Of a DNA stretch of 64,000 nt, positions 1 through 64,000 are shown in pieces. Where the stretch lies: positions 1 to 64,000 of the IMG/VR virus record IMGVR_UViG_3300047362_000477; one strand, 5' to 3'. The stretch is from a virus. The translations under genes and the position numbers were made by a program. The first letter of the stretch is position 1; each line of letters opens with the position of its first letter. Under the pieces are notes generated by a model. The model saw only the letters and a list, made by a program, of their open reading frames with translations. It did no database searches and had not been told where the DNA came from.

Positions 1-3
1 TGT

Positions 4-279
4 ATGATATTTAGACCATTTAGTGTTTCAGCAAATGAAATACACGAAAATTGTTTAGCAAAATACAACTACAAAGGATTGCAAGAAGTTAATGCTTGGG
101 GTAATATTGCTACTTGTATTGACAAAGCTAATAATCAAATTAGATTTGCAGAAGAAGATCGTATATGGGAGTTTGTAAAAGCTAATCCACATTATAGATA
201 TTCAGGTATAGCATTACCAGGAGGTCAACAAAAACCTTTTTATGGATTTGCTACATCAAAATCATACAAGGTTCAATAA
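4..279 (+). CDS. hypothetical protein, possibly 5'-truncated
   Basis: A 91-residue reading frame that ends just before the next gene. The codon before the ATG is also open, so the true start may lie outside the window. The protein is soluble, rich in aromatic and polar residues, and shows no motif I recognise. Codon use and AT content match the neighbours. It is followed after one base by the GIY-YIG-like gene, so the two are probably co-transcribed. I see no basis for assigning a function. Confidence 0.6.
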   Translation: MIFRPFSVSANEIHENCLAKYNYKGLQEVNAWGNIATCIDKANNQIRFAEEDRIWEFVKANPHYRYSGIALPGGQQKPFYGFATSKSYKVQ

Positions 280-280
280 A

Positions 281-919
281 ATGAAATCAAAAATACTTGC
301 ACAAAATTTGGCCAACGGTAGCGGTGGTCATGGAATTAAACAAGATGTACTTGAACAAATCTTTTCGCAACACGAAGATAAACTAGACGATTTGTGCTAC
401 ACATTTAAAAAAGTTTTTAGTACAAGTGGTCCTGAATTTTTTAGTACACAAGAAATTGATATTGAAAATCCGTGGGATTTAACATTTACAAAATGGCACC
501 ATATTGATGAATCATGGAATGCTGATTGGGGTTTTGATAAAAAAGATGCAGGTTGTTATGTTTATGGTTTGTTTGAACAAGGACCACCAGATGGCTCTGC
601 AAGTTTTTTAGATACTAATGTAATATATATAGGCGAAAGCAGAGCAACTACTAGAAATTGTATGTTGGGTCGTAGAACTGATTTTAAAGGTACGGTTCGC
701 AATGATAGACTTTCTCCATACGGTTGTGGTACTGCATTTAAGAATAACTTTGATAAATCATTAATTGATAAATGTTATCAAGCATATTTGCCTATGCATA
801 GTAGTCTAGTTAAAAAACATGAAATGGAATTACTAATTGAGTATTACAAAACATATAGTAAGATACCTGTATGTAATCCAACTAATGATTTACGTAGAGT
901 AGAATTAAGGGTTGAATGA
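281..919 (+). CDS. GIY-YIG-like domain protein
   Basis: A 212-residue protein. The C-terminal half carries GCYVYG at residues 91-96 and VIYIGE at 114-119, the spaced beta-strand pair of the GIY-YIG fold. Arg121 follows and a late Glu-containing helix (EMELLIEYY, 181-189) is where the family's metal-binding Glu usually lies. In the known family these domains cut DNA, as in homing endonucleases, UvrC and phage SegA types. Residues 1-80 are not recognisable. I chose the ATG one base after the upstream stop rather than the earlier start, which would overlap by 38 bases. Nuclease activity is inferred; a degenerate, non-catalytic domain is possible. Confidence 0.6.
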   Translation: MKSKILAQNLANGSGGHGIKQDVLEQIFSQHEDKLDDLCYTFKKVFSTSGPEFFSTQEIDIENPWDLTFTKWHHIDESWNADWGFDKKDAGCYVYGLFEQGPPDGSASFLDTNVIYIGESRATTRNCMLGRRTDFKGTVRNDRLSPYGCGTAFKNNFDKSLIDKCYQAYLPMHSSLVKKHEMELLIEYYKTYSKIPVCNPTNDLRRVELRVE

Positions 920-1077
920 TAAAAGGATATACGACATTGGGTATTGTAGGATTTGCACATATAGAGAAATCGTGGATTTGGAGTATGTATGTAGTTAAAG
1001 GAAAACGTTGTTTAAGCATTCCTTTAATTTATCCACTTTATTTGATTATGTTATATGTATGGAAGTATTGTAGATGA
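916..1077 (+). CDS. small membrane protein
   Basis: A 53-residue frame starting MIKGYTTLGIVGFAH. Its ATG overlaps the upstream stop and its own TGA overlaps the next ATG (ATGA at both ends), the coupling pattern seen throughout this genome. The C-terminal half, with many Ile, Leu, Tyr and Trp residues, could form one membrane helix ending in a short basic tail. The exact overlaps on both sides are the main evidence that it is real. Function unknown. Confidence 0.55.
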   Translation: MIKGYTTLGIVGFAHIEKSWIWSMYVVKGKRCLSIPLIYPLYLIMLYVWKYCR

Positions 1078-1316
1078 CAGATAAGCTAGGTATTGATATT
1101 TTAAAAGAACTAGGAGTAGGTCCTTTAGATCGTGGACATGGTAGTCCATATGACAGAGGTCGTGCAGATAGTTACTATAGACGTAGTAAAAGACCCCATT
1201 ATAGGCTAGGTCAAGTACAAATTGATGAAAAAAATATGACTGAAGAAGAAAAAACCCAGTATTATCAAGGGTTTAGCGACAATGAAAAAGACGGTGATTT
1301 CAAAGATTATGGTTGA
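1074..1316 (+). CDS. hypothetical charged protein
   Basis: An 80-residue, strongly charged protein. Its centre is rich in Arg, Gly and Tyr (residues 20-45) and its end is acidic (Glu, Lys, Asp), so it is probably disordered and may bind nucleic acid or protein. No family is recognised. Its stop codon TGA lies inside the -35 hexamer TTGACA of the next promoter, so this gene closes the first transcription unit of the window. Confidence 0.6.
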   Translation: MTDKLGIDILKELGVGPLDRGHGSPYDRGRADSYYRRSKRPHYRLGQVQIDEKNMTEEEKTQYYQGFSDNEKDGDFKDYG

Positions 1317-1341
1317 CAAGTAAGAAGTCTTACTATATTAT
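1313..1341 (+). promoter_or_regulatory. sigma-70-like promoter with palindromic operator
   Basis: TTGACA at 1313-1318 and TATTAT at 1336-1341 with a 17-base spacer. The spacer holds AAGAAGTCTT at 1322-1331, inside a longer inverted repeat (AGTAAGA, AG, TCTTACT). The box begins 3 bases after the -35 and ends 4 bases before the -10, the same layout as at 61736-61764. An AAGGAG ribosome site and the ATG at 1376 follow. The TGA of the -35 is the stop codon of the previous gene. Confidence 0.8.
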
Positions 1342-1375
1342 AGTAGTATAAGTTAACAAAAAGGAGAATATATAA

Positions 1376-1624
1376 ATGATACACAGTTTATTACAAATGG
1401 AATTTAATAAAGCAGTTAATGATTCTGACAACAAAAACGAAGATGGTTCTGTTAATTGGAACTTTGTTGATTCAGATTGTTATATGAGCGGTGTTCCAAA
1501 GTTATATAAAGATGACACTGAGTATTATGCAGATTGGAATGATTTAGCAGATAAGTTTGAAGCTAAATCTTCAACAGTTGACTTTGATCAAACTTCATTT
1601 AATTTTAAACAGGAGGAAAAATAA
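1376..1624 (+). CDS. hypothetical acidic protein
   Basis: An 82-residue acidic protein with many Asp, Asn and Glu residues and no recognised motif. It is first in the unit driven by the 1313 promoter and has a good AAGGAG ribosome site. Its small size, acidity and place behind a strong sigma-70-type promoter are typical of phage early genes that act on host proteins, but that role is inference only. Confidence 0.65.
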   Translation: MIHSLLQMEFNKAVNDSDNKNEDGSVNWNFVDSDCYMSGVPKLYKDDTEYYADWNDLADKFEAKSSTVDFDQTSFNFKQEEK

Positions 1625-1625
1625 T

Positions 1626-1913
1626 ATGACACCAGAACTTAAAAATGCAATTGATGCACTAAGAAAAATCAATAGCACTTCAGACATGAGCGAACTTGCT
1701 GATGCTTGGAAACTTCATTCAAGATATATTGGATCTCAAAATAAAAGAGGTCTTAAAATTGGCGACATGATTGAATGGGAATATAGAGGTAATATTAAGC
1801 AGGGTGAAATTGTTAAAATTAATCCTACTACTACTGTAATTAAAGGCGAGTTTGATATTAAAACTAGAATTTCAAATTCATTAATCAAAGGCAAAATTGA
1901 GGAGGTTGCTTAA
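1626..1913 (+). CDS. hypothetical protein with a possible small beta-barrel
   Basis: A 95-residue protein. I use the ATG at 1626 because it has an AGGAGG ribosome site just upstream and starts right after the previous stop; an in-frame start at 1557 would overlap the upstream gene by 68 bases. The first half is helical. The second half (KIGDMIEWEYRGNIKQG, then short strands) looks like a small SH3- or KOW-like barrel. The fold call is weak and the function is unknown. Confidence 0.6.
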   Translation: MTPELKNAIDALRKINSTSDMSELADAWKLHSRYIGSQNKRGLKIGDMIEWEYRGNIKQGEIVKINPTTTVIKGEFDIKTRISNSLIKGKIEEVA

Positions 1914-2116
1914 TGTCAAAAACTAAAAACTATTATTGGGACGAAGCTGAAAAGGCTTTAGATAATTTAAAAGCAAAAAAAGATGCTGGTGAAAGTATAG
2001 ACAGCATTATTAAATTTGCTAAAGAGCAGGAGGTTTCTTGGGACCTAGTTGGTTTTGATACTGATGTTTCAGGTGAACTTGAATCACAATTAGAAGACTG
2101 GCTACAGGAGGCCTAA
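1913..2116 (+). CDS. hypothetical acidic helical protein
   Basis: A 67-residue acidic, mostly helical protein. Its ATG overlaps the stop of the previous gene by one base (TAATG) and has an AGGAGG site upstream, so it is translationally coupled. It ends LQEA with another AGGAGG that serves the next gene. No family recognised. Confidence 0.6.
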   Translation: MSKTKNYYWDEAEKALDNLKAKKDAGESIDSIIKFAKEQEVSWDLVGFDTDVSGELESQLEDWLQEA

Positions 2117-2121
2117 ACATA

Positions 2122-2793
2122 ATGAACTTTATTATGAAAACTATTAGTAATTTTTTTACTGGTATATGCATTTTAGGAATTGCCTTCTTTGCATTAAACT
2201 ATCCACCTACTGAAGTTAAAGCTGATACAACAGGTGTATTGCCTGATTACGAAGTAGTGGACATTGAACAACACAAACATTTAATGGATACAGAACTAGG
2301 TAACTATTCAAAAGATGATGTTGCTTGTTTGGTAGAGAATATGTACTTTGAAGCACGTAGTGACGGCTATGCAGGTATGTATGCAGTAACAATGGTAGTT
2401 ATGAATCGTGTTGCTGATGATAGATATCCTGATACAGTTTGTGGTGTTGTACATCAAGGTCCTACCAGAGAGTCTTGGAAAACACGTGGTAAAGACGTTG
2501 CAGATAGCGAACGTAACTATTGGCCTATTAAAAACAGATGTCAGTTTAGTTGGTACTGTGATGGTAAAGCTGATGTAATGTATAATGAAGAAGCAGTATA
2601 TCTGGCTACAGATATTGCCTTCCTTGTTTTAGACATAAGTACTAATAGGTTAGGTGATTCAACATTCCTAGTTGATATTACAGAAGGTAGTACACACTAC
2701 CATACTAATTATGTTAAACCAGCTTGGAGACATGATAGAGGAATGGCAAAGATCACTAGTGTAGGAACACACATATTTTATAGGTGGAACTAA
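2122..2793 (+). CDS. SleB/CwlJ-type cell wall hydrolase
   Basis: A 223-residue protein of the Hydrolase_2 (SleB/CwlJ) family. Residues 1-34 form a hydrophobic export signal or anchor ending near VKA, and the hydrolase domain spans about 65-210. The family core is visible as VENMYFEARSD (71-81), with the presumed catalytic Glu77, then AVTMVVMNR (88-96) and CQFSWYCDG (140-148). Known members cut peptidoglycan glycan strands. Here it may be the endolysin, exported by the host Sec system, or a wall hydrolase used at entry. The ATG is 5 bases after the upstream stop with AGGAGG in front. No holin is recognised with confidence, although small one-helix proteins follow. Confidence 0.85.
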   Translation: MNFIMKTISNFFTGICILGIAFFALNYPPTEVKADTTGVLPDYEVVDIEQHKHLMDTELGNYSKDDVACLVENMYFEARSDGYAGMYAVTMVVMNRVADDRYPDTVCGVVHQGPTRESWKTRGKDVADSERNYWPIKNRCQFSWYCDGKADVMYNEEAVYLATDIAFLVLDISTNRLGDSTFLVDITEGSTHYHTNYVKPAWRHDRGMAKITSVGTHIFYRWN

Positions 2794-2794
2794 A

Positions 2795-2989
2795 ATGGCT
2801 GAATGGTTATTAGTATTAGTGTTAGCAACTTCAACAGGAGATATCAAAGCTCATACGGTTGCTAATTTTGATACCGTTGCAGAATGTACTGATGCAATGG
2901 TTACTGTAGGAAAAGAAGGTCCTGCTATACACGAACCGCAAAACGTTGTTGTAGTTTGTTTGGAGAAAGGAAAGGAAATAACTAAATGA
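2795..2989 (+). CDS. small membrane or exported protein
   Basis: A 64-residue protein starting one base after the wall hydrolase. Residues 3-12 are a short hydrophobic stretch (EWLLVLVLAT), followed by a mixed alpha/beta region with two Cys. It could be a secreted or membrane-tethered lysis accessory, given its neighbours, but no family is recognised. Its stop overlaps the next ATG. Confidence 0.55.
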   Translation: MAEWLLVLVLATSTGDIKAHTVANFDTVAECTDAMVTVGKEGPAIHEPQNVVVVCLEKGKEITK

Positions 2990-3087
2990 TAGAAGATGCA
3001 TTTTTTATAAGTGATTTAGAACTCATTGGATATATGTTTTTATTTTCCATTGGGTTCTTAGCTTGGATGTGGTGGAGCGGTAAATGA
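2986..3087 (+). CDS. tiny single-span membrane protein
   Basis: A 33-residue frame: a short acidic N-terminus, then a hydrophobic helix (LIGYMFLFSIGFLAWMWW) and a Lys at the end. ATGA overlaps link it to genes on both sides. Directly after a wall hydrolase, a small holin- or pinholin-like role is possible, but nothing in the sequence proves it. Confidence 0.5.
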   Translation: MIEDAFFISDLELIGYMFLFSIGFLAWMWWSGK

Positions 3088-3296
3088 AAAAAATTAAAAA
3101 AATTAAAAAAGTATCAGACCACGAAGAACTACAAGCAGAATATTATTTTAAACTTGAAAAAAGAGTTGATGTATTAGAAGAAAAAATTGATAAACTTACA
3201 GACATGATTGAGAATCATATTGATTTTATCGATAAAACATATGAAGGATTAAAAAATCCTATTAGATCTGTAACTAGATTCCTAGGAGGAAAATAG
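3084..3296 (+). CDS. basic coiled-coil protein
   Basis: A 70-residue protein with a Lys-rich start (MKKIKKIKKV). A central coiled coil with heptad-like Leu, Val and Ile spacing covers about residues 15-52, and the C-terminus is amphipathic (VTRFLGGK). Its ATG overlaps the previous stop, and an AGGAGG near its end serves the next gene. Probably oligomeric; function unknown. Confidence 0.6.
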   Translation: MKKIKKIKKVSDHEELQAEYYFKLEKRVDVLEEKIDKLTDMIENHIDFIDKTYEGLKNPIRSVTRFLGGK

Positions 3297-3436
3297 TGAT
3301 TAAAAAAGAAGACTACCAGAATTGGGCTGATGTTATAAGAAGCGATCAAGTTCCTATTGCTAGAGTAATTCAAGTAATGAAAGAAAACCCAAAGTTTGCA
3401 GACTGGTATAGAAAAACTTATCTGAATGAAGCTTAA
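3296..3436 (+). CDS. hypothetical 46-residue protein, GTG start
   Basis: The frame starts at a GTG whose first base is the last base of the upstream stop, with AGGAGG 7 bases in front, which makes GTG the likely initiator. The product is a small helical protein (DYQNWADVIRSDQV at the N-terminal end). Its end overlaps the ATG of the SGNH-like gene by 11 bases. Function unknown. Confidence 0.55.
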   Translation: MIKKEDYQNWADVIRSDQVPIARVIQVMKENPKFADWYRKTYLNEA

Positions 3437-4124
3437 AAATCATAGTAATTTTAAAGAGATGAGATATACTAAATCTGAGTGGTTTAGTAAGTTTACATTA
3501 GGACATGATGAACCTGGTGGTCGTAATTGGTTAGATGACGGCGAAAAGAAACTAGGTGGAAATGAAACTGATGTTGAATATCATATCAATAGATATCGTT
3601 ATAGAGATAATTTAGAACCAGGTAACAATATGCCTGCGGCGTTTGGCTGTAGTTATACATTTGGTTATGGAGTTAATAATCCTTGGCCAAAGTTAATAGG
3701 TGTAGCTAATTGTGGACAAAATGGTGCTAGTAACGATATGATTACTAGACTTGCTATAAGCTATTGCGAAACTTTTAAACCATCAGAGATATATGTACTA
3801 TGGACATTTGCACATAGAAGAGAACATATAAATGAACAAGGTGGATTAGAGAAGTATAGAAATATGTCAACACAAACGTTAGACGAAGAATTTAAAAATA
3901 AAACTTGGCGTAGTAGTTATTTAGAATTAAGTAATATTAAAGCTGATCAATACAATCTTGCAAAGAATAGATTACTATTAAATCATTACTGTTCAATATA
4001 TAATATTGTATTAAATGAAGCATCAATATTTGATATGCCAAAAAACGAATACCCACTAGCCAGAGATAACGATCATCCTGGTGCAGACTGGCATACTAAT
4101 ATGGCTGTTCATTTATGCGAATAG
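3426..4124 (+). CDS. SGNH-hydrolase-like protein
   Basis: A 232-residue protein. AAFGCSYTFGYGV (71-83) matches the nucleophile block of SGNH/GDSL hydrolases, with Ser76 as candidate nucleophile. CGQNGASND (96-104) fits the Gly/Asn block, and DNDHPGADWH (214-223) has the DxHP form of the catalytic Asp-His block. Known relatives are esterases and acetylhydrolases acting on lipids and polysaccharides, including phage enzymes that deacetylate surface sugars. A second, divergent SGNH-like gene lies at 10445-11338. The start overlaps the upstream gene by 11 bases and its end overlaps the next by 10. Substrate unknown. Confidence 0.65.
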   Translation: MKLKNHSNFKEMRYTKSEWFSKFTLGHDEPGGRNWLDDGEKKLGGNETDVEYHINRYRYRDNLEPGNNMPAAFGCSYTFGYGVNNPWPKLIGVANCGQNGASNDMITRLAISYCETFKPSEIYVLWTFAHRREHINEQGGLEKYRNMSTQTLDEEFKNKTWRSSYLELSNIKADQYNLAKNRLLLNHYCSIYNIVLNEASIFDMPKNEYPLARDNDHPGADWHTNMAVHLCE

Positions 4125-4894
4125 ATCCTTTTACTAAATGGTTAGATGAACATAAAAGTATGGGAGGCTATGTAGCTTCTTCATATGTTAATTGGGATAT
4201 ACTACATGATCCTGGTAGCGATATAGTAAAACTATTAGAGCAGTTTAAAGATATTCCATTTGAAGCAGTAATGGAATTTGCTGAATCAGATACATTTGAT
4301 AATGAAATGGGTTATAGAGATATCTGCGAAGATGCTAGTAAACTATTCTTCTTAACTGAACTTGTACAGTTTAATGAACTATTATATTATCCACAAATAA
4401 TACACGAGCCTTGGCATAATAGATATAGGGTACATCCAGGTAGTGGAAGACTACAGGCACTTTGGCTATGTGGTTATAATCAACTAAAATGTATCTATAC
4501 TCATTTTAACGAACCAGAATTTATTCCACCAGGAGATTGTTTTGAAATAGAAAATAAAAGACAATTTGACAGAGAAATAATGCTAAAGCCTGATCAATTA
4601 AAATGGCACTTTGAAGTATATGAAGCTTTTCCAAAAAATAAACAAGAACAAATATGGACCAAACGTAGAGATAGGGAATGGGATTGGACTCATACAAAAA
4701 CAGACAATCCTTGGAAATTTATGAGATTTAGTGAAGGTCCTGACTTTGCACATCACAAAAAGATGTGGAGAAGTTATTCTATTGATGGTTGGGAAGATTT
4801 ACAACACGACCATATACAATTAGGCAATACTGTTTTTGAGTTTGATAATAAAGGTAAAGTAAGTAACGTTACTAGAAGTTTAAATACGAAATAG
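4115..4894 (+). CDS. hypothetical protein
   Basis: A 259-residue soluble protein, rich in Trp, Asp and His, with no family I recognise. The segment RVHPGSGRLQALWLCGY (about 139-155) is compact and glycine-bearing, loosely like the loops of ParB/sulfiredoxin-fold proteins. It overlaps the SGNH-like gene by 10 bases, so the pair is probably made together. Its 3' end overlaps the convergent sulfotransferase-like gene by 23 bases, with no terminator between them. Confidence 0.6.
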   Translation: MRIDPFTKWLDEHKSMGGYVASSYVNWDILHDPGSDIVKLLEQFKDIPFEAVMEFAESDTFDNEMGYRDICEDASKLFFLTELVQFNELLYYPQIIHEPWHNRYRVHPGSGRLQALWLCGYNQLKCIYTHFNEPEFIPPGDCFEIENKRQFDREIMLKPDQLKWHFEVYEAFPKNKQEQIWTKRRDREWDWTHTKTDNPWKFMRFSEGPDFAHHKKMWRSYSIDGWEDLQHDHIQLGNTVFEFDNKGKVSNVTRSLNTK

Positions 4895-5576
4895 TAACAT
4901 CATGTTTTAATCCCATAAGTGGATCTTTACTATCCCATCTATATCCTTCTAAATGTTTTATGTGATTATCTAGTGGTGTGTCTGGTGTAGGATTTACATT
5001 CCATTTATTTTTGAAATGCCCTAGACTTGCAATATAAGTATCAAGTCCATATTCGTATATAGCTTTTCTAGCTAGTAGTACTTCTTCTTTTAATTTCTCT
5101 TTTCCATACTCGTTGTTTTTATAAAATTCTTTATAGTGTGGATAAGGTGTATCAGGTCCACCTACACTAGACCAACCATCATAACAAGCATTTGGTGGTC
5201 TTGTAACAATACAAAATTTACTTTCAGGAAACATTTCAATCATCCAATCTATATTATAGATAAATTGATGACAACGAACAATATAGTTTTTATCCATATT
5301 CCATTCAGGCCATGCTTGAGTTATTTCATTAAATATCTCTTCTTTAGACATTGTGTTAATGTTATGAAAGTTTTTTCCTAGTTCATTTCCTGGTCCAAAG
5401 TAAACACCAGTATGACGTACATTACCCCATCTAGTATCGTGTTGTAGTAGTCTTTCTGGAGTTCTGTCGCCAATGTCTATATTAAGTTCTGGTATTTCAC
5501 TTAACACCCAACTTACTGCACTCCATTTACTACCAGGAGCACCAGTTACCCAAATTACATTACTGAAGTCTCTCAT
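4872..5576 (-). CDS. sulfotransferase-like protein
   Basis: A 234-residue protein. The start VTGAPGSKWSAVSWVL resembles the 5'-phosphosulfate loop of PAPS-dependent sulfotransferases. FCIVTRPPNACYDGWSSVGG in the middle resembles the 3'-phosphate-binding Arg/Ser region. It is a clear relative of the product of 56357-57028: both have GxPGSxWS, a TPER segment and a YxGPG turn. It is last in a tightly overlapping - strand cassette with an adenylation enzyme and a GNAT-like protein, which suggests tailoring of a small molecule or surface group. A kinase or non-catalytic P-loop protein is an alternative. Confidence 0.5.
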   Translation of the reverse strand: MRDFSNVIWVTGAPGSKWSAVSWVLSEIPELNIDIGDRTPERLLQHDTRWGNVRHTGVYFGPGNELGKNFHNINTMSKEEIFNEITQAWPEWNMDKNYIVRCHQFIYNIDWMIEMFPESKFCIVTRPPNACYDGWSSVGGPDTPYPHYKEFYKNNEYGKEKLKEEVLLARKAIYEYGLDTYIASLGHFKNKWNVNPTPDTPLDNHIKHLEGYRWDSKDPLMGLKHDVTISYLNF

Positions 5577-6327
5577 CTAACCACCTTTTAATTTTCTTAT
5601 AATCTATATCTAATGTAGTGTTTAGAACTTGTTCGTGATTAACTGTTTGTCTAAATACACTATTTGAAAACATCTTAGCATATATTTCTTTGGTAAGCAT
5701 TGGCTCATATTTTTCATGCCAAAACTTTTTCTTTCTTTCAAAAGCCCATACATCTGCTAGTGTTAAATCTTCTTTTTTACCTTTTAATATCTCAAGATAT
5801 GTTAAGTATCTATTATCTTCTGGAACTATTCCTTTGTGTCTTACATATGCTGGAAACTCTTTTACTATTTCCATCCATCTTTTTGTTGTTTGTTTAGCAT
5901 CATGAATAATATTAATAATTAATGCATTAGGAAAATGTTCTAATATTTTACTAGGCATACTGTGAGTACAATATATTACTCTTTTATCGTCATCAAATAT
6001 ATCTTGTCCACCATTTTCTACAAACAATTCATCAAATAGTTTATAGTATTGTTTTTCGTTTGGTATATATTTTTCTATATAATCATGTGTTGGTGGAAGT
6101 TTTCCTTTAGGTGTAATTCTATCAAAATGAAATCTACTTAATTTACGTTGTCTAATATGATCATCTACAATACCAACGTTCCAAGGATTAATACCGTTTT
6201 CTTTAGAACTATACCAATACATACAAGGCATTGTTGCTAGAACTCTAGCTAGTTTATGACCACTAGCACCTTGTTCAAAACTAACAAATAACCATTTATT
6301 TTTTTCTTTACGAACTTTTTCTGCCAT
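5560..6327 (-). CDS. sulfotransferase-like or P-loop-like protein
   Basis: A 255-residue protein. LFVSFEQGASGHKLARVLATMP (about residues 13-34) is a strand-loop-helix start like those of sulfotransferase-type enzymes, and DDKRVIYCTHSMPSKI with IINIIHDAKQTTKRW follows the same alternating pattern. Similarity is to the architecture rather than to strict motifs. It overlaps both neighbours (17 and 20 bases), so it is translationally coupled between the adenylation enzyme and the clearer sulfotransferase-like protein. Confidence 0.4.
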   Translation of the reverse strand: MAEKVRKEKNKWLFVSFEQGASGHKLARVLATMPCMYWYSSKENGINPWNVGIVDDHIRQRKLSRFHFDRITPKGKLPPTHDYIEKYIPNEKQYYKLFDELFVENGGQDIFDDDKRVIYCTHSMPSKILEHFPNALIINIIHDAKQTTKRWMEIVKEFPAYVRHKGIVPEDNRYLTYLEILKGKKEDLTLADVWAFERKKKFWHEKYEPMLTKEIYAKMFSNSVFRQTVNHEQVLNTTLDIDYKKIKRWLDERLQ

Positions 6328-7012
6328 AATACCAATACTGTCCTTCCTTATGTTTAACTACATCTCCGGTAGCAAACCAATCTTCGTATACACTTAAATC
6401 TCCTTTTATAGATAATTCATCAGTCCATTCTGATATATCTATATTTACAAATAATTCATCACCCATTATTGTACAGGTACGTCCATCTATTTCAATATCT
6501 TTTGCTTCTGGACTAGATGGAGTGAATGTTTTATTAATTGCTATAGGTCCTACTTCGCTCATACCCCAATTTGCTATAAACGTACAACCTTTGTTTACAA
6601 AACTATTAATTATACTAGCAGGAACTCTGTCACTGCCACACGCAATAATCTTTCCTGTTAGATCTATATCTTTCCAACTTTTAGTTCTAGTAATTGCTTT
6701 TGCCATATCTGGTGTTAAATGACTATGACTAAAATCTTTAATTTTTTTAACCCAGCTAAATGGATTAAACAATTCCATATGAACCTGTGCTTTTATTTCT
6801 ATAGCAGGTAATGTTTGTGCAAACAACCCACCTGCATGGTCCATACTACATACAGTATAAACTTTGCTGTCTTTTGTAATCATCTGTACATCTCTAGCAA
6901 CTTTATTTGCTGACTTAATTTTTTCAACAGGTTGATGTATGGGTTTACTAGGCCCGGTGGTACCACTAGTATAAATTGTTGTACCTTCATTTAGAATTTT
7001 TATTAAGTTCAT
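6308..7012 (-). CDS. minimal AMP-forming adenylation enzyme (ANL superfamily)
   Basis: A 234-residue protein with the key ANL signatures: YTSGTTGPSKPI (14-25, phosphate loop), NWGMSEVGP (148-156, adenine/acyl region) and WFATGDV...YYGRKSS (212-234, ribose and hinge region). Full-length ANL enzymes have about 450-600 residues. This one lacks the usual N-terminal 150 residues or so and stops at the hinge, so the C-terminal lid with its catalytic Lys is missing. The family activates carboxylic acids as acyl-AMP; the OSB-CoA ligase (MenE) group looks nearest. It may only adenylate, with a partner doing the transfer. It overlaps both neighbours in the cassette. Confidence 0.75.
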   Translation of the reverse strand: MNLIKILNEGTTIYTSGTTGPSKPIHQPVEKIKSANKVARDVQMITKDSKVYTVCSMDHAGGLFAQTLPAIEIKAQVHMELFNPFSWVKKIKDFSHSHLTPDMAKAITRTKSWKDIDLTGKIIACGSDRVPASIINSFVNKGCTFIANWGMSEVGPIAINKTFTPSSPEAKDIEIDGRTCTIMGDELFVNIDISEWTDELSIKGDLSVYEDWFATGDVVKHKEGQYWYYGRKSS

Positions 7013-7277
7013 CTTTTAATTTTTTCCAGTCTGGATGTTGTGGCAAATACTTATGAAGCCCTATTGCCTGATTAATGATCATTTCTAATAATTTAAAATT
7101 AAACAATGGAGGAAATATTCCATGAATAATACTAGCAAATGCCATGAATAATTGTTTTCCTGCTTCTCTGAATGCTATGTACATATGTATAAAATAATGT
7201 ATTACAGGATTCTTCTTTTTTCTTTTGTTCAAAGAATCTGCTATACCTAAATGTTTCCAATCAAACCATTGTTTCAT
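6987..7277 (-). CDS. small membrane-associated protein, DUF6356-like
   Basis: A 96-residue protein with a basic N-terminus and two hydrophobic or amphipathic helices (HYFIHMYIAFREAGKQ, then LFMAFASIIHGIFPPLF) followed by LHKYLPQHPDW. This pattern recalls small proteins of the DUF6356 type found near surface-sugar genes; the assignment is from memory of the pattern. It overlaps the GNAT-like gene by 17 bases and the adenylation gene by 26. It may hold the cassette enzymes at the membrane. Confidence 0.45.
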   Translation of the reverse strand: MKQWFDWKHLGIADSLNKRKKKNPVIHYFIHMYIAFREAGKQLFMAFASIIHGIFPPLFNFKLLEMIINQAIGLHKYLPQHPDWKKLKDELNKNSK

Positions 7278-7773
7278 AATATTTTTCTATATTGAGTTTC
7301 CATACTGATTGACGTTGTCCATAAATTTCTTCTTCAGTAAAAAAATCAACTACTCCTTGTTTTGCTAATAAATGAAATAGTCTATCTGTTCTATTCATTT
7401 TTCCACTTGCATCATTTTCTACATTAGTAGTAATGTATGCAGGTTTTGTGTCTGAGCTACCTGCCCATTTTAATTGTTCTGGTAATATCCATTTCCATGG
7501 AATACTAGTCATGTGTTTTTTACTTAATCCGTGTTGAGCTGGCATAGTTTGAACTCCTCTAAAAAGCATTCTATGTCCATCGTGAAATTCGTGGCAACCC
7601 GCCATTGAAACAATAATATCATTATGATAAACTGCCCACCATTCACCGTTGTGCTTTTTAACCCAATCATATTTCATTGCGTCTAGATCAGCATTATTCA
7701 TATAGCCCATATCTTGGCAGATATAACCAAAAAACTCAATATCTCTTTTTCCAGGATCTTCTTTTACTATCAT
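7261..7773 (-). CDS. GNAT-like acyltransferase
   Basis: A 170-residue protein, first gene of the - strand cassette. WWAVYHNDIIVSMAGCHEF followed by MLFRGVQTMP fits the beta2-beta4 part of a GNAT acetyltransferase, and YITTNVENDASGKMNR with a final strand (SVWKLNIEKYY) fits the later part. It resembles the divergently transcribed protein of 8173-8766 in layout (IIVSMAG versus LLAMSG). The classical Q/RxxGxG/A loop is not obvious, so acyl-CoA binding is uncertain. Next to an adenylation enzyme, acyl transfer is plausible. Its promoter is at 7783-7810. Confidence 0.45.
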   Translation of the reverse strand: MIVKEDPGKRDIEFFGYICQDMGYMNNADLDAMKYDWVKKHNGEWWAVYHNDIIVSMAGCHEFHDGHRMLFRGVQTMPAQHGLSKKHMTSIPWKWILPEQLKWAGSSDTKPAYITTNVENDASGKMNRTDRLFHLLAKQGVVDFFTEEEIYGQRQSVWKLNIEKYYETMV

Positions 7774-7782
7774 GATATTCTT

Positions 7783-7810
7783 ATTATATACATACTTATT
7801 TATCTGTCAA
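7783..7810 (-). promoter_or_regulatory. sigma-70-like promoter for the - strand cassette
   Basis: On the - strand: TTGACA (7805-7810), a 16-base spacer and TATAAT (7783-7788), a full consensus match 10 bases from the GATATC-ATG start region at 7773. GATAAATA (7797-7804, - strand) lies within the spacer, so a late sigma factor may use the same site. It is back to back with the + strand promoter at 7818. Confidence 0.75.
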
Positions 7811-7817
7811 TGATTGA

Positions 7818-7846
7818 TTGACATTAAATGATAAATAGTGTAGTAT
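7818..7846 (+). promoter_or_regulatory. promoter with leader stem for gene 7888
   Basis: TTGACA at 7818-7823, a 17-base spacer and TAGTAT at 7841-7846. GATAAATA (7830-7837), a T4-late-like motif, lies in the spacer. Downstream, GTACC-AGATA-GGTAC (7856-7870) could form a small stem in the leader before the AAAGGAG site. Promoter quality is moderate because the -10 matches at 4 of 6 bases. Confidence 0.6.
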
Positions 7847-7887
7847 ATACAAAATGTACCAGATAGGTACGTTAAAGGAGAATTATA

Positions 7888-8160
7888 ATGGCTTTTATAA
7901 GAACTATAGACGTGGTTACTACTAACGGTAATACCTACGATACTTCAGAAGAGTTTACTGCTGAACATGGCCCAATGGGTACTGAAAATACTAATTACAT
8001 TACCGACAGTTCAATAACTCTTAATGAAGCTAAAGATGGTGTTAGAATTGTACTACATTACGTTGATGAAGCAACTTGGCAATCTCATAAAGATGCGGCG
8101 GCAGATGACGTTGCGGCTAAAGATATTACCATTTCTGAAGTAAGTAACGAAACAGTATAA
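7888..8160 (+). CDS. hypothetical protein
   Basis: A 90-residue protein with an AAAGGAG ribosome site. It is mostly beta-strand (FIRTIDVVTTNGNTYDTSEEF, later VRIVLHYVDEATWQSH) and has an acidic, Ala-rich tail. Its own promoter pair, including a late-type motif, suggests a separately controlled and perhaps abundant product such as a virion accessory protein, but no family is recognised. Confidence 0.6.
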   Translation: MAFIRTIDVVTTNGNTYDTSEEFTAEHGPMGTENTNYITDSSITLNEAKDGVRIVLHYVDEATWQSHKDAAADDVAAKDITISEVSNETV

Positions 8161-8172
8161 TCAGAGCAAACA

Positions 8173-8766
8173 ATGATCACATTGATCGATGTTATCAAAC
8201 ACCCTGAATACCAAGACAGTCTATTAGACTTTGTTTTTCGTATTGAGGATGATGTTCATCATAACAAAAATAATTATAAAGATTTTGAAAATCGTCTTAA
8301 AGAGTATTCCAGTTTTACAATACTCTTAGACGATGATCAAACTTTATTAGCTATGAGCGGACTATATAGAGTTGATAGCTGGCCTAAACACGTGGCAAGA
8401 GGATTGGATAGGACCTATTACTTTAATTGGCCAGAAGTAAAAAGTGGATTCAATATGCAAAGAAAATATGCAAGTCAATATATGTGGCCGTATCAAGTTA
8501 AACGTGCAGAAGAACTTGGATATAGAGGTGTGTTTGTAAGTATTCAAAAAAACAGAAGAGCATTTACTGACTTTGTTGGAAACATAAAAGAATTTCAACC
8601 TAGCATACTGCCAGGTTATTATAATACTTGTCATGTACATGATGAGGTTATCAATTCAGCACAAACCTGTTGGCAAAACCTAGCAATATATAAAATGAAA
8701 CCTTTTACTAGTTTAGATATGCCAAATATCAGCGAAGAAGAATATAAAAAGAGATATAAAAAATGA
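8173..8766 (+). CDS. GNAT-like protein
   Basis: A 197-residue protein. FTILLDDDQTLLAMSGLYRV followed by RGLDRTYYFNWPEV gives the strand pair of GNAT acyltransferases, and RAEELGYRGVFVSIQKNRRAF resembles the later helix-strand segment. It shares its layout with the - strand protein at 7261-7773. Its end overlaps the start of the radical SAM gene (ATGA type), so the two are coupled. A role in acylating the product of that enzyme is possible but unproven. Confidence 0.5.
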   Translation: MITLIDVIKHPEYQDSLLDFVFRIEDDVHHNKNNYKDFENRLKEYSSFTILLDDDQTLLAMSGLYRVDSWPKHVARGLDRTYYFNWPEVKSGFNMQRKYASQYMWPYQVKRAEELGYRGVFVSIQKNRRAFTDFVGNIKEFQPSILPGYYNTCHVHDEVINSAQTCWQNLAIYKMKPFTSLDMPNISEEEYKKRYKK

Positions 8767-9689
8767 TACAAGGATACTACGAACAAGAACCAGAAAATAA
8801 TACATTTCAAGATGTAATTATTGACGTTACTCATAGATGCAATATGACTTGTAAAAATTGTTACATTCCTAATAGAAATATTCCTGATATGAATATGGAA
8901 AAGATGTTAGAAACAATTAGTAAGTTTCCAAAACGTACAATGATTAGAATAATAGGTGCAGAACCTACTATGAGAAAAGATCTACCTGAAATGATTCAAC
9001 GTATTAGAAAAACAGGTAACAGATGTACATTGTTAACAAATGGTTTACGTCTTGCAAAAGATAGTTATGTAAAAACTCTAAAACAACATGGTCTTAGACA
9101 TTGTTATATTAGTATGAATGGAGCAGATAATGATGATTGGTACGAAGCTATTGATGAATTAAGATGTGCTACAAAGAAAGTTCAAGCATTAAAAAACTTA
9201 TCAAATAATAAGTTTATTATTGACACAGGAACTATTATTGTAAAAGGTATAAACGATTCTGCTATTGAACGTATGTTGTACGTATTTAATAATAATGGCA
9301 TAGATAACGCAGTATGTCGTATTAAAAATGTTGGTGACATAGGTCGTAGCATGACTGACAATGACGATGGTAACTATACATTACCAGGTTTGGTTAAACT
9401 GTTTGCTGAACAAACTAAACTATCAGAAGACTATATCTATAGCTGGAGAAATAAACCAATATATCAAAACGATGCACCAGAAGTAGATAGTTTTATGTTT
9501 CCTATGGATCCTAAAGCAGAAGGTAAATTTATGCATAAAAGTGGAATATGGTTTAAGATTGCCAACTGGAAAGGTGAAGAAGGACAAAGCATACCATTAC
9601 GTAATAATACACGTAGAGGAAGGCTTACACCAAATTGGAAAGTAGCTCCATTCTTTGAACACGTAAAAATGAACGAAGGTGGATACTAA
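8763..9689 (+). CDS. radical SAM enzyme
   Basis: A 308-residue protein. DVTHRCNMTCKNCYIPNR gives the CX3CX2C cluster motif (Cys26, Cys30, Cys33) that binds the [4Fe-4S] cluster and SAM. IIGAEPTMRKDLPEM stands where GGEP is usual (GAEP, a conservative change), and TLLTNGLRL is the next conserved strand. It lacks a clear Cys-rich C-terminal SPASM domain. Unlike the - strand island enzymes, it has no N-terminal Cys module. The QueD-like gene downstream raises a queuosine-type role, but the motif spacing is MoaA/SPASM-like rather than diagnostic of QueE. Confidence 0.85.
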   Translation: MIQGYYEQEPENNTFQDVIIDVTHRCNMTCKNCYIPNRNIPDMNMEKMLETISKFPKRTMIRIIGAEPTMRKDLPEMIQRIRKTGNRCTLLTNGLRLAKDSYVKTLKQHGLRHCYISMNGADNDDWYEAIDELRCATKKVQALKNLSNNKFIIDTGTIIVKGINDSAIERMLYVFNNNGIDNAVCRIKNVGDIGRSMTDNDDGNYTLPGLVKLFAEQTKLSEDYIYSWRNKPIYQNDAPEVDSFMFPMDPKAEGKFMHKSGIWFKIANWKGEEGQSIPLRNNTRRGRLTPNWKVAPFFEHVKMNEGGY

Positions 9690-9829
9690 TGAAAATATAT
9701 CATGTATATTGGAAAACCAAACACATTGATATGGTGATGGCAAATAGTGAACAAGAAGCAATAAAAAAAGTAATCAACTCGTATGGAAATTGTTTTCATG
9801 ATCATTCGTACTTTAGAGTTGACAAATAG
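9689..9829 (+). CDS. hypothetical 46-residue protein
   Basis: A small frame whose ATG overlaps the radical SAM stop (TAATG). It encodes a mixed strand/helix peptide (KIYHVYWKTKHIDMVMANSEQEAIKKV in outline) that resembles small beta-alpha-beta phage proteins. The -35 of the next promoter lies inside its last codons. Function unknown. Confidence 0.55.
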   Translation: MKIYHVYWKTKHIDMVMANSEQEAIKKVINSYGNCFHDHSYFRVDK

Positions 9830-9847
9830 AGTAATATCTAATATAAT
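9819..9847 (+). promoter_or_regulatory. consensus sigma-70-like promoter
   Basis: TTGACA (9819-9824), a 17-base spacer and TATAAT (9842-9847): perfect consensus, partly inside the end of the small upstream gene. It drives the QueD-like gene, which has an AAGGAG site, and probably the Fe-S genes beyond. The spacer lacks the AAGANNTCTT box. Confidence 0.85.
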
Positions 9848-9873
9848 ATATAAACTACACACAAGGAGAAAAT

Positions 9874-10461
9874 ATGGCGTATTTTAGTACAAAAACATAT
9901 GGACACAATATAGGTCTTAGTGCAGTATTTAGACAACCTAATGCAGATCATTCGCATTGTCATTTACTACATGGTTACAGTTTAGCATTTAAGTTTACAT
10001 TTGGATGTAGTGAACTGGACAACAAAAACTGGGCAGTAGACTTTGGTGGACTAAAACCTTTGAAAAAATGGTTAGAAGATAACTTTGATCATAAGTTATG
10101 TTTAGATAAAAGTGATCCACATTTAGAAGAATTTAAACATTTAGATAATTTAGGTTTAGCAAGTATAGCAATGTTTGATGGAGTTGGTGCAGAAAAATTT
10201 GCATATCATGCTTGGAACTTTGCAGATAAACTTATTAGAAAAGCAACTGACAATCGTTGTTGGTGTGAATCAGCTGAGTGCTCAGAGCATGGTGCTAATA
10301 GTGCAATATATACACCGCATACCTGGCAAAAAATGATTGACGATGACAGCAAGATAGCTAAAGATATACCGGCTAGAGATCCAGGTACAAGTAATAACGA
10401 ACCTAAAACTAGACTAGAACAAATGGCTCAACTAGGATCAGACGTTGTCTCACCGGAATAA
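9874..10461 (+). CDS. QueD/6-pyruvoyltetrahydropterin synthase-like protein
   Basis: A 195-residue protein of the PTPS/QueD fold. His11 near the N-terminus, the segment HCHLLHGYSLAFKFTF (28-43) and VDFGGLKPLKKWLEDNFDHKLCL match the family. In QueD the zinc site normally reads HGH; here it reads HGY (33-35), so one ligand may be replaced or supplied by nearby His26, His28 or His30. The family turns dihydroneopterin triphosphate into carboxy- or pyruvoyl-tetrahydropterin. The C-terminal third, with several Cys and His (CWCESAECSEHG), is longer than usual. No QueC, QueE or FolE is identifiable in the window, so the pathway is open. Confidence 0.75.
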   Translation: MAYFSTKTYGHNIGLSAVFRQPNADHSHCHLLHGYSLAFKFTFGCSELDNKNWAVDFGGLKPLKKWLEDNFDHKLCLDKSDPHLEEFKHLDNLGLASIAMFDGVGAEKFAYHAWNFADKLIRKATDNRCWCESAECSEHGANSAIYTPHTWQKMIDDDSKIAKDIPARDPGTSNNEPKTRLEQMAQLGSDVVSPE

Positions 10462-11338
10462 ACTAGCATTCTTTGGAACCAGCCATACGTATGGTGATTG
10501 TGCAGAAGGTATTTCGCACAATAATGGTCAAAAGAAATTTGTAAAGACACCTTGGCCAGAGCTATTTGCTAAACACTTAAACAAAGAATTTTATAATTTT
10601 GGTATAGGTGGTTCTGATAATCAGACTATGTTAGATGCTATACTAGAAGCATTTAGTAGAGGCACAATGGATGAAGTTGATACATTAATACTTGAACCAA
10701 GATTGTCTTATGATGCTATTAGATTACCATATGATTATATAGGGTATAAACCTAAAGCTAATTCTGAATATGGTCGAAACGAGTACACAACACATTGGCT
10801 TGATACAGGAAGGCATACACAAGAACATAATTGGCCAGATACATATCCACGTACAGAAGAGCTTTGGGTTAGATTTGCATTAAATGATTTAAAGGATGAA
10901 GCACGGTTTAGAAGAAGAATGAATGCAGATTATCTTGGAAACATACATGATAGAGATTTAGAAGATAAAGATATAAAAAAGTTTGTAGAGCTGTCAAAAT
11001 TATATGTAAGTAATTCTCATTATTTAGATTATTTAAATTTTCAGTTTCTTAAAAATGTATATACAATATGTAAAGGGTATGGTATAAAGTTTTACTGGTT
11101 AAATTTTGAATCAAATAGATTTCAGAAATTTTTTACAGATGAAAGAGAAGTATATTGGGAAAATGAGCAACAGTTATTAGACTTATGTATAAACCCTAAA
11201 CAGATTGTTAGAAATTATATTAAAGAAGCAAAACTTGCACAAGACACGGAATGTTCATGTGGACATTTTAACGACTATGCACAACCATACATAAGTGCAT
11301 ACTTATTAAAAGGATATAATGAAAGAAAAAATAGTTAA
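10445..11338 (+). CDS. SGNH-hydrolase-like protein
   Basis: A 297-residue protein starting at a TTG that overlaps the QueD-like gene by 17 bases; no ATG is suitably placed before the conserved block. LAFFGTSHTYGD (7-18) is a GDSx-like nucleophile block with Ser13. NFGIGGSDNQTM fits the Gly/Asn block, and CSCGHFNDYAQPY near the end holds a candidate catalytic His. It is longer and more divergent than the SGNH-like protein at 3426. Activity is inferred from these blocks only. Its end overlaps the SufT-like gene by 20 bases. Confidence 0.55.
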   Translation: MSHRNKLAFFGTSHTYGDCAEGISHNNGQKKFVKTPWPELFAKHLNKEFYNFGIGGSDNQTMLDAILEAFSRGTMDEVDTLILEPRLSYDAIRLPYDYIGYKPKANSEYGRNEYTTHWLDTGRHTQEHNWPDTYPRTEELWVRFALNDLKDEARFRRRMNADYLGNIHDRDLEDKDIKKFVELSKLYVSNSHYLDYLNFQFLKNVYTICKGYGIKFYWLNFESNRFQKFFTDEREVYWENEQQLLDLCINPKQIVRNYIKEAKLAQDTECSCGHFNDYAQPYISAYLLKGYNERKNS

Positions 11339-11609
11339 CAACCTAAAAGAAGTGTTTGACCCAGAGATGAGTATAAACGTGTATGACTTAGGTTTAATAT
11401 ATGAGATAAATATTAATGAAGCACACGTTGATATAGTAATGACATTAACTAGTGCATTCTGTCCAGCCGCAGATGAAATTATTGCAGATGTTCATAACGC
11501 AGTCACCAAAGTAGAAGGTGTAGAAACGTGTGATGTAAAAGTTACATTTGATCCTCCATTTGGTCCGGACAAGATGTCAGAAGATGCTAGACTAATATTA
11601 GGCATTTAA
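11319..11609 (+). CDS. sufT: SufT/MIP18-family Fe-S assembly protein
   Basis: A 96-residue protein of the MIP18 (DUF59) family. FDPEMSINVYDLGLIYEI (13-30), the strand VDIVMTLTSAFCPAADEI with the conserved Cys near residue 47, and VKVTFDPPFGPDKMS are the family hallmarks. Bacterial SufT and eukaryotic MIP18 help deliver Fe-S clusters to target proteins. It is the first of five Fe-S-related genes in this stretch, which matches the many radical SAM enzymes encoded elsewhere in the window. Normal length for a single-domain member. Confidence 0.85.
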   Translation: MKEKIVNNLKEVFDPEMSINVYDLGLIYEININEAHVDIVMTLTSAFCPAADEIIADVHNAVTKVEGVETCDVKVTFDPPFGPDKMSEDARLILGI

Positions 11610-11625
11610 AAATTAAGGGGACGAA

Positions 11626-11979
11626 ATGACTTACTTGGTCACAGAAAATTGCATCAAGTGTAAACATATGGATTGCGTAGAAGTATGTCCAGTTGATTGT
11701 TTTTATGAAGGAGATAACTTTTTAGCGATCAATCCAGATGAATGTATTGATTGTGGAGTATGTGAACCTGAATGTCCAGCTGATGCTATTGTTGCAGATA
11801 TTGCATTAGATCCAGGAGAGCTAGATTATTGGACAAAGGTTAATACTGAGATGGCTGAAAAGTGGCCAAACATAACAGTAGCTCGTCCACATGATAAACC
11901 ACCTGATTGGGAAGAATGGGACGGTAAACCAAATAAGAGAGAACTATTATCAGAAGAACCAGGAAAGGGCGATGAATAA
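11626..11979 (+). CDS. fdxA: seven-iron ferredoxin (FdxA type)
   Basis: A 117-residue protein very close to bacterial FdxA. It has Cys9, 12, 17, 21, 25, 40, 43, 46 and 50 in the [18 protein letters not shown] and [12 protein letters not shown] arrangement. In FdxA three of these hold a [3Fe-4S] cluster and four a [4Fe-4S] cluster. The tail ([10 protein letters not shown], then DWEEWDGKP) is also FdxA-like. It can pass single electrons, which radical SAM enzymes need to cleave SAM. The acidic Glu-rich C-terminus extends a little past the usual end. A GGGG-type site precedes the ATG. Confidence 0.92.
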
Positions 11980-12549
11980 ATGATACAAACAGAACCGACA
12001 CCAAATCCAAATGCATTAAAGTTCATGCCATTGCGTGATGTAAGAGGTAATAAAGGACCATTGCATTATAAAAAAGATTCAGATAAAAATCCTAAAGAAG
12101 AATCAGATATAGCTAATTCTTTATTTGGAATAAAAGGTATTAAAGATGTATTTTTTGGTTCTGACTTTATTACTATTGGTAAAGAAGATATTGTAGAATG
12201 GGAAGAGATTAAAGAACCAATCATATTTCTTATAGAAGCCAATAGTGGGTTACCGTTTGTAAAAGAAAAAATTAAACCAGCCTGTGATACAATTAATAGT
12301 GATGCAGGTGAAAGTAAAGTTATCAAAACAATAAAAAAATTATTAGATGAAAGAGTAAGACCTGCTGTCGCAATGGATGGCGGCGATATACTATTTCACG
12401 GATATCACGAAGGTATTGTAAAATTAGAAATGTATGGTGCTTGTAGTGGTTGTCCTAGCTCATCAGCAACTTTAAAGATGGGTGTTGAAAATATGCTGAA
12501 GCATTATATTCCGGAAGTACGAAAGGTAGAGCAAGTATATGAGAACTAA
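11980..12549 (+). CDS. nfu: Nfu-type Fe-S scaffold/carrier
   Basis: A 189-residue protein with two domains. The Nfu N-terminal domain covers about 1-95 (TEPTPNPNALKFMP at the start is typical). The NifU C-terminal domain covers about 115-189, with CSGCPSS carrying the cluster-binding Cys155 and Cys158. Nfu proteins dimerise around a [4Fe-4S] cluster and give it to enzymes such as lipoyl synthase, itself a radical SAM enzyme. It starts directly after the ferredoxin stop and overlaps the next Nfu-like gene by 11 bases. Confidence 0.9.
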   Translation: MIQTEPTPNPNALKFMPLRDVRGNKGPLHYKKDSDKNPKEESDIANSLFGIKGIKDVFFGSDFITIGKEDIVEWEEIKEPIIFLIEANSGLPFVKEKIKPACDTINSDAGESKVIKTIKKLLDERVRPAVAMDGGDILFHGYHEGIVKLEMYGACSGCPSSSATLKMGVENMLKHYIPEVRKVEQVYEN

Positions 12550-12895
12550 AGAAGAAATACTAAAACACATTGAAGAAGTTATGAAAGAATATGTTGATCC
12601 AAACGTAGCACAACATGGTGGTAAAGTTAATGTTATTGATTTTGATATGGAATCAGGAACATTACATTTACAAATGAGTGGCTCTTGTAGTGGGTGTGCT
12701 GGTAGTACACAAACATTATCATATGGAGTAGAGCAAACATTAACACATTTTGTAGAAGAAGTAAAAGCTATTACTAGTGAAGATGATGCTATGTATAGTG
12801 ATCCATATTATGTTTCAGATCCAATGAGTATGTATGATTATTCAGAACCTGATCCAGGCTTAGACTTGGAAGAAGGCGAGAGTGATGGCAGTTAA
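12539..12895 (+). CDS. second NifU C-terminal-domain protein
   Basis: A 118-residue protein with a NifU C-terminal domain: NVAQHGGKVNVIDFD (22-36) and MSGSCSGCAGSTQTL (46-60), with Cys50 and Cys53. An acidic tail follows from about residue 83. It lacks the N-terminal domain of its neighbour, so the phage carries a full-length and a short Nfu side by side. The two may form mixed dimers or serve different targets. It overlaps both neighbours. Confidence 0.88.
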   Translation: MRTKEEILKHIEEVMKEYVDPNVAQHGGKVNVIDFDMESGTLHLQMSGSCSGCAGSTQTLSYGVEQTLTHFVEEVKAITSEDDAMYSDPYYVSDPMSMYDYSEPDPGLDLEEGESDGS

Positions 12896-13223
12896 AGTTT
12901 TTTTTATTGCAAAGATAAAAGACTTTAATGATGAATATAAAGACTATGTTAGCCGTGTACGTGACTTAGGTGAAGCACACGATGGTTTTATTAGTTTAGA
13001 AAATGTAGAAATAGGTGATATAGAAATCACTGTTACTACTTGGCGTAGCAAAGAAGATGTTGCTGAATGGGCAAAAGATCCTGTTCATGTATCAGCAAAG
13101 AAAAAAGCTATGCAATGGTATCATTGGGTAAGAGGTTATCATGTAGAAACACCAGACCCAGGACCTACTATGAAAAAAGAATTTATGAAGAGCGAACCAA
13201 AAGATGGAAAAGATAAAAGTTAA
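12885..13223 (+). CDS. ABM-domain (dimeric alpha-beta barrel) protein
   Basis: A 112-residue protein resembling the antibiotic biosynthesis monooxygenase fold: VKVFFIAKIKDFNDEYKDYVSRV, then FISLENVEIGDIEITVTTWRSKEDVAEWAKDP, then HVSAKKKAMQWY. Relatives are small cofactor-independent oxygenases or simply dimeric binding proteins. A GTG lies one codon earlier, but the ATG is preferred. It overlaps the previous stop by 11 bases. Its role in an Fe-S cluster context is unknown. Confidence 0.6.
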   Translation: MAVKVFFIAKIKDFNDEYKDYVSRVRDLGEAHDGFISLENVEIGDIEITVTTWRSKEDVAEWAKDPVHVSAKKKAMQWYHWVRGYHVETPDPGPTMKKEFMKSEPKDGKDKS

Positions 13224-13374
13224 TACAGACGAAGCTGATCAATTCGGAATATCTGACAGAGAACTTATTAAAACATTATATAGAAAAATACTTATGTTGG
13301 AAGACCGTATTGTTAATTTAGAAGTTGATAACGAAGCTCATGAAGAGTGGATGAAAAATAGAGAAAATAAATGA
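13204..13374 (+). CDS. small coiled-coil protein
   Basis: A 56-residue charged protein whose ATG lies inside the end of the ABM gene and whose TGA overlaps the next ATG. The second half (MLEDRIVNLEVDNEAHEEW) has heptad spacing and should form a coiled coil. Function unknown; the exact overlaps support it as a gene. Confidence 0.55.
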   Translation: MEKIKVNTDEADQFGISDRELIKTLYRKILMLEDRIVNLEVDNEAHEEWMKNRENK

Positions 13375-13892
13375 TTAGAAATTTAAAAAAGTATATTAGA
13401 ACAGTTCCTGATTATCCTGTAAAAGGTGTTAACTTTTATGATTTAAATAGTTTATTTGCTAGTGATCTATGGCATCCATTGGTTACTGAAATGGCTAATA
13501 TGGATTTTGAACAAATACCAACACACATTTTAGGAATTGAAAGTAGAGGCTTTGTATTAGGGTCAGCAATAGCTCATGAATTATGTTTGCCATTTGTAAT
13601 GGTTCGTAAAAAAGGTGCTAAATACCCAGGTAAGCTATTAGAAGAATCTTATGAGTTAGAGTATGGAACTGATACACTAACATTACAAGAAGGTATACTA
13701 GGGCATACTAGTAGAGTATTAATTGCAGATGACTTAATTGCCACTGGCGGTAGCATGATTGCTACAAAAAAGTTAGTAGAACAGACTGGTGCAATAGTTG
13801 AAGGTGCTATTACGATTGTTAATTTAAAATATCTTAACAAATCAGAATTAAGCAACATAGATATAAGTTCTGCATTGGAGATAGATAAATGA
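13371..13892 (+). CDS. apt: adenine phosphoribosyltransferase
   Basis: A 173-residue protein, normal length for the family. IRTVPDYPVKGVNFYD at the start, GIESRGFVLGSAIAHEL in the middle and the PRPP-binding motif VLIADDLIATGGS (116-128) are characteristic. APRT joins adenine and PRPP to make AMP and pyrophosphate. Its PRPP could come from the synthetase at 17395. Its adenine could come from the nucleosidase-like protein at 52376, which may cleave the 5'-deoxyadenosine and SAH left by SAM-dependent enzymes. It sits between Fe-S genes and overlaps the A-type carrier by 4 bases. Confidence 0.93.
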   Translation: MIRNLKKYIRTVPDYPVKGVNFYDLNSLFASDLWHPLVTEMANMDFEQIPTHILGIESRGFVLGSAIAHELCLPFVMVRKKGAKYPGKLLEESYELEYGTDTLTLQEGILGHTSRVLIADDLIATGGSMIATKKLVEQTGAIVEGAITIVNLKYLNKSELSNIDISSALEIDK

Positions 13893-14269
13893 TAAAAGTA
13901 ACAGATACCGCATCTGAACATTTAAAAAATATAAGTGAAGCTAATGATGGCAAAATTCCTTGCCTAGGATTAAAGGGAGGCGGGTGTGCAGGATTTAGTT
14001 ATGATTGGACACTAAAAGAAGAATCAGAACTTGACAAAAAATCTGATCATGTTATAATAATGGATAACGGTGCAAAGATGGCTGTTGATGGAACTAGTAT
14101 TATGTACTTGATTGGTACTACTCTAGAATTAAAAAGAGACACCTTTGGTACTACACTTGAGATAGTTAATCCTAATTCACAAAGTTCATGTGGATGTGGT
14201 GAAAGTGTAAACTTTAATATGGAAAAAATTGAAGCCAATCAAGATCAAATTACACAATTAAAAGGATAA
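13889..14269 (+). CDS. A-type Fe-S carrier (IscA/ErpA/SufA family)
   Basis: A 126-residue protein with the three conserved Cys of the family: Cys33 in GGGCAGFSY, and Cys101 and Cys103 in SSCGCGES. Length is near the usual 105-120 plus a short charged tail. A-type carriers take clusters from the scaffold and pass them to [4Fe-4S] enzymes, ErpA and IscA being needed for many of these in bacteria. With SufT, two Nfu proteins and FdxA it makes five Fe-S genes in 3 kb. I cannot tell IscA from ErpA by eye. Confidence 0.92.
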   Translation: MIKVTDTASEHLKNISEANDGKIPCLGLKGGGCAGFSYDWTLKEESELDKKSDHVIIMDNGAKMAVDGTSIMYLIGTTLELKRDTFGTTLEIVNPNSQSSCGCGESVNFNMEKIEANQDQITQLKG

Positions 14270-14273
14270 TAAA

Positions 14274-14777
14274 TTGGCTACAGGAAGAAACACAAAAAGA
14301 ATTAAAAAGTACGCAGGCGTATTTGAAATGGCTTTTACAACAAACGAAAGAAAAAAGATGATTAATAAAGAACGAGTTGACCTAAATAAGTATAAAGAAT
14401 TTGTTAAAGAAGTAACTAGTGAAGCAAGTAATAGTACTTCAGCACTTCAAGATACTTTGGATAACTTAGAAAAAGAAAGTGGTGTTAACATGGCACTACT
14501 ACTAACAGGTAGTATTGGCATAGCAAGTGAAGGAGGCGAATTTGCTGAAATTGTTAAAAAATGTATATTCCAAGGTAAACCATTGGACAATGAAACTATA
14601 TTTCATGCTAAACGAGAACTTGGGGACATTATGTGGTATTGGGTTAATTCTTGCCGTGCTCTTAACCTTGACCCTAACGAAGTAATGGCAGAGAATGTTG
14701 AAAAACTTAAATCACGATATCCAGGTGGTGAGTTTGATGTTCACTATTCAGAGAATCGAAAAGATGGCGATTTATGA
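14274..14777 (+). CDS. MazG-like nucleotide pyrophosphohydrolase
   Basis: A 167-residue protein. IASEGGEFAEIVKK (83-96) and RELGDIMWYWVNS (114-126) carry the Glu and Asp residues (Glu86, Glu89, Glu115, Asp118) that bind magnesium in MazG-type enzymes. These hydrolyse NTPs or dNTPs to monophosphates. Marine phages often carry one, possibly to recycle host nucleotides or lower alarmones. The start is a TTG with AAAGGA at good distance; an ATG at 14331 is the alternative and would keep the whole domain. Confidence 0.8.
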   Translation: MATGRNTKRIKKYAGVFEMAFTTNERKKMINKERVDLNKYKEFVKEVTSEASNSTSALQDTLDNLEKESGVNMALLLTGSIGIASEGGEFAEIVKKCIFQGKPLDNETIFHAKRELGDIMWYWVNSCRALNLDPNEVMAENVEKLKSRYPGGEFDVHYSENRKDGDL

Positions 14778-15046
14778 TACAACACAATGGTAAAGATCTA
14801 GAACAGTTATCTTTAGAAGAAACTATTGAGTTTGAAAAAGCAATGCTTAAAAAAGTATTAGCGGCTAGTAAGTCGCAAATGAGTGGTCCTATTATTGATC
14901 AACTTAATCTGTTTATTATGCTTATTAAAGATCATAAGCAACAGGTATTATCGGTAAGAGATTATAAAGATAAAAATAAAAAAGAAGATGGAGTAGTTTT
15001 AGATACGGAGCCACCTATTGAAACTGATGATCAAAAAACAGATTGA
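14774..15046 (+). CDS. hypothetical protein
   Basis: A 90-residue protein coupled to the MazG-like gene by a 4-base overlap. Residues 10-65 are helical (LSLEETIEFEKAMLKKVL, then QLNLFIMLIKDHKQQ), followed by an acidic disordered tail. No family recognised. Its TGA stop is part of the -35 of the next promoter. Confidence 0.6.
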   Translation: MIQHNGKDLEQLSLEETIEFEKAMLKKVLAASKSQMSGPIIDQLNLFIMLIKDHKQQVLSVRDYKDKNKKEDGVVLDTEPPIETDDQKTD

Positions 15047-15070
15047 CAATAGAATAAATACATATATAAT
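15043..15070 (+). promoter_or_regulatory. consensus sigma-70-like promoter
   Basis: TTGACA (15043-15048), a 16-base spacer and TATAAT (15065-15070). The TGA of the -35 is the stop codon of the gene before it. The leader before the ATG at 15077 is only a few bases, so either that ATG is translated with almost no leader or the ATG at 15083 is used. Confidence 0.8.
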
Positions 15071-15076
15071 AATGGA

Positions 15077-15583
15077 ATGCGAATGAATAAGAACAAGCAG
15101 TATATAGTATCTGAACAAGATATTGTTTCTAATTGGTTATCAAATAAACCAATCACAGATGTGGTAGTTGAAGACACCAAACCAATTAACATATATAACC
15201 AATGGTGTCAAGCATTTGATTTAGATGAAATAATCAATGCTAACTATGAAGACAATAGCGATACTTTCGTAGAAGATTGTTTACGTAAGTGGAATATGCC
15301 AGACGAGTATAAAGATATGAATATAAACGGGTGGCTATTAGATCGTTGTAAGACAGCACAAGAAAAAGACCGTGTACATTTTGAAATAACAGAATACGAA
15401 AAACGTGGAATGATTATTGTGTTGAAATTTTTAAAATATTTAGTTGATGTATGCAACACAAATAATATAGTATTAGGTGTTGGCAGAGGTAGTAGTGTTG
15501 CTAGTTATTGCCTTTACTTACTAGGTGTACATTGTATAGATAGCATAAAGTATGAACTTGATATCAAGGAGTTTTTAAAATGA
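15077..15583 (+). CDS. DnaE (Pol III alpha)-like fragment protein
   Basis: A 168-residue protein. The C-terminal 70 residues (YEKRGMIIVLKFLKYLV, then NIVLGVGRGSSVASYCLYLLG at about 131-150, then IDSIKYELDIKEFL) match the region of bacterial DNA polymerase III alpha around its GPGRGS motif. The PHP domain and the palm with catalytic Asp residues are absent, so it cannot be a polymerase alone. It may bind host polymerase parts or DNA. The N-terminal 90 residues are not recognised. It heads an operon with its own promoter, and its end overlaps the next gene by 4 bases. Confidence 0.7.
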   Translation: MRMNKNKQYIVSEQDIVSNWLSNKPITDVVVEDTKPINIYNQWCQAFDLDEIINANYEDNSDTFVEDCLRKWNMPDEYKDMNINGWLLDRCKTAQEKDRVHFEITEYEKRGMIIVLKFLKYLVDVCNTNNIVLGVGRGSSVASYCLYLLGVHCIDSIKYELDIKEFLK

Positions 15584-15984
15584 AAAGAGTAAAGACAGCA
15601 AAAGGTCGAATTTTAGATATGGCCGCACTTGCTTCTAAGTATGAAAAAACTAGAGCAGTTAGTAATGTTGATGTTAATGCACGTGGAGACATAATTGATA
15701 ACAGAAATCAAGTTAAGGTTCCAAGAGAAAAGATCTCAAAAGAATTTTATAAAAATAACGTGCCAGGATCAGATACAAAGGAAGTAAGTATTAAAACTGA
15801 AGAAAAACCAGAAACAGTTAAAGTTGAACAACCTAAAGCTGAACCTAAAGTAGAACCTAAAAAAGAATCTAAACCAACAGAAATTAAACGTACTACAAGA
15901 ACTAGAGACGATGGTACTTCATATCATGAAGTAGAATTTAGTGATGGTAGTATGGAAACAATTGACATTAAAAGTGGAGAATAA
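15580..15984 (+). CDS. hypothetical low-complexity protein
   Basis: A 134-residue protein. A basic start (MKRVKTAKGRILDMAALASKY) precedes a Lys/Glu/Pro-rich disordered stretch (about 70-105) and a short structured end (TSYHEVEFSDGSMETIDI). I recall similar proteins of this build in marine T4-like phages, without a known role. It may bind DNA through the basic start. An earlier overlapping frame is not needed for the next gene. Confidence 0.6.
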   Translation: MKRVKTAKGRILDMAALASKYEKTRAVSNVDVNARGDIIDNRNQVKVPREKISKEFYKNNVPGSDTKEVSIKTEEKPETVKVEQPKAEPKVEPKKESKPTEIKRTTRTRDDGTSYHEVEFSDGSMETIDIKSGE

Positions 15985-15985
15985 T

Positions 15986-16291
15986 ATGATTAAAGCAATG
16001 CCAAATAAAATACTAGCTTACATGATAGAAAAGCCTGGAGACTACAAACAATCTAAAGGTGGAATCTTTATGCAAGATAAAGATGCAGATGTAACCGGTA
16101 TTAGACCAAGGTGGTTTAAAGTTTTTAGTGTTGGAGAAAAAATTGATTGGATCAATGAAGATCAGTACGTTCTTGTAGATCATGGACGATGGAGTAACGG
16201 TATGAGTGTAGATGACGCAGAAGATAAAGTTTATCTGCTTGACAACGAAGGTTGCTTAGCCGTACAAGATACTAACCCCTTAGAAGAATAG
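15986..16291 (+). CDS. GroES-like co-chaperonin
   Basis: A 101-residue protein with the GroES/gp31 outline: PNKILAYMIEKPGDYKQSKGGIFMQDKDADV (start barrel and mobile-loop region), then WFKVFSVGEKIDW, then DQYVLVDHGRWSNGM. Marine T4-like phages carry short co-chaperonins of this type that cap the host GroEL, probably to fold capsid proteins. The ATG at 15986 directly follows the previous stop; the earlier in-frame start at 15941 would overlap by 44 bases and is unlikely. Confidence 0.7.
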   Translation: MIKAMPNKILAYMIEKPGDYKQSKGGIFMQDKDADVTGIRPRWFKVFSVGEKIDWINEDQYVLVDHGRWSNGMSVDDAEDKVYLLDNEGCLAVQDTNPLEE

Positions 16292-16298
16292 GAACAAA

Positions 16299-16934
16299 AT
16301 GAACTTAGAAAAATTACATGGTGCTTTAGCTCAAATGAGTGCGGCACTTGACGATAAAAATGGACCAAAGAGTCCTCCACAACCACCAGTACAACCTGGA
16401 CAAATGATGTGGAATGCTGGTGTATATTATTTTGCAGACGCATTTACATATGAATCAACAAGACCAGTAGTAAATTGGATCATTGAAAAGAACTTGTTAC
16501 CAGACAGTGAAAGACCAAATGAGCTTACACTTATTATTAATAGTCCTGGTGGATCAGTTCACGCCGCATTTGGATTAATTGATGCAATGAAAGGTAGTGC
16601 TATTGATATTAAGACTGTAGGATTAGGAATGATTGCATCGTGTGGTATCCTTACATTTATGGCAGGTGAAAAAGGTAAAAGATTTTTAACACCAAACACA
16701 AGTATATTATCACATCAATATTCTTGGGGTTCAGGCGGTAAAGAACACGAACTATTTGCTCGTGTCAAAGAGTTTGAATTATCAAGTGAACGTATGATAG
16801 AACATTATAAAAAATGTACAGGCTTAACTGAAAAGAAAATTCGTGAAATACTATTGCCAGCACAAGACGTTTGGCTAACTGCAGAAGAGGCAGTTAAACA
16901 TGGTATTGCAGATAAAATAGTAACTGTATATTAA
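16299..16934 (+). CDS. ClpP-like serine protease (first copy)
   Basis: A 211-residue protein of the ClpP/crotonase fold. NSPGGSVHAAFGLIDAM (81-97), the nucleophile Ser114 in GMIASCGILTF, His139 in ILSHQYS and an Asp in AQDVWLTAEEAVKHGIAD complete the triad. Residues 1-35 are Pro-rich and not part of the fold. In bacteria ClpP forms a barrel that degrades proteins fed by Clp ATPases. In phages similar enzymes act as capsid maturation proteases or alter host proteolysis. A second ClpP-like gene lies at 23883. Confidence 0.85.
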   Translation: MNLEKLHGALAQMSAALDDKNGPKSPPQPPVQPGQMMWNAGVYYFADAFTYESTRPVVNWIIEKNLLPDSERPNELTLIINSPGGSVHAAFGLIDAMKGSAIDIKTVGLGMIASCGILTFMAGEKGKRFLTPNTSILSHQYSWGSGGKEHELFARVKEFELSSERMIEHYKKCTGLTEKKIREILLPAQDVWLTAEEAVKHGIADKIVTVY

Positions 16935-16943
16935 AGGTAGGCC

Positions 16944-17330
16944 ATGTACGAACAATTTGTACAAAAAATGCCTATACAATTAATTGCACCCTGGCGTAAT
17001 CCTACGCCTAGCCCCAATGATGATTTAGAACTTTCAATGAATATCAATCAAAATGGTATTCAGGAACCAATCATCATTGGGGTAGGGGTATTCAGTAGAC
17101 AAGTAAGATTAGAAACAGGTAACCATAGAATATATTTGTGTCCTAAGATGGGTATGACACATTTACCTTGTGTTGCTCGTGTATGGAACTATTGTGCATT
17201 TAACAATGGTAATGGTGATCATGCATTCAATTGCCCAGAAATAACACTAAAAAAAGAATGGCTAGAAGAAGAATACTATGCTAAACCAAGTGATGTTCTT
17301 GATATTATGGCATTAATGTTGAAATTGTAA
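16944..17330 (+). CDS. ParB/sulfiredoxin-fold-like protein
   Basis: A 128-residue protein. LELSMNINQNGIQEPIIIGV followed by RQVRLETGNHRIYLCPKMGMTHLPCVARVW reads like the ParB N-terminal nuclease fold (in ParB, LaxSIxxxGqxqPIxV, then GexRxxAxxxlGxxxvPv). Here GNHR replaces GERR. Phage relatives may be nucleases, nucleotide-binding proteins or methylase partners. It is the last gene before the PRPP synthetase promoter. Confidence 0.55.
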   Translation: MYEQFVQKMPIQLIAPWRNPTPSPNDDLELSMNINQNGIQEPIIIGVGVFSRQVRLETGNHRIYLCPKMGMTHLPCVARVWNYCAFNNGNGDHAFNCPEITLKKEWLEEEYYAKPSDVLDIMALMLKL

Positions 17331-17359
17331 TTGACATAATGCAATATAATTGTTATAAT
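17331..17359 (+). promoter_or_regulatory. consensus sigma-70-like promoter for prs
   Basis: TTGACA (17331-17336), a 17-base spacer and TATAAT (17354-17359), perfect consensus, directly after the ParB-like stop. The leader to the ATG at 17395 is about 28 bases and contains AGGAGA. The spacer holds no AAGANNTCTT box. Confidence 0.85.
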
Positions 17360-17394
17360 AGAACTAACTTTTAACACCGCTAGGAGAAAGTCTT

Positions 17395-18336
17395 ATGAAA
17401 CTTATTGCAGGTAATAGCAATCTAGAAATTGCTAATAAAATTGCCAAATACTGTTCAACTACACTAATCCCAACAAAAATTGATACATTTGCAGACGGAG
17501 AATGCAATGTAGAATTTTTAGAAAACATCAGGGGTCAAGATGTTTTTATTATACAATCAACAAGTACACCAGTTAACGATAGTCTAATGGAATTAATGAT
17601 AATGATTGATGCCGCTAGAAGATCTAGTGCTGACAGAATAACTGCTGTCATGCCATACTTTGGTTATGCTAGACAAGATAGGAAGAGTGCAAGTCGTACG
17701 CCTATTACTGCAAAACTAGTAGCCAATTTATTAACAAAGTCTGGTGCTGATAGAATTATTACTATGGATTTACACGCAGGTCAGATACAAGGATTTTTTG
17801 ATATTCCTGTAGATGATTTAACATCACGTATTGCATTCAGTAACGATATTAAAGAAGCTATTCCTAATGCAAAGAATGTAGGAACTGTATTTGTAAGTCC
17901 TGATGCAGGTGGTACAGTTAGAGCAAGAAAGTTTGCCAATATGTTTAATGGTGATGTAGCTATTGTAGACAAACGTAGACCAGAAGCAGGTAAATCAGAA
18001 GTAATGAATCTAATTGGAGAGGTAAAAGGACTTCATGCAATTCTAGTAGACGACATTGTTGATAGTGGTGGAACACTATGTAATGCCGCTCAAGCAATTA
18101 TGGACGCAGGAGCACTATCTGTTAGAGCATATATTACACATGGTGTTCTTACAAATGGAGCTTGTAAAAAAGTAGAAAATAGTGTACTAGAAGAATTAGT
18201 AATCACAGACAGTATTAACTTTAAATGTCCAGATGATTGTAAAAAGACTAGACAAGTTAGTGTATCAGGAATGATAGGAGAAGCAATTAGACGTGTTACT
18301 AACGAAGAGAGTGTGAGTAGCTTGTTTAATGGATGA
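17395..18336 (+). CDS. prs: ribose-phosphate pyrophosphokinase (PRPP synthetase)
   Basis: A 313-residue, apparently complete enzyme that makes PRPP from ribose 5-phosphate and ATP. Visible family marks are FADGECNVEFLENIRGQDVF, the catalytic region ARQDRKSASRTPITAKLVA, TMDLHAGQIQGFFDIPVD and the PRPP-binding AILVDDIVDSGGT. Length equals bacterial enzymes. PRPP feeds nucleotide synthesis and salvage, including the phage adenine phosphoribosyltransferase at 13371. It has a perfect promoter of its own and a good ribosome site. Confidence 0.96.
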   Translation: MKLIAGNSNLEIANKIAKYCSTTLIPTKIDTFADGECNVEFLENIRGQDVFIIQSTSTPVNDSLMELMIMIDAARRSSADRITAVMPYFGYARQDRKSASRTPITAKLVANLLTKSGADRIITMDLHAGQIQGFFDIPVDDLTSRIAFSNDIKEAIPNAKNVGTVFVSPDAGGTVRARKFANMFNGDVAIVDKRRPEAGKSEVMNLIGEVKGLHAILVDDIVDSGGTLCNAAQAIMDAGALSVRAYITHGVLTNGACKKVENSVLEELVITDSINFKCPDDCKKTRQVSVSGMIGEAIRRVTNEESVSSLFNG

Positions 18337-18838
18337 TCGGTACATAATACCCTTACCTGATTTTAAATATGATCATCAAGCATTATTCGATGTACAAGAC
18401 AATAATGAAAATTATGTAGCTAATCCTCATTTTAAAAAATCAAGAAATTTAGATACAAGTAAAGATAATTTATTTTCTGATTTTTTTAATCCTAGTAGCC
18501 CTGTAATAGAAGAAATAAAAAATAAATTTAATTTTAAAACTGATTGTAAGTTTACTAGAGTATTAGCCGGCGGAGTTTTGCCATCGCACATTGATCCAAA
18601 AAGAACTGCGGTAGTTATGTTTCCAATAACTGATGGACCAAGTCCTATTGTATACTATGATGAAAATAAAAATAAATTGTTTGAATACACATATACAGGC
18701 GTTACATTAATAAATGCAAAAATAGAACACGGTGTTCCAGTAAATAAATCCGATAGGATATTTTTTCAGGTGAATAGTTATTTGCCTTGGGAACAACTTG
18801 TTACTATGTATAAAGAGAACACATTATATGAGCAATGA
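18329..18838 (+). CDS. 2OG/Fe(II) or aspartyl-hydroxylase-like oxygenase
   Basis: A 169-residue protein with GGVLPSHIDPKRTAVVMFPI (81-100) and LINAKIEHGVPVNKSDRIFFQVN. The HxD pair (His87, Asp89) and a distal His134 fit the iron triad of a small double-stranded beta-helix oxygenase. Such enzymes hydroxylate proteins or small molecules using 2-oxoglutarate. It is one of four such folds in the window (also 35362, 45863, 55651). It overlaps prs by 8 bases and the next gene by 11. Confidence 0.6.
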   Translation: MDDRYIIPLPDFKYDHQALFDVQDNNENYVANPHFKKSRNLDTSKDNLFSDFFNPSSPVIEEIKNKFNFKTDCKFTRVLAGGVLPSHIDPKRTAVVMFPITDGPSPIVYYDENKNKLFEYTYTGVTLINAKIEHGVPVNKSDRIFFQVNSYLPWEQLVTMYKENTLYEQ

Positions 18839-19631
18839 TAAACACGTATTTGATAAAGGATTATTATGGGCAAGTGGTGGCGGCGGTTTTTTTGTTGTTG
18901 ATCAACTATACCCTGGTAATAATATAGTTACAAACTCTGATACTAATAACGAGTACAGGACTATAGCTAAAGAAAGATACTTTTATGGGTCTCAATTTGA
19001 TATAGAACCTCATCATGAGATACTTATTGGACATCACTGGCCAACAGATATATTAGACAAAATTATTGTAAATAAGATGGTTGTTATAAAGCCTGGTTTT
19101 ATTACTGAACTATTATTGTTTATAAAACGTATGACAGCTCGTCCAGATACTATACCTAACTCTATGTGGTTAATTAGAATGATTAATAGAATAGAGAATA
19201 AAACAATGTTTGAAGATTGGAATAACTTTGGACATAGTGTAGAAGTAATGCATTTTACAAAAAGTAATGCAATATTTAATTCAGAGTTTAAAGATAATCA
19301 AGTTAATAATATGATGTACTTATTTTTCTTTTATTGCAGAAGTAGAGGATTAGTGTATACCATAGAAAACTTTCCTGTGTTTATTGAAGCTATGTACAAA
19401 GATCATGGATATTTTAAATTGCAAACAGATCATAGTTTACTTAATAACAGTAGTCACCCAAATATCAAAAATATTGATATACTTGAATACGAAGAAGTGT
19501 TTCATACTGATTATGACTTATTTGGAATTGATAATGATATTAAAAAACAATATGCAGAAAAAAACAAAGAACTTATGAGAAAAATGCTTGGTATAAAAAA
19601 TATAGGCAATAAGTTAAACGAGTTACAATGA
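18828..19631 (+). CDS. hypothetical protein, weakly sulfotransferase-like
   Basis: A 267-residue protein. I use the ATG at 18828, which overlaps the upstream stop, rather than the start at 18798. The beginning (GLLWASGGGGFFVVDQLYP) is a Gly-rich strand-loop and the end (ILEYEEVFHTDYDLFGI) recalls the closing segment of sulfotransferase-like proteins. No catalytic signature is certain. It is coupled to the kinase-like gene by a 4-base overlap. Confidence 0.5.
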   Translation: MSNDKHVFDKGLLWASGGGGFFVVDQLYPGNNIVTNSDTNNEYRTIAKERYFYGSQFDIEPHHEILIGHHWPTDILDKIIVNKMVVIKPGFITELLLFIKRMTARPDTIPNSMWLIRMINRIENKTMFEDWNNFGHSVEVMHFTKSNAIFNSEFKDNQVNNMMYLFFFYCRSRGLVYTIENFPVFIEAMYKDHGYFKLQTDHSLLNNSSHPNIKNIDILEYEEVFHTDYDLFGIDNDIKKQYAEKNKELMRKMLGIKNIGNKLNELQ

Positions 19632-20398
19632 GCAACAAATTAATATTAGAAAAATATGAGGCAGGAAATACAAACGGGTGTCCAAGATGGGCATACGACG
19701 ATGGCAATTTTATTGTAAAAATAATACCTTTGATAACGCCACCCGATGCAAGTATAAAAGATCAAGCTGATCTAATAAACTCATTACACCCTAAAAAACT
19801 AATACAAGATGATTGGGAAATTTTTGAACAACCAGAACATACTTGGAAACTTGATAATGGAATAATATCAAATACTTTTCTTAAGTATAAAATGACAAAA
19901 GTTCCTTACGTTTTTCAACTAGACGAAAACATATCTTTCCTTGCTAGTAAAAACAGATTATTAACACCATTATATATGGACTTAGATTTATATAATAAAC
20001 ATATATTATCAAAATATATAGATACAAATATAAAAATATTTCCTTATTGGAATACCGATGGCGGGCATGGAAATGTATTGCAGTTTGATATTGGTGATTG
20101 GATTATCATTGATTGGGATGATTGTCTTCTTGGTAATGTTCATGATTCACAATCAATAGGCGAACACTTGATAAGAGAAAATGTAGAATGTGTATTTGAC
20201 TTACAAAACAAAGATGACTATAATCAGCTGGTTGAGTATTTTAATAAAACCATTGACTTTTATAAAAAATCAACGTATAATACAGTATTAGAAAAATGTG
20301 ATTTTGACGTGAAAGCTCTAGCACATAAATCTTATGAAAAAGCTAAATTTAAAAAAGCAGGAAAATGGAACAACAAAAGACGTGGGAGGCAATTATAG
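19628..20398 (+). CDS. kinase/phosphotransferase-like protein
   Basis: A 256-residue protein. GNFIVKIIPL (26-35) could hold the ATP-binding Lys. TDGGHGNVLQFDIGDWIIIDWDDC (143-166) looks like the catalytic loop and metal-binding strand of aminoglycoside-phosphotransferase-type kinases (HGN, then IDWDD), although the usual catalytic Asp of HGDxxxxN appears as Gly here. So it may be a divergent kinase or a pseudokinase. It is short for the family and has a basic tail. It ends directly before the clamp loader gene. Confidence 0.5.
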   Translation: MSNKLILEKYEAGNTNGCPRWAYDDGNFIVKIIPLITPPDASIKDQADLINSLHPKKLIQDDWEIFEQPEHTWKLDNGIISNTFLKYKMTKVPYVFQLDENISFLASKNRLLTPLYMDLDLYNKHILSKYIDTNIKIFPYWNTDGGHGNVLQFDIGDWIIIDWDDCLLGNVHDSQSIGEHLIRENVECVFDLQNKDDYNQLVEYFNKTIDFYKKSTYNTVLEKCDFDVKALAHKSYEKAKFKKAGKWNNKRRGRQL

Positions 20399-21331
20399 AT
20401 GGCTAAAGATCTTTGGGTAGAAAAATATAGGCCAGCAGATATTAGTACGTATGTATTTCGTGATGAAGCACAACGAAAGCAAGTACAGAACTGGATTAAT
20501 GATGGAGGAATTCCGCATTTACTATTCAGTGGTAGCCCAGGTACTGGTAAAACTACATTAGCAAAAGTTCTTATTAATGAACTTAAAGTAGAAAAAAATG
20601 ATGTGTTATACATCAATGCTAGTAGAGACAACGGCGTTGAAATGATTCGTAAACGTATTAGTGCATTTAGTGAAACTATGCCGTGGGGTGAGTTTAAAGT
20701 AATCTTACTTGATGAGGCTGATCATATTTCGCCAGAAGGTCAAGCGGCTTTACGTGGTGTAATGGAACAATATCATGCTAGTGTAAGATTTATTTTAACT
20801 TGTAACTATCCTAATATGATTATTCCTGCACTTCATAGTAGGTGTCAAGGGTTTCATATTAATCAATTAGACCAGACAGAATTTACTGTAAGAGTAGGTG
20901 AGATATTAGCAGACAACAATGTTAAATTTGATCTTGAAACATTAGATGCAATGGTTAGAGCTAACTATCCTGATTTACGTAAAACAATTAATACAGTACA
21001 GATGACTATTGTAGATAACAATCTTGTTATGCCTGATGAAAATACAAACACAAGTGAATGGCGTTTAACAATGGTAGAATTGTTTAAAGCAGGTAAGATA
21101 GCTGACGCCCGTAAACTAATTATTAAAAGTGCAAGACCAGATGAATACAATGACATCTTTACTTGGTTGTATAAAAACTTAGATCTATATGCTAAAGATG
21201 ACTTTCAATATGATTCTTGTGTACTAGCTATTAGAGAAGGCATGATAAAACATACGCAGGTTGCAGATCCAGAAATTAATTTAAGTGCCACATTGATTGA
21301 GATATCAAGGACACTTAATGACAATAAGTAA
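20399..21331 (+). CDS. sliding clamp loader AAA+ subunit (gp44-like)
   Basis: A 310-residue AAA+ ATPase. WVEKYRPADISTYVF (6-20) is the RFC/gp44 start, GSPGTGKTT (45-53) Walker A, LLDEADH (103-109) Walker B and SRC (147-149) the arginine-finger motif. T4 gp44 forms four of the five clamp-loader subunits and places the gp45 clamp on DNA. The T4 partner gp62 is not recognisable in the next two genes, and no clamp gene is in the window. It starts right at the previous stop. Confidence 0.92.
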   Translation: MAKDLWVEKYRPADISTYVFRDEAQRKQVQNWINDGGIPHLLFSGSPGTGKTTLAKVLINELKVEKNDVLYINASRDNGVEMIRKRISAFSETMPWGEFKVILLDEADHISPEGQAALRGVMEQYHASVRFILTCNYPNMIIPALHSRCQGFHINQLDQTEFTVRVGEILADNNVKFDLETLDAMVRANYPDLRKTINTVQMTIVDNNLVMPDENTNTSEWRLTMVELFKAGKIADARKLIIKSARPDEYNDIFTWLYKNLDLYAKDDFQYDSCVLAIREGMIKHTQVADPEINLSATLIEISRTLNDNK

Positions 21332-22043
21332 TTTAATCTTTAATATAAACTATAAAGGAGCAATGGGACAATCTACTATTGTTGACCACCTTTTAACATA
21401 TTCGCCAGAAACAGGTTGTTTGCCGCAACAACTAGAAGACATACATAAAACTCCTATATACCTGTATAAAGAACATGAAGATATTACAAGACTGCCACAT
21501 ATAAATGCTGACTTCCATTCAATAATGAAGCAAGATAGTTTTATTGATACACTCAAAGAAAGTTTAGCAGACTTTAAAGACATAGAAAGAAATCCAATAT
21601 TAGAAAGTAAATTTACTTTTATGTTACCAAATAGTATATTTCCTGGCTCTTGGATGAATGATAAAAAACAACGTAGATTTTTTGTAAAACAATCAGGTCC
21701 TTATTATATATGGGATTTTAATAAAAGATCTAAAGGTAAAGTAATAGAAGAACAAACAAAACAATTTGAGAAAGAATTTTTTAATGTAGAAGTAGTAGAA
21801 GATCTTTCTCTAATAGAAGACATAATAATTGACACAGATAATCTATTAACTAACGACAAATCGGCTAGTACAGATTATTATAAATATATGTGTAAACAAT
21901 TAGCTCTTACGAGTAATCTTGATCTGTATAATCAGTTCTATGACTACTTTATTGATACTGACGAATATACTAGATTGAATATGATTACTAATAGTGATTA
22001 CATAACAGACCTATTGCACAATGGCTTTAAAGATAGAGACTAA
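21318..22043 (+). CDS. hypothetical protein downstream of the clamp loader
   Basis: A 241-residue soluble protein; the ATG at 21318 overlaps the clamp loader by 14 bases. The earlier start at 21297 is a TTG deeper in that gene. Its position invites comparison with gp62, the small clamp-loader subunit, but I see no similarity. Segments such as FMLPNSIFPGSWMNDKKQRRFFVKQSG and the acidic helical C-terminus weakly recall the sulfotransferase-like proteins elsewhere. Function unknown. Confidence 0.55.
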   Translation: MTISNLIFNINYKGAMGQSTIVDHLLTYSPETGCLPQQLEDIHKTPIYLYKEHEDITRLPHINADFHSIMKQDSFIDTLKESLADFKDIERNPILESKFTFMLPNSIFPGSWMNDKKQRRFFVKQSGPYYIWDFNKRSKGKVIEEQTKQFEKEFFNVEVVEDLSLIEDIIIDTDNLLTNDKSASTDYYKYMCKQLALTSNLDLYNQFYDYFIDTDEYTRLNMITNSDYITDLLHNGFKDRD

Positions 22044-22266
22044 CTTAAAGTACATAGGAAAATATGTTGCATATCAGCTATGCGGTTATGTAAAAGAAAT
22101 AACACCAATAGTAAACAAATACAATCCAGAAAAAATAGTAATTACAGGCAACTGTAAGCACGATTCAATAGATTCGTACACACCAGATACGTTTCTAACA
22201 CTATATATCCTGCTTAATAAGGAGCAGGCTATGCTTTTTCGTTTATCTAATAATTTAGATAAATAA
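22021..22266 (+). CDS. hypothetical protein
   Basis: An 81-residue protein overlapping the previous gene by 23 bases. Residues 1-45 look like an alpha/beta unit (YIGKYVAYQLCGYVKEITPIV, then IVITGNC). No family recognised. Its final codons carry GATAAATA, a late-promoter-like motif, in front of the proton-channel genes. Confidence 0.5.
   Translation: MALKIETNLKYIGKYVAYQLCGYVKEITPIVNKYNPEKIVITGNCKHDSIDSYTPDTFLTLYILLNKEQAMLFRLSNNLDK
22258..22265 (+). promoter_or_regulatory. GATAAATA late-promoter-like motif
   Basis: GATAAATA lies 21 bases before the ATG of the ExbB-like gene. T4 late promoters need only TATAAATA about 10 bases before the start of RNA, and this fits such a place. No TTGACA is near. 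One of several such motifs at heads of transcription units. Confidence 0.45.
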
Positions 22267-22285
22267 TTACATAGAGGGAACTATA

Positions 22286-22726
22286 ATGACACAAAAATTC
22301 TTAATCTGGTGGTTGGTTGCAGTAGTGCAAGTAATCGCAGTAGGTATTTCTATTTTCTATGGAATAATACCTTTCTTAATTGAAAATGACGTAACAAAGT
22401 TAAGCTTCGTAATATTTACGATGTGGTTTTTTTCAACTGCATCTATTGGATATAAGATTTACAATAACGAAGACGACTTTGATAAACCATGGTTTGTAGC
22501 TGAGTCATGCATGACTGTAGGTATGATTGGTACTGTTATTGGATTTATGTTTATGTTGGGCAGTAGCTTTCAACAAATTGATCCAAGTAATATAGAAAGT
22601 ATGAGACAGGTTATAGTTGACATGGCTTCTGGAATGAGTACTGCCTTGCTTACAACTTTATGTGGACTAATTGCTGGCCTATTTATTAAAGTACAGATTG
22701 TAATGCAAGAGCAAGAAGATGTCTAA
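22286..22726 (+). CDS. MotA/TolQ/ExbB-type proton channel protein
   Basis: A 146-residue membrane protein with four likely helices (about 5-28, 38-57, 76-93, 117-135). VGMIGTVIGFMFMLGSS (78-94) and MASGMSTALLTTLCGLIAGL (113-132) match the two conserved channel helices of the MotA/TolQ/ExbB family. In bacteria these form a ring around MotB, TolR or ExbD and turn proton flow into mechanical work. It is short: the cytoplasmic loop and tail of ExbB are trimmed. It is followed by an 8-base overlap with an ExbD-like gene, so the pair mirrors the bacterial gene order. Confidence 0.8.
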   Translation: MTQKFLIWWLVAVVQVIAVGISIFYGIIPFLIENDVTKLSFVIFTMWFFSTASIGYKIYNNEDDFDKPWFVAESCMTVGMIGTVIGFMFMLGSSFQQIDPSNIESMRQVIVDMASGMSTALLTTLCGLIAGLFIKVQIVMQEQEDV

Positions 22727-23330
22727 AAAATCAAAAAGAACAATAATTGGTTCAAATTTAGCCTTCAATGATTTATTGTTCAACGTTCTTGTTGGATTTG
22801 TAATGCTATTTGTAATAGCATTTCTTCTTATTAACCCCATAACAAAGAAAAGCGACATACCAAACAAAGCTGAATTTTTAATTGTATTAACTTGGCCATC
22901 AACTGCGGCAGATGATGTTGACTTATGGGTACAACGTGATTCATCAAAACCTGTTGGATTTAGTAATAGAGAATTAACACCATTACATTTAGATAGAGAT
23001 GATTTAGGTAGAACAAATGATAAAGTAATAATAAATGGAGTTGAAAAAGTAATTCAAACTAATAGAGAAACAATTACAATAAGAGGTATTGTTCCTGGTG
23101 ATTATTTTGTAGGAGTTCATTATTATAGTAGAACAACTACTTTGGAACCTTTACCTTATACAGTTACCGTAATGAAAGTTAATCCATATAGAGAATTATA
23201 TTCTATATCCGGTGAACTAAACACAAAAAGAGAAAAACAAAGGTTACCAGCTTTTACAGTAGATAAATTAGGTAACGTTGAAGAAATATTTACACACTAT
23301 AGAGATATAGTTCCGGAGACAGGCGGTTAA
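22719..23330 (+). CDS. ExbD/TolR/MotB-like partner with periplasmic beta domain
   Basis: A 203-residue protein. A basic cytoplasmic start is followed by NLAFNDLLFNVLVGFVMLFVI, in which Asp18 at the head of a single membrane helix (19-39) matches the proton-carrying Asp of ExbD, TolR and MotB. The outer part is not an ExbD or OmpA-like domain. It is beta-rich, with a DVDLWV segment (66-71) and a late strand pair, resembling YfaP-type DVDLWV domains. It therefore looks like a motor stator fused to an unusual envelope-facing domain. Confidence 0.75.
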   Translation: MSKKSKRTIIGSNLAFNDLLFNVLVGFVMLFVIAFLLINPITKKSDIPNKAEFLIVLTWPSTAADDVDLWVQRDSSKPVGFSNRELTPLHLDRDDLGRTNDKVIINGVEKVIQTNRETITIRGIVPGDYFVGVHYYSRTTTLEPLPYTVTVMKVNPYRELYSISGELNTKREKQRLPAFTVDKLGNVEEIFTHYRDIVPETGG

Positions 23331-23331
23331 T

Positions 23332-23886
23332 ATGATTTACATAGCATCAATTTTATTATTTTTATTAGCGGTAATATCTGTATATGCTCTTATAAAATCT
23401 AAGAGTAATTTAGTAGCACTATTTTTCTTAATTCCAATTATATTAAGTTCTAGTATTTACACTGGTTATTCAATATATGTTTTACAAGGAACACCAATTA
23501 ATGGATTGCCAGAAGGTAAAGTAGAACTAATATGGGCAGAAATGCAAAAGCCAGATATAGTATTCTTAGTTAGACATGAAAATACTCCTACACCAAAATA
23601 TTACAGAATTCCATATACTAAAGAAAATGCAAAATTGCTATCAGGATTAAACCAACAAGCATCTCAAGGGCGTCCACAAGAAGGCGAATTTAAACCTAAA
23701 GAAAATAGTGGAACTAGAATAGAAAACCAAGATGTCTCGTTTGACAGAATTAAGCGAGAACCACTGCCCCCAAAGAAAAACGCCCTTAAACTACAGGGCG
23801 TTGATCAAGGAATCATAAATAGCATTGATAACAATAATGGTTTTGTCAGAGGCGAAGCACCATTAAGTTACAATTCACCTAGATGA
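23332..23886 (+). CDS. third membrane protein of the proton-channel cassette
   Basis: A 184-residue protein. Two membrane helices (about 2-20 and 27-50) precede a segment likely outside the inner membrane (KVELIWAEMQKPDIVFLVRH) and a Pro/Lys/Asn-rich disordered tail from about residue 110. It begins one base after the ExbD-like stop and overlaps the ClpP-like gene by 4 bases. No family is recognised. By position it is probably a third component of the same envelope machine. Confidence 0.6.
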   Translation: MIYIASILLFLLAVISVYALIKSKSNLVALFFLIPIILSSSIYTGYSIYVLQGTPINGLPEGKVELIWAEMQKPDIVFLVRHENTPTPKYYRIPYTKENAKLLSGLNQQASQGRPQEGEFKPKENSGTRIENQDVSFDRIKREPLPPKKNALKLQGVDQGIINSIDNNNGFVRGEAPLSYNSPR

Positions 23887-24443
23887 AAAAATACGATCAC
23901 TATACAGTATCAGATAGAGTTGACGCACATTTACACGACAATGATATTCATTATTTGACTGGAGAAATTACCAACGAAAATGTTACTGAAGCAATCAAGT
24001 GGATATTATCAGCTAATCTAAATAAAAAACCAAAACGTACATTAAAATTATACATCAACACTTATGGTGGAGATCTATATGAAGCATTTGCATTAATTGA
24101 TATAATGAAGAACAGTTATCATCACGTAAGTACTATTGGTATTGGTGCAGTAATGAGTGCAGGTTTATTAATTTTTGCTTGTGGTAAACAAGGCGAAAGA
24201 TACATTGCCAAAAATACAGGTATAATGAATCACCAGCATTCAGATGCAATGGAATCAAAAATGCATGATATGAGATCACAGATGAAAGAAAATAACAACT
24301 GTGAAATGAGATGTTTAAATCTTTTACGTGAGGCAACTGGTATGAGTTTAGCAGATGTACGTAAAAAACTAAACACACCAAGCGATCAATACTTTACAGC
24401 CAAGCAAATGATTGATAATAAGCTGGCTGATCACACACTTTAA
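23883..24443 (+). CDS. ClpP-like serine protease (second copy)
   Basis: A 186-residue ClpP-fold protein: TYGGDLYEAFALIDIM (60-75), nucleophile Ser92 in GAVMSAGLLIF, His117 or His119 in MNHQHSD, and SDQYFTAKQMIDNKLAD for the late Asp region. The oxyanion motif reads TYGGD instead of NSPGGS. It is more compact than the copy at 16299 and lacks that copy's Pro-rich front. The two might form a mixed barrel or serve different roles, such as head maturation and host take-over. It ends the proton-channel operon. Confidence 0.82.
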   Translation: MKKYDHYTVSDRVDAHLHDNDIHYLTGEITNENVTEAIKWILSANLNKKPKRTLKLYINTYGGDLYEAFALIDIMKNSYHHVSTIGIGAVMSAGLLIFACGKQGERYIAKNTGIMNHQHSDAMESKMHDMRSQMKENNNCEMRCLNLLREATGMSLADVRKKLNTPSDQYFTAKQMIDNKLADHTL

Positions 24444-24457
24444 TCAAACTATTTTAC

Positions 24458-24486
24458 TTGACAAACAACAAATCATAAAGTATATT
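24458..24486 (+). promoter_or_regulatory. sigma-70-like promoter
   Basis: TTGACA (24458-24463), a 17-base spacer and TATATT (24481-24486). It lies just after the second ClpP-like gene and starts a transcript with an unusually long leader, about 145 bases, before the ATG at 24638. Confidence 0.75.
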
Positions 24487-24491
24487 ATAAC

Positions 24492-24637
24492 AATATTCCA
24501 GGCAATACGGAATCACTGCCCGACTTGTACTAGCAAGTGAACACTACAGGCAGTCCAGCGATAATATCAATGGTAATGGGCCCACATCTTGTGAGGTGCA
24601 TCATGGCAGTATTGTACAAACCATAGGAGACACTAGT
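24492..24637 (+). promoter_or_regulatory. long structured 5' leader, possible regulatory RNA
   Basis: No gene is convincing in this stretch. ACTGCC (24515-24520) can pair with GGCAGT at 24549-24554, enclosing a hairpin ACTTG-TACTAG-CAAGT. The same ACTGCC can instead pair with a second GGCAGT at 24605-24610 close to the ribosome site. CACA-TCT-TGTG near 24582-24592 is a further small stem. Two competing partners for one strand is a layout used by riboswitches and attenuators. I do not recognise a known class. Confidence 0.4.
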
Positions 24638-25465
24638 ATGTCTATCACAAATAAAAAAAATCCAAGTGCAAAAGATGTGCTTGACGCAATATCAAAAATC
24701 AGTTCAAAGAATAACAATTCAGCAGTAACAGTTCAGCTACCAGGAGGGCCTGCAACATTTAAGCCTCATAATCCATTTATAGAGGAAGACAGAGATCCCT
24801 TTCAAGATCAAACTCAATTACCTATTACTAGTTTACAAGCTCTACAGTTAGCAACATCAATGTTTAATGCAGGTGCAGATAGAGAAGAAATAGGTGAAGC
24901 TATAACTGAAGGTAAGATGCCCAAGTTATCTGAAGAAGATATAAAGCAAACAGAAGAAACTTGGAAACATTATGCCACTTCATTGTTTCAGACTAAAATG
25001 AAGGCACCAGAAGAAATGAGCGAATATCAATTAGCATTGGCAAAGTATCTTGCAGTTCAAGATAGACCAATGGAAGCTCGTTGGGTTGGACTTTGTGTAA
25101 CTTTACCAAGCTTCAGATATGTTGATTTAACAAAAAGTAGGCTAACACATATGGGTTGGTCGGCTCCAGAAGATCTTGAGGTTACTGAAGAAACCATATG
25201 TAAACTAGCACCAGCAGAAACATATATTGAAAAGAATAGAAATAAAAATGTAAAGCAATATTGTTGGATGCTTCCAAGAGGTGATGAAGAACACCAAACT
25301 ATAATTAATTTTCCTGTAGATAGAGAAAATATGTCAAATACAGTAGCCTGGGATAATATATTTAAAAAGCCTTTACTTGAATGTAGAATCAAAGGACAAA
25401 GTCGTTATTTTCTACCAAACTTTCGCAGTATTCAAGTACAAGAATTTGTAGAAATTTTAAATTAA
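24638..25465 (+). CDS. hypothetical protein
   Basis: A 275-residue soluble protein. I use the ATG at 24638, which has an AGGAG site, rather than the GTG at 24596 inside the structured leader. The start is Ser/Asn/Lys-rich. The middle is helical and acidic (ITSLQALQLATSMFNAGADREEIGEAI) and the end contains beta segments. No family recognised. It is a single-gene unit with its own promoter, long leader and terminator, which suggests tight control or high expression. Confidence 0.65.
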   Translation: MSITNKKNPSAKDVLDAISKISSKNNNSAVTVQLPGGPATFKPHNPFIEEDRDPFQDQTQLPITSLQALQLATSMFNAGADREEIGEAITEGKMPKLSEEDIKQTEETWKHYATSLFQTKMKAPEEMSEYQLALAKYLAVQDRPMEARWVGLCVTLPSFRYVDLTKSRLTHMGWSAPEDLEVTEETICKLAPAETYIEKNRNKNVKQYCWMLPRGDEEHQTIINFPVDRENMSNTVAWDNIFKKPLLECRIKGQSRYFLPNFRSIQVQEFVEILN

Positions 25466-25472
25466 TTTTAAA

Positions 25473-25496
25473 GCCCTTGTTCTGCAAGGGTTTTTT
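25473..25496 (+). terminator. intrinsic terminator
   Basis: CCCTTG (25474-25479), loop TTCTG and CAAGGG (25485-25490), followed by six T. It sits 8 bases after the stop of the 24638 gene and is one of only two clear intrinsic terminators in the window. Confidence 0.85.
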
Positions 25497-25510
25497 CTTG
25501 ACTAAAAAGG

Positions 25511-25539
25511 TTGACTTTTCGATCAAGATATCTTATTAT
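25511..25539 (+). promoter_or_regulatory. sigma-70-like promoter with AAGATATCTT operator
   Basis: TTGACT (25511-25516), a 17-base spacer and TATTAT (25534-25539). The palindrome AAGATATCTT (25525-25534) starts 8 bases after the -35 and shares its last T with the -10. This geometry is the same as at 61492-61520 and 63240-63268. Confidence 0.75.
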
Positions 25540-25569
25540 ATATGTATAGTTAGAAACAAGGAGATGCAT

Positions 25570-25755
25570 ATGGGTTATTATATTTTACCTACATTAGATC
25601 GAGTAAAGTACCAGGAACGTCCTGGTCTTGAAGGACCTTTTCAAACTAAATCAGGTCAGCCAGTTTACTACGATCCTAAAGAAGGAAAATATTATAATCC
25701 AGATCAAGACACTTACCTTACATACGAAGAGTGGAAAGCATTAGACAATGAATAA
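25570..25755 (+). CDS. hypothetical small Tyr-rich protein
   Basis: A 61-residue protein. I use the ATG at 25570 because AAGGAG lies 6 bases before it; ATG 25564 is the alternative. The repeated Tyr/Asp/Pro segment (PVYYDPKEGKYYNPDQDTY) recalls short tyrosine repeats such as OCRE-like motifs, but the match is loose. It overlaps the SprT-like gene by 8 bases. Confidence 0.55.
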   Translation: MGYYILPTLDRVKYQERPGLEGPFQTKSGQPVYYDPKEGKYYNPDQDTYLTYEEWKALDNE

Positions 25756-26212
25756 TATTGAAGTAACAGGTGGAATAAAATCTCAACGTGATAAAGTTGA
25801 AAGTATGGTTCAGTTCTGTATTGAAAAACTTATGCCACGTATGCGAACCCTTGACATAGATATTCGTCTTAAAAGTATCAATGACGCAAATGGTTATTGT
25901 ACAAAATTAGCTGACACAAAGAATCCACGTGAATTTGATATTGAAGTAGATTATAAATTAAGTATGAGACAAATACTTGAAACTGTGGCACACGAAATGG
26001 TACACGTTAAACAGTATGCTCGTAATGAGATGTGTGATAGTAATACTTTTCACACTAATAAAACATCATGGAAGTCAACTAGTGTTTGTACTAAATCAAC
26101 TGAGTATTGGGATCTTCCTTGGGAAATAGAAGCACATGGTCGAGAAGTTGGATTGTTTATTCGTTGGGCACAGGCTAATGGCTATGCTAATACAAAGTGG
26201 GCCAATATTTAA
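25748..26212 (+). CDS. SprT-like zinc metalloprotease
   Basis: A 154-residue protein. LETVAHEMVHVKQYARNEM (78-96) contains the HExxH zinc-protease motif (82-86), and PWEIEAHGREVGLFIRW supplies a later Glu/His that could complete the site. This fits SprT/Spartan-like or related phage metallopeptidases, some of which clear DNA-protein crosslinks. No C-terminal zinc ribbon is present. It is the last + strand gene before the long - strand island and its stop overlaps the convergent gene by 4 bases. Confidence 0.75.
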   Translation: MNNIEVTGGIKSQRDKVESMVQFCIEKLMPRMRTLDIDIRLKSINDANGYCTKLADTKNPREFDIEVDYKLSMRQILETVAHEMVHVKQYARNEMCDSNTFHTNKTSWKSTSVCTKSTEYWDLPWEIEAHGREVGLFIRWAQANGYANTKWANI

Positions 26213-26439
26213 TCGCTCATTTTTTTAACAAAATATTCCCATTCTGAAAATAGAGTTACTCTTATCCAATTATGTCTAGGATCAACACTAGTTAGATACC
26301 TTTCTATCCAGTACCAGCTAAACCAAACAATTTTACCACTAGACATTTTTTTTGGTAACCATGCAAACTTTTTTGTTGGTTCCATATTTGTTGTCATTCT
26401 AAGTGGTGTATTAGTTAATACCTTTTTTAAATGTTTCAT
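26209..26439 (-). CDS. hypothetical small protein at the end of the radical SAM island
   Basis: A 76-residue protein starting inside the end of the 26411 radical SAM gene (29-base overlap). A longer frame from 26514 is possible but less likely. The sequence is basic and Trp-rich (KFAWLPKKMSSGKIVWFSWYW) and ends in a charged strand. Its family is unknown to me. As the last gene of a polycistron of about 19 kb it may still belong to the pathway. Confidence 0.5.
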   Translation of the reverse strand: MKHLKKVLTNTPLRMTTNMEPTKKFAWLPKKMSSGKIVWFSWYWIERYLTSVDPRHNWIRVTLFSEWEYFVKKMSD

Positions 26440-27595
26440 CGCCTGGAAATAATGGCATCTGAGTGCCTGGTTTACGTTTTGGTATTTTACTATCAGCACT
26501 TGATACACAAGCACCAGTAGTACATTTTACAGGACCATCAAATAGTTTGAATCCTGTTTCAATGTTTCCTAAAGGCTGATCGTGACAGCTATAACTTCTT
26601 TTAATACTACCATCTGGTTCACGTATAATAATTGATCTATATCCACTACTACATTCCCAACCTTCAAACTTATTAAAATTAAAAGCATTAAATCTTTCTG
26701 CTTGATCCATATACCAAGGACTGCCTTCTTTATCTCTAAACTCAATTTGCATATGCCATGGCACATCTGCACTTTGTTTTCTATAATGATCGTCTTTATC
26801 AATTTTAAAATTAGGTTTAGGTCTTACAACTAATTGTCGTTGTTGTGCTTTAGCTTCTGTATATGCTCTTTGTGGCATTCCATTATAAAGCCTTTGTTTC
26901 ATTTCATCTGTATAGCCGTCTACAATTTTACTTGCAGTAGGATCTGATTGAGGTTTTAATGTAACATTAATTCCTTGTTCATGAAAGAACAATGCATTTT
27001 CCCAATCTCTTTCAAACCATTCTGGAACCATAACTTGATTAATTGTAATTTGTACATCATGTTCTTGACAAAATATAAGTTTATCAGCAAACGCCTGCAT
27101 TTTTTCTTTTGAGTCAACGTGCTCTGTATGCAAACTTGCAGTAATACTTGCTCTATGAAATTTACTTGCATAATCAACATATGTTCCAAACCATTTCATA
27201 TTACGACTACAGTTTGAAGTCATATGTACACTTGTATAATTTGTATTGTGTGCATCATCTGATAGATGCTTCATTATATCTAAATAGCCAGGGTGGAATG
27301 TTGGCTCACCTCCACTTAAACTAAAATGAAAACTATTGAAGCCACGTTCACGAGCTTGACGTTTTATTTCATCTACAGTTTTTAAACAAAGTTCTGTAGG
27401 TCTATGATCTTTTCTATCGCTTCTAGCATAAGGCCAACAGTAACTACATTTGTAATTACAGAATCTTCCTAGTAGCCAACTAACAGTAAACATATCTCTA
27501 TACAACATTGTACGTTGACCTACTCTAACTAGATCATTATACGGTGTTGCAGTAAAATCGTATTCACTCCATTTTAAGTCTTTATCTTTACTCAC
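26411..27595 (-). CDS. radical SAM enzyme with Cys-rich C-terminal domain
   Basis: A 394-residue protein. GRFCNYKCSYCWPYAR gives Cys46, Cys50, Cys53 (CX3CX2C), and FSLSGGEPTFHPGYLD is the SAM-binding GGEP segment. A C-terminal domain with EGWECSSGYRSIIIREPDGS, SYSCHDQPLG and KCTTGACVSS looks SPASM/twitch-like, holding one or more extra Fe-S clusters. That domain closely resembles the free-standing protein at 29144-29545. Unlike most island members it lacks the N-terminal FCxLP/CC module. It overlaps the upstream 91-residue gene by 8 bases. Confidence 0.88.
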   Translation of the reverse strand: MSKDKDLKWSEYDFTATPYNDLVRVGQRTMLYRDMFTVSWLLGRFCNYKCSYCWPYARSDRKDHRPTELCLKTVDEIKRQARERGFNSFHFSLSGGEPTFHPGYLDIMKHLSDDAHNTNYTSVHMTSNCSRNMKWFGTYVDYASKFHRASITASLHTEHVDSKEKMQAFADKLIFCQEHDVQITINQVMVPEWFERDWENALFFHEQGINVTLKPQSDPTASKIVDGYTDEMKQRLYNGMPQRAYTEAKAQQRQLVVRPKPNFKIDKDDHYRKQSADVPWHMQIEFRDKEGSPWYMDQAERFNAFNFNKFEGWECSSGYRSIIIREPDGSIKRSYSCHDQPLGNIETGFKLFDGPVKCTTGACVSSADSKIPKRKPGTQMPLFPGDETFKKGIN

Positions 27596-27863
27596 TGTCG
27601 TCCTCTCCTAAGATATGGATAGTACCACATCCTCTACATTTACAAGTAGTTTTTGACATTTTTAATATCATACAACATTGTTTCATTTTTCTTTTATTTG
27701 TAAAATAAAAGCATCTAGTATTCCATTCCCAATAATCAGTAACATCTTGTGACCACCATGCTTTTCCTTTTTTTCCTAAATTTAGTTCTAAATACTTTTC
27801 AAACCAATCTACAGATTTATCTTTTTCGTCCATATGATAGTTTACTAAAATTCTATGTTTCAT
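27588..27863 (-). CDS. small Cys-rich protein
   Basis: A 91-residue protein. The N-terminal half is mixed (LVNYHMDEKDKSVDWFEKYL) and the C-terminal half has CCMILKMSKTTCKCRGCGTIH, a cluster of six Cys that could bind zinc or an Fe-S cluster. It lies between two radical SAM genes and overlaps both, so it may be a partner, carrier or modified substrate. No family recognised. Confidence 0.55.
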   Translation of the reverse strand: MKHRILVNYHMDEKDKSVDWFEKYLELNLGKKGKAWWSQDVTDYWEWNTRCFYFTNKRKMKQCCMILKMSKTTCKCRGCGTIHILGEDDSE

Positions 27864-29154
27864 CTATTTGATCCAACTTATTATTAAACTTGCGATATTG
27901 TTCATATTTTTCATCATGCTTATTATTCTTAATAGCAGTTTCTAACCAACTAATAGCTCCATTGATGTGAGTTTCTAACATAAACCTTCTAGGAGTATTG
28001 CGTCTATCCTGGTGGTTTAAGCTGTCAAATACCCGTTTTAAGCCGTCTATTCCTGTTTGGAGCTCTGTAGGGTGCTGAACGTTTGCATGAAGGAAATCTG
28101 GCCATTGTAGACGGCTAGTATGCCAATGAATACCAAGTTCAAATACAATAGCTTCAGCAGTCTCGCCAAGCTCTTTTGCATTCATGCCACTAATGCAAGT
28201 AGTACCTTTTATAACATCTAGGTTATCTAATTCTGATTTACATAGTTCTATGTTTGATTTTAGCAAATCCCAATCGCTTTCTCTTCTTATACGTTCATTT
28301 AATTCTTTATATCCATCTATACTAATAGTTAGTTTAATGTTTTTAAACTTTTTCCATATATCTATAATATGCTTTTTACCTAACTTCATAATACTTAAAT
28401 TGGTACTATATTTTAATGTAACTTTTTCTGGATTAGGTACTGCTTCTAAAACTCTATAATGAATGGGATCCATAAGTGGCTCCCCTCCAGCAAATTCTAA
28501 TTCTTCAACGTGTTCCATTAATCCTATTAATTGTGAAATAAACTTCTCATCTCTTTCATATAGATTCATAACACGTCTTTTATACATATCATTCTTTTCT
28601 ACAATATCGCCTATATATTCTTGATCACCTTTGCCATAAAATTCTTTAACTTTATCCCAATCTTGCATCCATTTAGAACTATCTTTTGGCCAACACATTC
28701 TACATTTAAAATTACATACATTTGAAAGTTTTAGTTCTAGTAAAGGTATATTAAAATCAACTTCTCTATGCTCTAAATACTGTATTACATTTTTTCTTGT
28801 TGTCTCTTGGTCCATTGTATCTGTAATTCTATTTAATCTTAGACTAACAATATCCTGTGCTTCCATTTTCCAGCAATTTCTACATTGTGGTATTTTTTCT
28901 CCTAGCAATAATGAATCTCTAACCTCATTCATATATTCGCCATTCCAGTATTCTTTTAAATCAAAATCTGGATCACTTACATTTGGATTTCTTCCATCAC
29001 GTGGAGGTTGTCCTCTACAACATAGTTTTATTTCTCCTTGTGGCATAGTGCTTATATGATTAAATGGTAGTGGACAAAATGTAGATTTATCAACAGGAAG
29101 TTTTCCTATCTTGCCTATGGCTCTTTCGTAAAACTTTATATAATTACTTTTCAT
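27853..29154 (-). CDS. radical SAM enzyme, island type
   Basis: A 433-residue protein in two parts. The N-terminal module has FCPLPFNHISTMPQGEIKLCC (Cys27, 45, 46) and IPQCRNCW (Cys91, 94). The radical SAM core starts at LKLSNVCNFKCRMCWP (Cys147, 151, 154) and has LEFAGGEPLMDP further on. The front module recalls a SPASM/twitch cluster domain placed at the N-terminus instead of the C-terminus and should bind at least one more Fe-S cluster. The substrate is unknown. It overlaps both neighbours by about 10 bases. Confidence 0.9.
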   Translation of the reverse strand: MKSNYIKFYERAIGKIGKLPVDKSTFCPLPFNHISTMPQGEIKLCCRGQPPRDGRNPNVSDPDFDLKEYWNGEYMNEVRDSLLLGEKIPQCRNCWKMEAQDIVSLRLNRITDTMDQETTRKNVIQYLEHREVDFNIPLLELKLSNVCNFKCRMCWPKDSSKWMQDWDKVKEFYGKGDQEYIGDIVEKNDMYKRRVMNLYERDEKFISQLIGLMEHVEELEFAGGEPLMDPIHYRVLEAVPNPEKVTLKYSTNLSIMKLGKKHIIDIWKKFKNIKLTISIDGYKELNERIRRESDWDLLKSNIELCKSELDNLDVIKGTTCISGMNAKELGETAEAIVFELGIHWHTSRLQWPDFLHANVQHPTELQTGIDGLKRVFDSLNHQDRRNTPRRFMLETHINGAISWLETAIKNNKHDEKYEQYRKFNNKLDQIDET

Positions 29155-29545
29155 TTTTGTAATCCTTTAGAAGAGAATCTAACTCATCATCAATAGCGTC
29201 TTTTGAATGTTTTGATTCGTGTCCTATTCTAACTCTGTCAACGTGTTTAGGTAATGCTTTAGTTAATTGCACATCTGCCGCACATACACAACTTGGTTTA
29301 GTACACATTATAGTTTCTTCAGGCATTTCAAAACCATCATATATATTTCCTAGCTTACCTCCAACCTTACATATAGCTCTATATACGTCACCGGTATTGC
29401 TTATGGTAATGTTTTGTACACCTGCCCAACATTCCCAACCACGAAAGTCATTTAGTTCTTTGGCCATAATATTGTTAACATTATCTTCTTCACTTGTTCC
29501 ATCTTTGTAATGTACAATAATATTTTTAAAGTTATTAATTGCCAT
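29144..29545 (-). CDS. free-standing SPASM-like domain (tail 1)
   Basis: A 133-residue protein without a radical SAM core. FRGWECWAGVQNITISNTGDVYRAICKVGGKLGNIYDGF followed by MCTKPSCVCAAD aligns by eye with the C-terminal domain of the 26411 enzyme (EGWECSSGYRSIIIREPDGS, LGNIETGFKLF, CTTGACVSS). It therefore looks like the detached cluster-binding tail of a radical SAM enzyme, probably the core at 30524-31240, which ends early. Its ATG lies inside the last codons of tail 2. Confidence 0.65.
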   Translation of the reverse strand: MAINNFKNIIVHYKDGTSEEDNVNNIMAKELNDFRGWECWAGVQNITISNTGDVYRAICKVGGKLGNIYDGFEMPEETIMCTKPSCVCAADVQLTKALPKHVDRVRIGHESKHSKDAIDDELDSLLKDYKNEK

Positions 29546-29915
29546 CTAAATGTTCCTCTGTTTCAGCTCTACCGTATCCTCTGTCTGTTTCTTTGTAACC
29601 TGTGCCTGGTGTAGTATTATTTTTCTTACATAATTGTAAACACGGACTTGGTAAATCTAATGTTTCATGCCCATCTAATATTGCTTTAAATACATCTGAA
29701 TCGTATATTTCTTGCATTGTACTAATTTTTATATTTAACTTTGCAAGATTTAGACCTTTTTGTTCACACCATTTTTCTAATTTTTGCCAGTTAAGGCGCG
29801 AACCATAAAAGTTACAAGGTCTCACATCACCAGTAGCACCTAATTGAATATTGTTTTTAATCATATTATCATCGTGTGTACATCTTGGTTCTAAGGCTGG
29901 GTTAATCTTATACAT
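29535..29915 (-). CDS. free-standing SPASM-like domain (tail 2)
   Basis: A 126-residue protein. EPRCTHDDNMIKNNIQLGATGDVRPCNFYG and LPSPCLQLCKKNN resemble the C-terminal Fe-S domain of SPASM-type radical SAM enzymes. It begins at an ATG 8 bases inside the end of the core at 29908-30531 (ATGTATAA overlap), so core and tail are almost fused. A frame slip at the overlap would give one continuous enzyme. An upstream in-frame start at 29957 lies within the core gene and is less likely. Confidence 0.6.
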   Translation of the reverse strand: MYKINPALEPRCTHDDNMIKNNIQLGATGDVRPCNFYGSRLNWQKLEKWCEQKGLNLAKLNIKISTMQEIYDSDVFKAILDGHETLDLPSPCLQLCKKNNTTPGTGYKETDRGYGRAETEEHLDGN

Positions 29916-30531
29916 ATGGATTATCCTCGCCTTTTTGAATTCCGTAATTATCTTCACCTCGCAAACTTACTACAGGATTAAATCTATCAAATCCTAAATC
30001 CATTGCCATTTGCCTAGCCGTCTCAACTTGATGTTCATTGTATTTAAAAATTAACATTTTCCATTCTAGTCTGGGTCTTCTTTCTTTTGGTATACTAGTC
30101 ATCCATTTTACGCCAGTCATTATTTGTTTCCACTTTGCATTTATTCTATAGATATGATTAGTGTCTTCTAACCCATCTATGTTAAAAACAAACTCACAAC
30201 GTTTCCAAGATTGTTCAGCGGCTTTTTGCCAAAACTTTTCTGGTTTAGCACTACCATTTGTATGTACTTGTGTCCACTTATCTCTTTCAACAAAATAACT
30301 CATAATTTCTAAAAAATCTGGATGATATATTGCATCACCATAACAACCACAAAATGTATATCTTTTAAAATTTGTAGTATCTGCTATATTAAATAATAAT
30401 TCTTTATCTAAATGTCCTGCGTCCCATATACCACCATGATTTATATCTTTCATTCTTGAACAAGCTGGACATTGTAAAACACATTTACTAGTTATTTCAA
30501 TTTCTAATTTATCATCTGGTTGATTATGCAT
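29908..30531 (-). CDS. radical SAM core without C-terminal domain (core 2)
   Basis: A 207-residue protein. ITSKCVLQCPACSRMKD gives Cys17, Cys21, Cys24. FCGCYGDAIYHPDFLEIM takes the GGEP place with GCYGD, HTNGSAKPEKFWQKA follows, and FNIDGLEDTNHIYRI is the barrel's fourth region. Sequence and segment order are close to the full-length enzyme at 43307 (GNWGDPMMHP, HTNGSMRGEKFW, FAVDGLEDTHHIYRR). It stops where that enzyme goes on into its SPASM domain; the missing part seems to be the next gene. Start chosen at the ATG overlapping core 1. Confidence 0.8.
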   Translation of the reverse strand: MHNQPDDKLEIEITSKCVLQCPACSRMKDINHGGIWDAGHLDKELLFNIADTTNFKRYTFCGCYGDAIYHPDFLEIMSYFVERDKWTQVHTNGSAKPEKFWQKAAEQSWKRCEFVFNIDGLEDTNHIYRINAKWKQIMTGVKWMTSIPKERRPRLEWKMLIFKYNEHQVETARQMAMDLGFDRFNPVVSLRGEDNYGIQKGEDNPYV

Positions 30532-31240
30532 TTTCTCGTAACCAACTTTCTTCTTCAGGACTATAATACTGTCCTGCAAATTTAATAGTTTCTTCGTGTA
30601 AAGGATGTTGTCCTAACATACCATCACTGTGTGGTTTGTTCCAACCTGTTCTATCCATATTGACTCTTGGTCTTATTTTACGAATAGTATATTCAACACC
30701 CATATCTTTTAATTCGTCTGTTATCTCAATCCATTTATCTTTCATTCCAGGTAATGCCATAATATGAACGTGCATACCTTTCCATTGATCTTGTTCTCTA
30801 TACTTTTTAATTTCTTCCCACATACCTCTTACATTGTTAATTACTTTTTCATGATATGCAAATTCAAAATGATAGCTTATAATCATATAATGTAAATATG
30901 GCAATGCTTTTTTATATATCTTTGGAGGAGGACTTCCATTGGTTGTTACACTACATCTGTATACACCATTTTCTCTAGCATACTTTAACATATCAACAAA
31001 CCTTGGATTAACAAATGGCTCACCGCCTGTAAAACTTATTTTTATTTTTTTACCTTTTGATGCTTCTACAATTTTATCTATAGTGGAGGTGTATACTTCC
31101 CAAGGCATAGAATCACTTGTAGCATCATGTAGTTCGTTACCACAGTAACTACAATTATAATTACAACGTTTACCTATGTTCCACTCAACTCTTAAAAGTT
31201 CATCTTTAGCTGGAAAGTTATCTTCAATACCTACTAGCAT
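30524..31240 (-). CDS. radical SAM core without C-terminal domain (core 1)
   Basis: A 238-residue protein. WNIGKRCNYNCSYCGNEL gives Cys26, Cys30, Cys33, and ISFTGGEPFVNPRFVDML the SAM-binding strand. CSVTTNGSPPPKIYKKAL and an HFEFAYHE segment follow. The N-terminal FCxLP module is absent and there is no C-terminal cluster domain. The matching tail may be the protein at 29144-29545, separated by core 2 and tail 2. Its last codons overlap the ATG of core 2 by 8 bases and its start overlaps the next upstream gene by 7. Confidence 0.85.
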   Translation of the reverse strand: MLVGIEDNFPAKDELLRVEWNIGKRCNYNCSYCGNELHDATSDSMPWEVYTSTIDKIVEASKGKKIKISFTGGEPFVNPRFVDMLKYARENGVYRCSVTTNGSPPPKIYKKALPYLHYMIISYHFEFAYHEKVINNVRGMWEEIKKYREQDQWKGMHVHIMALPGMKDKWIEITDELKDMGVEYTIRKIRPRVNMDRTGWNKPHSDGMLGQHPLHEETIKFAGQYYSPEEESWLRENA

Positions 31241-32421
31241 ACAAAGTATTCCTTTAGTTCTGGAACTGCTTCAACTACATTGTCTCCACGTAGTTTATCT
31301 AAATCTTTTGTGTAATTAATAAAGATGTCCCATTGTTCTTCATTAAAAGTTCTTTTGTTCATACTCTTTACTAATTTTTTAAAATCATCATAAATTGACA
31401 ATCTTTCTACTGCCTGGTCTCTTAAATTATCTGGTAAATTCATTGGACTCAAATAAGCAGGTTGATTACAAATAGTAGTAAAACTATTATTAGCACTTAC
31501 TCTTGGGTATTTATCTTCTAATTCGTTAAGGAAATTATGCAACTCTGGTAGATTGAATACATTGTAGTTTTGTAATGTTACATTAAACATTATTTGCACG
31601 TTTTCCAATTTGCTATATTCAGCTAATGTTTCTTCCAACTGTTCTATATTATATTTGCCACCTCTTATATAAGAATAAAGTTTACCAGTACCTTCTATAC
31701 TAAAACATATACTAACACGTTTGAACTGTTTTAGCAAGTTTAAAATTTTAGGATTTTGTACTGTACCATTTGTTGTATAAAACAATTCTATGTCTGTCAT
31801 GCCTTCTTCAATTAACCATTGTAGGAATTGATTGTGATGTTTTGCCATCATAGGCTCGCCACCTTTGAAGTCTATTCTCATAACATCTTTTAAGTGTGGT
31901 AGTAAGTTTCTTAAATCTTCTAGACTATATTGTAGCAACGGAACTTCGTTAATATTTTTTTGATATCTTTTATCAATCTTTGCTAATGCTATTTCTTCTT
32001 TAAACCAACTGTTACTTGCCCAACTTCCACACATACGACATTTTAAATTACATACATTTGACAAGTTAATATCTGCTTGGTATAATTTAGGAAACTCTAC
32101 AATATTTGTATCTGGTATAATACCTTTTTTAAATTCTTCTTTGTTCTTCATAAACTTTTTATTAAACCAAAGACGTCTACTTTCGCCAACTAAATCTTCT
32201 CTCTCCCAACAACTCTTACAAGCATCAGGTTGTTTCCCATCTCTAAAATCTTGTCTTAATTGTTGCATACGTTCACTATTATAGTTTTCCATAATAGTAG
32301 GATGTTCTGTATTAGGTTTCCTACCTCTATTGGTAAACTGACAACAAGGTTTAATATCACCATTAGCACTCAATGTAACGGCGTGCCAAGGCATATAACA
32401 AAATTTACTCATTAAGGCCAA
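31234..32421 (-). CDS. radical SAM enzyme, island type
   Basis: A 395-residue protein. The N-terminal module has KFCYMPWHAVTLSANGDIKPCC (Cys8, 26, 27) and ACKSCW (Cys68, 71). The core has LSNVCNLKCRMCGSWAS (Cys124, 128, 131), and DFKGGEPMMAKHHNQ stands for GGEP. The later ICFSIEGTGKLYSYIRGG belongs to the barrel's middle and is shared with the 42052 enzyme. It ends in the short acidic tail (VPELKEYF) typical of this group. It overlaps the SDR-like gene upstream by 10 bases. Confidence 0.9.
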   Translation of the reverse strand: MALMSKFCYMPWHAVTLSANGDIKPCCQFTNRGRKPNTEHPTIMENYNSERMQQLRQDFRDGKQPDACKSCWEREDLVGESRRLWFNKKFMKNKEEFKKGIIPDTNIVEFPKLYQADINLSNVCNLKCRMCGSWASNSWFKEEIALAKIDKRYQKNINEVPLLQYSLEDLRNLLPHLKDVMRIDFKGGEPMMAKHHNQFLQWLIEEGMTDIELFYTTNGTVQNPKILNLLKQFKRVSICFSIEGTGKLYSYIRGGKYNIEQLEETLAEYSKLENVQIMFNVTLQNYNVFNLPELHNFLNELEDKYPRVSANNSFTTICNQPAYLSPMNLPDNLRDQAVERLSIYDDFKKLVKSMNKRTFNEEQWDIFINYTKDLDKLRGDNVVEAVPELKEYFVC

Positions 32422-32969
32422 TCCTTTTGTATTGGGTCAACACTCAATTCATTAACGTTTAAGTGCCAAGGCATATTAACTGCATATTCTATACAATCTA
32501 CTGCTTCTGATAATTTCATTACTTTTCTATCTGGGTGTTTGTGTGCATTATTTTCTAGTGTACCAAATGTTACATATGTTACTTTAGGACCGCCTGTCCA
32601 AATGCTTTTTAAACCCAATGCGTTGCTAGTTGAACGCAATGCTTTCTTTTCTTGCTGATACTGCCAATCAGAACCTTTGCTGGTCCTGTCGGTTGTACTG
32701 CCTAAACTCACAATATGTAGTCGTTTTAGGTTCTTTAAAGCGTTCTTATAGACTGTATCTAGTACCAGAGTTTGATGATACTGCCATAGTGCGGAACAGT
32801 TAATAAAAACGTCATAATTAAGCACCTTTTCAGCTAACTTGTTTTTATAACCATTTTCAGTTAAATCGTAACCCCAACCTGTTCTACTTACAAATGTAGT
32901 TTCTGGCCAACGATGTGCTATTTCTTTTGCAACACCAAATTCTGGATTACCTGTACAGATTATTCTCAT
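32412..32969 (-). CDS. SDR-like NAD(P)-binding protein
   Basis: A 185-residue protein of Rossmann type. IICTGNPEFGVAKEIAHRWP (3-22) resembles the TGxxxGIG nucleotide loop in relaxed form (TGNPEFG). DVFINCSALW fits the NNAG strand, and SDWQYQQEKKALRS contains a YxxxK pair (Tyr, then Lys four residues later) as in short-chain dehydrogenases. Such enzymes oxidise or reduce hydroxyl and keto groups. It is short for an SDR (about 240-260 is usual), so the substrate part may be trimmed. Inside the radical SAM island, a redox step of the pathway is plausible. Confidence 0.65.
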   Translation of the reverse strand: MRIICTGNPEFGVAKEIAHRWPETTFVSRTGWGYDLTENGYKNKLAEKVLNYDVFINCSALWQYHQTLVLDTVYKNALKNLKRLHIVSLGSTTDRTSKGSDWQYQQEKKALRSTSNALGLKSIWTGGPKVTYVTFGTLENNAHKHPDRKVMKLSEAVDCIEYAVNMPWHLNVNELSVDPIQKDWP

Positions 32970-33124
32970 TTACTTTTTCCTGGTTTCTTTTTAGGTTTAT
33001 ACTTTATAAACTTTTTTTCTTCTTTTGCAACACCTATTGACTTTTTAAGTTTTTCAAATAACTCTTCGTCCATTCCAGCAAATATCCCTCTAGGATCCCT
33101 ATTGTTTCTTTTGTTATATTTCAT
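32966..33124 (-). CDS. small basic protein
   Basis: A 52-residue frame between two genes, overlapping both by 1-4 bases. It starts MKYNKRNNRDPRGIFAGMDEE and ends in a Lys/Pro-rich run (KFIKYKPKKKPGKSK in outline). It could be a small nucleic-acid-binding protein. Otherwise it could be a short precursor peptide for the radical SAM enzymes around it, though nothing proves that. Function unknown. Confidence 0.55.
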   Translation of the reverse strand: MKYNKRNNRDPRGIFAGMDEELFEKLKKSIGVAKEEKKFIKYKPKKKPGKSK

Positions 33125-34341
33125 TAGATATACTCCTTAAATTCGGGGCATACATCTATTAGTTTTCCTTTTTGTAATTCATCAGTTACTTTATTAAAAT
33201 CAATAAATTCCTTCCATCGTCTTTCGTGCCAATCTTCTGCCCACATATAATTAATTGTATCTTGCACTTTTGGTATATGCAAGTAGTCTTGTAGTTTTTT
33301 CTCAGCTAATTCTTTTAACTGTTTTGGTAATATTCTTATGTTCATATTTTCTGGGTGATTTAAAATATTTAAATATACCTGATCTTCTAAACGTAAGTTC
33401 TTTGTTGCTACCCAATCAAATAGTTCATTCATAGCAACCATGTTTAATGCTTGTACTGTACAATGCAACTGAATATATACATTTGGCATAGCATTTAGTT
33501 TATCAAAGTTTTCTTCTACCTTTGCCCAGTTACTAGGATATCTGATATACCTATCTCTAGAACCTGTTGCGTCAATACTTGTATTAAGTTGAACGCCTTT
33601 AAAGTGATGCCAATAGTCTACCATTTTTTGTGGAATATTTGTAAGGTTAGTATTATACTTTAGTTTTATTTTCTTTGCTATTCCTTTTTCTATGCAATAA
33701 TCAAACAATGCATATTGACTTGTTGCTAACGTAGGTTCACCACCTGTTAAATAAATCTCTTCTATTGTTTCTGCTATTTCAACAAAGTTAACTCCAGTTT
33801 GTTTTCTATCTGGCCATTCTTTCATAACTTCCATATAATCAAATTGCTCTTTACTTAAAGGTTCGTTTGGTGTTAGTCCAGTTTGTCCTGGTACAACTTT
33901 GTTCCAATCTTTAACCCACATACTACTACTCCATGGATTACACATTCTACATTTTAGATTGCACAAGTTACCTAGCCTTAAGTCAACATATCTAACGTCT
34001 AAAGGTATCTCTTTTTCTATTTTAACATCATCTTTGAGCCATTTCTCATTGTATCCTATACGTGGACTACGAACACCTGCATCTTCTTCACGGAAGCATC
34101 TTTGACAAGTTTCTGGTCTCTTACCATCAATAAATTCTTGTCGTATATTTTGCATCCATTTACTGTTCCACATTTCGTTAACATCATCTTTAAAAATTCT
34201 GTATGCTTTACCACTACCGTCATCTTTTAGTACTTTATTGTTTGCAGGGTTACTGTTACAACATACACGGAATCCGCCACCAGGATTAACCGCGGCGTGC
34301 ATGAACGGAAGTACACAAAATGTTTTACTTATTTTTTTCAT
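33124..34341 (-). CDS. radical SAM enzyme, island type
   Basis: A 405-residue protein. The N-terminal module has TFCVLPFMHAAVNPGGGFRVCC (Cys9, 27, 28) and ETCQRCF (Cys79, 82). The core Cys127, 131, 134 lie in LGNLCNLKCRMCNPWSSS, and IYLTGGEPTLATSQ is the SAM loop. It closely follows the layout of 27853, 38790 and 54161. It overlaps the next upstream radical SAM gene by 4 bases and the small basic gene by 1. Confidence 0.9.
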   Translation of the reverse strand: MKKISKTFCVLPFMHAAVNPGGGFRVCCNSNPANNKVLKDDGSGKAYRIFKDDVNEMWNSKWMQNIRQEFIDGKRPETCQRCFREEDAGVRSPRIGYNEKWLKDDVKIEKEIPLDVRYVDLRLGNLCNLKCRMCNPWSSSMWVKDWNKVVPGQTGLTPNEPLSKEQFDYMEVMKEWPDRKQTGVNFVEIAETIEEIYLTGGEPTLATSQYALFDYCIEKGIAKKIKLKYNTNLTNIPQKMVDYWHHFKGVQLNTSIDATGSRDRYIRYPSNWAKVEENFDKLNAMPNVYIQLHCTVQALNMVAMNELFDWVATKNLRLEDQVYLNILNHPENMNIRILPKQLKELAEKKLQDYLHIPKVQDTINYMWAEDWHERRWKEFIDFNKVTDELQKGKLIDVCPEFKEYI

Positions 34342-35384
34342 TCAAAGAACTCCGGACAGGCAAGTTTAAAATTTGTACCCATTAATTTATCTTTTATAGC
34401 CATGTGTTTTAATAATTCGTTATATACATTTTCGTTGTATTCATATTTTGTTTCTATTTCATATCTTTCTCGTAAACTATTATTCAAGCTACGATATGTT
34501 AAGTAGCTTGGTCTATATATTTCAACACTTTTAGAAAATAGTATTCCTTCACTTTTAGCCCATTGTTCAGCTAGTTTATCTTGTGCCGCATTTATTGACA
34601 TAGGCAAATAGTTTATGGTTAGACTAAAATTGTCGTTGTGCATTGCAATTTTCTGAAAATGTTTTAAGTTTGCAGATACTTCTTTCCATTTAGCACCTGC
34701 TCTAATATATTCAAATCTATCTTCAATTCCATCTATACTTACTAAAAAGACAACTTGCTTAAATGATAATAACATTTTTAGCATCTCATCGTCAAGTGGT
34801 ATAGTTCCGTTAGTGATAATACTTAAACGTACTGCTGGTGATACTTCATCTTCATATAACTTTTTAATAATCTTTCTTACGTGTGGAATCATAAATGGTT
34901 CACCACCTGTAAATTTTAAATACTTTGTATCATATAAATTTTCCATCATTTGTGGCAGTATATCTTTATGCCACCCAGTTTTAAGTTTAGCTTCATTTTT
35001 AACTACATTTAACCATTCTTCATTTGGATTTTGATTTACTAGATTATGCCATTTACTGCTACTTGTAGGGTTACACATTACACAGGTTAGGTTACAAGTA
35101 TTGTGCAATTTTAAATCCCAATATTGAATTCCTTCTGCACCTTCAAACCATTCGTTAGCTTCCATTCGTAAACTTGTATTACCTCTGTCTTCTTCTGCTT
35201 TACATTCGTAGCAGTTAGGTAACCACTTGTCTAAACTTTTATCATATAATTCATCAAATTTTTCTCGCCAGCCAGATTCGTTATATCTTTGATCTATATC
35301 TTCATTCATGTACATACAACAAGGTCGTACGTTTCCTACTGGTCCTATTGTCATACCATGTTTAAACATTAAACATTTTGGCAT
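34338..35384 (-). CDS. radical SAM enzyme, shorter island type
   Basis: A 348-residue protein. The N-terminal module starts MPKCLMFKHG and has VRPCCMYMN (Cys22, 23) and LPNCYECK (Cys58, 61). The core has LHNTCNLTCVMCNPTSSS (Cys97, 101, 104) and LKFTGGEPFMIPHVRK. FLVSIDGIEDRFEYIRAGAKW follows the island pattern. It is shorter than the 400-residue members and resembles 40015 in the style of its front module. It overlaps the hydroxylase-like gene by 23 bases. Confidence 0.9.
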   Translation of the reverse strand: MPKCLMFKHGMTIGPVGNVRPCCMYMNEDIDQRYNESGWREKFDELYDKSLDKWLPNCYECKAEEDRGNTSLRMEANEWFEGAEGIQYWDLKLHNTCNLTCVMCNPTSSSKWHNLVNQNPNEEWLNVVKNEAKLKTGWHKDILPQMMENLYDTKYLKFTGGEPFMIPHVRKIIKKLYEDEVSPAVRLSIITNGTIPLDDEMLKMLLSFKQVVFLVSIDGIEDRFEYIRAGAKWKEVSANLKHFQKIAMHNDNFSLTINYLPMSINAAQDKLAEQWAKSEGILFSKSVEIYRPSYLTYRSLNNSLRERYEIETKYEYNENVYNELLKHMAIKDKLMGTNFKLACPEFFE

Positions 35385-36147
35385 AATTCTCGTTTACTTT
35401 CTTTTTAAATGCAATACCCGGTCCACCGTCAAATATCATATGTATTCTTGGTTCATCACTTCGATTCCATACTGCGTGTTTATATCCAGTATTTATTTTA
35501 AAAACTGTTCCATGTTTAAAAGGCATAGTTCCATATTCTTCCATAACTAAAGAACACCCATCTGGATTATTAATAGCAACGTTTGTTGCTCCCAATCCAG
35601 GTACTTTATCCACATCTTTATGCGGTGCTATATAACCACCTGGTAACAAACACATAAATCTTACTCTTGTAAAATCATCGTATAACATTTCATCTTGCAT
35701 CCATTCTTTTGTAAGTGGTGCAAACTTTGCAATATCAGTCCAATCACTTAAATCTTTTTCTGCCCTGTCTGGCATATTATAATCTTCTGGACAATTTGTA
35801 TGTACACTACTCATACCGTGTATACATAGGCTCATCCAACCTCCTGATCCTGCAGATCTATGATTTGTAAAACATTCAGTTTCCATTAAATGATATGCTT
35901 CTCTTTTAATATCTCCCCATGGCACATTTATATCATGTAATCTTACCCAAGGAACTCGTGTGTTATCTCCAATATAGTCTATATCGTCTGATGCATCTAA
36001 TTGTACTTTATCTGCTGAAGCAGGATTTTTATCAAAGTTTTCCCATATATCAAAATGCTCTCGAGTCTCATCATCAACTCTTTCCCACCAGTCACTTTGA
36101 AAACCAGTTTTTTTACTTCTGTATCTATCAAATTTCCTCATATCCAA
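35362..36147 (-). CDS. aspartyl/asparaginyl beta-hydroxylase-like oxygenase
   Basis: A 261-residue protein. MCLLPGGYIAPHKDVDKV (165-182) supplies His176 and Asp178. FKINTGYKHAVWNRSDEPRIHMIFDG supplies His224 and the 2-oxoglutarate-binding Arg234. This is the aspartyl/asparaginyl beta-hydroxylase arrangement. Such enzymes add a hydroxyl to an Asp or Asn side chain or to related small molecules, consuming oxygen and 2-oxoglutarate. Between radical SAM genes on one side and two paralogous unknown proteins on the other, it may tailor the same product. It overlaps both neighbours. Confidence 0.75.
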   Translation of the reverse strand: MDMRKFDRYRSKKTGFQSDWWERVDDETREHFDIWENFDKNPASADKVQLDASDDIDYIGDNTRVPWVRLHDINVPWGDIKREAYHLMETECFTNHRSAGSGGWMSLCIHGMSSVHTNCPEDYNMPDRAEKDLSDWTDIAKFAPLTKEWMQDEMLYDDFTRVRFMCLLPGGYIAPHKDVDKVPGLGATNVAINNPDGCSLVMEEYGTMPFKHGTVFKINTGYKHAVWNRSDEPRIHMIFDGGPGIAFKKKVNENYAKMFNV

Positions 36148-37520
36148 GTCCTTCTTCCTATGTCTATCATGTCTTTGTGTGTTCCTCCTGCATCTCCACT
36201 AAAATATACTTTTTTTGATTTACCCAAAATCTTGTGAATATAATCAATTAGAGAGAAGTATACATTCATTCCACTATCAAAATAATTTGCTTCGTAGCTC
36301 CATATATTACTTACTTGTAAAAATACTACCTTATTAGGTTTTACTACAGATACTATATCATCATATGAGTTTATAATATCTGCTATGATAAAGCTATGTT
36401 CTAATTCTTTAATCTTATACCAAGCTTCTAGCCATTTTTGTTCGCTATCAAAACTATTAAAAAAATCATCTACTTTACTTTCTTCATAAATTAAACTTAA
36501 ATTACTAGGTTTATTATTTTCATAATACTGCTTAAAGTTTATACCGTTCCAATCATGAATAAGTCCTTGTAACCAATCCATTTGTGGTTTACTAAAGTCA
36601 ACCCATATAACTTGTTCCATTGTATCTAGGTTATTTGCTATATGTTTAAATTGAGATAATCCACTTGCTGGACATACTAATACTTCAACACCTTTTGAAC
36701 CATAGTTTGGTACGTCTTCTGTGTTTGTAACATATATCATATTATGTGATGAATTCAAAAGCTCAAACAAAGGTTTCTTATCTGCTTCGTTGTTTTTTAA
36801 ATCATATACAAATTCTATTTGATTTTGTTTAGTTAACGAATTCCAATATTTTAAATTTGCGTGTAGTTGAGTCCATTGTTGCTCATCTTCAGGATACACA
36901 CATACTTTTTTACTTCTTATATCAAAGTCAAGATTTAATACTGTATAACCTTCTTTTAATGATACCCATAAAAACCTATCAAATATATTAGCTGGTTCAA
37001 TTTTTCCATCATTTCCTTCTATAGGTTTTATCCAATAAGGAGTGTAATCATCGTGTATATTCTCTTCACTTACTCTATATTTCTTTTTAAGTATTTCATC
37101 TTTAGTTAACCATTTAATATTATCAATTTCTTTTAAGTTAACAATTATACATTGTTCATGAAATCTAGGATCTTTATTTTTGAAATTTAAAATATGTCCG
37201 GCTACAAGCCATCTATCATATGTATGAAAGGCTTTTAGAATAGCTTCGTCTATTTCTGGTTCAAGAGGCCAACTGCCTTCTGCCCATAGTACTGCATATT
37301 TGTAATCTAACTTTTTTAGTCTTCTTAATATTGCAATTATTTCATCGTCCTCTATTTCAGTTATAATAGAACTTTCCATAAAGTTTATATTTACATTAGT
37401 ACAATTTTTTAAAGTAGACACATATGAATCTTTTGTATCGTCATCATACTTAATTAATGCCTTATCAAAAGAAATATGACATACTGGAATGTCGTTATAT
37501 TCATTTATTTTTATTTTCAT
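36138..37520 (-). CDS. unknown protein, member A of a paralogous pair
   Basis: A 460-residue soluble protein with no recognised family. It is clearly related to the neighbour at 37520-38803. Shared blocks are KYAVLWAEGSWPLEPEIDEAI (KYAAFWFDGCWPKSDGIEKKI in the neighbour), WLVAGHILNF (WITAVHPNFP), VIWVDFSKPQ (YIWFDFDACS) and AWYKIKELEHSFIIADIINSY (FWTQVKLCKHEYIEADLINDY). The alternating strand/helix pattern resembles glycosyltransferase-like or nucleotide-binding folds, but I would not name an activity. It lies amid radical SAM genes and overlaps its sister by one base. Confidence 0.6.
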   Translation of the reverse strand: MKIKINEYNDIPVCHISFDKALIKYDDDTKDSYVSTLKNCTNVNINFMESSIITEIEDDEIIAILRRLKKLDYKYAVLWAEGSWPLEPEIDEAILKAFHTYDRWLVAGHILNFKNKDPRFHEQCIIVNLKEIDNIKWLTKDEILKKKYRVSEENIHDDYTPYWIKPIEGNDGKIEPANIFDRFLWVSLKEGYTVLNLDFDIRSKKVCVYPEDEQQWTQLHANLKYWNSLTKQNQIEFVYDLKNNEADKKPLFELLNSSHNMIYVTNTEDVPNYGSKGVEVLVCPASGLSQFKHIANNLDTMEQVIWVDFSKPQMDWLQGLIHDWNGINFKQYYENNKPSNLSLIYEESKVDDFFNSFDSEQKWLEAWYKIKELEHSFIIADIINSYDDIVSVVKPNKVVFLQVSNIWSYEANYFDSGMNVYFSLIDYIHKILGKSKKVYFSGDAGGTHKDMIDIGRRTWI

Positions 37521-38803
37521 TATATTGCTTTCCCTATACTATCGTTCGTACTGAATCCAATTATCGATCTTACATCACAATTTAATTCATTGTCATCTAC
37601 ATCTGTTCCCAAGAACCAGCATCTTTTTGTTCTTTGTAATTCTGTAATTAAATCAGCAAAACTCTTTTCTAATGTAAATGGTTCACTTCTTACTTTTAAT
37701 AATACATAACTGTATATGTTACTGGCCCAAAAAAATGCACTCTTATCGTTATCTACTGCATTAGTAATTTTATGGTAATCATTTATTAAATCAGCTTCTA
37801 TATATTCATGTTTGCATAGTTTAACTTGTGTCCAAAAATCTAACCAACTATGTTCACCACCAAATGCTTCAACAATATTTAACCATTCCTTGTCCACATT
37901 TTTTAATAGATCTGTATTAGCTTCTGGATTATCCTTACAGAACTGTTTTACGAACTCTGGATAGTTAGATCCGTCCCAATTTTCCACCATTAGACGCTTA
38001 AATTTGAGGCTACAAGCGTCGAAATCAAACCAGATGTACTTTGTACTGTCTATATCAAAACCGTACTTAAAAGCGAAATATAGCAGTTTAAAACCTGCGG
38101 TTGTGCCTACATATTGTTGGAAATTTTCGTGTTTTAATCTACTAGAAATACCAGAATTAACTGGCTCAGTATTAACAAAATATATAGGACTAGTTGGTAT
38201 ATTTTTACGTTTAATCACTACTCTAGCACCACGTGTTATTGTATGGTCTGTATATTTTTTACCCATTAGTCCATTTAAGAAGTTTACTGGATCTGTCTTT
38301 GGAGCACATACAACTATGTTTCTTAATATTGTTGGATTTAATTCAACTGTTTGTTCGCCTAGCCACCTTTCGGCCCAGAAATCATAACTACCAAAGTTAG
38401 GTGCTTTAGGTGGCCAGGCATTGAACTGGTCTATGTTAAGTAACATTAGACTATCTGGAAAATTAGGATGTACTGCCGTAATCCATTCTTTGTCCAAATT
38501 CTTTATAAACTGTAATATTTTTTTCTCTATCCCATCTGATTTAGGCCAACATCCATCAAACCAAAATGCGGCATACTTATGACCCATTTTTCTAACTGAC
38601 TGTACCCACGCAATGTTTCTATCATTGTATAAGTTTACTATACTTGAATTAATATGATTGTCAATCTCTACTTGTTGTAGCAACTGTATTTTTTGTTTTA
38701 GTTCTTCCCAATTAGACAAATGAGTGTTTTTAGGAATAAAAACATTTACAATCTCGCTATCACTTATCCATTGATAGTCCCAATCTTTATCACCCTTTTT
38801 CAT
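37520..38803 (-). CDS. unknown protein, member B of a paralogous pair
   Basis: A 427-residue protein related to the 36138 product along most of its length, as shown by four shared blocks (KYAAFWFDGCWP, WITAVHPNFP, KYIWFDFDACSLKF, ADLINDYHKI). Aromatic-Asp pairs such as FWFDGCW and IWFDFDAC are the most constant features and could form a binding site. Divergence is large, so the duplication is old. It overlaps the upstream radical SAM gene by 14 bases. Function unknown. Confidence 0.6.
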   Translation of the reverse strand: MKKGDKDWDYQWISDSEIVNVFIPKNTHLSNWEELKQKIQLLQQVEIDNHINSSIVNLYNDRNIAWVQSVRKMGHKYAAFWFDGCWPKSDGIEKKILQFIKNLDKEWITAVHPNFPDSLMLLNIDQFNAWPPKAPNFGSYDFWAERWLGEQTVELNPTILRNIVVCAPKTDPVNFLNGLMGKKYTDHTITRGARVVIKRKNIPTSPIYFVNTEPVNSGISSRLKHENFQQYVGTTAGFKLLYFAFKYGFDIDSTKYIWFDFDACSLKFKRLMVENWDGSNYPEFVKQFCKDNPEANTDLLKNVDKEWLNIVEAFGGEHSWLDFWTQVKLCKHEYIEADLINDYHKITNAVDNDKSAFFWASNIYSYVLLKVRSEPFTLEKSFADLITELQRTKRCWFLGTDVDDNELNCDVRSIIGFSTNDSIGKAI

Positions 38804-40025
38804 TTACTAACCTTTCATTAACTATATCCATACCTTCAAGTTTAACTCCAAGATGTTGTTTTATCATTTTCTTTAAATCTACATTAAGCAAATAACGATT
38901 CTCTATATCTCTGGTATACTTCCTCATCTTTGCATAATCTCTTATAGTTGGTTCATTGTTTTTTAAATAAGTTATAAACTTATTCATTTCTGGAAATTCT
39001 TTTTTAGCTTCTTCTAATTTATTTAAAATTAATTCTCTATATTCAGCTGGCCATAAATTAGGTCTCAAGTATTTTGGTGTTTGCAAAATGTTTGCCGTAA
39101 TAAACTTTAAGTCAATCGGACTATCTTTCCAAAACTTAAAGAACTCTGGCATATGAAAAATATTGTGTGCCTGTACTGTTATACCAGCGGCAAGATCTAT
39201 TGTTGGTTCTGAATCCAATATCATCATATTTGCATATACTGTATCCCAATCACCATCTCTTCTTATATAATTGTATACATCTCCTATACCGTCCATACTT
39301 ACTTTTATATTAACACTTTTAAACTTATTCCAAATTTCAATTAAATCGTATTTTTTAAATTTGATATAACTTAAATTACTAGCATAACGTAACTTAATTC
39401 TTCTCTTTACTTCGTCTGGTATACTATCTAATAAATCATAATGCTCTTTGTTTATTATTGGCTCACCACCAGTAAATTGTAAAGTATGAACTGTATCCCA
39501 TATACTAGGCCATTTACCAAGGCTTTCAAATAGTGTAGTTGGTCTCAATAGTCTAGTTTCATATCCATCTGTAGTATACTTTTTAATAATATCTAAATCA
39601 GCAACACGTTTATAACTACTATGAGTACTGCACATAATACATTTTAAATTACAAAAATTACTTACTTTTAATTCCACCCAATAAGGTTTATTGTTTACAG
39701 TATAATCATCATTAACATCTATTATATCAGAAAAAGTTTTCCAATTATCTTTTTCCCATTGTAGCCTATTGCTTATAATTCCAGAATCTTCATTGTGCCA
39801 ACATACATCACAACGTTTAGGTCTTTCACCATTAGCTAACGCCCTTCTAAGTTCTTTATAGTTTTTATTATTCCAAGACTGTATTGCACTTTCTCCTTTT
39901 TCATTTAAAGGTATTTCTTGTGCTTCACAACAAGGTACAAGGTCTCCACCTGCACTTCCATAGACGTGCATAAATGGTAACATACAAAAAGTTTTACTTT
40001 TCTTTAATTTCTCTTTATCTATCAT
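38790..40025 (-). CDS. radical SAM enzyme, island type
   Basis: A 411-residue protein. The front module has KTFCMLPFMHVYGSAGGDLVPCC (Cys14, 32, 33) and KRCDVCW (Cys72, 75). The core cluster Cys125, 129, 132 lie in VSNFCNLKCIMCSTHSS, and LQFTGGEPIINKEH is the SAM loop. KVSMDGIGDVYNYIRRDGDW matches the island pattern. Length and layout are close to 27853 and 33124. It overlaps the upstream radical SAM gene by 11 bases. Confidence 0.9.
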   Translation of the reverse strand: MIDKEKLKKSKTFCMLPFMHVYGSAGGDLVPCCEAQEIPLNEKGESAIQSWNNKNYKELRRALANGERPKRCDVCWHNEDSGIISNRLQWEKDNWKTFSDIIDVNDDYTVNNKPYWVELKVSNFCNLKCIMCSTHSSYKRVADLDIIKKYTTDGYETRLLRPTTLFESLGKWPSIWDTVHTLQFTGGEPIINKEHYDLLDSIPDEVKRRIKLRYASNLSYIKFKKYDLIEIWNKFKSVNIKVSMDGIGDVYNYIRRDGDWDTVYANMMILDSEPTIDLAAGITVQAHNIFHMPEFFKFWKDSPIDLKFITANILQTPKYLRPNLWPAEYRELILNKLEEAKKEFPEMNKFITYLKNNEPTIRDYAKMRKYTRDIENRYLLNVDLKKMIKQHLGVKLEGMDIVNERLVNEKG

Positions 40026-41154
40026 TATACTTTAATATACTGGCAAACTTTGGTGCCATACTTATATCTTGTCCTCTGTGTTTTAAAACTTTGTTTAGCT
40101 CTGCTATATACTTCTCACTATTATCAATGTTTGATTCTGTATTAATAAGTCTTTTAATCATTTTATAAGAACTTTTAAACTTACCTGCATTTTTATTAAA
40201 GCCACCGTACTGTGACTCTATCATAAAATCAAGTGTCTTTTTATACCATTCAGGCCAATGCCTAATACTCATATAATGAGGTTCTTCTACAATTTGTAAC
40301 ATAACATCAATACCTTTATGCACTCTAGCCCAATGTATAAATTCGTGTAACTGTGGAGCATTAATTACACTTAAAGTGGTGGCTGTAGCTATTTTTAAGC
40401 GTCCTGTAGCGTCTTTAAACTCTATCCACTTGTCAAGTGTTGCTTCTATCTTATCCCACTTACTAGGGTAACGTAGAAGCTCATTTGTAGTTCCTACTCC
40501 GTCAATACTAGGACTTAAATCTATTTGTTTAAACTTTAATAATGCGTCATGCTCTAATTTTGCTGGAAACCATGTACAGTTTGTAAATATTTCTAAATGT
40601 ATTTGTTCTGCTATTCCATGATCAGCTAATCTTACAATTAGGTTTAAAAATTGTTTATGTAAAAATGGTTCACCACCTGTTACTTTAATATACTTCACGT
40701 GTTTTAGATCATCAATGTTGATATTATCTAAATCATATTCTTGTACTTCTTTTAATTTAGTAATCTTTTCTTGACTACTGATACCTAATGCTAGTTCATC
40801 TTTATCCCAATTATGACTATATTCACTACCACAACTTAGACAGGCTAGATTACACAATCTACCTACAGTTATTTCTAGATACTCAAGTCTTACAGTATCG
40901 TCAAAGTCATTAAAGAATTGATCTGCTTCTGTTCTCATACTTGATCCATTATTAGCTTCGTCTATTTTACATTTGTAACAACCAGGATGCCATTTGTTTT
41001 GCATCATTAGTTTTCTAATATCTTCAAAATCATTATGATCATTTGGTCCCAGAAATCTATTGTGAAATCTACAACATGGTGTATTTGGTACACCATGCAT
41101 AAGCATCTTACCCTTAAATGGATAAGCACAAGCATATTCTGGAAGTCTAGCCAT
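40015..41154 (-). CDS. radical SAM enzyme, shorter island type
   Basis: A 379-residue protein. The front module has YACAYPFKGKMLMHGVPNTPCC (Cys9, 27, 28) and PGCYKCK (Cys59, 62). The core Cys101, 105, 108 lie in VGRLCNLACLSCGSEYS, and IKVTGGEPFLHKQF is the SAM loop. DLSPSIDGVGTTNELLRYPSKW follows. It starts directly against the PLP-enzyme-like gene (one-base overlap), which suggests that the two products act together. Confidence 0.9.
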   Translation of the reverse strand: MARLPEYACAYPFKGKMLMHGVPNTPCCRFHNRFLGPNDHNDFEDIRKLMMQNKWHPGCYKCKIDEANNGSSMRTEADQFFNDFDDTVRLEYLEITVGRLCNLACLSCGSEYSHNWDKDELALGISSQEKITKLKEVQEYDLDNINIDDLKHVKYIKVTGGEPFLHKQFLNLIVRLADHGIAEQIHLEIFTNCTWFPAKLEHDALLKFKQIDLSPSIDGVGTTNELLRYPSKWDKIEATLDKWIEFKDATGRLKIATATTLSVINAPQLHEFIHWARVHKGIDVMLQIVEEPHYMSIRHWPEWYKKTLDFMIESQYGGFNKNAGKFKSSYKMIKRLINTESNIDNSEKYIAELNKVLKHRGQDISMAPKFASILKYNDR

Positions 41155-42059
41155 TACTCAGTAAATTTTCCTTTCTTCTTATGTTGTCTTACTTCTTTAC
41201 CAATGTTAACTCTGTTGTACAATCCATCTCTATGATACTCGTCCCACTTTGGACCTTTAGGTGCTAGTCCAATATGAACTGTGTTTGTAGCTTCAAATCC
41301 ATAGTGTTCACATACTGCTAACTGACTGCTCATATAATTGTTTGGATGGGTATCAGGACTAAACTCGTTCATTAATCTATTTCCAATAGCAATGTTCAAA
41401 TGATTTAAATGATTCCATTCATTCTGTACAGGAACAGTTCCTTCGTCAATATTTGAGAAAGCTATACCTGTTCTCCAATTACCACAACTTAATCCTTTGG
41501 TAGTACTAAACACTACCATTTTAATACAAGGCTCAACAAAATTAATTTCAATATCGTAACAAGTACCAAACCAAGCACAATCAATTAATACAGGAACATC
41601 TTTTTCATTGCATTGTTTTATTACGTCATAGTATTGTTCAGGTACTCTACCTGTTCCACTAAATGGCACACTTATTAATATTGCATCACCAGATTGTATT
41701 CCAGTATCATCAATACTATCATGCCACTCCATTGGGTGATTAATTTGTGCATCTCTATTGTATGGAAACTCTCCACGAAACATTTTTAAGTTATATCCAT
41801 TCACCTGTGTCCAATGATGCCACCAGGCTAATGATTGTATTGTACCATCTGTAACATATCTATTTTTAAATGTTTCTACACCTGTAAAACTATTCAACTT
41901 ACTACTAGCTATCCATTTAGGATAATTCTCTAACAATATATTTCCTTCATCTGTTATTGTACTAGGATCAATATTGGGAAAGTATTCTTTTACTAGAAAA
42001 TCCATATATGGTTGATGCCATATACTATTTCCTGTTTTACTAAAATTGGGATTACTCAT
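41154..42059 (-). CDS. PLP-dependent aminotransferase-like protein (fold type I)
   Basis: A 301-residue protein. ILISVPFSGTGRVPEQYYDVI (127-147), VPVLIDCAWFGTCYDI (155-170), with Asp160 as the pyridine-N partner, and FSTTKGLSCGNWRTGIAFS (184-202), with Lys188 as the candidate PLP lysine and Arg196, reproduce the core of class I/II aminotransferases. Length is about 80-100 residues short of typical enzymes, mainly at the C-terminal small domain. It could be an aminotransferase, decarboxylase or C-S lyase on the island's product. It overlaps both flanking radical SAM genes. Confidence 0.7.
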   Translation of the reverse strand: MSNPNFSKTGNSIWHQPYMDFLVKEYFPNIDPSTITDEGNILLENYPKWIASSKLNSFTGVETFKNRYVTDGTIQSLAWWHHWTQVNGYNLKMFRGEFPYNRDAQINHPMEWHDSIDDTGIQSGDAILISVPFSGTGRVPEQYYDVIKQCNEKDVPVLIDCAWFGTCYDIEINFVEPCIKMVVFSTTKGLSCGNWRTGIAFSNIDEGTVPVQNEWNHLNHLNIAIGNRLMNEFSPDTHPNNYMSSQLAVCEHYGFEATNTVHIGLAPKGPKWDEYHRDGLYNRVNIGKEVRQHKKKGKFTE

Positions 42060-43320
42060 AATATTTTAACTCCTTAATAAATTTAAAGGTATCTGTACCT
42101 CTTAAACGATCAAGGTCTTTTGTGTATCTCATAAACCATTGCCAATATTTCTCTTGATCTTTTTCATCTACACCTTCCAACTGTAATCCATCTCTTATTG
42201 CATGAATGCCTGTTTGGTAGTGTATTTCTTGTGCATGATAGCTTCCTTTAGGCCAGATACTTCTATCTGGTATTTGTAGAAGTTTATCATACATGATATA
42301 TTTTAATTCTTCTGGCAAGTATGCTATGTTTAAGTAACTAGGATTAACTACAACATTACTCATACTAATACTTGCTCTATGTTCGTGTTTTTCTTTAAAC
42401 CATTTCCATACTTTATCTAACCCAAATATATTAGTTGACATTACGGTTACTGCAAATACAACTTCAATATTATCATATGTATAAAATTTCTCTATATTAT
42501 TTTCTAATTCTTTAAACGTGTATTTTCCACCACGTATAATACTATATAATTCATCTACTGCTTCTATACTAATAAGCAATTCTATATGCTTAAAGTGTTT
42601 AAATATCTCTTGAAAGTCTTCGTCAAATACTGTAGCATTAGTTGATATATCTAGCATAATATTCTTTGCTAGTCCTTGATCAATAAACCATTGTAATATT
42701 GCTTTACAACTTTCATCATACAAAGGTTCGCCACCTCTTAATGCTACCCATTGTAAATTTCTAAAGTAGTCTGGGTCTGCAAACAAGTTATCAAGAAACT
42801 GCATATCAGTTACTCCATGATATCCTATCTTTGCTTGTTCCCAATAATCTGGCTTTTCTTTGTTTAGCTTTTTTCCATCTTTGGTCCAACCTGTACTTAC
42901 AAATGGATTACAATGTAAACAAGCTAGGTTACATTTATTGCTTATTGTAAAGTCTAAATAACGTATATCAGGTTTACTAGTAGCATTATTTTTAATTGAT
43001 CCACGTTTTACATCTTCATCAAGTTTATCCCAAAAATACATTCTACGACTCTTACCACTTTGTTCTTTCTTTTGACAAGCTATACAAGCTGGCGGTATAT
43101 TTCTACCTGCATGAGCTTTTCTTAATTCTACTGCTTCTTTACTGTTTAATATTTCTGGTAATGTCTGCTTTGTAATATTGCCAAATTTTCCTTGATAGAT
43201 AATGTCTGGTAATACATTACCTCCCCACTTAATCGTTAAGGCGTTCCATGGTGCAAGGCACGTAGGAAACCTAGTATCTTTTAACATTGGATTTACATAC
43301 ATATTATTAGCATACTCCAC
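42052..43320 (-). CDS. radical SAM enzyme, island type with altered front module
   Basis: A 422-residue protein. The front module has FPTCLAPWNALTIKWGGNVLPDI, with one Cys (21) and no CC pair where other members have one, then PPACIACQ (Cys79, 82). The core Cys130, 134, 137 lie in ISNKCNLACLHCNPFVS. ALRGGEPLYDESCK is the SAM loop, and LLISIEAVDELYSIIRGGKYTF matches the 31234 enzyme. Loss of the CC pair suggests a different or missing auxiliary cluster. It overlaps the genes on both sides. Confidence 0.88.
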   Translation of the reverse strand: MEYANNMYVNPMLKDTRFPTCLAPWNALTIKWGGNVLPDIIYQGKFGNITKQTLPEILNSKEAVELRKAHAGRNIPPACIACQKKEQSGKSRRMYFWDKLDEDVKRGSIKNNATSKPDIRYLDFTISNKCNLACLHCNPFVSTGWTKDGKKLNKEKPDYWEQAKIGYHGVTDMQFLDNLFADPDYFRNLQWVALRGGEPLYDESCKAILQWFIDQGLAKNIMLDISTNATVFDEDFQEIFKHFKHIELLISIEAVDELYSIIRGGKYTFKELENNIEKFYTYDNIEVVFAVTVMSTNIFGLDKVWKWFKEKHEHRASISMSNVVVNPSYLNIAYLPEELKYIMYDKLLQIPDRSIWPKGSYHAQEIHYQTGIHAIRDGLQLEGVDEKDQEKYWQWFMRYTKDLDRLRGTDTFKFIKELKYYE

Positions 43321-44356
43321 ACGATCGTTTACATACTTCCCATTTGGCTTCTTTGACTACAGTATCAAGGTGATGGTTGTACCAATCGTTACTTAATATT
43401 TCTTGTAAACTATATTTGAATAAGCTATTTTCAGTTCTTCTTTCAATAATAGTTTCATCGCAATTTGTTTTAAGAGATTGTTTGGATAAATTTACTCCAT
43501 ATAAACTTACATGGCAACAAGGCCATACAGTTCCAAAAGGATCAATTTGTATCTCTCCTTCATTGTACCAAGGACATTTTGTTTCATTCATAAATTTTGA
43601 GTCTTTTAATACTTCTGTTATATGCATCCAATAATCTGAATCAGGTTGGTCGCTTATTGTAAACTCGTCATTTTGTTCAAACCACCATTCTTGCTCTTTC
43701 ATATTAGATTTTTTTATTACGTATTTTTCATCTTTATCATTTATTCTTATGTCACCTCCTTGGTGACTGCTTCTTGTTACAAATTGTCTGCACTTTAAAG
43801 TTTCTGCCAAATTCTTTAGTTCTTCAACTTGATGCTGGTTATGTTCAAACAATGTCATTATTATTCTTCCACTACCACCAGCTTCATTAAAACTTTTTAT
43901 ATTTTGTATAATTTTTTTAAAATCTGTTCTTCTTCTATATATGTGATGTGTATCTTCTAATCCATCTACTGCAAAATTAACCTGATGAGCAGGATACTTT
44001 CTTAATTGTTTAGCTAAATCAAACCAAAACTTTTCACCTCTCATACTACCATTTGTATGGATAGTTATAAATGTTTCTGGGTGATTCTCAATCCATATTC
44101 TTACCATCTCAACTAAATTTGGATGCATCATAGGATCGCCCCAATTACCATTTAATGCTAACTGACCAATGTACCAACCTTTAGTATCTTTAGTACATAT
44201 TCTTTTCCATAAATCTATATCAAAATGATTCAATGCTAATTCTGGTTCAGTATCTCCACCATCTTTGTTTCTAACACAAGCACCACATCTTGCATTACAA
44301 TGACTGGTTACATCAAACTGAAATTTGTGTACCTTTGATTGCCATTTCATTCCCAT
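43307..44356 (-). CDS. radical SAM/SPASM enzyme
   Basis: A 349-residue protein with the core at the N-terminus (DVTSHCNARCGACVRNKDGG; Cys20, 24, 27) and a C-terminal SPASM-like domain: CPWYNEGEIQIDPFGTVWPCCHVSLYG, then CKRSCGVC at the very end. This is the conventional SPASM order and the full-length counterpart of the split core 2/tail 2 pair (shared HTNGSxxxEKFW and VDGLEDTHHIYR). SPASM enzymes often modify peptides or sugars. It overlaps the 42052 gene by 14 bases and starts just after a small membrane-protein gene. Confidence 0.9.
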   Translation of the reverse strand: MGMKWQSKVHKFQFDVTSHCNARCGACVRNKDGGDTEPELALNHFDIDLWKRICTKDTKGWYIGQLALNGNWGDPMMHPNLVEMVRIWIENHPETFITIHTNGSMRGEKFWFDLAKQLRKYPAHQVNFAVDGLEDTHHIYRRRTDFKKIIQNIKSFNEAGGSGRIIMTLFEHNQHQVEELKNLAETLKCRQFVTRSSHQGGDIRINDKDEKYVIKKSNMKEQEWWFEQNDEFTISDQPDSDYWMHITEVLKDSKFMNETKCPWYNEGEIQIDPFGTVWPCCHVSLYGVNLSKQSLKTNCDETIIERRTENSLFKYSLQEILSNDWYNHHLDTVVKEAKWEVCKRSCGVC

Positions 44357-44359
44357 ATG

Positions 44360-44704
44360 TTATCCGCTAAAGTCCATTCTCCAAGGATACATTGTGTATC
44401 CTGCTGGCTTTAAAATATATTCTTCAAACAATATAATAAGTACGATACCAAACACATACTTTACCCATGTAGGCCAAGTGTTTTGCCATCTTGTAAATGG
44501 TTTCAATATCCACATCCAAAAACTTGCTACTTTACCCCAAAACCAATCACCAATATTAAATGGTGGCGTTTTCCATAAAACTACTGGAATGAAAAGATAC
44601 CATATCCAAACTGGTATTTCATCTGTTGGTTCAGATGCATATATTAGGAAACACACTATTGCTAATAGATATATTCCAATGTAATTTTTTAAATGATTAT
44701 ACAT
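44360..44704 (-). CDS. membrane protein with about three helices
   Basis: A 114-residue Trp-rich membrane protein. The helices lie at about 7-22 (IGIYLLAIVCFLIYA), 30-45 (PVWIWYLFIPVVLW) and 80-97 (WVKYVFGIVLIILF). The ATG at 44704 overlaps the amidinotransferase stop (ATGTATAA), the same overlap form as tail 2; the earlier start is a GTG. It could be a membrane anchor or exporter part for the island's product. No family recognised. Confidence 0.6.
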   Translation of the reverse strand: MYNHLKNYIGIYLLAIVCFLIYASEPTDEIPVWIWYLFIPVVLWKTPPFNIGDWFWGKVASFWMWILKPFTRWQNTWPTWVKYVFGIVLIILFEEYILKPAGYTMYPWRMDFSG

Positions 44705-45761
44705 AACTCTCACAATCTCCTTCTCTAACTATATCACTCGTTAAGCAATGTATGCCACCATCCCAAAAATACTGATGTCTAAAATTCCAGTAAATTGGTT
44801 CAATACCATGTGCTTCCATTTCAGCAAAGGCGGCTTCGTTCTTGCCTGTGCAGATTACTGTGTTCTCATCTAACGATAATACGTTAACATCAAATACACT
44901 TTCGTCTGGACAGCCTACCCAATGCTCTAGCCATTTGCTTACATACTCTGTATGAAATCTTTGCTTACGAGTATTTTGAAAATCTTCTGGCATATCAAAA
45001 TCATCTGCTACTTCAATGATAGTCCAGTTCTTCATTTCTTCTGGTACCCAGTTTTTATTCCAGGTCATTAGTACACCAGGTTTCAGCAATGCAATTTTGC
45101 CATCGATATGTCCTCCGACTGGTATGTCCAAAAATTGTGTCTTAGGATATCGCAACTTTATTTCACGTTGAATCCACTCACGGCCCAGTTCCGTACCTTT
45201 ACCTCGCTTATTGTCTCCCTCATAGGGTTGGCTAAACAACACGCGGTCCCCACACTTTATCATGTTAGCCGCATGATAAAGTAAGCGATGATTCTCTACA
45301 AAGTAGTCGTATTTTTTACCACTCTCAATCATTGCTCCTGGCATACTAACCCAATCAGCACCTTCACGAAACCATTTACTACAATGGTCGTAGTATGCTA
45401 GATTCTCAAAATATCTATTATCACTACCTGTATAAATTTCAAATATTGTATTACCGTAAGGCATTAATGTATCACGTGGCATTAATGGATGATTAGGAAA
45501 TCTACAATGCATCCAAGGTAGCTGAATTTGCTCGCCACCGGTGATTGTAAATATGTCTTTTGGCCTTACGACCTCAACACCTTTGCTTTTTAATATATTT
45601 TCTAGTATGGTTAAATCTTCGGCAGTTTCTCTGAATATTTGTTCCATGACAGTTCTGGTCTCTTCGTCCTTATGCCATTCAAATGTTTCTGGAGGAAACG
45701 GAGCACCTAATATAACCCGTTTGAGCGGTTGAAACTCGCTCCATACATTAACTGATTTCAT
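44697..45761 (-). CDS. amidinotransferase/guanidino-modifying enzyme (first copy)
   Basis: A 354-residue protein of the amidinotransferase (pentein) superfamily. The His/Asp block is VGGHIDGKIALLKPGVL (His218, Asp220). The catalytic Cys339 is in FWDGGIHCLTSDIVREG, and PLKRVILGAP opens the fold. Relatives include glycine amidinotransferase (arginine plus amine gives a guanidino compound and ornithine), DDAH and arginine deiminase. A second member lies at 49816. It is the first gene of the - strand operon that runs down to 26209, so guanidine transfer may open the pathway. Confidence 0.85.
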   Translation of the reverse strand: MKSVNVWSEFQPLKRVILGAPFPPETFEWHKDEETRTVMEQIFRETAEDLTILENILKSKGVEVVRPKDIFTITGGEQIQLPWMHCRFPNHPLMPRDTLMPYGNTIFEIYTGSDNRYFENLAYYDHCSKWFREGADWVSMPGAMIESGKKYDYFVENHRLLYHAANMIKCGDRVLFSQPYEGDNKRGKGTELGREWIQREIKLRYPKTQFLDIPVGGHIDGKIALLKPGVLMTWNKNWVPEEMKNWTIIEVADDFDMPEDFQNTRKQRFHTEYVSKWLEHWVGCPDESVFDVNVLSLDENTVICTGKNEAAFAEMEAHGIEPIYWNFRHQYFWDGGIHCLTSDIVREGDCESYV

Positions 45762-45812
45762 TATGTTCCTTTGGTAGTTTTCTACTTAATTATGCTTGTT
45801 GGTAGATTTCTG

Positions 45813-45841
45813 TTGCATAAATATATTTATCCGTATATAAT
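45813..45841 (+). promoter_or_regulatory. promoter for the 45863 gene, with CATAAATA motif
   Basis: TTGCAT (45813-45818), a 17-base spacer and TATAAT (45836-45841) before a GGAG site and ATG 45863. The -10 is perfect and the -35 weak. CATAAATA (45816-45823) faces GATAAATA on the other strand at 45824-45831, forming a symmetric divergent control region of about 100 bases. Confidence 0.55.
45824..45831 (-). promoter_or_regulatory. GATAAATA late-promoter-like motif for the large - strand operon
   Basis: On the - strand GATAAATA lies about 62 bases before the ATG of the amidinotransferase gene. No TTGACA/TATAAT pair points this way, so this may be the head of the polycistron of about 19.5 kb covering 45761 to 26209. 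Confidence 0.45.
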
Positions 45842-45862
45842 ATATGCAATGGAGCAAAAATC

Positions 45863-46693
45863 ATGACAAGAATCGCTAAAGATATTATAGCAAAGGATGA
45901 CTTCATAGTCAACATATTTGATTATAATAAAGATAAAATATTCAATACCGATGAGTTATATGCCGCATTTGAGAGCGGTTGGCCTGTGGTTATTCAAAAT
46001 TTACCCATAGAAGGGCTAGATTACAAGTATTATGATGATCTAGAGGATTGGACTATTAAGGATAACAAGTGGATTATGCCTTGGTATAACAGCCATATAA
46101 AAAACCGTGATAGATTACGTGAAGAACGTAATTGGTCTGAGGAACAAATTGACGTATTCCACAAGAAACATAAGCAGGCAAATAATGCTTGGAATGAACT
46201 ATTTGATAAAATGTTTCCAAAATACAATACTACAGAACGTATGCTCAGTCATAGATACAATACACTAGTTGAAAATAAACTACACTTAGATGAACTAGAT
46301 GAGCAACATACAGGTAACGAGCAACAGATACGTATGTTTGTACAACTAGATAAAAAACGTCCCAGAGTACTTACATTTGGTCCTGACTTAGAACAACTGT
46401 ATCAAAAATATTATTGGGAATTTAATTTAAGAGATATAGATAAAAATAATGTACACAAATTTATAAGTGAAATGAGAAATCGTTGTGTATGGAATGATAA
46501 GAAATGGGATCAATTTCATCACCCATTACATTATATTACTTTTAATCCAGGCGACATTTGGTTTTTTAATGCACAATGGATTACACATCAAATAGTATAT
46601 GGAACAAAACTACAATGTTTTGAAGCTGACATTTTAAATGATAGTTTAATCTATCCTGAACTATGTATGGCTGAACGTATTAAAAACTTATAG
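45863..46693 (+). CDS. 2OG/Fe(II) oxygenase-like protein
   Basis: A 276-residue protein, the only + strand gene in the island. LVENKLHLDELDEQH (135-149) gives an HxD pair (His141, Asp143). FVQLDKKRPRVLTFGP and GDIWFFNAQWITHQIVYG, with His242, give the distal ligand of a double-stranded beta-helix oxygenase. SGWPVVIQNLP near the start is like cupin/JmjC-type entries. The substrate is unknown. It has its own promoter and ends convergently, overlapping the nitroreductase stop by 6 bases. Confidence 0.55.
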   Translation: MTRIAKDIIAKDDFIVNIFDYNKDKIFNTDELYAAFESGWPVVIQNLPIEGLDYKYYDDLEDWTIKDNKWIMPWYNSHIKNRDRLREERNWSEEQIDVFHKKHKQANNAWNELFDKMFPKYNTTERMLSHRYNTLVENKLHLDELDEQHTGNEQQIRMFVQLDKKRPRVLTFGPDLEQLYQKYYWEFNLRDIDKNNVHKFISEMRNRCVWNDKKWDQFHHPLHYITFNPGDIWFFNAQWITHQIVYGTKLQCFEADILNDSLIYPELCMAERIKNL

Positions 46694-47371
46694 TTTTAAT
46701 TTATATACATCTTCAAACTTAGGTTCTGCATAAGGTCGATAATCATATGGATATGGAATAGTTCTGTGTAAGCCTGTTCTAGGATCTTTATATCTTGGAT
46801 AGTCAGTTTCTTTTCCAGTAACTGAATCTGTTCTACTCTCTCTACCAACGCCAATTATTAAATCTGCTTTTCCATGAGTTCCTAATATTCTTGCCGCTTC
46901 ACCTCTACTTCTTAAGCATTGACATAAACCAGTATGCCATCCTCTAGCAGTGAGTGCATGAATAAAAGAAAGAGCAACCATACCAAGTTCAATGTTATCA
47001 GTATTAGCTACTCCTTCAGGAACTCTATGTTCTATTTGTTGATATAAAGTTTCTGCTTTGTGTACATTACGTTTACTGAATACAATTAATGTTGGTGCAA
47101 GTATTTGAGGATTACCTCTATCTTCTTCAATAGACTTATCTGTATTTCTATGACTATTTAAATGAAATTCTTTTCTAGTTTCTTCATCTGTTGGTCCTCT
47201 AATTATATCAATAACGTATGGCATTCTTCTATTTTTACTAGGGCAATATTTGTGTACTTCTCTAGCAACTTCTTCCATAACTTCAGCAGGAACTAATTCA
47301 TCAGTCCAACTAAATGTTGTCCATCTGTTAGATATAATATCTTCCCACTTTTCGTATTTAAAATCACTCAT
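46688..47371 (-). CDS. nitroreductase-family flavoprotein
   Basis: A 227-residue protein. ISNRWTTFSWTDELVPAEVMEEVAREV near the start is the FMN-binding helix region of nitroreductases (R-x-x-x-x-F). NPQILAPTLIVFS (87-99) and NIELGMVALSFIHALTARGWHTG follow the family order, with a later GVGRES segment. The family uses FMN and NAD(P)H to reduce nitro groups, quinones or ene bonds, or to dehydrogenate thiazolines in peptide natural products. Placed in a modification cluster, the last role is attractive but unproven. It has an AGGAG site and an AATAAATA motif upstream. Confidence 0.75.
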   Translation of the reverse strand: MSDFKYEKWEDIISNRWTTFSWTDELVPAEVMEEVAREVHKYCPSKNRRMPYVIDIIRGPTDEETRKEFHLNSHRNTDKSIEEDRGNPQILAPTLIVFSKRNVHKAETLYQQIEHRVPEGVANTDNIELGMVALSFIHALTARGWHTGLCQCLRSRGEAARILGTHGKADLIIGVGRESRTDSVTGKETDYPRYKDPRTGLHRTIPYPYDYRPYAEPKFEDVYKLKL

Positions 47372-47390
47372 AATACTTGCTCCTTTATAC

Positions 47391-47398
47391 TATTTATT
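47391..47398 (-). promoter_or_regulatory. AATAAATA late-promoter-like motif
   Basis: On the - strand AATAAATA lies 20 bases before the nitroreductase ATG, inside the short gap after the repeat-bearing protein. Weak on its own; counted because similar motifs head other units. Confidence 0.3.
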
Positions 47399-48842
47399 AT
47401 GCTACTACTGTATATTCGTACAAGTATGTTGTACTTGCTGGTGCTACACTTACATCAAAGTAATAATCATAGTAATCGCCACTGATTTGAGTCTTAGTAA
47501 TATTACCTGTTACTGTCATTGAAGTTCCTGATGTTGTACCAACATAGAATGTATCACCTGTTGATAAGTTATCTAGAACATAGTTAATATTTCTACGTAA
47601 GTCATGGTCCTTGCCTTCATTCATTCTAACACGCATTTGTGCGTTTCCAGTTGAACTGTCAGCCGCTGTGTACCATTGTGTCTGTGATGAACCTGAATCG
47701 CTATAGTATTCACCACCTGTGAATGTTTCACCAGACGATGGAGCAGTCCAGGTTTGTGATGGATCAGCAATATGGAACCATTGTGATTCTGCGAGTATAT
47801 TACTATAATCACCTGCTTGTTTCATCAACCAAACTTGTCTAATTTCGCCATCTTCTGTGACACTATCATCTATCGCAGTTATAGTAGCACTAACTTGTCC
47901 ATTTGAAACTGTTAGCCATCCACTTGTTGAAGGATTACCTGATACGTCATTCCAGTTTGGATCACTACCTGATTGGTATGAACCATAATATGTTGATACA
48001 CAAGTATAGTAAACTTGTATTCCGTCTGGTGCATTGGTTGTTGCTGTCCATGTCATAGTATCACCTTCTTCTAATTGTGCCTGATAAGCACCGTCATCAT
48101 AATTTGAACTATGAACTCCATAGTCGGTTGCACCTGAGGCAAGAGTACCATACGTAACCGGACTAGCAATATCAATCGTTGTTGCTACGCTCCAATTAAA
48201 ATCAGAAGCGTCTTGAGTAGCTGGTGTTGTTGATGTATCGTTTATTGTAACATACTTAATATTTGAATTACCATTGTCTAACGATATTTGTAAAGTTTCT
48301 GTTCCTTCTGTAGTAGAATCAGCAGTAATATTTAAAGTTATTGAATCTGTTGTTCCAACAACAAAGTTTCCTGTAAGACTAGCATTATCAATATCTGCAC
48401 TAGAAACTCCAGAGATTGTATATGGCAATGTAGTTCCGTCAGCTACGGCTGTTGTTGCTAGAGATATTGTAACTGAGCCACCTTCATTAACTGTTGAATA
48501 ATCGCACGATAAACTATAGCTTAAAAATTCGGCATCTTTTTCTGCATACAAATCACCATCTTCTGTTGGACGTAATGTCCACGCACCAACTCTAACTCCG
48601 CCGTCTGCTATAAAAGGTCTTTGTGATCCTGTTATTGCAGTTTCAGATAGATTCATATCTCCATTACCGTCAACTGTCATTCTCCAGTCTCCCATACGTA
48701 AACCTTTGTCAACTCTGAACATCTTTTGTGAACCTGATATAGTATGCATATTAGAAACTTGCAGGTCGCCGTTTGCTAATTCAACAATGCTCCATTCGCC
48801 TAAACGAACGCCAGCATCTGCCATAAATGCTTTTTGTGCCAT
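47397..48842 (-). CDS. beta-rich repeat protein, possibly virion or receptor-binding
   Basis: A 481-residue protein. Three N-terminal repeats (KAFMADAGVRLGEW 4-17, KMFRVDKGLRMGDW 40-53, RPFIADGGVRVGAW 75-88), each followed by a GD strand turn, look like a multimerising or particle-binding head. About 105-210 resembles a Calx-beta domain (STVNEGGSVTISLAT, then STTEGTETLQISLDNG). Ser/Thr/Gly-rich strands follow to the end. Higher Thr, Ser and Ala codons than neighbours suggest a different origin. It is probably displayed on the virion or cell surface, although it sits in a biosynthetic region. Confidence 0.6.
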   Translation of the reverse strand: MAQKAFMADAGVRLGEWSIVELANGDLQVSNMHTISGSQKMFRVDKGLRMGDWRMTVDGNGDMNLSETAITGSQRPFIADGGVRVGAWTLRPTEDGDLYAEKDAEFLSYSLSCDYSTVNEGGSVTISLATTAVADGTTLPYTISGVSSADIDNASLTGNFVVGTTDSITLNITADSTTEGTETLQISLDNGNSNIKYVTINDTSTTPATQDASDFNWSVATTIDIASPVTYGTLASGATDYGVHSSNYDDGAYQAQLEEGDTMTWTATTNAPDGIQVYYTCVSTYYGSYQSGSDPNWNDVSGNPSTSGWLTVSNGQVSATITAIDDSVTEDGEIRQVWLMKQAGDYSNILAESQWFHIADPSQTWTAPSSGETFTGGEYYSDSGSSQTQWYTAADSSTGNAQMRVRMNEGKDHDLRRNINYVLDNLSTGDTFYVGTTSGTSMTVTGNITKTQISGDYYDYYFDVSVAPASTTYLYEYTVVA

Positions 48843-48886
48843 GATAATCTCCTAAAGTATTACAGTTACTTCTCTAACTATTCTAG

Positions 48887-48894
48887 TATTTATT
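48887..48894 (-). promoter_or_regulatory. AATAAATA late-promoter-like motif
   Basis: On the - strand AATAAATA lies about 45 bases before the ATG of the repeat protein. The gap between it and the aaRS-like gene contains no other promoter, which fits a late, structural-type gene. Confidence 0.35.
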
Positions 48895-48910
48895 TAGATA
48901 TTGGTAATAA

Positions 48911-49738
48911 TTAAGTTACAGTATTTTGTTTATCTAAAGCACTAATCATTCTTGTCATGCCTATACCACCGCCTACACGTGGGAAGAAGTCAAACTTTAA
49001 GAACTCTTCTAGTTCTGCTTGTACTCGTTCTTTACCAAATAGTTTAAATAATAGTTCACTATATGCACCTTCTGTAATAGTATGAAATGTATCTCGCATT
49101 TGTTCTACATCACATGAACGTTCTGCACTTCCTATTGTTTCCATTCCACCTAGTATTACATCAATCTTCTTTGATTCTGTGTCACCAGGATATCTACTCA
49201 TATTCCAAAAAGGACTTGTGAATTCTGGAAAGTCTGTAATCATTGCAGTTTTAAAGTCTTCGTACATTTTAGTTTCATGTTCTGCCTTTAGCTCACCTTC
49301 AACACCATAATGACTTTGCCAATCAGCATATGTCATTTCGTATGGTTTTTCAAAGCCTAAGTAATCTACTAGTTCGTATTCCATTTCTTTTAAATTGTCA
49401 ATGTTACCTGGCATTTCAAATTCAAACATTGGAAATATTATATCGTGTCTACCTGGAATAGCATTTGGCTCTTGTCTATAGCTGGTACTTACACAAAAGA
49501 AACCTTTTGCATTAGGGTCTGTAAGTAATTCGTGTTCAAGCCACATTTGACCTGTTTGTGGAAGTGGCCATACTTGACCTGCATAATTGTATGTTGCTAC
49601 ATTAAATGGATCTTCACAAGCGGCAAGTATTGATAATCTGTTTTGGGTATGGACTTCTTGGAAACCTTTAGCCAAAAAAAATGACCTTAAAAGGCCAACT
49701 GCGTCTGTAAATTTTTGTGGGGATATTAACTGTGTCAT
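48911..49738 (-). CDS. class II aminoacyl-tRNA-synthetase-like core, no anticodon domain
   Basis: A 275-residue protein with motif 2 (FFCVSTSYRQEPNAIPGRHD, Arg88 and Glu90, then IFPMFEFEMP) and motif 3 (VGGGIGMTRMISAL, Arg263) of class II synthetases, nearest to the Asp/Asn/Lys group. The OB-fold anticodon-binding domain is absent. Such free cores include asparagine synthetase A, EpmA and others that activate an amino acid for something other than tRNA charging. I use the ATG at 49738, which has AAGGAAAA before it; the longer frame would begin at a TTG among A-tracts. In this cluster it may supply aminoacyl-AMP for the product. Confidence 0.78.
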   Translation of the reverse strand: MTQLISPQKFTDAVGLLRSFFLAKGFQEVHTQNRLSILAACEDPFNVATYNYAGQVWPLPQTGQMWLEHELLTDPNAKGFFCVSTSYRQEPNAIPGRHDIIFPMFEFEMPGNIDNLKEMEYELVDYLGFEKPYEMTYADWQSHYGVEGELKAEHETKMYEDFKTAMITDFPEFTSPFWNMSRYPGDTESKKIDVILGGMETIGSAERSCDVEQMRDTFHTITEGAYSELLFKLFGKERVQAELEEFLKFDFFPRVGGGIGMTRMISALDKQNTVT

Positions 49739-49812
49739 TTCTTTTTCCTTTTCATTGTTCAAAAAAAAATATTTGATAGCCAAAAAAAAATCTGATTAAT
49801 TTGTTATCGTTT

Positions 49813-49820
49813 TATTTATC
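49813..49820 (-). promoter_or_regulatory. GATAAATA late-promoter-like motif
   Basis: On the - strand GATAAATA lies about 75 bases before the aaRS-like ATG, just inside the end of the second amidinotransferase gene. Two T9 tracts (- strand) lie between it and the ATG. Confidence 0.4.
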
Positions 49821-51048
49821 TTCGTAGCTCGTTATTACCCCATAATCTACCAAACTCAATTCCCTGATCTCCACGTTCTGGAAAATAGTCTTCACAATCA
49901 CCTTCACGTTCTAGATCACTTGTAGCACAATGTAATCCACCGTCCCAGAAGAATCTGTGTCTCATATTACAAGTAACTACATCTACTTTATGTTCACCTA
50001 ATTTATCTTCAAGTTCTTTAGCAGGGCCACTAGCAATTACTGTATTCTCATTAACACTCAAACAATTTACATCAAAATTAGTCTCCCAACAAGCACCTAC
50101 ACTAGGGTGCATATATAAATCAATAAATTTATGTAATGCTTCGTTTTGTTCTTCGCCTGCTATCCAATAATCTGCTACTGGTCTTTTCTTGTTTAATCTC
50201 CAGTCATCTTTTACTGTTACTCTATAATCTTGCCAAGCAGTAGTATGATCATTATGCTTTCTATCTATTTTAATAACATCCCAACCTGGATATGTTTCTT
50301 CATATTTGTTTACATTAGTATGACTAATAAGCAATCCTGGTCTCACTAGAGCTAATACTGCATCTGTATGACCACCCATAACTGTAGTATTGATTCTAAA
50401 ATTGTACCCATACTTTTCATTAAACTTTTTAAACCATTCAACTAATACTTTAGTAGGGCCATTAAAGTCATGTAAGTCAATCATAATATCTCTACCAGTT
50501 CTCATAATACTAGGCCAAGAAATAGCAAATCCTTTGCCTGGGTTTAGTGCCGTTGCTTCTTTTATTATGTTTAATTCTTGATTCTCATCTCCTAGATCTA
50601 AAAAATCATCACAACCTGCCCAAGGTGCATATTCATCTTCAGTAAAGATATTATGGTTATCAAGCATTGTTTTATTCCATTTTCTAAAAATACTATCACG
50701 TTTGCCTGTTAATAATTTTTCACCAAATATAATTTGATCATCTCTAGGTGTATTAAATGGTCTTGGTATGTATCCTTCTTCTTCTACAAATTCTGTTACA
50801 CTTTCGTATCTTTTATTATCAGTTACACAAGTATCTGGCATTCTGTAAACTTTTACACCATAACTTTCTGTTAATACTTTACAAAAATAATCCAAGTCTT
50901 CTCTGGTTTCTTCATTTACTTTCGTCATGACATCTGCTACTTTTTTATCATGATAGTCTTCAAAGAAGCCTTTAGGAAATACATTTCCCACCATTACCTT
51001 TGTTAGTTTATCCCAACTATTATAACTTTTAAATCCAAAATTATTCAT
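49816..51048 (-). CDS. amidinotransferase/guanidino-modifying enzyme (second copy)
   Basis: A 410-residue member of the amidinotransferase superfamily. It opens with WDKLTKVMVGNVFP. VMGGHTDAVLALVRPGLLIS gives the catalytic His/Asp and FWDGGLHCATSDLEREGDCEDYFPERG the active Cys374. It shares FWDGGxHCxTSDxxREGDCE with the copy at 44697 but is longer, with an extra C-terminal segment and a longer middle. The two probably act on different amines or in sequence. Its start overlaps the small gene upstream (TAATG). Confidence 0.85.
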   Translation of the reverse strand: MNNFGFKSYNSWDKLTKVMVGNVFPKGFFEDYHDKKVADVMTKVNEETREDLDYFCKVLTESYGVKVYRMPDTCVTDNKRYESVTEFVEEEGYIPRPFNTPRDDQIIFGEKLLTGKRDSIFRKWNKTMLDNHNIFTEDEYAPWAGCDDFLDLGDENQELNIIKEATALNPGKGFAISWPSIMRTGRDIMIDLHDFNGPTKVLVEWFKKFNEKYGYNFRINTTVMGGHTDAVLALVRPGLLISHTNVNKYEETYPGWDVIKIDRKHNDHTTAWQDYRVTVKDDWRLNKKRPVADYWIAGEEQNEALHKFIDLYMHPSVGACWETNFDVNCLSVNENTVIASGPAKELEDKLGEHKVDVVTCNMRHRFFWDGGLHCATSDLEREGDCEDYFPERGDQGIEFGRLWGNNELRR

Positions 51049-51191
51049 TACTTTTTTGCTCCTCCATTAAACCAAAATGACCACTTGCAATGCCAGTGAA
51101 TATGTTCGTTAATGTTATTTAGTGACTTCTGATCTAATTCGTTCAAACTCGGGCGACACTTTGGTAACCACGTGTTGTCTGAATCTGTCAT
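51048..51191 (-). CDS. possible small protein
   Basis: A 47-residue frame starting inside the C-terminal end of the 51115 radical SAM gene and ending in an exact TAATG overlap with the amidinotransferase. It is rich in Trp, His and Asn (NEHIHWHCKWSFWFNGG). It would fill an otherwise unexplained gap of 66 bases. There is no clear ribosome site, so this is tentative. Confidence 0.35.
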   Translation of the reverse strand: MTDSDNTWLPKCRPSLNELDQKSLNNINEHIHWHCKWSFWFNGGAKK

Positions 51192-52374
51192 AGTTTTCTG
51201 TGACTTTGACGTATTGACGCATGATGTCAGCATTATACTTATGCTTACTATCAAGACTAAAATTAACCACTTCCATAAGTGGCTCTTCGTATTGTTTAAA
51301 GTGTGGGCTATTTCCGATACTCTTAAGAAATTCCAATATTTGTTCACGTTGTCTCTCTTTCAACCATTCTGGAGCATGAGCCATACTATAATATTGAGGT
51401 TCAATAAGTTGATTAGTACTCATTCCAATTCCTCTATTACTAGTCATTTGGTAGTCATGCATAAACTTCCAAAACTTTGTAATGTGAAGTGCATTAGTCA
51501 TCTGGTTAACTGTAGTAACTCTTACCTTAATACGTTTACCTGCTTTAGTATCTGCAAACTTAACTAACTTATCAAAGTTCTTCCAAACACTATCCCATTT
51601 AGATGGCGGTCTTAAATAATCGTTCATTTCTTCCATACCTTCTAATGAGCAGTTAACTATTACACGTTCAAACTTACTTAATTGTTCTAACCATTTGTCT
51701 TGCATATTAGTAATGTTTGTATAAAAACTTAACTCAATATGTTCTGCGTGTCCACTTTCTACTGCAAGATCTAATAGTTTAAACATATCTTTGGCTACTG
51801 TTGGTTCGCCTCCAATTAATTTTATTTTACGAGCATACTTTAACATAGGAGTAAAACTTTCCCATTCTATTCCTGGCTGAAGTAATGCTTTTTTCTTTTC
51901 TGCAATCATGCCTTTCCAATCCTTGTGATCTAACCCAAGTCCTTGGTCTATCATCTTTGCACGTTCTATACTTACCAAATGTGATGCTTCTTTGTTACAC
52001 ATTTGACATTGTAAATTACATAGATTTCCTAGTCTAAAATCAAATTGTAAAGGTTGTTCAACTTCCCAATCATTAGCTGAAGCATCAGCTACTACATCAT
52101 CAATTACATCTTTCCATTGTTCATTTTCCCATTGTCTTGAACTCATAATGCCATTACGTTCTAAGTGTTGACATTCGCCACATTCGGGTAACCATTCGCC
52201 TGCAGTCATTTTACGTCTTACTTCTTTTACGTAGTCATGATTCCAAGTACCTTCTATACCTAGTTCTTCTTGATTAACTAGTTTTTTAGGTTCTTTGGCC
52301 ATACAACATAGTCTATAACGTCCACCGTTATATGTACTATATTGAACAAATGGTAACGAACAAAATCCGCTCAT
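51115..52374 (-). CDS. radical SAM enzyme, island type
   Basis: A 419-residue protein. I use the ATG at 52374, just before the conserved start MSGFCSLPFVQYSTYNGGRYRL; the longer frame runs into the nucleosidase gene. The front module has Cys5, Cys23, Cys24 and PECGECQ (Cys65, 68). The core Cys119, 123, 126 lie in LGNLCNLQCQMCNKEAS, and IKLIGGEPTVAKDM is the SAM loop. It sits directly behind the MTA/SAH-nucleosidase-like gene, which can clear the 5'-deoxyadenosine that such enzymes release. Confidence 0.9.
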   Translation of the reverse strand: MSGFCSLPFVQYSTYNGGRYRLCCMAKEPKKLVNQEELGIEGTWNHDYVKEVRRKMTAGEWLPECGECQHLERNGIMSSRQWENEQWKDVIDDVVADASANDWEVEQPLQFDFRLGNLCNLQCQMCNKEASHLVSIERAKMIDQGLGLDHKDWKGMIAEKKKALLQPGIEWESFTPMLKYARKIKLIGGEPTVAKDMFKLLDLAVESGHAEHIELSFYTNITNMQDKWLEQLSKFERVIVNCSLEGMEEMNDYLRPPSKWDSVWKNFDKLVKFADTKAGKRIKVRVTTVNQMTNALHITKFWKFMHDYQMTSNRGIGMSTNQLIEPQYYSMAHAPEWLKERQREQILEFLKSIGNSPHFKQYEEPLMEVVNFSLDSKHKYNADIMRQYVKVTENYDRFRQHVVTKVSPEFERIRSEVTK

Positions 52375-52375
52375 A

Positions 52376-52915
52376 TTATTTACACATCTCCAAAAAGGCA
52401 CCTGCGCCTTTTGCTTGATTATTTTTCCAACTATCTGCCGCATTCTCATCAGCAAAATCTGTTACATATTTATAGCAAATAAAAGGCTTGTTAAAATGTT
52501 TACAAACTTTTGCTATACCATACGATTCCATATCAACTATATCACTTTCAAGTTCTGGTGGTGCTTGTACAAAATTATCACCACTACTACAACTCCATGC
52601 ACTATTTGATATTCTAATATCTCCTGCAAATCCAGTTTCTTCAAAAGGAGTTATACCTAACCCAGCTTGTGGTCTTGTATCCATATCACGTTGTTTAACA
52701 AGTCCAACCTGAACTAATTGTTCTGCTAGTTCTGTATTTAATGCACCAGCAGTTCCATAATTAATTACTGCTTCGCAATCAGATTGTATACAAGCCATAG
52801 TAGCAAACATTGTAGCATTTACTTTTCCGACTCCATGATACCAGACTTTATATTCTTCTGGATTTAGATTATGCTCTGGAAGTTCACCTTTCAGAGCTAC
52901 TAATACATACTTCAT
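52376..52915 (-). CDS. MTA/SAH nucleosidase-like protein
   Basis: A 179-residue protein of the PNP/MTAN fold. GVGKVNATMFATMACI (28-43), VINYGTAGALN (50-60), CSSGDNFV (109-116), DIVDMESYGIAKVC (125-138, Glu130 at the ribose-binding Glu site) and KYVTDFADENA with Asp153 match the nucleosidase family. MTAN hydrolyses methylthioadenosine, SAH and 5'-deoxyadenosine to adenine plus a sugar. It is about 50 residues shorter than bacterial enzymes, mostly in the middle. Flanked by radical SAM genes, removal of their inhibitory by-product is the likely role. It overlaps the upstream gene by one base. Confidence 0.82.
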   Translation of the reverse strand: MKYVLVALKGELPEHNLNPEEYKVWYHGVGKVNATMFATMACIQSDCEAVINYGTAGALNTELAEQLVQVGLVKQRDMDTRPQAGLGITPFEETGFAGDIRISNSAWSCSSGDNFVQAPPELESDIVDMESYGIAKVCKHFNKPFICYKYVTDFADENAADSWKNNQAKGAGAFLEMCK

Positions 52916-54186
52916 TATTTTTCCTCAATATCTAAATTTGTTAAATCTTCACCAAAATGTTTCCAGTTCTGATTTAGTCGATGTTTCGCTAACATCAATT
53001 CTTTTGTTAAATGCTGATCTAAATTTCCAGTTTCATCTATATGAAATCTAGCTACATCAAGCATTCTGCCTATAGGACTTTTTCTTGCTGGTGGATTGCT
53101 ATTTTCCCAATCGTTCCATTTCTTTTTAATTCTATCTTTTGTTTCCTTACTAAGATTTCTAAAATCTATATAGTCATCATGTCCTGGTGTAATTGGATTA
53201 ACATTAAACCAGTCTAATTCTTTATCTCCAACTTTACTATATAACCAATCTGCTATATCAGTTATTTGTCCTATGTTTAATGCTGTCATAACAGTATTAC
53301 TAGCAAATTGTATATTAACTTCGTTTGATAGTTCTCTATACTTGTTTACAGTATCTTCTATCATTTGCCAAGTATATTTGCCTGGCCGTTGTAATGTAGC
53401 ATTTTCTTTTACCCCATCAAGACTAAAAATAATATGAATTTTTTTAATCTTTTTCCAACATTCAATAACTCTTCTACTAGGAAAATGACTAGCATTAGTA
53501 TGATATTCTATTGCTAGTTTTTCTGGAGTATCATTAAGCTGAATAACTTTTTCTAATAAGTCATCATGTTTGTGTTCTAGCATAGGTTCACCACCTACAA
53601 ATTTTAAATAACGTAATTCAGATAAGTCATCATCTATGTTATCATTAGATTCATGAAAGCCTCTTGGTATTTTCTTTTTAGGAAATTTAATACTGTAGAT
53701 TGTACTACTAGCATAAGGGCCACACATAACACAAGCCATATTACAAAGACTGCTTATACCTGTTTCTAAATATTTTATTTTTGCAGGGCCTGTTGTAGTT
53801 TGTCTTGTTTTATCTGTTTTTTCATCAATGTTTAATCTAGGAAGACTTCCTCTAACTAATTTGTCGCCAGCATCTTCTGCTTTTAACAAAGAGTCTTCCA
53901 TACCCCAACATTTTCCACATTGATATGGTCTCTTCCCTTCAATCATTTGTTTTCTTATACTAGTAAAGTATTCACCTTCTCTGGCTTTTTTTATTCCGTC
54001 TCTAATATGAGGAGCTGGATCGTTTTTTGTCCTAGGACCAAAAAATCTGCAACATGGCATAACAAGCCCATCAGGGCCAACTGCGGCGCCTGCCCAAAGA
54101 TATGAACAATAACTTGATGTAGGTAAATCTTCTAGCCTAGATCTAATAGTTGGTGGTTGGTTATTCTTTTCCATCTTTTGGCTCAT
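52915..54186 (-). CDS. radical SAM enzyme, island type
   Basis: A 423-residue protein. The front module has SYCSYLWAGAAVGPDGLVMPCC (Cys27, 45, 46) and YQCGKCW (Cys90, 93). The core Cys148, 152, 155 lie in ISSLCNMACVMCGPYAS, and LKFVGGEPMLEHKH is the SAM loop. The linker between the modules is longer than in its relatives and very charged. It overlaps the nucleosidase by one base and the 54161 enzyme by 26. Confidence 0.9.
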   Translation of the reverse strand: MSQKMEKNNQPPTIRSRLEDLPTSSYCSYLWAGAAVGPDGLVMPCCRFFGPRTKNDPAPHIRDGIKKAREGEYFTSIRKQMIEGKRPYQCGKCWGMEDSLLKAEDAGDKLVRGSLPRLNIDEKTDKTRQTTTGPAKIKYLETGISSLCNMACVMCGPYASSTIYSIKFPKKKIPRGFHESNDNIDDDLSELRYLKFVGGEPMLEHKHDDLLEKVIQLNDTPEKLAIEYHTNASHFPSRRVIECWKKIKKIHIIFSLDGVKENATLQRPGKYTWQMIEDTVNKYRELSNEVNIQFASNTVMTALNIGQITDIADWLYSKVGDKELDWFNVNPITPGHDDYIDFRNLSKETKDRIKKKWNDWENSNPPARKSPIGRMLDVARFHIDETGNLDQHLTKELMLAKHRLNQNWKHFGEDLTNLDIEEK

Positions 54187-55591
54187 CTAGTAAGTAAGCC
54201 ATCTCAGGAAATGTTGCACGGAAATCTGTGCCACGAAGTTTATCTAACTTGTTAATGTATTCTCTAAATTCAGGAAGTCTACGAGTCCAGTCTTCACTCT
54301 TAGCAAACTTAATCATTCCTCTAAGTCTTTTGATTCCATAACTAGCTTCTTCCCACTTTTCATATGGTACTTTACCTTTATGCCAGCTAGGAACACCTAG
54401 TTCCCAATTTTCTTTCCACCATTCAATAAACTCTTCATACTTGGCTTCAGTCTTATCTAAAAACTCTCTTGGTAATACTTTAACATTCAAGTGTCCAGGC
54501 CAATATACAAAGTGATAGTTAATACCACCTGCACCAAATGGCCACATATTAGTTTTCTTTAGTCCGCTTTCCTGAAGTTTCCATTTAAGGAAATCTGGAA
54601 TATAATGAATGTTTAAGGCATTAACTGCACAGGCAATAGTTACTTCTACATTGTTTGATGTCATTGTATCCAAACGTTTGAACTGTCTTAAATTATGTTC
54701 CCACTCACTTGGATATCTTATATAATCATTCATAGCACCAATGCTATCTACACTATAATGCATACGAACTTTTTGAAAGTGTTTCCATTGCTCAAGTAAC
54801 CTATCTGGTAACTCAATACAGTTTGAATTGTAACGCACTTCAATTTGGTGTGCGTAACCCATTTCAATAACTTTATCTAAGATTTCATAATGTTCTTCAA
54901 TAACTGTAGACTCACCACCTGCAAAATATAATTGTCTTATGTACGGTATTTGTTTCCAAAACTGATCCCAAAACATTGGATTATCTTTGTGCCAATTATA
55001 ACTTGCATCAAATTCTCTACCTTTTTTCTCCCATACCATAGTATCTTTGAGTGTTTTATTTTCAATCTGTGGGTGTAATGCTTTCCAGTCTTTAACCCAA
55101 CCACTCGAGTCATGTGGGCTACACATAACACAGGCTAATTGACATTTGGTTCCCATACGTATATCGATGTAACGAAGTTTACTGTCAGTACTTCCATCTT
55201 CGTATGTTTCTTTTTTTAATTGTTCTATGTCAATTCCATCTTTAATCCAGTAGTCCGTTTCCCATTGTCGCTTACTTCTATGTCCTGCGGCTTCTTCCTT
55301 GTAGCACTTTAAACAACTTGCCGGTTTTTCGCCGTTCATCATCATCTTACGTACACTTCGCATATAAGAATTATTCCAGCTACTATCTAAATCTGAATTA
55401 TTTAAGTTGGCAGGTCTGCCATCTTCTAGTTTCAAAACTCCAACACGACCACCGTGCTCTTTGTCGTTTGTAGCACCTACTGAACTTGCATTTGCGGTAC
55501 AACATACTCTCATACTTCCGTCTGGTCTTGTTGATAAATGAATCCATGGTAGGATACAAAATGTATCCGAAGGTAATTTGTTATCTGACAT
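54161..55591 (-). CDS. radical SAM enzyme, island type (largest)
   Basis: A 476-residue protein, first gene of its unit. The front module has DTFCILPWIHLSTRPDGSMRVCC (Cys12, 30, 31) and ASCLKCY (Cys93, 96). The core Cys150, 154, 157 lie in MGTKCQLACVMCSPHDSS. The SAM loop reads FAGGESTVIEEH, with GGES instead of GGEP. A GATAAATA motif lies about 45 bases upstream, with no sigma-70-type promoter. The substrate is unknown. Confidence 0.9.
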   Translation of the reverse strand: MSDNKLPSDTFCILPWIHLSTRPDGSMRVCCTANASSVGATNDKEHGGRVGVLKLEDGRPANLNNSDLDSSWNNSYMRSVRKMMMNGEKPASCLKCYKEEAAGHRSKRQWETDYWIKDGIDIEQLKKETYEDGSTDSKLRYIDIRMGTKCQLACVMCSPHDSSGWVKDWKALHPQIENKTLKDTMVWEKKGREFDASYNWHKDNPMFWDQFWKQIPYIRQLYFAGGESTVIEEHYEILDKVIEMGYAHQIEVRYNSNCIELPDRLLEQWKHFQKVRMHYSVDSIGAMNDYIRYPSEWEHNLRQFKRLDTMTSNNVEVTIACAVNALNIHYIPDFLKWKLQESGLKKTNMWPFGAGGINYHFVYWPGHLNVKVLPREFLDKTEAKYEEFIEWWKENWELGVPSWHKGKVPYEKWEEASYGIKRLRGMIKFAKSEDWTRRLPEFREYINKLDKLRGTDFRATFPEMAYLLDEPKDGKE

Positions 55592-55631
55592 TATTTTTCC
55601 TTATGTGCAAGTTCGTCTGCACCGTACTGTG

Positions 55632-55639
55632 TATTTATC
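55632..55639 (-). promoter_or_regulatory. GATAAATA late-promoter-like motif
   Basis: On the - strand GATAAATA lies 40 bases before the ATG of the 54161 radical SAM gene, in a 59-base gap with no TTGACA. It is a candidate head of the unit 55591 to 49816. Confidence 0.45.
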
Positions 55640-55650
55640 ATTAGCATATG

Positions 55651-56355
55651 TTAGATTGTATATGTTTTATCTGCTGATCCATTGTTTACTATATTCCACG
55701 TTTCTTCTGTAGCATTGCCTGTTAACTGCAAACAAGGGCGTTTACGCCAACTTCCATTCCAAGTTAAATGAGGTAATGTACTCCACTCCCACGTGAATAT
55801 AGTACCTGCTTTCCATTGTGTATATACACGATTACCAAATTGAAATATCTGTCCTGGCTCCCAATCTTCCATAGGAATGAGGAATCTTATTTTGTTACTG
55901 TTTTGATATTGGAAATCTGGATTATCTATTACCCGTTCACCACGTGGATTACCTGGTAAGTTATCTATATGCCACATAAGCTGATCATTAGGGTATTGAT
56001 CGTTAAACTTACAAGTTAGTTTATCGTCTTTGTTAAATTTTAAAAATTCTGTGATTTTGGTAAATTGAGGGAACTCGTCTGGATATTTGTCAAAGTTTAC
56101 CTTACGGAACATAACGGCTTCTGGTTTGCCATCTGGGTTCTCTTTATCTTCTTCTACGTGATTTTCGCTTTTTTTATTAGCGGCGTGTTCGTATCTTTGC
56201 TCGTTGTATGCTTGATTTTGTACACCCTTTGATCTAGCTAATTCTATTTCATCAGTCCAGTCGCCTATAAAACGACCTACTATTTTTACATATTCGCCTT
56301 CTTGGTCTTCTCTAAACTTGTCAAAGTGCCAAGGACTTTTAAAAGGTGATCCCAT
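55651..56355 (-). CDS. 2OG/Fe(II) oxygenase-like protein
   Basis: A 234-residue protein. NDQLMWHIDNLPGNPRG (124-139) carries His129 and Asp131. GTIFTWEWSTLPHLTWNGSWRKRPCLQL carries His196 and Arg residues that could bind 2-oxoglutarate, and KIRFLIPMEDWEPGQIF joins them. This is the double-stranded beta-helix oxygenase order. I use the ATG at 56355, just after the upstream stop with a GGAGAG site, although a start at 56394 is possible. It follows a sulfotransferase-like gene. Confidence 0.6.
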   Translation of the reverse strand: MGSPFKSPWHFDKFREDQEGEYVKIVGRFIGDWTDEIELARSKGVQNQAYNEQRYEHAANKKSENHVEEDKENPDGKPEAVMFRKVNFDKYPDEFPQFTKITEFLKFNKDDKLTCKFNDQYPNDQLMWHIDNLPGNPRGERVIDNPDFQYQNSNKIRFLIPMEDWEPGQIFQFGNRVYTQWKAGTIFTWEWSTLPHLTWNGSWRKRPCLQLTGNATEETWNIVNNGSADKTYTI

Positions 56356-56356
56356 T

Positions 56357-57028
56357 CTATCTCTCCGGAATTGTTGCTGATGCAATATAAACATCTGAAT
56401 GCTTATGTTTATTTACCTCTACATACTCCAAAGATTTATCTAGGTTAAATGAATTCCAGTTTTTAAATAGTTCTGTACTCCACGGTTTGAATTCTAGTCC
56501 TTTACGAACTGCAAAGTCTGTAATACTACTACTTTCTTGCCATAACAGTTCCCACATTCTATCATAGTTTTTATATCCAGGTCTATAATCTGGATAATGA
56601 TCCTCATCAAAACACATAACTTCACTCCACCAAGCAAAGCTCTTTTGAGGTTCTCTATAAACTAACATAATCTTATCACCTGGAAAGTGATTCCATATGT
56701 AATCTAAATTAAAATGCCTAGCAAACACATGACCTTTAATAATACGATATCCCTCTCCAGAGAATACATCATTAATATCATCCTGTAGTTTATTAGGTGT
56801 AAGAAAATTAAAGTCTATCCAATCTTCACCACAGCCCATTCCTGGACCCCAATAACTACCACGATGTCCATTGTTAACATCACCTGGTGTTTTAGGTCTA
56901 TGATATTGAGTTCTTTCTGGAGTTTCGTCTGTACGATCACAGGTTAAGATAGAACGTAATTGTATATCAATTCCGCTCCACCTAGATCCTGGTATACCGC
57001 ATAGCCATACATTAATATTATTTGTCAA
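56357..57028 (-). CDS. sulfotransferase-like protein
   Basis: A 223-residue protein. VWLCGIPGSRWSGIDIQLRSIL (8-29) is the phosphosulfate-loop-like start. YRIIKGHVFARHF and KIMLVYREPQKSFAWWSEVM (a strand with an Arg, then Ser) fit the 3'-phosphate site of sulfotransferases. It is related to the 4872 protein (GxPGSxWS, TPER, YxGPG). Known enzymes move sulfate from PAPS to sugars, steroids or proteins. The clear pairing of two such genes about 50 kb apart suggests a phage-specific subfamily. It overlaps the upstream small gene by 11 bases. Confidence 0.5.
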   Translation of the reverse strand: MTNNINVWLCGIPGSRWSGIDIQLRSILTCDRTDETPERTQYHRPKTPGDVNNGHRGSYWGPGMGCGEDWIDFNFLTPNKLQDDINDVFSGEGYRIIKGHVFARHFNLDYIWNHFPGDKIMLVYREPQKSFAWWSEVMCFDEDHYPDYRPGYKNYDRMWELLWQESSSITDFAVRKGLEFKPWSTELFKNWNSFNLDKSLEYVEVNKHKHSDVYIASATIPER

Positions 57029-57314
57029 AGTGTTTTCCTAAAAATCCTGTAACGCCATTCATCACGTCTGATTTAATTGCGTCATAATCTAATTTAAGAT
57101 TAATTTTTGACATAGAGTCTACTGTTAATGCTTTTAAGATATCATCTTTTGGAGATTCTTCTTTTATCTTTTTTAGATCTTCTTGAGTCAGTACAACCTT
57201 CTCACCAGTAGCTAGGTTTATTTGGACCTCTTTAATATACTCTGCTGGTATATGGTCCATAGATACTTGATCAAAGATCAGATCAAAAGATCTATCTTTT
57301 CTTTCAATTGGCAT
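57018..57314 (-). CDS. hypothetical phage protein
   Basis: A 98-residue protein. FDLIFDQVSMDHIPAEYIKEVQINLATGEKVVL (9-41) is a compact beta/alpha block that I recall from small conserved proteins of marine T4-like phages. The second half is Lys/Asp-rich and ends GVTGFLGKHFDK. No function is known to me. It overlaps the sulfotransferase-like gene. Confidence 0.6.
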   Translation of the reverse strand: MPIERKDRSFDLIFDQVSMDHIPAEYIKEVQINLATGEKVVLTQEDLKKIKEESPKDDILKALTVDSMSKINLKLDYDAIKSDVMNGVTGFLGKHFDK

Positions 57315-57339
57315 TTTTTGCCCGCCTTCTTGTTTTTAA

Positions 57340-57966
57340 TTATTCAGCTGGTTCAGTAACTTTAGCATCAGTCTTCTTTGGTCCTGGTTTTAAACCTGGT
57401 GCCAATTCATATGCCTGAGCTTTTAAGTTTTTAGCTTCTGACTCAAACGATTTAGCTTGAGCTAATAAGTTCTTTGCCATCTGTGTATCATCAAGAGTCT
57501 CACCTGGTGTAGCAGTTTCTGCAACTGGTGCAGGAGCGGCTTGGTCAGCTTTAACTTCTTTACCCGCCATTGGAGTCTCATCCGTTGGTGGTGCTACAAT
57601 AGGTGCACCTTTAGTTTCTTCACGAACAATGTTATTAATTTCAGTTAAGCCTACTGCAATTTCTGCATTAGGTGTCATTAACACATTATCAGTAGACTGT
57701 TTCATAAGTCTTCCTGTCTTGTGAAGTGTTTGAAGCATATTAGTACCGTCTGCCATTACAGTTCTCTCTGCATACTCGTAGAAGTTAGGACTCGCTTGAG
57801 CACCTGGTGCTTCTACTGCATTGATTACATCATCATGCATCCAGTCTGCTAGTGCATCAGTATCTACAACCAAACAACTTTTTGGATCATCTGGTAATTC
57901 TCTGAATACAACTACAACTTTTTTCTGCGTGTTGGCCAATTTACCAACGTGTTTTGTATTTCTCAT
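57340..57966 (-). CDS. hypothetical phage protein with Ala/Pro-rich tail
   Basis: A 208-residue protein starting at the ATG at 57966, which has a good AAGGAG site; a longer frame would run into the upstream gene. The first half is folded (KKVVVVFRELPDDPKSCLVVDTDALADWMHDDV), followed by a long Ala/Pro/Thr/Glu-rich disordered region and a helical end. I believe I recall similar proteins in T4-like marine phages, where some occur in virions. Function unknown. Confidence 0.6.
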   Translation of the reverse strand: MRNTKHVGKLANTQKKVVVVFRELPDDPKSCLVVDTDALADWMHDDVINAVEAPGAQASPNFYEYAERTVMADGTNMLQTLHKTGRLMKQSTDNVLMTPNAEIAVGLTEINNIVREETKGAPIVAPPTDETPMAGKEVKADQAAPAPVAETATPGETLDDTQMAKNLLAQAKSFESEAKNLKAQAYELAPGLKPGPKKTDAKVTEPAE

Positions 57967-57970
57967 ATTA

Positions 57971-58207
57971 TTACTCCTTTGCCGGAGTTTCTGCTTTTGC
58001 ATCAGTTTCAACTTTTGCATCTTCAGGTTGTTCCGGTGTATTTGCTTTAATAAAAGCTACTAGCTTTTCAAAACATTTTCCTACTTGACCTGCTTCAGCG
58101 GCTTTAAATGCGCCACGTTGTGTAGCAAGGTCAATAATATTAGCTGAAAGAACAATGTCCTGAATAGACAATGTTACTGCTTCAGCATTTTTATTTTCTT
58201 CTGCCAT
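57971..58207 (-). CDS. hypothetical protein
   Basis: A 78-residue protein. A helical core (VTLSIQDIVLSANIIDLATQRGAFKAAEAGQVGKCFEKL) is followed by an acidic, Ala/Lys/Pro tail. The core recalls small phage proteins with two amphipathic helices. An AAGGAG site precedes the ATG, and a CATAAATA motif lies about 35 bases upstream. Confidence 0.6.
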   Translation of the reverse strand: MAEENKNAEAVTLSIQDIVLSANIIDLATQRGAFKAAEAGQVGKCFEKLVAFIKANTPEQPEDAKVETDAKAETPAKE

Positions 58208-58243
58208 TTTAATCTCCTTTGATTAATTAACTACTATGTTTAT

Positions 58244-58573
58244 TTATGCCGGCTCGTGTGCGGTATCTGCTAATTTGCTAACATAAAGGTTCTTTTTGAA
58301 CTGTTCAATATCTTTGGGTAGCTCAAACCATAGTTGGTATATATGTTTTACCTTATCTAAAGGTTTAATGTGATACAACCCAGAAATATTATCAACTAAT
58401 GACTTCCAGGATATATCTTCATTGTTGGTAACAATTACTACTCTATTCCTAACCATCTTTTCTAGCAATAGAGTACCTTTGAGTAACTCCATATCAGAAT
58501 TACTTAAACTGTTACCATTTGATACTAACCTTATTTTATCTTTAGTCTTAGCTTGTTTATTAACTAATCCCAT
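58244..58573 (-). CDS. hypothetical protein
   Basis: A 109-residue protein. A basic start (NKQAKTKDKIRL) precedes an alpha/beta region (RNRVVIVTNNEDISWKSLVDNISGL) and a helical end. There is no strong ribosome site upstream. I recognise no family. It lies between the cold-shock gene and the small acidic gene. Confidence 0.55.
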   Translation of the reverse strand: MGLVNKQAKTKDKIRLVSNGNSLSNSDMELLKGTLLLEKMVRNRVVIVTNNEDISWKSLVDNISGLYHIKPLDKVKHIYQLWFELPKDIEQFKKNLYVSKLADTAHEPA

Positions 58574-58585
58574 ATTAGTACCGTA

Positions 58586-58792
58586 CTACTGTTTCTTTAA
58601 CTGAACAGCCACTGGTCCTTTGTTACCATCTTCAACTTCAAATTCAATAGTATCACCTTCTACAAGTGAATCAATTCCTGAATCCTTTACTGCTGAAATA
58701 TGTACAAAGATATCCTTCTCGTCGCCGTCAACGGCAATAAAACCAAAACCTTTAGTTCCATTAAACCATTTTACTTTACCTATTTTACTCAT
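58586..58792 (-). CDS. csp: cold-shock-domain protein
   Basis: A 68-residue protein, the usual length for the family. KIGKVKWFNGTKGFGFIAVDG (3-23) holds the RNP1-like KGFGFI, and DIFVHISAV the RNP2-like FVHI motif. Bacterial Csp proteins bind single-stranded RNA and DNA and melt RNA structures. The true start is the ATG at 58792; a longer frame would run into the VWA gene. A phage copy may keep mRNAs open or tune antitermination. Confidence 0.95.
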   Translation of the reverse strand: MSKIGKVKWFNGTKGFGFIAVDGDEKDIFVHISAVKDSGIDSLVEGDTIEFEVEDGNKGPVAVQLKKQ

Positions 58793-58805
58793 ATTTTCCT
58801 TTTCT

Positions 58806-59972
58806 TTATGTTGCTTCGTAATGTACTGTGACACCAAATGGTGCTTTAATTCTTTTTTGCTTATCACTATGGATTACAAATAATGAATCACAGTAGTCTG
58901 GGTTACCCCAACTTTCCCAAGGGTATCCGTCTGTGAACATGACTAACTGATCTGGATTGATGTCGTTCAATTCCATATAGTTATAAACTGCATCAAAGTC
59001 AGTTCCACCACCACCTTCAAGTTGGTAGTCGTTCATAGTTCGTCCATCATCACTATGGAATTCTTCAACACCATAAACCTTAGTGTCAAATTGCATAATA
59101 GTAACTTTATAGCTATTATACTGATCCATAATACCCTGTACTTCAGATAGGAAGTCACGAAGCATATCTTGACTTATACTTCCTGAAGTATCTAATGCAA
59201 TCGCTATATTCAATTGCTCGTCCTTATTCATACCAGGAAAAATAACTTCTCCTGACCTTTTACTTGGACGCATAAAAGTAAAATCGTTTTTAAGAGAACT
59301 TTCTAATTGTGTTCTAAGAATATCTCTCCAATCCATTTTAGGAGCAATTAATTCATTAATCATTCTCTTAACGGATTCAGGCACATCCATACCAGCATTT
59401 TGTGCCGCTTGGATTGCCGCTTGTTTAATTTCGTCTGCTAGTGCTTTCTTTTCTTCTTCACTTAATTCAGCACCTATACCTTTGCCATCTTTGTCACCTG
59501 GCTTAATTTCTTCTAAGTGTACATCCATACCTTTAGCATCTTTTTTATTTGCTTTAAGATGATCATAAATTTCAAAACTATTCCAACCTTGATATTTCCA
59601 ATCAAGACAAATTTTGCCACCACCTAGTTTATCTTCTGTAATTGGTTCACCTACGTTTTGTTCAACTAGTGTCATATTAATATTATAATCAGCGGCCGCA
59701 TTATATAATTGCGGTTCACGATCTCCTCTTGCCTGCATATGATCAAATACACAATGCAATACTTCATGTCCCACTAAAAAGTCTAACATAGGATCTGTTA
59801 AACTGTTTACAAAATCACGATTAAAAAGAAACTTTCTACCATCTGTTGCCGCAGTAGGCAAATAGTCAGCTTCTTCAATTTTTAATCTAACAGCCAATTG
59901 CCCAAAAAACGGTTTAGTTAATAGCAACCTAACTCTAGATTGTGTAATTCTTTCTTCAGCAGTTTTATTCAT
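58806..59972 (-). CDS. VWA-domain/metallopeptidase-like protein
   Basis: A 388-residue protein with two recognisable parts. The N-terminal part has FLVGHEVLHCVFDHMQARGDRE, an HExxH-type zinc motif at 69-73. The C-terminal VWA domain has NIAIALDTSGSIS for the metal-ion-dependent adhesion site. This is the VWA-like/DUF2201 architecture that partners MoxR-type AAA+ ATPases. The matching ATPase is two genes upstream (60323). The pair may remodel or mature protein complexes. It has its own promoter at 60003-60031. Confidence 0.8.
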   Translation of the reverse strand: MNKTAEERITQSRVRLLLTKPFFGQLAVRLKIEEADYLPTAATDGRKFLFNRDFVNSLTDPMLDFLVGHEVLHCVFDHMQARGDREPQLYNAAADYNINMTLVEQNVGEPITEDKLGGGKICLDWKYQGWNSFEIYDHLKANKKDAKGMDVHLEEIKPGDKDGKGIGAELSEEEKKALADEIKQAAIQAAQNAGMDVPESVKRMINELIAPKMDWRDILRTQLESSLKNDFTFMRPSKRSGEVIFPGMNKDEQLNIAIALDTSGSISQDMLRDFLSEVQGIMDQYNSYKVTIMQFDTKVYGVEEFHSDDGRTMNDYQLEGGGGTDFDAVYNYMELNDINPDQLVMFTDGYPWESWGNPDYCDSLFVIHSDKQKRIKAPFGVTVHYEAT

Positions 59973-60002
59973 CTTTATGTCCCTTATCTAACTTATAACT
60001 AT

Positions 60003-60031
60003 ATAATACTATCTTTACCAACATATGTCAA
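60003..60031 (-). promoter_or_regulatory. sigma-70-like promoter for the VWA gene
   Basis: On the - strand TTGACA (60026-60031), a 17-base spacer and TATTAT (60003-60008), partly overlapping the end of the 60028 gene. The start of transcription would fall about 20 bases before the ATG at 59972. It has no AAGANNTCTT palindrome. Confidence 0.75.
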
Positions 60032-60366
60032 CCTTTATATGACAATTTAAATACCATTGCATCTGGTTGGTTTTTAAAGAAAACTTTATCAATTTCAATA
60101 TGAAAATCTTGGTGATAAAAGTGTTTTCTACAAAATTTAGTTATCCAAGTCTTATGTCCTTTACTGTATAATGGAATAATTTCACAGTTTTTCATCCACT
60201 CTTGCTTGTATTTACTAATATCACTAGCAGTATAATCTTTGAATCCCAAACCATATAATCTAATGTTAGTTCTCTGTCTTGGGGTAAATTGGGAGAGATC
60301 AACTGTCTCTCCCTCTTTTAATTTAGGCGTCAAGTACGAGTCTACCATATCGGTTAAAGTACTCAT
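60028..60366 (-). CDS. hypothetical protein between MoxR and VWA genes
   Basis: A 112-residue protein; I use the ATG at 60366, since one codon earlier is a TTG. It has an acidic-helical start and a mixed region with FTPRQRTNIRLYGLGFKDYT, which may be a small helix-turn segment. The end is Lys/Phe-rich. It overlaps the MoxR gene by 44 bases, unusually much, but its codon pattern and place suggest that it is real. It might link the ATPase and the VWA protein. Confidence 0.55.
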   Translation of the reverse strand: MSTLTDMVDSYLTPKLKEGETVDLSQFTPRQRTNIRLYGLGFKDYTASDISKYKQEWMKNCEIIPLYSKGHKTWITKFCRKHFYHQDFHIEIDKVFFKNQPDAMVFKLSYKG

Positions 60367-61447
60367 CAAACCTCTCTATCTTTTGTTGCTTAGGTACTAG
60401 CTTGTACTGTTGCATTGCAATCCTAGAAGCCATAACAACCATTTCAGTTTCAAAGTTATCCATCATAAAGCTGATGAAGTTTGAGAACCTTTTATGGTAT
60501 TTGTCCATCTCCTTAGATTTAGCACCAGCTTTTTCACCAGCAATAAAACTATCTCTCAACTCATAACATAGTGATGTAGCAAGAGCATACATAGCTGATA
60601 CTTCAGTATTATCAACTTTCTTAACTTTAGCATCTAGTACATCTTCTGGAACAGGAAGGTCACCTGCAATTTTTCTATGAGCCATAAACTTGACAGCAAC
60701 ACCTTCTCCTACACAACCTGCAACCATATCTGTTTGTAGACTTTCAGAAAGTTCATCACCATCTTCTAGTAATTCTGAAGTAAATGTCCAAGCCCTTGGT
60801 GTAGCAAATCCACGTGAACTTGATTGTGGATCAAAGTTATAAAGATCACCTTTGGCAAATGAAAGGTATCCAACTACATCTGGGTTAACATTATTATGAA
60901 CTGCCCAATTTAACCAATCTGTAAAATCAACACGTAGTTCAAAGTGTACGAATCTATTCTCAAGTGGCTTAGGCATTCTATAAGTAACACCTTTGTCAGT
61001 CTCTCTATTACCAGCGGCAATTAAAACTACATTGTCTGGTAATACATATTGACCAATTCGTCTATTAAGAATTAACTGATAACCTGCGGCCTGTACACTA
61101 GGAGCGGCAGAGTTCATTTCGTCTAAGAAAACGATAACAGTATCAAACTGTTTCGCAAATTCTTCTGAAGGTAAATCAGCTGGTGGTAACCAAACCATTT
61201 TACCATTTTTAAGATCTGGAGCTGGGTAACCTCTAAGGTCAGTTGGCTCAAATAGTGCAAGTCTCATATCAACAACGTGAGTCTTACCTAATGCACCAGA
61301 ATCACCAATACCTTGGATTAATTCTGATTTACCAATTCCTGGAGGACCCCATAAAAATACAGGTCTCTTCTTTTTAAAAGCCCTAGTAATCAAAGTAGTG
61401 GCTTCGCTAATTTTTACAGTTCTTGTATCTGATATCGCAGTTTGCAT
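60323..61447 (-). CDS. MoxR-type AAA+ ATPase
   Basis: A 374-residue protein from the ATG at 61447 (an upstream ATG at 61483 would leave almost no leader, since RNA should start near 61485). VFLWGPPGIGKSEL is Walker A, IVFLDEMNSAAPSVQAAGYQL is Walker B with the following helix, and AAGNRETDKGVTYRMPKPLENRF is the sensor region with GNR. MoxR ATPases work with VWA proteins to assemble or activate complexes. The VWA partner lies downstream. Its promoter carries the AAGATATCTT operator. Confidence 0.9.
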   Translation of the reverse strand: MQTAISDTRTVKISEATTLITRAFKKKRPVFLWGPPGIGKSELIQGIGDSGALGKTHVVDMRLALFEPTDLRGYPAPDLKNGKMVWLPPADLPSEEFAKQFDTVIVFLDEMNSAAPSVQAAGYQLILNRRIGQYVLPDNVVLIAAGNRETDKGVTYRMPKPLENRFVHFELRVDFTDWLNWAVHNNVNPDVVGYLSFAKGDLYNFDPQSSSRGFATPRAWTFTSELLEDGDELSESLQTDMVAGCVGEGVAVKFMAHRKIAGDLPVPEDVLDAKVKKVDNTEVSAMYALATSLCYELRDSFIAGEKAGAKSKEMDKYHKRFSNFISFMMDNFETEMVVMASRIAMQQYKLVPKQQKIERFDEYFNRYGRLVLDA

Positions 61448-61491
61448 TTTTTGTCCTTCTTCTAAGTTTGCTTTCTTTGGCATATAATATT

Positions 61492-61520
61492 ATAATAAGA
61501 TATCTTACTTATTTTGTCAA
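61492..61520 (-). promoter_or_regulatory. sigma-70-like promoter with AAGATATCTT operator
   Basis: On the - strand TTGACA (61515-61520), a 17-base spacer and TATTAT (61492-61497). AAGATATCTT (61497-61506) starts 8 bases after the -35 and touches the -10. Identical geometry occurs at 25511-25539 and 63240-63268. It drives the MoxR gene. Confidence 0.8.
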
Positions 61521-61528
61521 CCTATAAA

Positions 61529-61702
61529 TTAATTATTTTCTGTTAAAGTTTTATCTGTCATAAGTGCCCAGATACCTAGCACGATTCCAGTGATTGCAAA
61601 AAGAAAACATCCTAACCAGTTATTTGATTCGTAACCTGTTGGACCGTCAATACAACCTACTGCTAAAATTAAACATAAAATTGAAAGTGTTATTCTAATC
61701 AT
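61529..61702 (-). CDS. small lipoprotein- or membrane-type protein
   Basis: A 57-residue frame with AAGGAG before the ATG. It has an N-terminal hydrophobic signal ending LAVGC (a lipobox-like site at Cys16), then a polar segment (IDGPTGYESNNW) and a second hydrophobic helix (FLFAITGIVLGIWAL). It could be an envelope protein of one or two spans. It is a single-gene unit with its own operator-bearing promoter. Confidence 0.6.
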   Translation of the reverse strand: MIRITLSILCLILAVGCIDGPTGYESNNWLGCFLFAITGIVLGIWALMTDKTLTENN

Positions 61703-61735
61703 TTATATTTCTCCTTTGTTTCTAACTATACTATT

Positions 61736-61764
61736 ATAATACAGTAAGACGTCTTGATTGTCAA
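61736..61764 (-). promoter_or_regulatory. sigma-70-like promoter with AAGACGTCTT operator
   Basis: On the - strand TTGACA (61759-61764), a 17-base spacer and TATTAT (61736-61741). The palindrome AAGACGTCTT (61746-61755) starts 3 bases after the -35 and ends 4 bases before the -10, the same layout as the promoter at 1313-1341. Confidence 0.8.
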
Positions 61765-61787
61765 CCTTTTATACAAAAAAAGATCAT

Positions 61788-61816
61788 AAAAAAACCCTTA
61801 TATTACAAGGGTTTTT
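61788..61816 (-). terminator. intrinsic terminator of the lyase-like gene
   Basis: Read on the - strand: AAAACCCTT, a 7-base loop and AAGGGTTTT, continuing into T residues (T7). It follows the 61841 stop by about 25 bases and isolates the next promoter. The stem is symmetric, so it could also work on the + strand. Confidence 0.85.
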
Positions 61817-61840
61817 AAATTAATTTAAATTATTTTTGTA

Positions 61841-63202
61841 TTAATTCATACACTTTGGCTCAAATCCAAAGTTTCTGTCTACAAAATAAGCTGATTTTTT
61901 AGATTTCCACATTCCATCATCTGCAACTATAGTATGATCTCTATCTGTATAATTCTCAATTAACCAGTCTAGTGATATAGCCATTTGGTGTACGTGGTAT
62001 GCTGAATGAGATTTGTCTTTTGTATGATTCTTCATTCCTGATGGATCCTTACGTTTTCTGTAAGTTTTAACGTCTGTAAGACCCAAGTTAAGTATATCTA
62101 CACTTTTGTCTATTCTTTTCTTTAAATCTTTTGGAAACTGCTTATAACCCCATAGTTCAGCTATGGCATATAGTCCTAGCAAATTGTTTACACCTTGTGA
62201 ATGATACCATACATCTCTAACACCTCTGAAACTGTTGTTATGAATATATCCATCTTTGTATAAAACATGATCAGCTTTAGCAATTCCTTTTTCAATCCAC
62301 TTTACTACTTGTTCTGGTTTATCTTTCCAAGCCAAATATGATAGTATTCCAATAGTTCCATCAGCTAACTGTATAAAACCTCTGGTATGTTTATTTAACT
62401 TCAAAGAACTAATAGCCATTGGTTTAACATATTTTTTGTATAAGGTTTCAATATACTCATCAACAATTTTAAATTGTTCTTCTGTAAATTGATCTTTCAT
62501 TAAATATGCTTGTTGCATATAAGTGGCTCCAAATATCTGAGCTTCGTGTGGTCTATGAGAAATACAAGGTTTACTACCGTCACCTTTACCATTTCCATAA
62601 CATAGATTATCAACTTTGCCTTGGTCTTTTAATTTTCTAATTTCTTCGGAAGTTAAAGTACTTAACATCACACCTGCTTCTGCCCAGGCTACCATAACTT
62701 CAGCAATAATTGGACCATGTTCTTCCATTTTGTTGTTTACGATTGCATAAACAATAGTTCCGTGTAATAGTGCTAATCTATTAGTATGTTTTTCGTGATT
62801 AACATATATACTATTTGATCTTAGTTCATGATCTTTGTTCCAATCATACTCAGTAAGTTTCATTAGGTGATCATAGTTATTACCTTGAAGTTCAGGATTT
62901 TTTGACTTGCTCACGTGTGTTATAGCAAGATCCATTTCCCAATGGGTTTTGCCCCAACTTCCATAACCATGCACACCTTCTAGTGAACAAGTTTCTTTTG
63001 TAAGTTCATTTGCAAAGAAATATTTTGGAATAGCTATATCATTTGCTTTAGCTGATGTACTACAACCTACTAGTGCTAATACAAGTAGTATAAAAAGAAT
63101 ACCTTTAAAGAAGGATACCCAATAGATAGCATAATGTGACATACCTAATTTTTTTCTAACTGACTCAGATAGATCCTTGTGCCATTTAATAATTTGATCC
63201 AT
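61841..63202 (-). CDS. lipoprotein resembling alginate/polysaccharide lyases
   Basis: A 453-residue protein. I use the ATG at 63202, which has a GGAG site and a sensible leader. Residues 31-46 are a membrane segment ending LVGC (lipobox, Cys47), with an unusual basic/helical cytoplasmic stretch before it. The rest is helical and repeated, as in alpha/alpha toroid lyases, with VRDVWYHSQGVNNLLGLYAIAELWG, HVHQMAISLDWLIENY and other Tyr/His/Trp-rich helices. Alginate lyases of this fold break uronate polysaccharides. In a phage it might cut host or environmental sugars, or alter the envelope of the infected cell. Catalytic residues are not certain. Confidence 0.6.
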   Translation of the reverse strand: MDQIIKWHKDLSESVRKKLGMSHYAIYWVSFFKGILFILLVLALVGCSTSAKANDIAIPKYFFANELTKETCSLEGVHGYGSWGKTHWEMDLAITHVSKSKNPELQGNNYDHLMKLTEYDWNKDHELRSNSIYVNHEKHTNRLALLHGTIVYAIVNNKMEEHGPIIAEVMVAWAEAGVMLSTLTSEEIRKLKDQGKVDNLCYGNGKGDGSKPCISHRPHEAQIFGATYMQQAYLMKDQFTEEQFKIVDEYIETLYKKYVKPMAISSLKLNKHTRGFIQLADGTIGILSYLAWKDKPEQVVKWIEKGIAKADHVLYKDGYIHNNSFRGVRDVWYHSQGVNNLLGLYAIAELWGYKQFPKDLKKRIDKSVDILNLGLTDVKTYRKRKDPSGMKNHTKDKSHSAYHVHQMAISLDWLIENYTDRDHTIVADDGMWKSKKSAYFVDRNFGFEPKCMN

Positions 63203-63239
63203 AATATTTTCTCCGTTTATTATCATTAATAATAAGTAT

Positions 63240-63268
63240 ATTATAAGATATCTTGGCTAATTTGTCAA
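63240..63268 (-). promoter_or_regulatory. sigma-70-like promoter with AAGATATCTT operator
   Basis: On the - strand TTGACA (63263-63268), a 17-base spacer and TATAAT (63240-63245), full consensus. AAGATATCTT (63245-63254) has the same spacing as the boxes at 25525 and 61497. It drives the lyase-like lipoprotein gene. Confidence 0.85.
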
Positions 63269-63274
63269 TGAATA

Positions 63275-64000
63275 TTATCGTGCTATTTGTGCGATTGATT
63301 TAACGATTTTTGAGTGATCAAACTCGGTTAGTGCAATTTTTAGTGAAATTAGCTCTTCTCCTCGTTTAACTGTTACATCCCATACGTCACCTGGAAATGC
63401 TTGTAAAGTAAGTTTCATAACTCCGAAACTATTCTCTATTCTTTTACCATTTATTTCTATCAAAATATCACCTTGTAGTAATCCAGCCAATTCACCTACT
63501 GTTTTCTTTGGTGCTTCTTTACCTTCTTCTACTTCAGGATAATTTATGTACGCCATGTGTCTTTCGTCTTTTGGTATATCTTTAACATCTTGTATTTCAA
63601 AAGTGCCCATACTAAAAGGAAGCTCTGCATAAGGTACATATCCTTTAGATTTATAATGAGGGCTCATTATATATTCGTATGATCTTAATGCTTGATCTGC
63701 GGATATTGCTACTCCTACTCCATCCCAACCAGGGATTTGTCTACCTGGACTGTATATAGCCTGTGCTACACCAACTATATTACCTTCTAAATTTAATATA
63801 GGTCCGCCACTATTTCCTTGATTAATTACTGCATCAGTTTGAATCATTAATGCATATGGTCTTAAACCATATCGTTGTGAATGTGTAATATGTCCTTGTG
63901 TTGTTGTCCAAGGCATACCCATTCCGTGTCCTATAATAACTACAGGATCACCAGTATTGTAATCATCAGTATCAGCAAACTTTAAAGTTTTCCAATGTTC
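63275..64000 (-). CDS. HtrA/DegP-type serine protease with PDZ domain, cut by the window edge
   Basis: The frame is open to the end of the window (242 codons seen), so the N-terminus with signal and catalytic His is missing. Visible parts are FADTDDYNTGDPVVIIGHG, the serine block VINQGNSGGPILNLEGNIVGVAQ and a C-terminal PDZ domain (AGLLQGDILIEINGKRIENSFGVMKLTLQAFPGDVWDVTVKRG). HtrA proteases degrade or refold envelope proteins in bacteria. Next to the lipoprotein above, it suggests that the phage manages the host envelope. The first ATG inside the window (63922) is internal, not the start. Confidence 0.85.
   Translation of the reverse strand, partial: EHWKTLKFADTDDYNTGDPVVIIGHGMGMPWTTTQGHITHSQRYGLRPYALMIQTDAVINQGNSGGPILNLEGNIVGVAQAIYSPGRQIPGWDGVGVAISADQALRSYEYIMSPHYKSKGYVPYAELPFSMGTFEIQDVKDIPKDERHMAYINYPEVEEGKEAPKKTVGELAGLLQGDILIEINGKRIENSFGVMKLTLQAFPGDVWDVTVKRGEELISLKIALTEFDHSKIVKSIAQIAR

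Follow-up and report, generated by a model that had tools for sequence, protein, structure and literature searches.

Separately encoded cores and predicted auxiliary-cluster domains of two phage radical SAM enzymes, probably forming two-subunit enzymes

How should a block of four short genes be read when two of them resemble radical SAM cores that end where an auxiliary domain would be expected, and the other two resemble that domain standing free? Such a block lies on the minus strand of the window, by which we mean the whole 64,000-nucleotide stretch analysed here, in the order core 1, core 2, tail 2, tail 1, with each gene overlapping the next (Table 1). A reading made from the sequence alone had proposed this place and order, with junction overlaps of 8-11 bases, and both points were confirmed, the overlaps measuring 8, 8 and 11 bases. 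The outer junctions of the block overlap as well, by 7 bases (31234-31240) and 11 bases (29144-29154), and since the flanking intact enzymes thus overlap the block too, the overlaps reflect the general style of this operon and are not confined to the split genes. ATG is the start codon of both tails, preceded in each case by a GGAG/GAGG-like Shine-Dalgarno site. The check for such sites covered the window, where a Shine-Dalgarno-like tetramer was found before 13 of the 21 starts checked in the cluster, compared with 7.5% of random positions.

Table 1. Features of the split-gene block, its junctions and the intact enzymes used for comparison (window coordinates)
Feature	Position	Strand	Details
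Core 1, radical SAM catalytic core	30524..31240	-	238 aa; RCNYNCSYC (CX3CX2C); without auxiliary-cluster domain
Core 2, radical SAM catalytic core	29908..30531	-	207 aa from ATG; KCVLQCPAC (CX3CX2C); without SPASM-like domain
Tail 2, free SPASM/twitch-like predicted auxiliary-cluster domain, core 2 partner	29535..29915	-	126 aa
Tail 1, free predicted auxiliary-cluster domain, core 1 partner	29144..29545	-	133 aa
Core 1 stop / core 2 start overlap	30524..30531	-	8 bases, ATGCATAA
Core 2 stop / tail 2 start overlap	29908..29915	-	8 bases, ATGTATAA; GAGG 5' of ATG
Tail 2 stop / tail 1 start overlap	29535..29545	-	11 bases, ATGGCAATTAA; AGAGGA upstream
Intact N-terminal-twitch radical SAM enzyme, upstream of core 1	31234..32421	-	NF033640 316 bits; cut-off 170; unsplit
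Intact N-terminal-twitch radical SAM enzyme, downstream of tail 1	27853..29154	-	NF033640 294 bits; cut-off 170; unsplit
Unsplit paralogue of core 1 + tail 1 (reference)	26411..27595	-	3-314 of 316-position fam1 model, 332 bits
Unsplit paralogue of core 2 + tail 2 (reference)	43307..44356	-	4-342 of 355-position fam2 model, 311 bits

The window makes up bases 1-64000 of a 99,491-base IMG/VR record, across which there are 18 matches to PF04055 (radical SAM). Because the clamp loader encoded at 20399-21331 has matches in 2,597 phage records (clamp-loader or AAA ATPase proteins), including Escherichia and Synechococcus phages, the record can be assigned to a large tailed phage, probably of the T4-like type. 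Phages rich in radical SAM genes are already known. For example, passages of the respective papers report 11 such genes in Campylobacter phage CP220 (PMC2853527), 12 in the T4-like TARA_ERS488813_N000010 (PMC5332604), and, for pelagimyophages, a variable region that gains radical SAM cassettes (PMC7029224). The present marine phage, with its 18 matches against the 11 and 12 genes of the first two, resembles these large phages of marine or Campylobacter origin in having a big set of radical SAM genes that partly consists of variable cassettes; split radical SAM genes are not described in those passages of the three papers. Searches of INPHARED by blastn with the block, and by tblastn with core 1, tail 1, tail 2 and the 26411 enzyme, returned no close relatives.

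Core 1 belongs to the radical SAM proteins by its match to PF04055 (61.1 bits; cut-off 29.5). When 2.9 million viral contigs were scanned with core 1 as the query, hundreds of relatives were recovered; among those examined, the majority are unsplit, about 300-400 aa long and matched by both core 1 and tail 1. On a profile of 145 unsplit relatives (fam1; 316 positions), core 1 occupies positions 6-211 (152 bits) and tail 1 positions 222-313 (102.6 bits). Tail 1 had been likened beforehand to the tail of the 26411 enzyme and suggested as the partner of core 1, and the tiling of the model by the two halves bears this out. For both enzymes of the block, the break lies within the linker that connects the core to the auxiliary domain. 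L010, L012, L013, L014, L015 and L095 likewise have core 1 and tail 1 as separate genes (L010 and L011 have the same sequence), and tail 1 is present on a further contig, 3300009126_000404. Outside the window, seven viral contigs have enzyme 1 split. Trees of core 1, of tail 1 and of the two combined all place the split forms in one group among the unsplit proteins (support 100, 93 and 100), so fission of enzyme 1 took place once in this sample. Purifying selection on the two halves is as strong as on the intact neighbours, with dN/dS at 0.045-0.137 in core 1 and 0.046-0.109 in tail 1, compared with 0.05-0.18 in the neighbours.

Core 2 has the CX3CX2C motif and scores 26.9 bits against PF04055, just under the cut-off of 29.5, and 157 bits against its own family model; motif and family model together point to membership of the radical SAM superfamily. 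That model (fam2; 355 positions) was built from 69 unsplit proteins picked out by core 2 only; core 2 matches positions 11-198, and tail 2 matches positions 251-344 at 14.4 bits. The proposal that tail 2 completes core 2, made by comparison with the 43307 enzyme, therefore agrees with a model tiled by both halves, and is strengthened by 39 aligned relatives of tail 2 that share C12, C34, C92 and C96. The search for unsplit versions in related phages, which had been suggested as a check, thus succeeded for both families.

The core2-type split turned out to be a widespread family, which goes beyond the sequence-only reading, as does a third split pair at the end of the same genome (L101), with the tail gene first. 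In the close relatives of core 2 (L141-L155), a core of about 207-219 aa is followed by an overlapping free tail. A wider scan gave 37 distinct split cores of this type, a few of them near-copies, and all 37 have an adjacent tail; these counts include manual corrections (a tail of its own lies downstream of L155:5977, and L186 has an overlapping tail outside the distance limit), and three cores cut by contig ends were left out. The tail follows the core in 30 of the 37 and precedes it in seven (L101, L159, L162, L198, L204, L220 and L227). Mapped on the tree, gene order needs four changes, three of them forced by well-supported branches, so that it flipped at least three times. In a smaller tree, 18 split cores fell on one side together with a single unsplit protein, and because a tree of a larger sample needs four switches between the split and the unsplit state, this family probably went through fission or re-fusion on several occasions. 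Over 31 pairs, the distances among cores are correlated with those among tails (r 0.82; shuffle maximum 0.29), a figure that includes paralogous pairs of one genome and partly reflects shared genome ancestry. Selection on core 2 and tail 2 is looser (dN/dS 0.15-0.41), and it is therefore possible that pair 2 is drifting or has changed its role. One further candidate split, in Campylobacter phage F379_100, was rejected, as it seems to be a frameshifted copy of an intact CP220 gene.

The tails themselves carry the conserved cysteines of a SPASM/twitch auxiliary-cluster domain, and both are predicted on these grounds to be domains of this kind: in tail 1, Cys 39, 59, 81 and 86 are invariant in 43 split and unsplit relatives, and in tail 2 the four cysteines named above are invariant in all 39 sequences. 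Neither window tail passes the cut-off of a curated family. For Pfam SPASM (cut-off 21.5 bits), tail 2 scores 16 bits and tail 1 gives no match; the domain is found in eight of 14 members of the tail-2 family (best 3.4e-5). PF04055 matches neither tail, and a PDB sequence search with the tail profiles returned nothing relevant. AlphaFold modelled the tails with fair confidence, at a mean pLDDT of 85 (tail 1) and 81 (tail 2). When their folds were compared with solved structures, the best relevant matches were the SPASM/twitch enzymes anSMEcpe, SuiB, CteB and BtrN, with weak scores; for tail 2, Foldseek and VIA ranked anSMEcpe (SPASM domain) and BtrN (auxiliary domain) best, again with weak scores. 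No Foldseek match was significant for either tail (E above 1), and the best VIA Z values were 3.1 and 3.7.

That one split enzyme of the window sits inside the other had been put forward as a feature in itself. The order is real, but the relatives give it a different meaning. In L095 the space between core 1 and tail 1 is empty, with one base between the core 1 stop and the tail 1 ATG; in L010/L011, L012 and L013 it holds one intact N-terminal-twitch radical SAM enzyme; in L014 and L015 it holds core 2, tail 2 and an intact enzyme of that type; and in the window core 2 and tail 2 fill it. This space is therefore a slot for variable cassettes, and the nested order, which arises because a core2-tail2 cassette occupies the slot in the window, is one of its states. 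Since the content of the slot differs by phage between nothing, one full enzyme, core 2 with tail 2, or both, the nesting is incidental. Such a slot fits the radical SAM cassettes that passages of PMC7029224 report from the variable region of pelagimyophages.

Because the splits are conserved in many independent contigs, they are more than chance, and relatives in other phages show the cuts to be ancient and to have been retained. Each core is paired with a particular tail, and the two are inherited together in either gene order. We consider it likely that each core and its tail are the two subunits of one enzyme, a heterodimer acting in trans. Each of the two radical SAM enzymes would then consist of two genes, one for the catalytic core and one for a small auxiliary-cluster protein. 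Each half has an ATG of its own, and the two would be produced from the same operon by coupled translation. The core would bind the SAM cluster, and the tail would carry the auxiliary [4Fe-4S] cluster that in relatives belongs to a C-terminal SPASM/twitch-like domain. On assembly with its core, the tail may close the barrel and provide the auxiliary cluster in trans, to serve in electron transfer or in binding the substrate, and the core would probably depend on its tail.

That the halves are separate proteins follows from the flips in gene order, the differing frame offsets and the genes that separate core 1 from tail 1. It is thus very improbable that programmed frameshifting at the overlaps joins them into one protein. 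The overlap of core 2 and tail 2, with an offset of +1 in most pairs, and the single base between core 1 and tail 1 in L095 would suit such a mechanism, but every other contig examined has one to three genes separating the halves of enzyme 1, which for this enzyme excludes frame slipping, the possibility that had been suggested as a check. For enzyme 2 it is disfavoured, because offsets of +1 and -1 both occur among the core2-type pairs (L147, L149) and gene order is reversible, the tail gene coming first in seven pairs. An ATG sits at the junction in nearly all the tails examined, both tails of the window have Shine-Dalgarno-like sites, and no common slippery sequence was seen. Sequencing error at the junctions had been named as what would overturn the original reading, and we give almost no credence to errors of sequencing or assembly, or to decaying pseudogenes. 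The genome does come from a metagenome, and the F379_100 case looks like a frameshift in a single gene relative to CP220; however, the same splits recur at the same point across many independent assemblies as well as in one isolate, and this conservation across contigs refutes the explanation. Furthermore, dN/dS is low in both halves, all Cys ligands are kept, and neither half has been lost despite the intervening genes.

Another alternative is that the free tails are independent Fe-S carriers, or assembly or electron-transfer proteins, that serve several radical SAM enzymes. The phage encodes about 18 such enzymes, the tails are small and Cys-rich, tail 1 holds its position although the genes beside it vary, and electrons can pass between radical SAM proteins by way of an auxiliary cluster, as with PapB and QueE (PMC10470005). 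Nevertheless, this is unlikely, given that the core2-type family has one adjacent tail per split core, that each tail matches the C-terminal domain of the unsplit relatives of its own core only, and that the tail phylogeny follows the core phylogeny.

If core and tail do form a two-subunit enzyme, how does it compare with known systems? Single-chain SPASM/twitch enzymes such as anSMEcpe, CteB and BtrN combine a radical SAM core with a small auxiliary-cluster domain, which is also the layout of the unsplit relatives. Here the two are separate genes, in either order and sometimes with others between them, so that the split pairs, unlike radical SAM/SPASM enzymes as usually defined, are not single polypeptides. 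In the PqqE/PqqD system a domain of a SPASM radical SAM enzyme is likewise supplied by a separate protein or fused; PqqD, however, is a peptide-binding or recognition domain, whereas the tails are predicted to bind clusters. LipS1 and LipS2 are both full radical SAM proteins, while in the split pairs one partner is an auxiliary-cluster domain alone and only the other contains a radical SAM core. Two-protein radical SAM systems are nonetheless already known through this lipoyl synthase, in which one radical SAM reaction also needs two proteins (PMC9585515), both annotated as biotin synthases according to the title of that paper. In a limited search of the open-access literature, we found no report of a split, stand-alone or separate SPASM/twitch domain or of such a gene fission.

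To our knowledge, the role of the auxiliary cluster is unclear in most SPASM/twitch enzymes. A natural separation of core and auxiliary domain, available in many versions and in both orders, would allow the cluster to be added, omitted, mutated or swapped without cutting a protein. A cultured system for testing the split enzymes is offered by the Pelagibacter (SAR11) phage Mosig EXVC030M, whose culture is impure according to its authors, and which has a core2-type pair with an 8-base overlap, Mosig_00084 (211 aa) and Mosig_00085 (112 aa). Mosig_00084 is annotated as 'molybdenum cofactor biosynthesis enzyme' and Mosig_00085 as 'hypothetical protein', and because tails are annotated in the latter way, enzymes of this kind may be miscounted or thought truncated.

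The split pairs also show that phages rebuild radical SAM enzymes through domain rearrangement. NF033640, the N-terminal-twitch family that is the main radical SAM type in this phage, has the same two domains, but fused and with the twitch first; core 1 (38.8 bits) and core 2 (27.3 bits) score below its cut-off of 170. It is possible, but rather doubtful, that this family arose from C-terminal SPASM enzymes through splitting and reversal of gene order, whereby a free tail gene would have moved before its core and re-fused, with a circular permutation of the two domains as the result. In that case, these phages would also mix cores with auxiliary-cluster subunits and thereby make new enzymes. 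A neighbouring gene at 34338-35384 matches the fam2 profile in permuted order, with positions 253-343 falling on residues 9-104 (7.2 bits, in itself not significant) and positions 10-158 on residues 86-247 (40.6 bits). This match, and the similarity of the tails to the twitch domain, would allow, but do not show, split and reordered genes as an intermediate between the two layouts. The N-terminal twitch profile matches the split tails with an E value of 1.1e-8, somewhat better than the C-terminal domains of unsplit enzymes (3.8e-6).

Beyond the window, the genome carries a third split radical SAM enzyme on the minus strand (G000:C1:97761-98713, equivalent to L101:15761-16713 on a stretch of the same genome). 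Here the gene order is reversed, such that the free SPASM-like tail precedes the core, to which it is linked by an ATGA overlap.

Split pairs were also found in other phages and contigs. For example, the cultured SAR11 phage Mosig (Pelagibacter phage Mosig EXVC030M) has a split radical SAM core, Mosig_00084, with its own free SPASM-like tail, Mosig_00085 (MT647606.1 62425-63391; L156:5980-6946), existing annotations for which are molybdenum cofactor enzyme and hypothetical protein, respectively. The record IMGVR_UViG_3300028829_003568 (L155) encodes a tandem of two different split core-tail pairs, at 4820-5732 and 5977-6973. Three short contigs of 4-7 kb, L159, L161 and L162, filed under bacterial genomes (Desulfobacterales and Oligoflexia MAGs), also have split pairs; these may be phage contigs that were wrongly binned. 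Campylobacter phage F379 gene F379_100 (L157:1205-2111) looks frameshifted compared with its intact counterpart, the 288-aa gp081 of phage CP220, and the remainder of the protein is open in a different frame.

The radical SAM enzymes of the phage seem to be accompanied by a phage-borne set of support genes. Among its members are the ferredoxin FdxA, two Nfu/NifU-like scaffolds, an A-type Fe-S carrier, SufE and a flavodoxin. The set also includes the SAM synthetase MetK (430 bits), adenine phosphoribosyltransferase, PRPP synthetase and an MTA/SAH-type nucleosidase, which could remove 5'-deoxyadenosine. MetK, the nucleosidase or Nfu was also present in several related contigs with split genes.

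Third split enzyme and candidate support genes
Feature	Coordinates	Strand	Description
Tail, third split enzyme	G000:C1:98411-98713	minus	SPASM-like, free
Core, third split enzyme	G000:C1:97761-98417	minus	radical SAM core, downstream of tail
Support set, window	11626-11979, 11980-12549, 12539-12895, 13371-13892, 13889-14269, 17395-18336	plus	
Support set, window	52376-52915	minus	
Support set, L100	L100:7078-7509, 7503-8591, 8588-8986	minus	

Between the intact neighbour of tail 1 and the 26411 enzyme, the unsplit paralogue of core 1 plus tail 1, lies a 91-aa Cys-containing protein (27588-27863, minus strand), for which Pfam and PHROG gave no match. Two genes judged by eye to be amidinotransferase-like (44697-45761 and 49816-51048, minus strand) are found amid the radical SAM genes of the window. 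An annotated amidinotransferase also occurs within the radical SAM clusters of CP220 and F379, and this co-occurrence hints at a pathway common to these phages and the window phage.

Follow-up and report, generated by a model that had tools for sequence, protein, structure and literature searches.

A mostly viral protein family with predicted GT-A-like and methyltransferase-like halves, and a paralogous pair of its members beside a PF05118 hydroxylase

Closest described systems and the A/B locus

In LH3 (PLOD3) and in mimivirus R699/L230, a 2OG hydroxylase is combined with a GT-A-fold glycosyltransferase, either in one chain or as neighbours; the Mn of R699 is held by D83 and D86, and the enzyme requires the Asp pair D162/D163 (PMC11838735). 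Another relevant case is the paralogous pair CHSY3-CHPF, which has two GT domains but lacks a methyltransferase domain and in which CHSY3 has a DxD (D261/D263) and H394, and CHPF, without DxD and donor site, stabilises its partner (PMC12748766). Radical SAM cassettes have been described in marine phages (PMC5332604; PMC7029224), including the radical SAM-rich T4-like marine virus TARA_ERS488813_N000010 with 12 radical SAM genes (PMC5332604), and an aspartyl/asparaginyl beta-hydroxylase is described as core to pelagimyophages (host recognition cluster; PMC7029224). The passages of these two accounts that deal with radical SAM-rich T4-like phages and pelagimyophages include neither the protein family discussed here nor its fold (PMC5332604, PMC7029224).

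We analysed a 64,000-nt window that forms a portion of a 99.5 kb virus record. Two adjacent ORFs of 460 and 427 residues, encoding proteins A and B, were confirmed on the minus strand at 36138-38803, where the preliminary description had placed them (Table 1). In the direction of transcription B comes first, followed by A and then by a PF05118 hydroxylase gene. The B stop and A start overlap (TAATG), as do the A stop and hydroxylase start (ATGA), and the three genes are, judging from these overlaps, translationally coupled. For the hydroxylase, the ATG at 36141 that overlaps the A stop is a likelier start than the TTG at 36147 given in the ORF list.

Table 1 Features of the A/B locus in the window
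Feature	Position	Strand	Basis or remark
PF05118 aspartyl/asparaginyl beta-hydroxylase-family 2OG oxygenase	35362..36147	minus	Pfam E 3e-12
Protein A	36138..37520	minus	460 aa; predicted GT-A-fold then class I methyltransferase-fold domain; ORF, AlphaFold, fold matches
A, class I methyltransferase-like domain	36153..36758	minus	residues ~255-456; VIA, Foldseek
IWVDFSKP block of A	36585..36608	minus	methyltransferase motif II, D308 invariant
A, GT-A-like domain	36747..37499	minus	residues ~8-258; VIA Z matches
HDDYTP motif of A	37038..37055	minus	residues 156-161
WAEGSWP block of A	37266..37286	minus	residues 79-85, usual DxD position; no DxD
Protein B	37520..38803	minus	427 aa; paralog of A: degenerate GT-A-like half, methyltransferase motifs intact
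IWFDFDAC block of B	38012..38035	minus	residues 257-264; methyltransferase motif II, D260
FWFDGCWP block of B	38543..38566	minus	residues 80-87
Twitch-domain radical SAM gene, directly upstream of B	38790..40025	minus	NF033640, 320.9 bits (cut-off 170); syntenic

The pair had been described as paralogs sharing at least four blocks. Paralogy was confirmed, both by BLASTP (two blocks, E = 1e-14 and 3e-9) and by profile-profile comparison (99.5% probability, E = 3e-23), and since the latter match covers 329 columns, the similarity extends along most of the length of the two proteins and well beyond four blocks. The adjacency and order of A and B are kept in ~15 further IMG/VR contigs, as are their neighbours. 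Estimates of dN/dS among close relatives, ~0.21-0.24 (A) and ~0.09-0.10 (B), show the two to be genuine genes that evolve under purifying selection. A is among the fastest-evolving genes of the syntenic block, with 37-42% identity to the island relatives L003-L010, compared with 68-73% for B and 55-90% for most neighbours; B is thus the more strongly conserved of the two by identity as well as dN/dS.

The description had also assigned the pair to no recognised family and proposed it as a candidate new one, and the searches bear this out. As single sequences, neither A nor B matched a family in Pfam (including any methyltransferase family above cut-off), PHROG, NCBIfam or PADLOC, and a PDB sequence search returned no relative of either; given the lack of a PADLOC match, a defence system was rejected as the identity of the pair. 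Nor did A or B match the twitch radical SAM family NF033640 (NCBIfam), which their neighbours do match. When 28 family members were scanned singly against Pfam, up to E 10, no shared family and no GT family emerged, and tblastn with A, B and three distant relatives gave no match in 50,697 phage records. Relatives were found among uncultured viruses: profiles of A, run in two IMG/VR scans that used the HDDY motif as a pattern, recovered 185 relatives in one and 179 in the other. The family has >170 IMG/VR loci, on viral contigs that are partial, and a BFVD fold search added three proteins from uncultured Caudovirales phages, each full-length and labelled "uncharacterized". The family of A and B is thus mostly viral and uncharacterised, new as a family and assembled from known folds.

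Predicted folds and conserved sites

The AlphaFold model of A, built on a 28-sequence alignment (pLDDT 86.6, pTM 0.78), comprises two domains, and the same two folds are seen in the model of B (pLDDT 82.1, pTM 0.80). In VIA searches, residues ~8-258 of A best matched CHSY3-CHPF (Z 10.5, 4.2 A, 170 residues aligned), followed by Manic Fringe (Z 9.5), mimivirus R699 (Z 9.4) and the PBCV-1 capsid GT (Z 9.1), and LH3 was matched by Foldseek (E 9e-4). A GT-A fold was also recovered for B in a separate prediction (SpsA, Z 9.9). The N-terminal half of both proteins is accordingly predicted to adopt a GT-A (Rossmann-like) fold, with moderate Z (9-10.5 across ~150-187 residues for A) and aligned identity of ~10%; as fold-search scores of this size are only moderate, we do not claim that other folds are absent.

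For the C-terminal half, the models predict a seven-strand Rossmann fold of the class I SAM-methyltransferase type. Residues ~255-456 of A matched NNMT, PNMT and 3rod (VIA Z ~10, 162-175 residues aligned; Foldseek E 5e-4), and residues 202-412 of B were likewise assigned to the class I methyltransferase fold; 6ulo, an uncharacterised protein from Leptospira, matched the C-terminal half of B with Z 12.2. Sequence identity between A and NNMT or PNMT is ~8-12%, and the likeness in fold does not imply a small-molecule acceptor role for A. Residues typical of these enzymes are conserved, namely the glycine of motif I, the Asp of motif II and the Asn of motif IV: across 48 non-redundant A- and B-type members, G287 of motif I is present in 46 and D308 of motif II in all, and both the glycine loop and the motif II acid occur where the secondary structure of the model predicts them.

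These assignments account for the shared blocks, including the aromatic-Asp motifs, that the preliminary description had pointed out. The blocks are real, and most of them coincide with methyltransferase motifs: IWVDFSKP/IWFDFDAC lies at the end of strand 2 and holds the motif II acid, HSFIIADII/HEYIEADLI corresponds to strand 3 and motif III (D/N381, 48/48), and FLQVSNIW/FFWASNIY corresponds to strand 4 and motif IV (N405, 45/48). The remaining one, LWAEGSWP/FWFDGCWP, ends the strand on which GT-A enzymes usually have their DxD. In the models the aromatic-Asp motifs would thus be part of a SAM-type site and no new pocket signature; no strong match to a known family was found, and the shared blocks are explained by motifs of known folds. 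We had also considered a likeness of AEGSWP to the E...W active-site segment of LH3 and R699 (E114...W118 in R699), which was dropped because the model puts AEGSWP earlier, on the strand normally ending in DxD and ahead of the E...W segment.

The DxD itself is absent from the expected place, after the fourth strand, in all 41 non-redundant A-type members: residues at position 80 include A, S and T but never D (0/41), those at position 81 include P, E and A, and position 82 is G (33/41) or D. Metal-dependent nucleotide-sugar transfer may therefore have been lost. Some GT-A families lack a DxD, however, and the predicted domain may still work in a GT-like manner, although we do not file the family as a GT. 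The earlier suggestion of glycosyl transfer fits the GT-A fold predicted for the N-terminal half, but with the metal site missing such a transfer would be only putative.

A second set of residues is retained in the GT-A-like half of the 41 A-type members, namely S151 and Y209 (41/41), H109, N128 and R202 (40/41) and Q123 (39/41), with T160 and P161 of the HDDYTP motif invariant. The invariance of HDDY is not counted as evidence, since this motif served as the IMG/VR search pattern. Among A-position genes that were found through B, without the pattern, HDDYTP is present in 13 of 16 contigs, with HDNYTP, HDEYTP and NSKYTP in the other three (NSKYTP in L103). The conserved DD of this motif recalls the D162/D163 pair of R699, to which it might be equivalent.

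Residue retention in the GT-A-like half bears on a rival reading that we hold rather doubtful: that this half is dead or repurposed for substrate binding only, and that A and B are both methyltransferases, whose C-terminal domains use SAM to methylate a hydroxylated or otherwise oxidised residue. The absence of DxD from every member, most often with G at its last position, is consistent with such a scheme, as are the better conservation of the methyltransferase half between A and B and the persistence of methyltransferase motifs in both proteins next to the loss of GT-side residues in B. At overall identities of 20-30%, however, the invariant or nearly invariant residues of the GT-A-like half suggest a retained active site, and are poorly explained by binding alone.

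The two members of the pair differ in this respect. In a maximum-likelihood tree of 42 members, full support was obtained for a group of all island-phage A proteins, for another of all island-phage B proteins and for the clade that contains both, so that a single duplication gave rise to the pair in phages with a radical SAM island. B lacks HDDYTP, Q123, R202 and Y209 and has kept the methyltransferase motifs; it is, as read from these residues, a GT-dead paralog. In three near-identical contigs (L105-L107), B occurs with no A.

The hydroxylase as constant partner and a proposed role

To describe the genomic context of the family, 169 A-type members, drawn from the HDDYTP-favouring scans, were clustered at 60% identity into 37 clusters. 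A PF05118 hydroxylase is fused to the family protein in 4 clusters, adjacent in 26 and 2-5 genes away in 4; the other 3 clusters yielded none. The 30 clusters with a fused or adjacent hydroxylase compare with a mean of 6.7 and a maximum of 15 when placements were shuffled. All but two of 91 hydroxylases (89) have the HxD...H...R iron triad, and the window protein carries it as HKD...H...R. The hydroxylase gene lies upstream of the family gene in some clusters and downstream in others, and the fused domain is N-terminal in L050, L068 and L134 and C-terminal in L095; in L079 it is fused C-terminally to a protein made up of the methyltransferase half. This variation in side and in fused end indicates that the association has been rebuilt several times. 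Gene order, and more strongly the fusions, indicate that the hydroxylase and the GT-A/methyltransferase protein probably act together.

The constant partner of the family is thus the PF05118 2OG hydroxylase and not radical SAM, and the earlier view of the pair as the core of a radical SAM pathway is not upheld. Many twitch radical SAM genes do surround A and B in the window, yet in ~12 of the 37 clusters the six nearest genes showed no radical-SAM CxxxCxxC motif, in a motif scan that missed a QueE-like gene in L086, whereas the hydroxylase is fused or adjacent in 30.

Because the hydroxylase is nearly always beside or fused to it, the family probably helps decorate a protein or peptide after hydroxylation. 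We tentatively favour, at slightly below an even chance, hydroxylation-coupled tailoring of a protein or peptide in which A is a working GT-A/methyltransferase protein and B its GT-dead partner. The Fe(II)/2OG hydroxylase would first add a hydroxyl to a side chain, and A would then modify the hydroxylated site, or one near it, by group transfer and/or methylation. The transferred group would probably be a sugar, a guess in view of the missing DxD. By analogy, the hydroxylation-first order most likely follows LH3 and mimivirus L230/R699 (PMC11838735). In the island phages, one ancestral gene was duplicated, A keeping both sites and B losing the GT-type site and keeping the SAM-type one. B most likely associates with A in a complex, either to stabilise it, as CHPF does CHSY3 (PMC12748766), or as a methyltransferase subunit. 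Radical SAM enzymes, and elsewhere a halogenase or a B12-radical SAM protein, would be extra tailoring enzymes added to this core. Paralogy, duplication, hydroxylase coupling, fusions and motif retention or loss are read from sequence or gene order in this proposal, and the two folds from models; the reaction order, the sugar donor, methylation, the A:B complex and the nature of the substrate are inferred. Against the proposal stand the missing DxD, the moderate fold scores, the three clusters in which no hydroxylase was detected, the contigs L105-L107 in which B lacks A, and NSKYTP replacing HDDYTP in L103.

The proposed system would share with LH3 and R699/L230 the GT-A fold and the pairing of a 2OG hydroxylase with a GT-like domain, with several differences. 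The hydroxylase belongs to PF05118 instead of being a PLOD hydroxylase, the second Rossmann domain of A has a predicted methyltransferase fold, no motif equivalent to the R699 Mn site is present, and no sequence relationship to LH3/R699 was detected. An LH3-like collagen substrate was rejected, Gly-X-Y repeats being absent from the neighbours and the window. Like CHSY3-CHPF, A and B are a paralogous pair; in contrast to it, A has no DxD, and each protein joins one GT-A to one methyltransferase fold. The fullest version of the proposal, in which a GT-A domain that lacks DxD and has a conserved site of a new kind (H109, Q123, N128, S-x-E-x-x-HDDYTP, R202, Y209), a 2OG hydroxylase and a methyltransferase domain carry out an undescribed protein modification in uncultured phages (hydroxylation, group transfer and methyl capping), with a GT-dead heteropartner added in radical SAM island phages, is speculative and, taken whole, unlikely. 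If true, phages would own an LH3-like "hydroxylate then decorate" route. For a family common in uncultured viruses, the analysis supplies a predicted fold, a partner gene and a role that can be tested; it puts hydroxylation in the place of radical SAM as the chemistry that stays constant across these islands, and it points to compact three-gene or one-gene (fused) systems that are expressible in E. coli.

Candidate substrates and wider context

Candidate substrates may include virion tail proteins, a peptide product or a host glycan. Fusions beyond the hydroxylase, comprising a 1167-aa triple fusion in L071 of hydroxylase, tryptophan halogenase and family protein, and family-B12-binding-radical SAM fusions in L138 and L141, could point to a module that makes a small molecule or RiPP-like peptide, with the hydroxylase, A/B, radical SAM, halogenase and carbamoyltransferase-like proteins as tailoring enzymes. 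The abundance of twitch radical SAM genes near A and B fits such a product, as do the genes read by eye around the module in a Halobacteriovoraceae MAG (carbamoyltransferase-like and amidotransferase/asparagine synthetase-like). We nevertheless consider it somewhat unlikely, as no precursor peptide was recognised adjoining the pair and no small ORF beside B is conserved across the island phages, and as ~12 of the 37 clusters have the module with no radical SAM motif nearby, two of these lineages carrying it beside tail-fibre genes.

Those two lineages bring in the virion itself, whose tail fibre or spike might be hydroxylated and then glycosylated or methylated, changing adsorption. In L052 the gene directly downstream of the module (11403-12932) matches a PHROG tail family at E 2e-10, and in L065 the gene two positions upstream (7588-9141) does so at E 2e-43, both in radical-SAM-free contexts. 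Direct tail-gene context is restricted to these two lineages, with no tail gene adjacent in the window and no PHROG match among the tested neighbours in L050, L022 and L024, and we consider virion modification unlikely.

PF05118 includes lipid A hydroxylases. Decoration of a host surface glycan or lipid, e.g. to block superinfection, would agree with this membership, with the GT-A fold predicted for A, with GT2-like and ArnT-like genes seen by eye near the MAG instance and with the interpretation given to pelagimyophage glycosyltransferases in the relevant passages of PMC7029224, but is the least probable of these readings and a distinctly poor candidate, because the GTs nearest in structure have proteins or glycosaminoglycans as their substrates, and because twitch radical SAM and halogenase partners speak for chemistry on a peptide or small molecule. 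For hydroxylation-coupled tailoring by A and B, the reading we prefer, the substrate would be a protein or peptide.

Outside viruses the family is rare. When 84,980 genomes of bacteria and archaea were scanned, only two contigs matched, both from Bacteriovoracales MAGs, one of which resembles a bacterial chromosome when its neighbours are read by eye.

Fusions of the family and B-type genes lacking an A partner

Beyond the window, A-type relatives occur fused to other enzymes, and a divergent protein lying two genes away from an A-type gene carries the family's methyltransferase half (see table). In L105-L107, three further loci with family relatives, the A gene is missing and the B-type gene immediately adjoins a gene of 251 aa that occupies the place of the hydroxylase, showing that B can persist without A.

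Coordinates of family fusions, associated genes and other window genes
Locus	Positions	Feature
L071	4453-7956	PF05118 hydroxylase + tryptophan halogenase + A-type, one 1167-aa protein
L138	9950-13465	A-type + B12-binding radical SAM fusion, ~1170 aa
L141	9950-13453	Same fusion, ~1170 aa
L149, L152		Same fusion, ~1170 aa
L079	11610-13139	Divergent protein: methyltransferase half, hydroxylase fused at C-terminus
L105-L107	6001-7560	B-type, 519 aa
L094	9132-12264	Hydroxylase + A-type gene + third component
L147	8349-9329	Third component
Window	11980-12549	CxxC-motif protein
Window	26411-55591	About twelve radical SAM genes, many twitch subfamily
Window	41154-42059	PLP-aminotransferase-like
Window	44697-45761	Arginine-deiminase/amidinotransferase-like, first of two
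Window	49816-51048	Arginine-deiminase/amidinotransferase-like, second of two

A third component and the L094 contig

An uncharacterised protein of ~300-340 aa is encoded in L147 and 62 other loci; the window lacks it. It bears the conserved motifs LHExFEEYG and WGxLYLGYNTLGKDY and in most loci is encoded upstream of the hydroxylase/family module. In L029 and L157 it forms a single protein with the hydroxylase. The L094 contig looks like a Halobacteriovoraceae chromosome, with genes resembling carbamoyltransferase and amidotransferase/asparagine synthetase near its module.

A putative Fe-S carrier

The CxxC-motif protein of the window appears NifU-like by eye. An Fe-S carrier gene is also reported from radical-SAM-rich T4-like marine viruses (PMC5332604).
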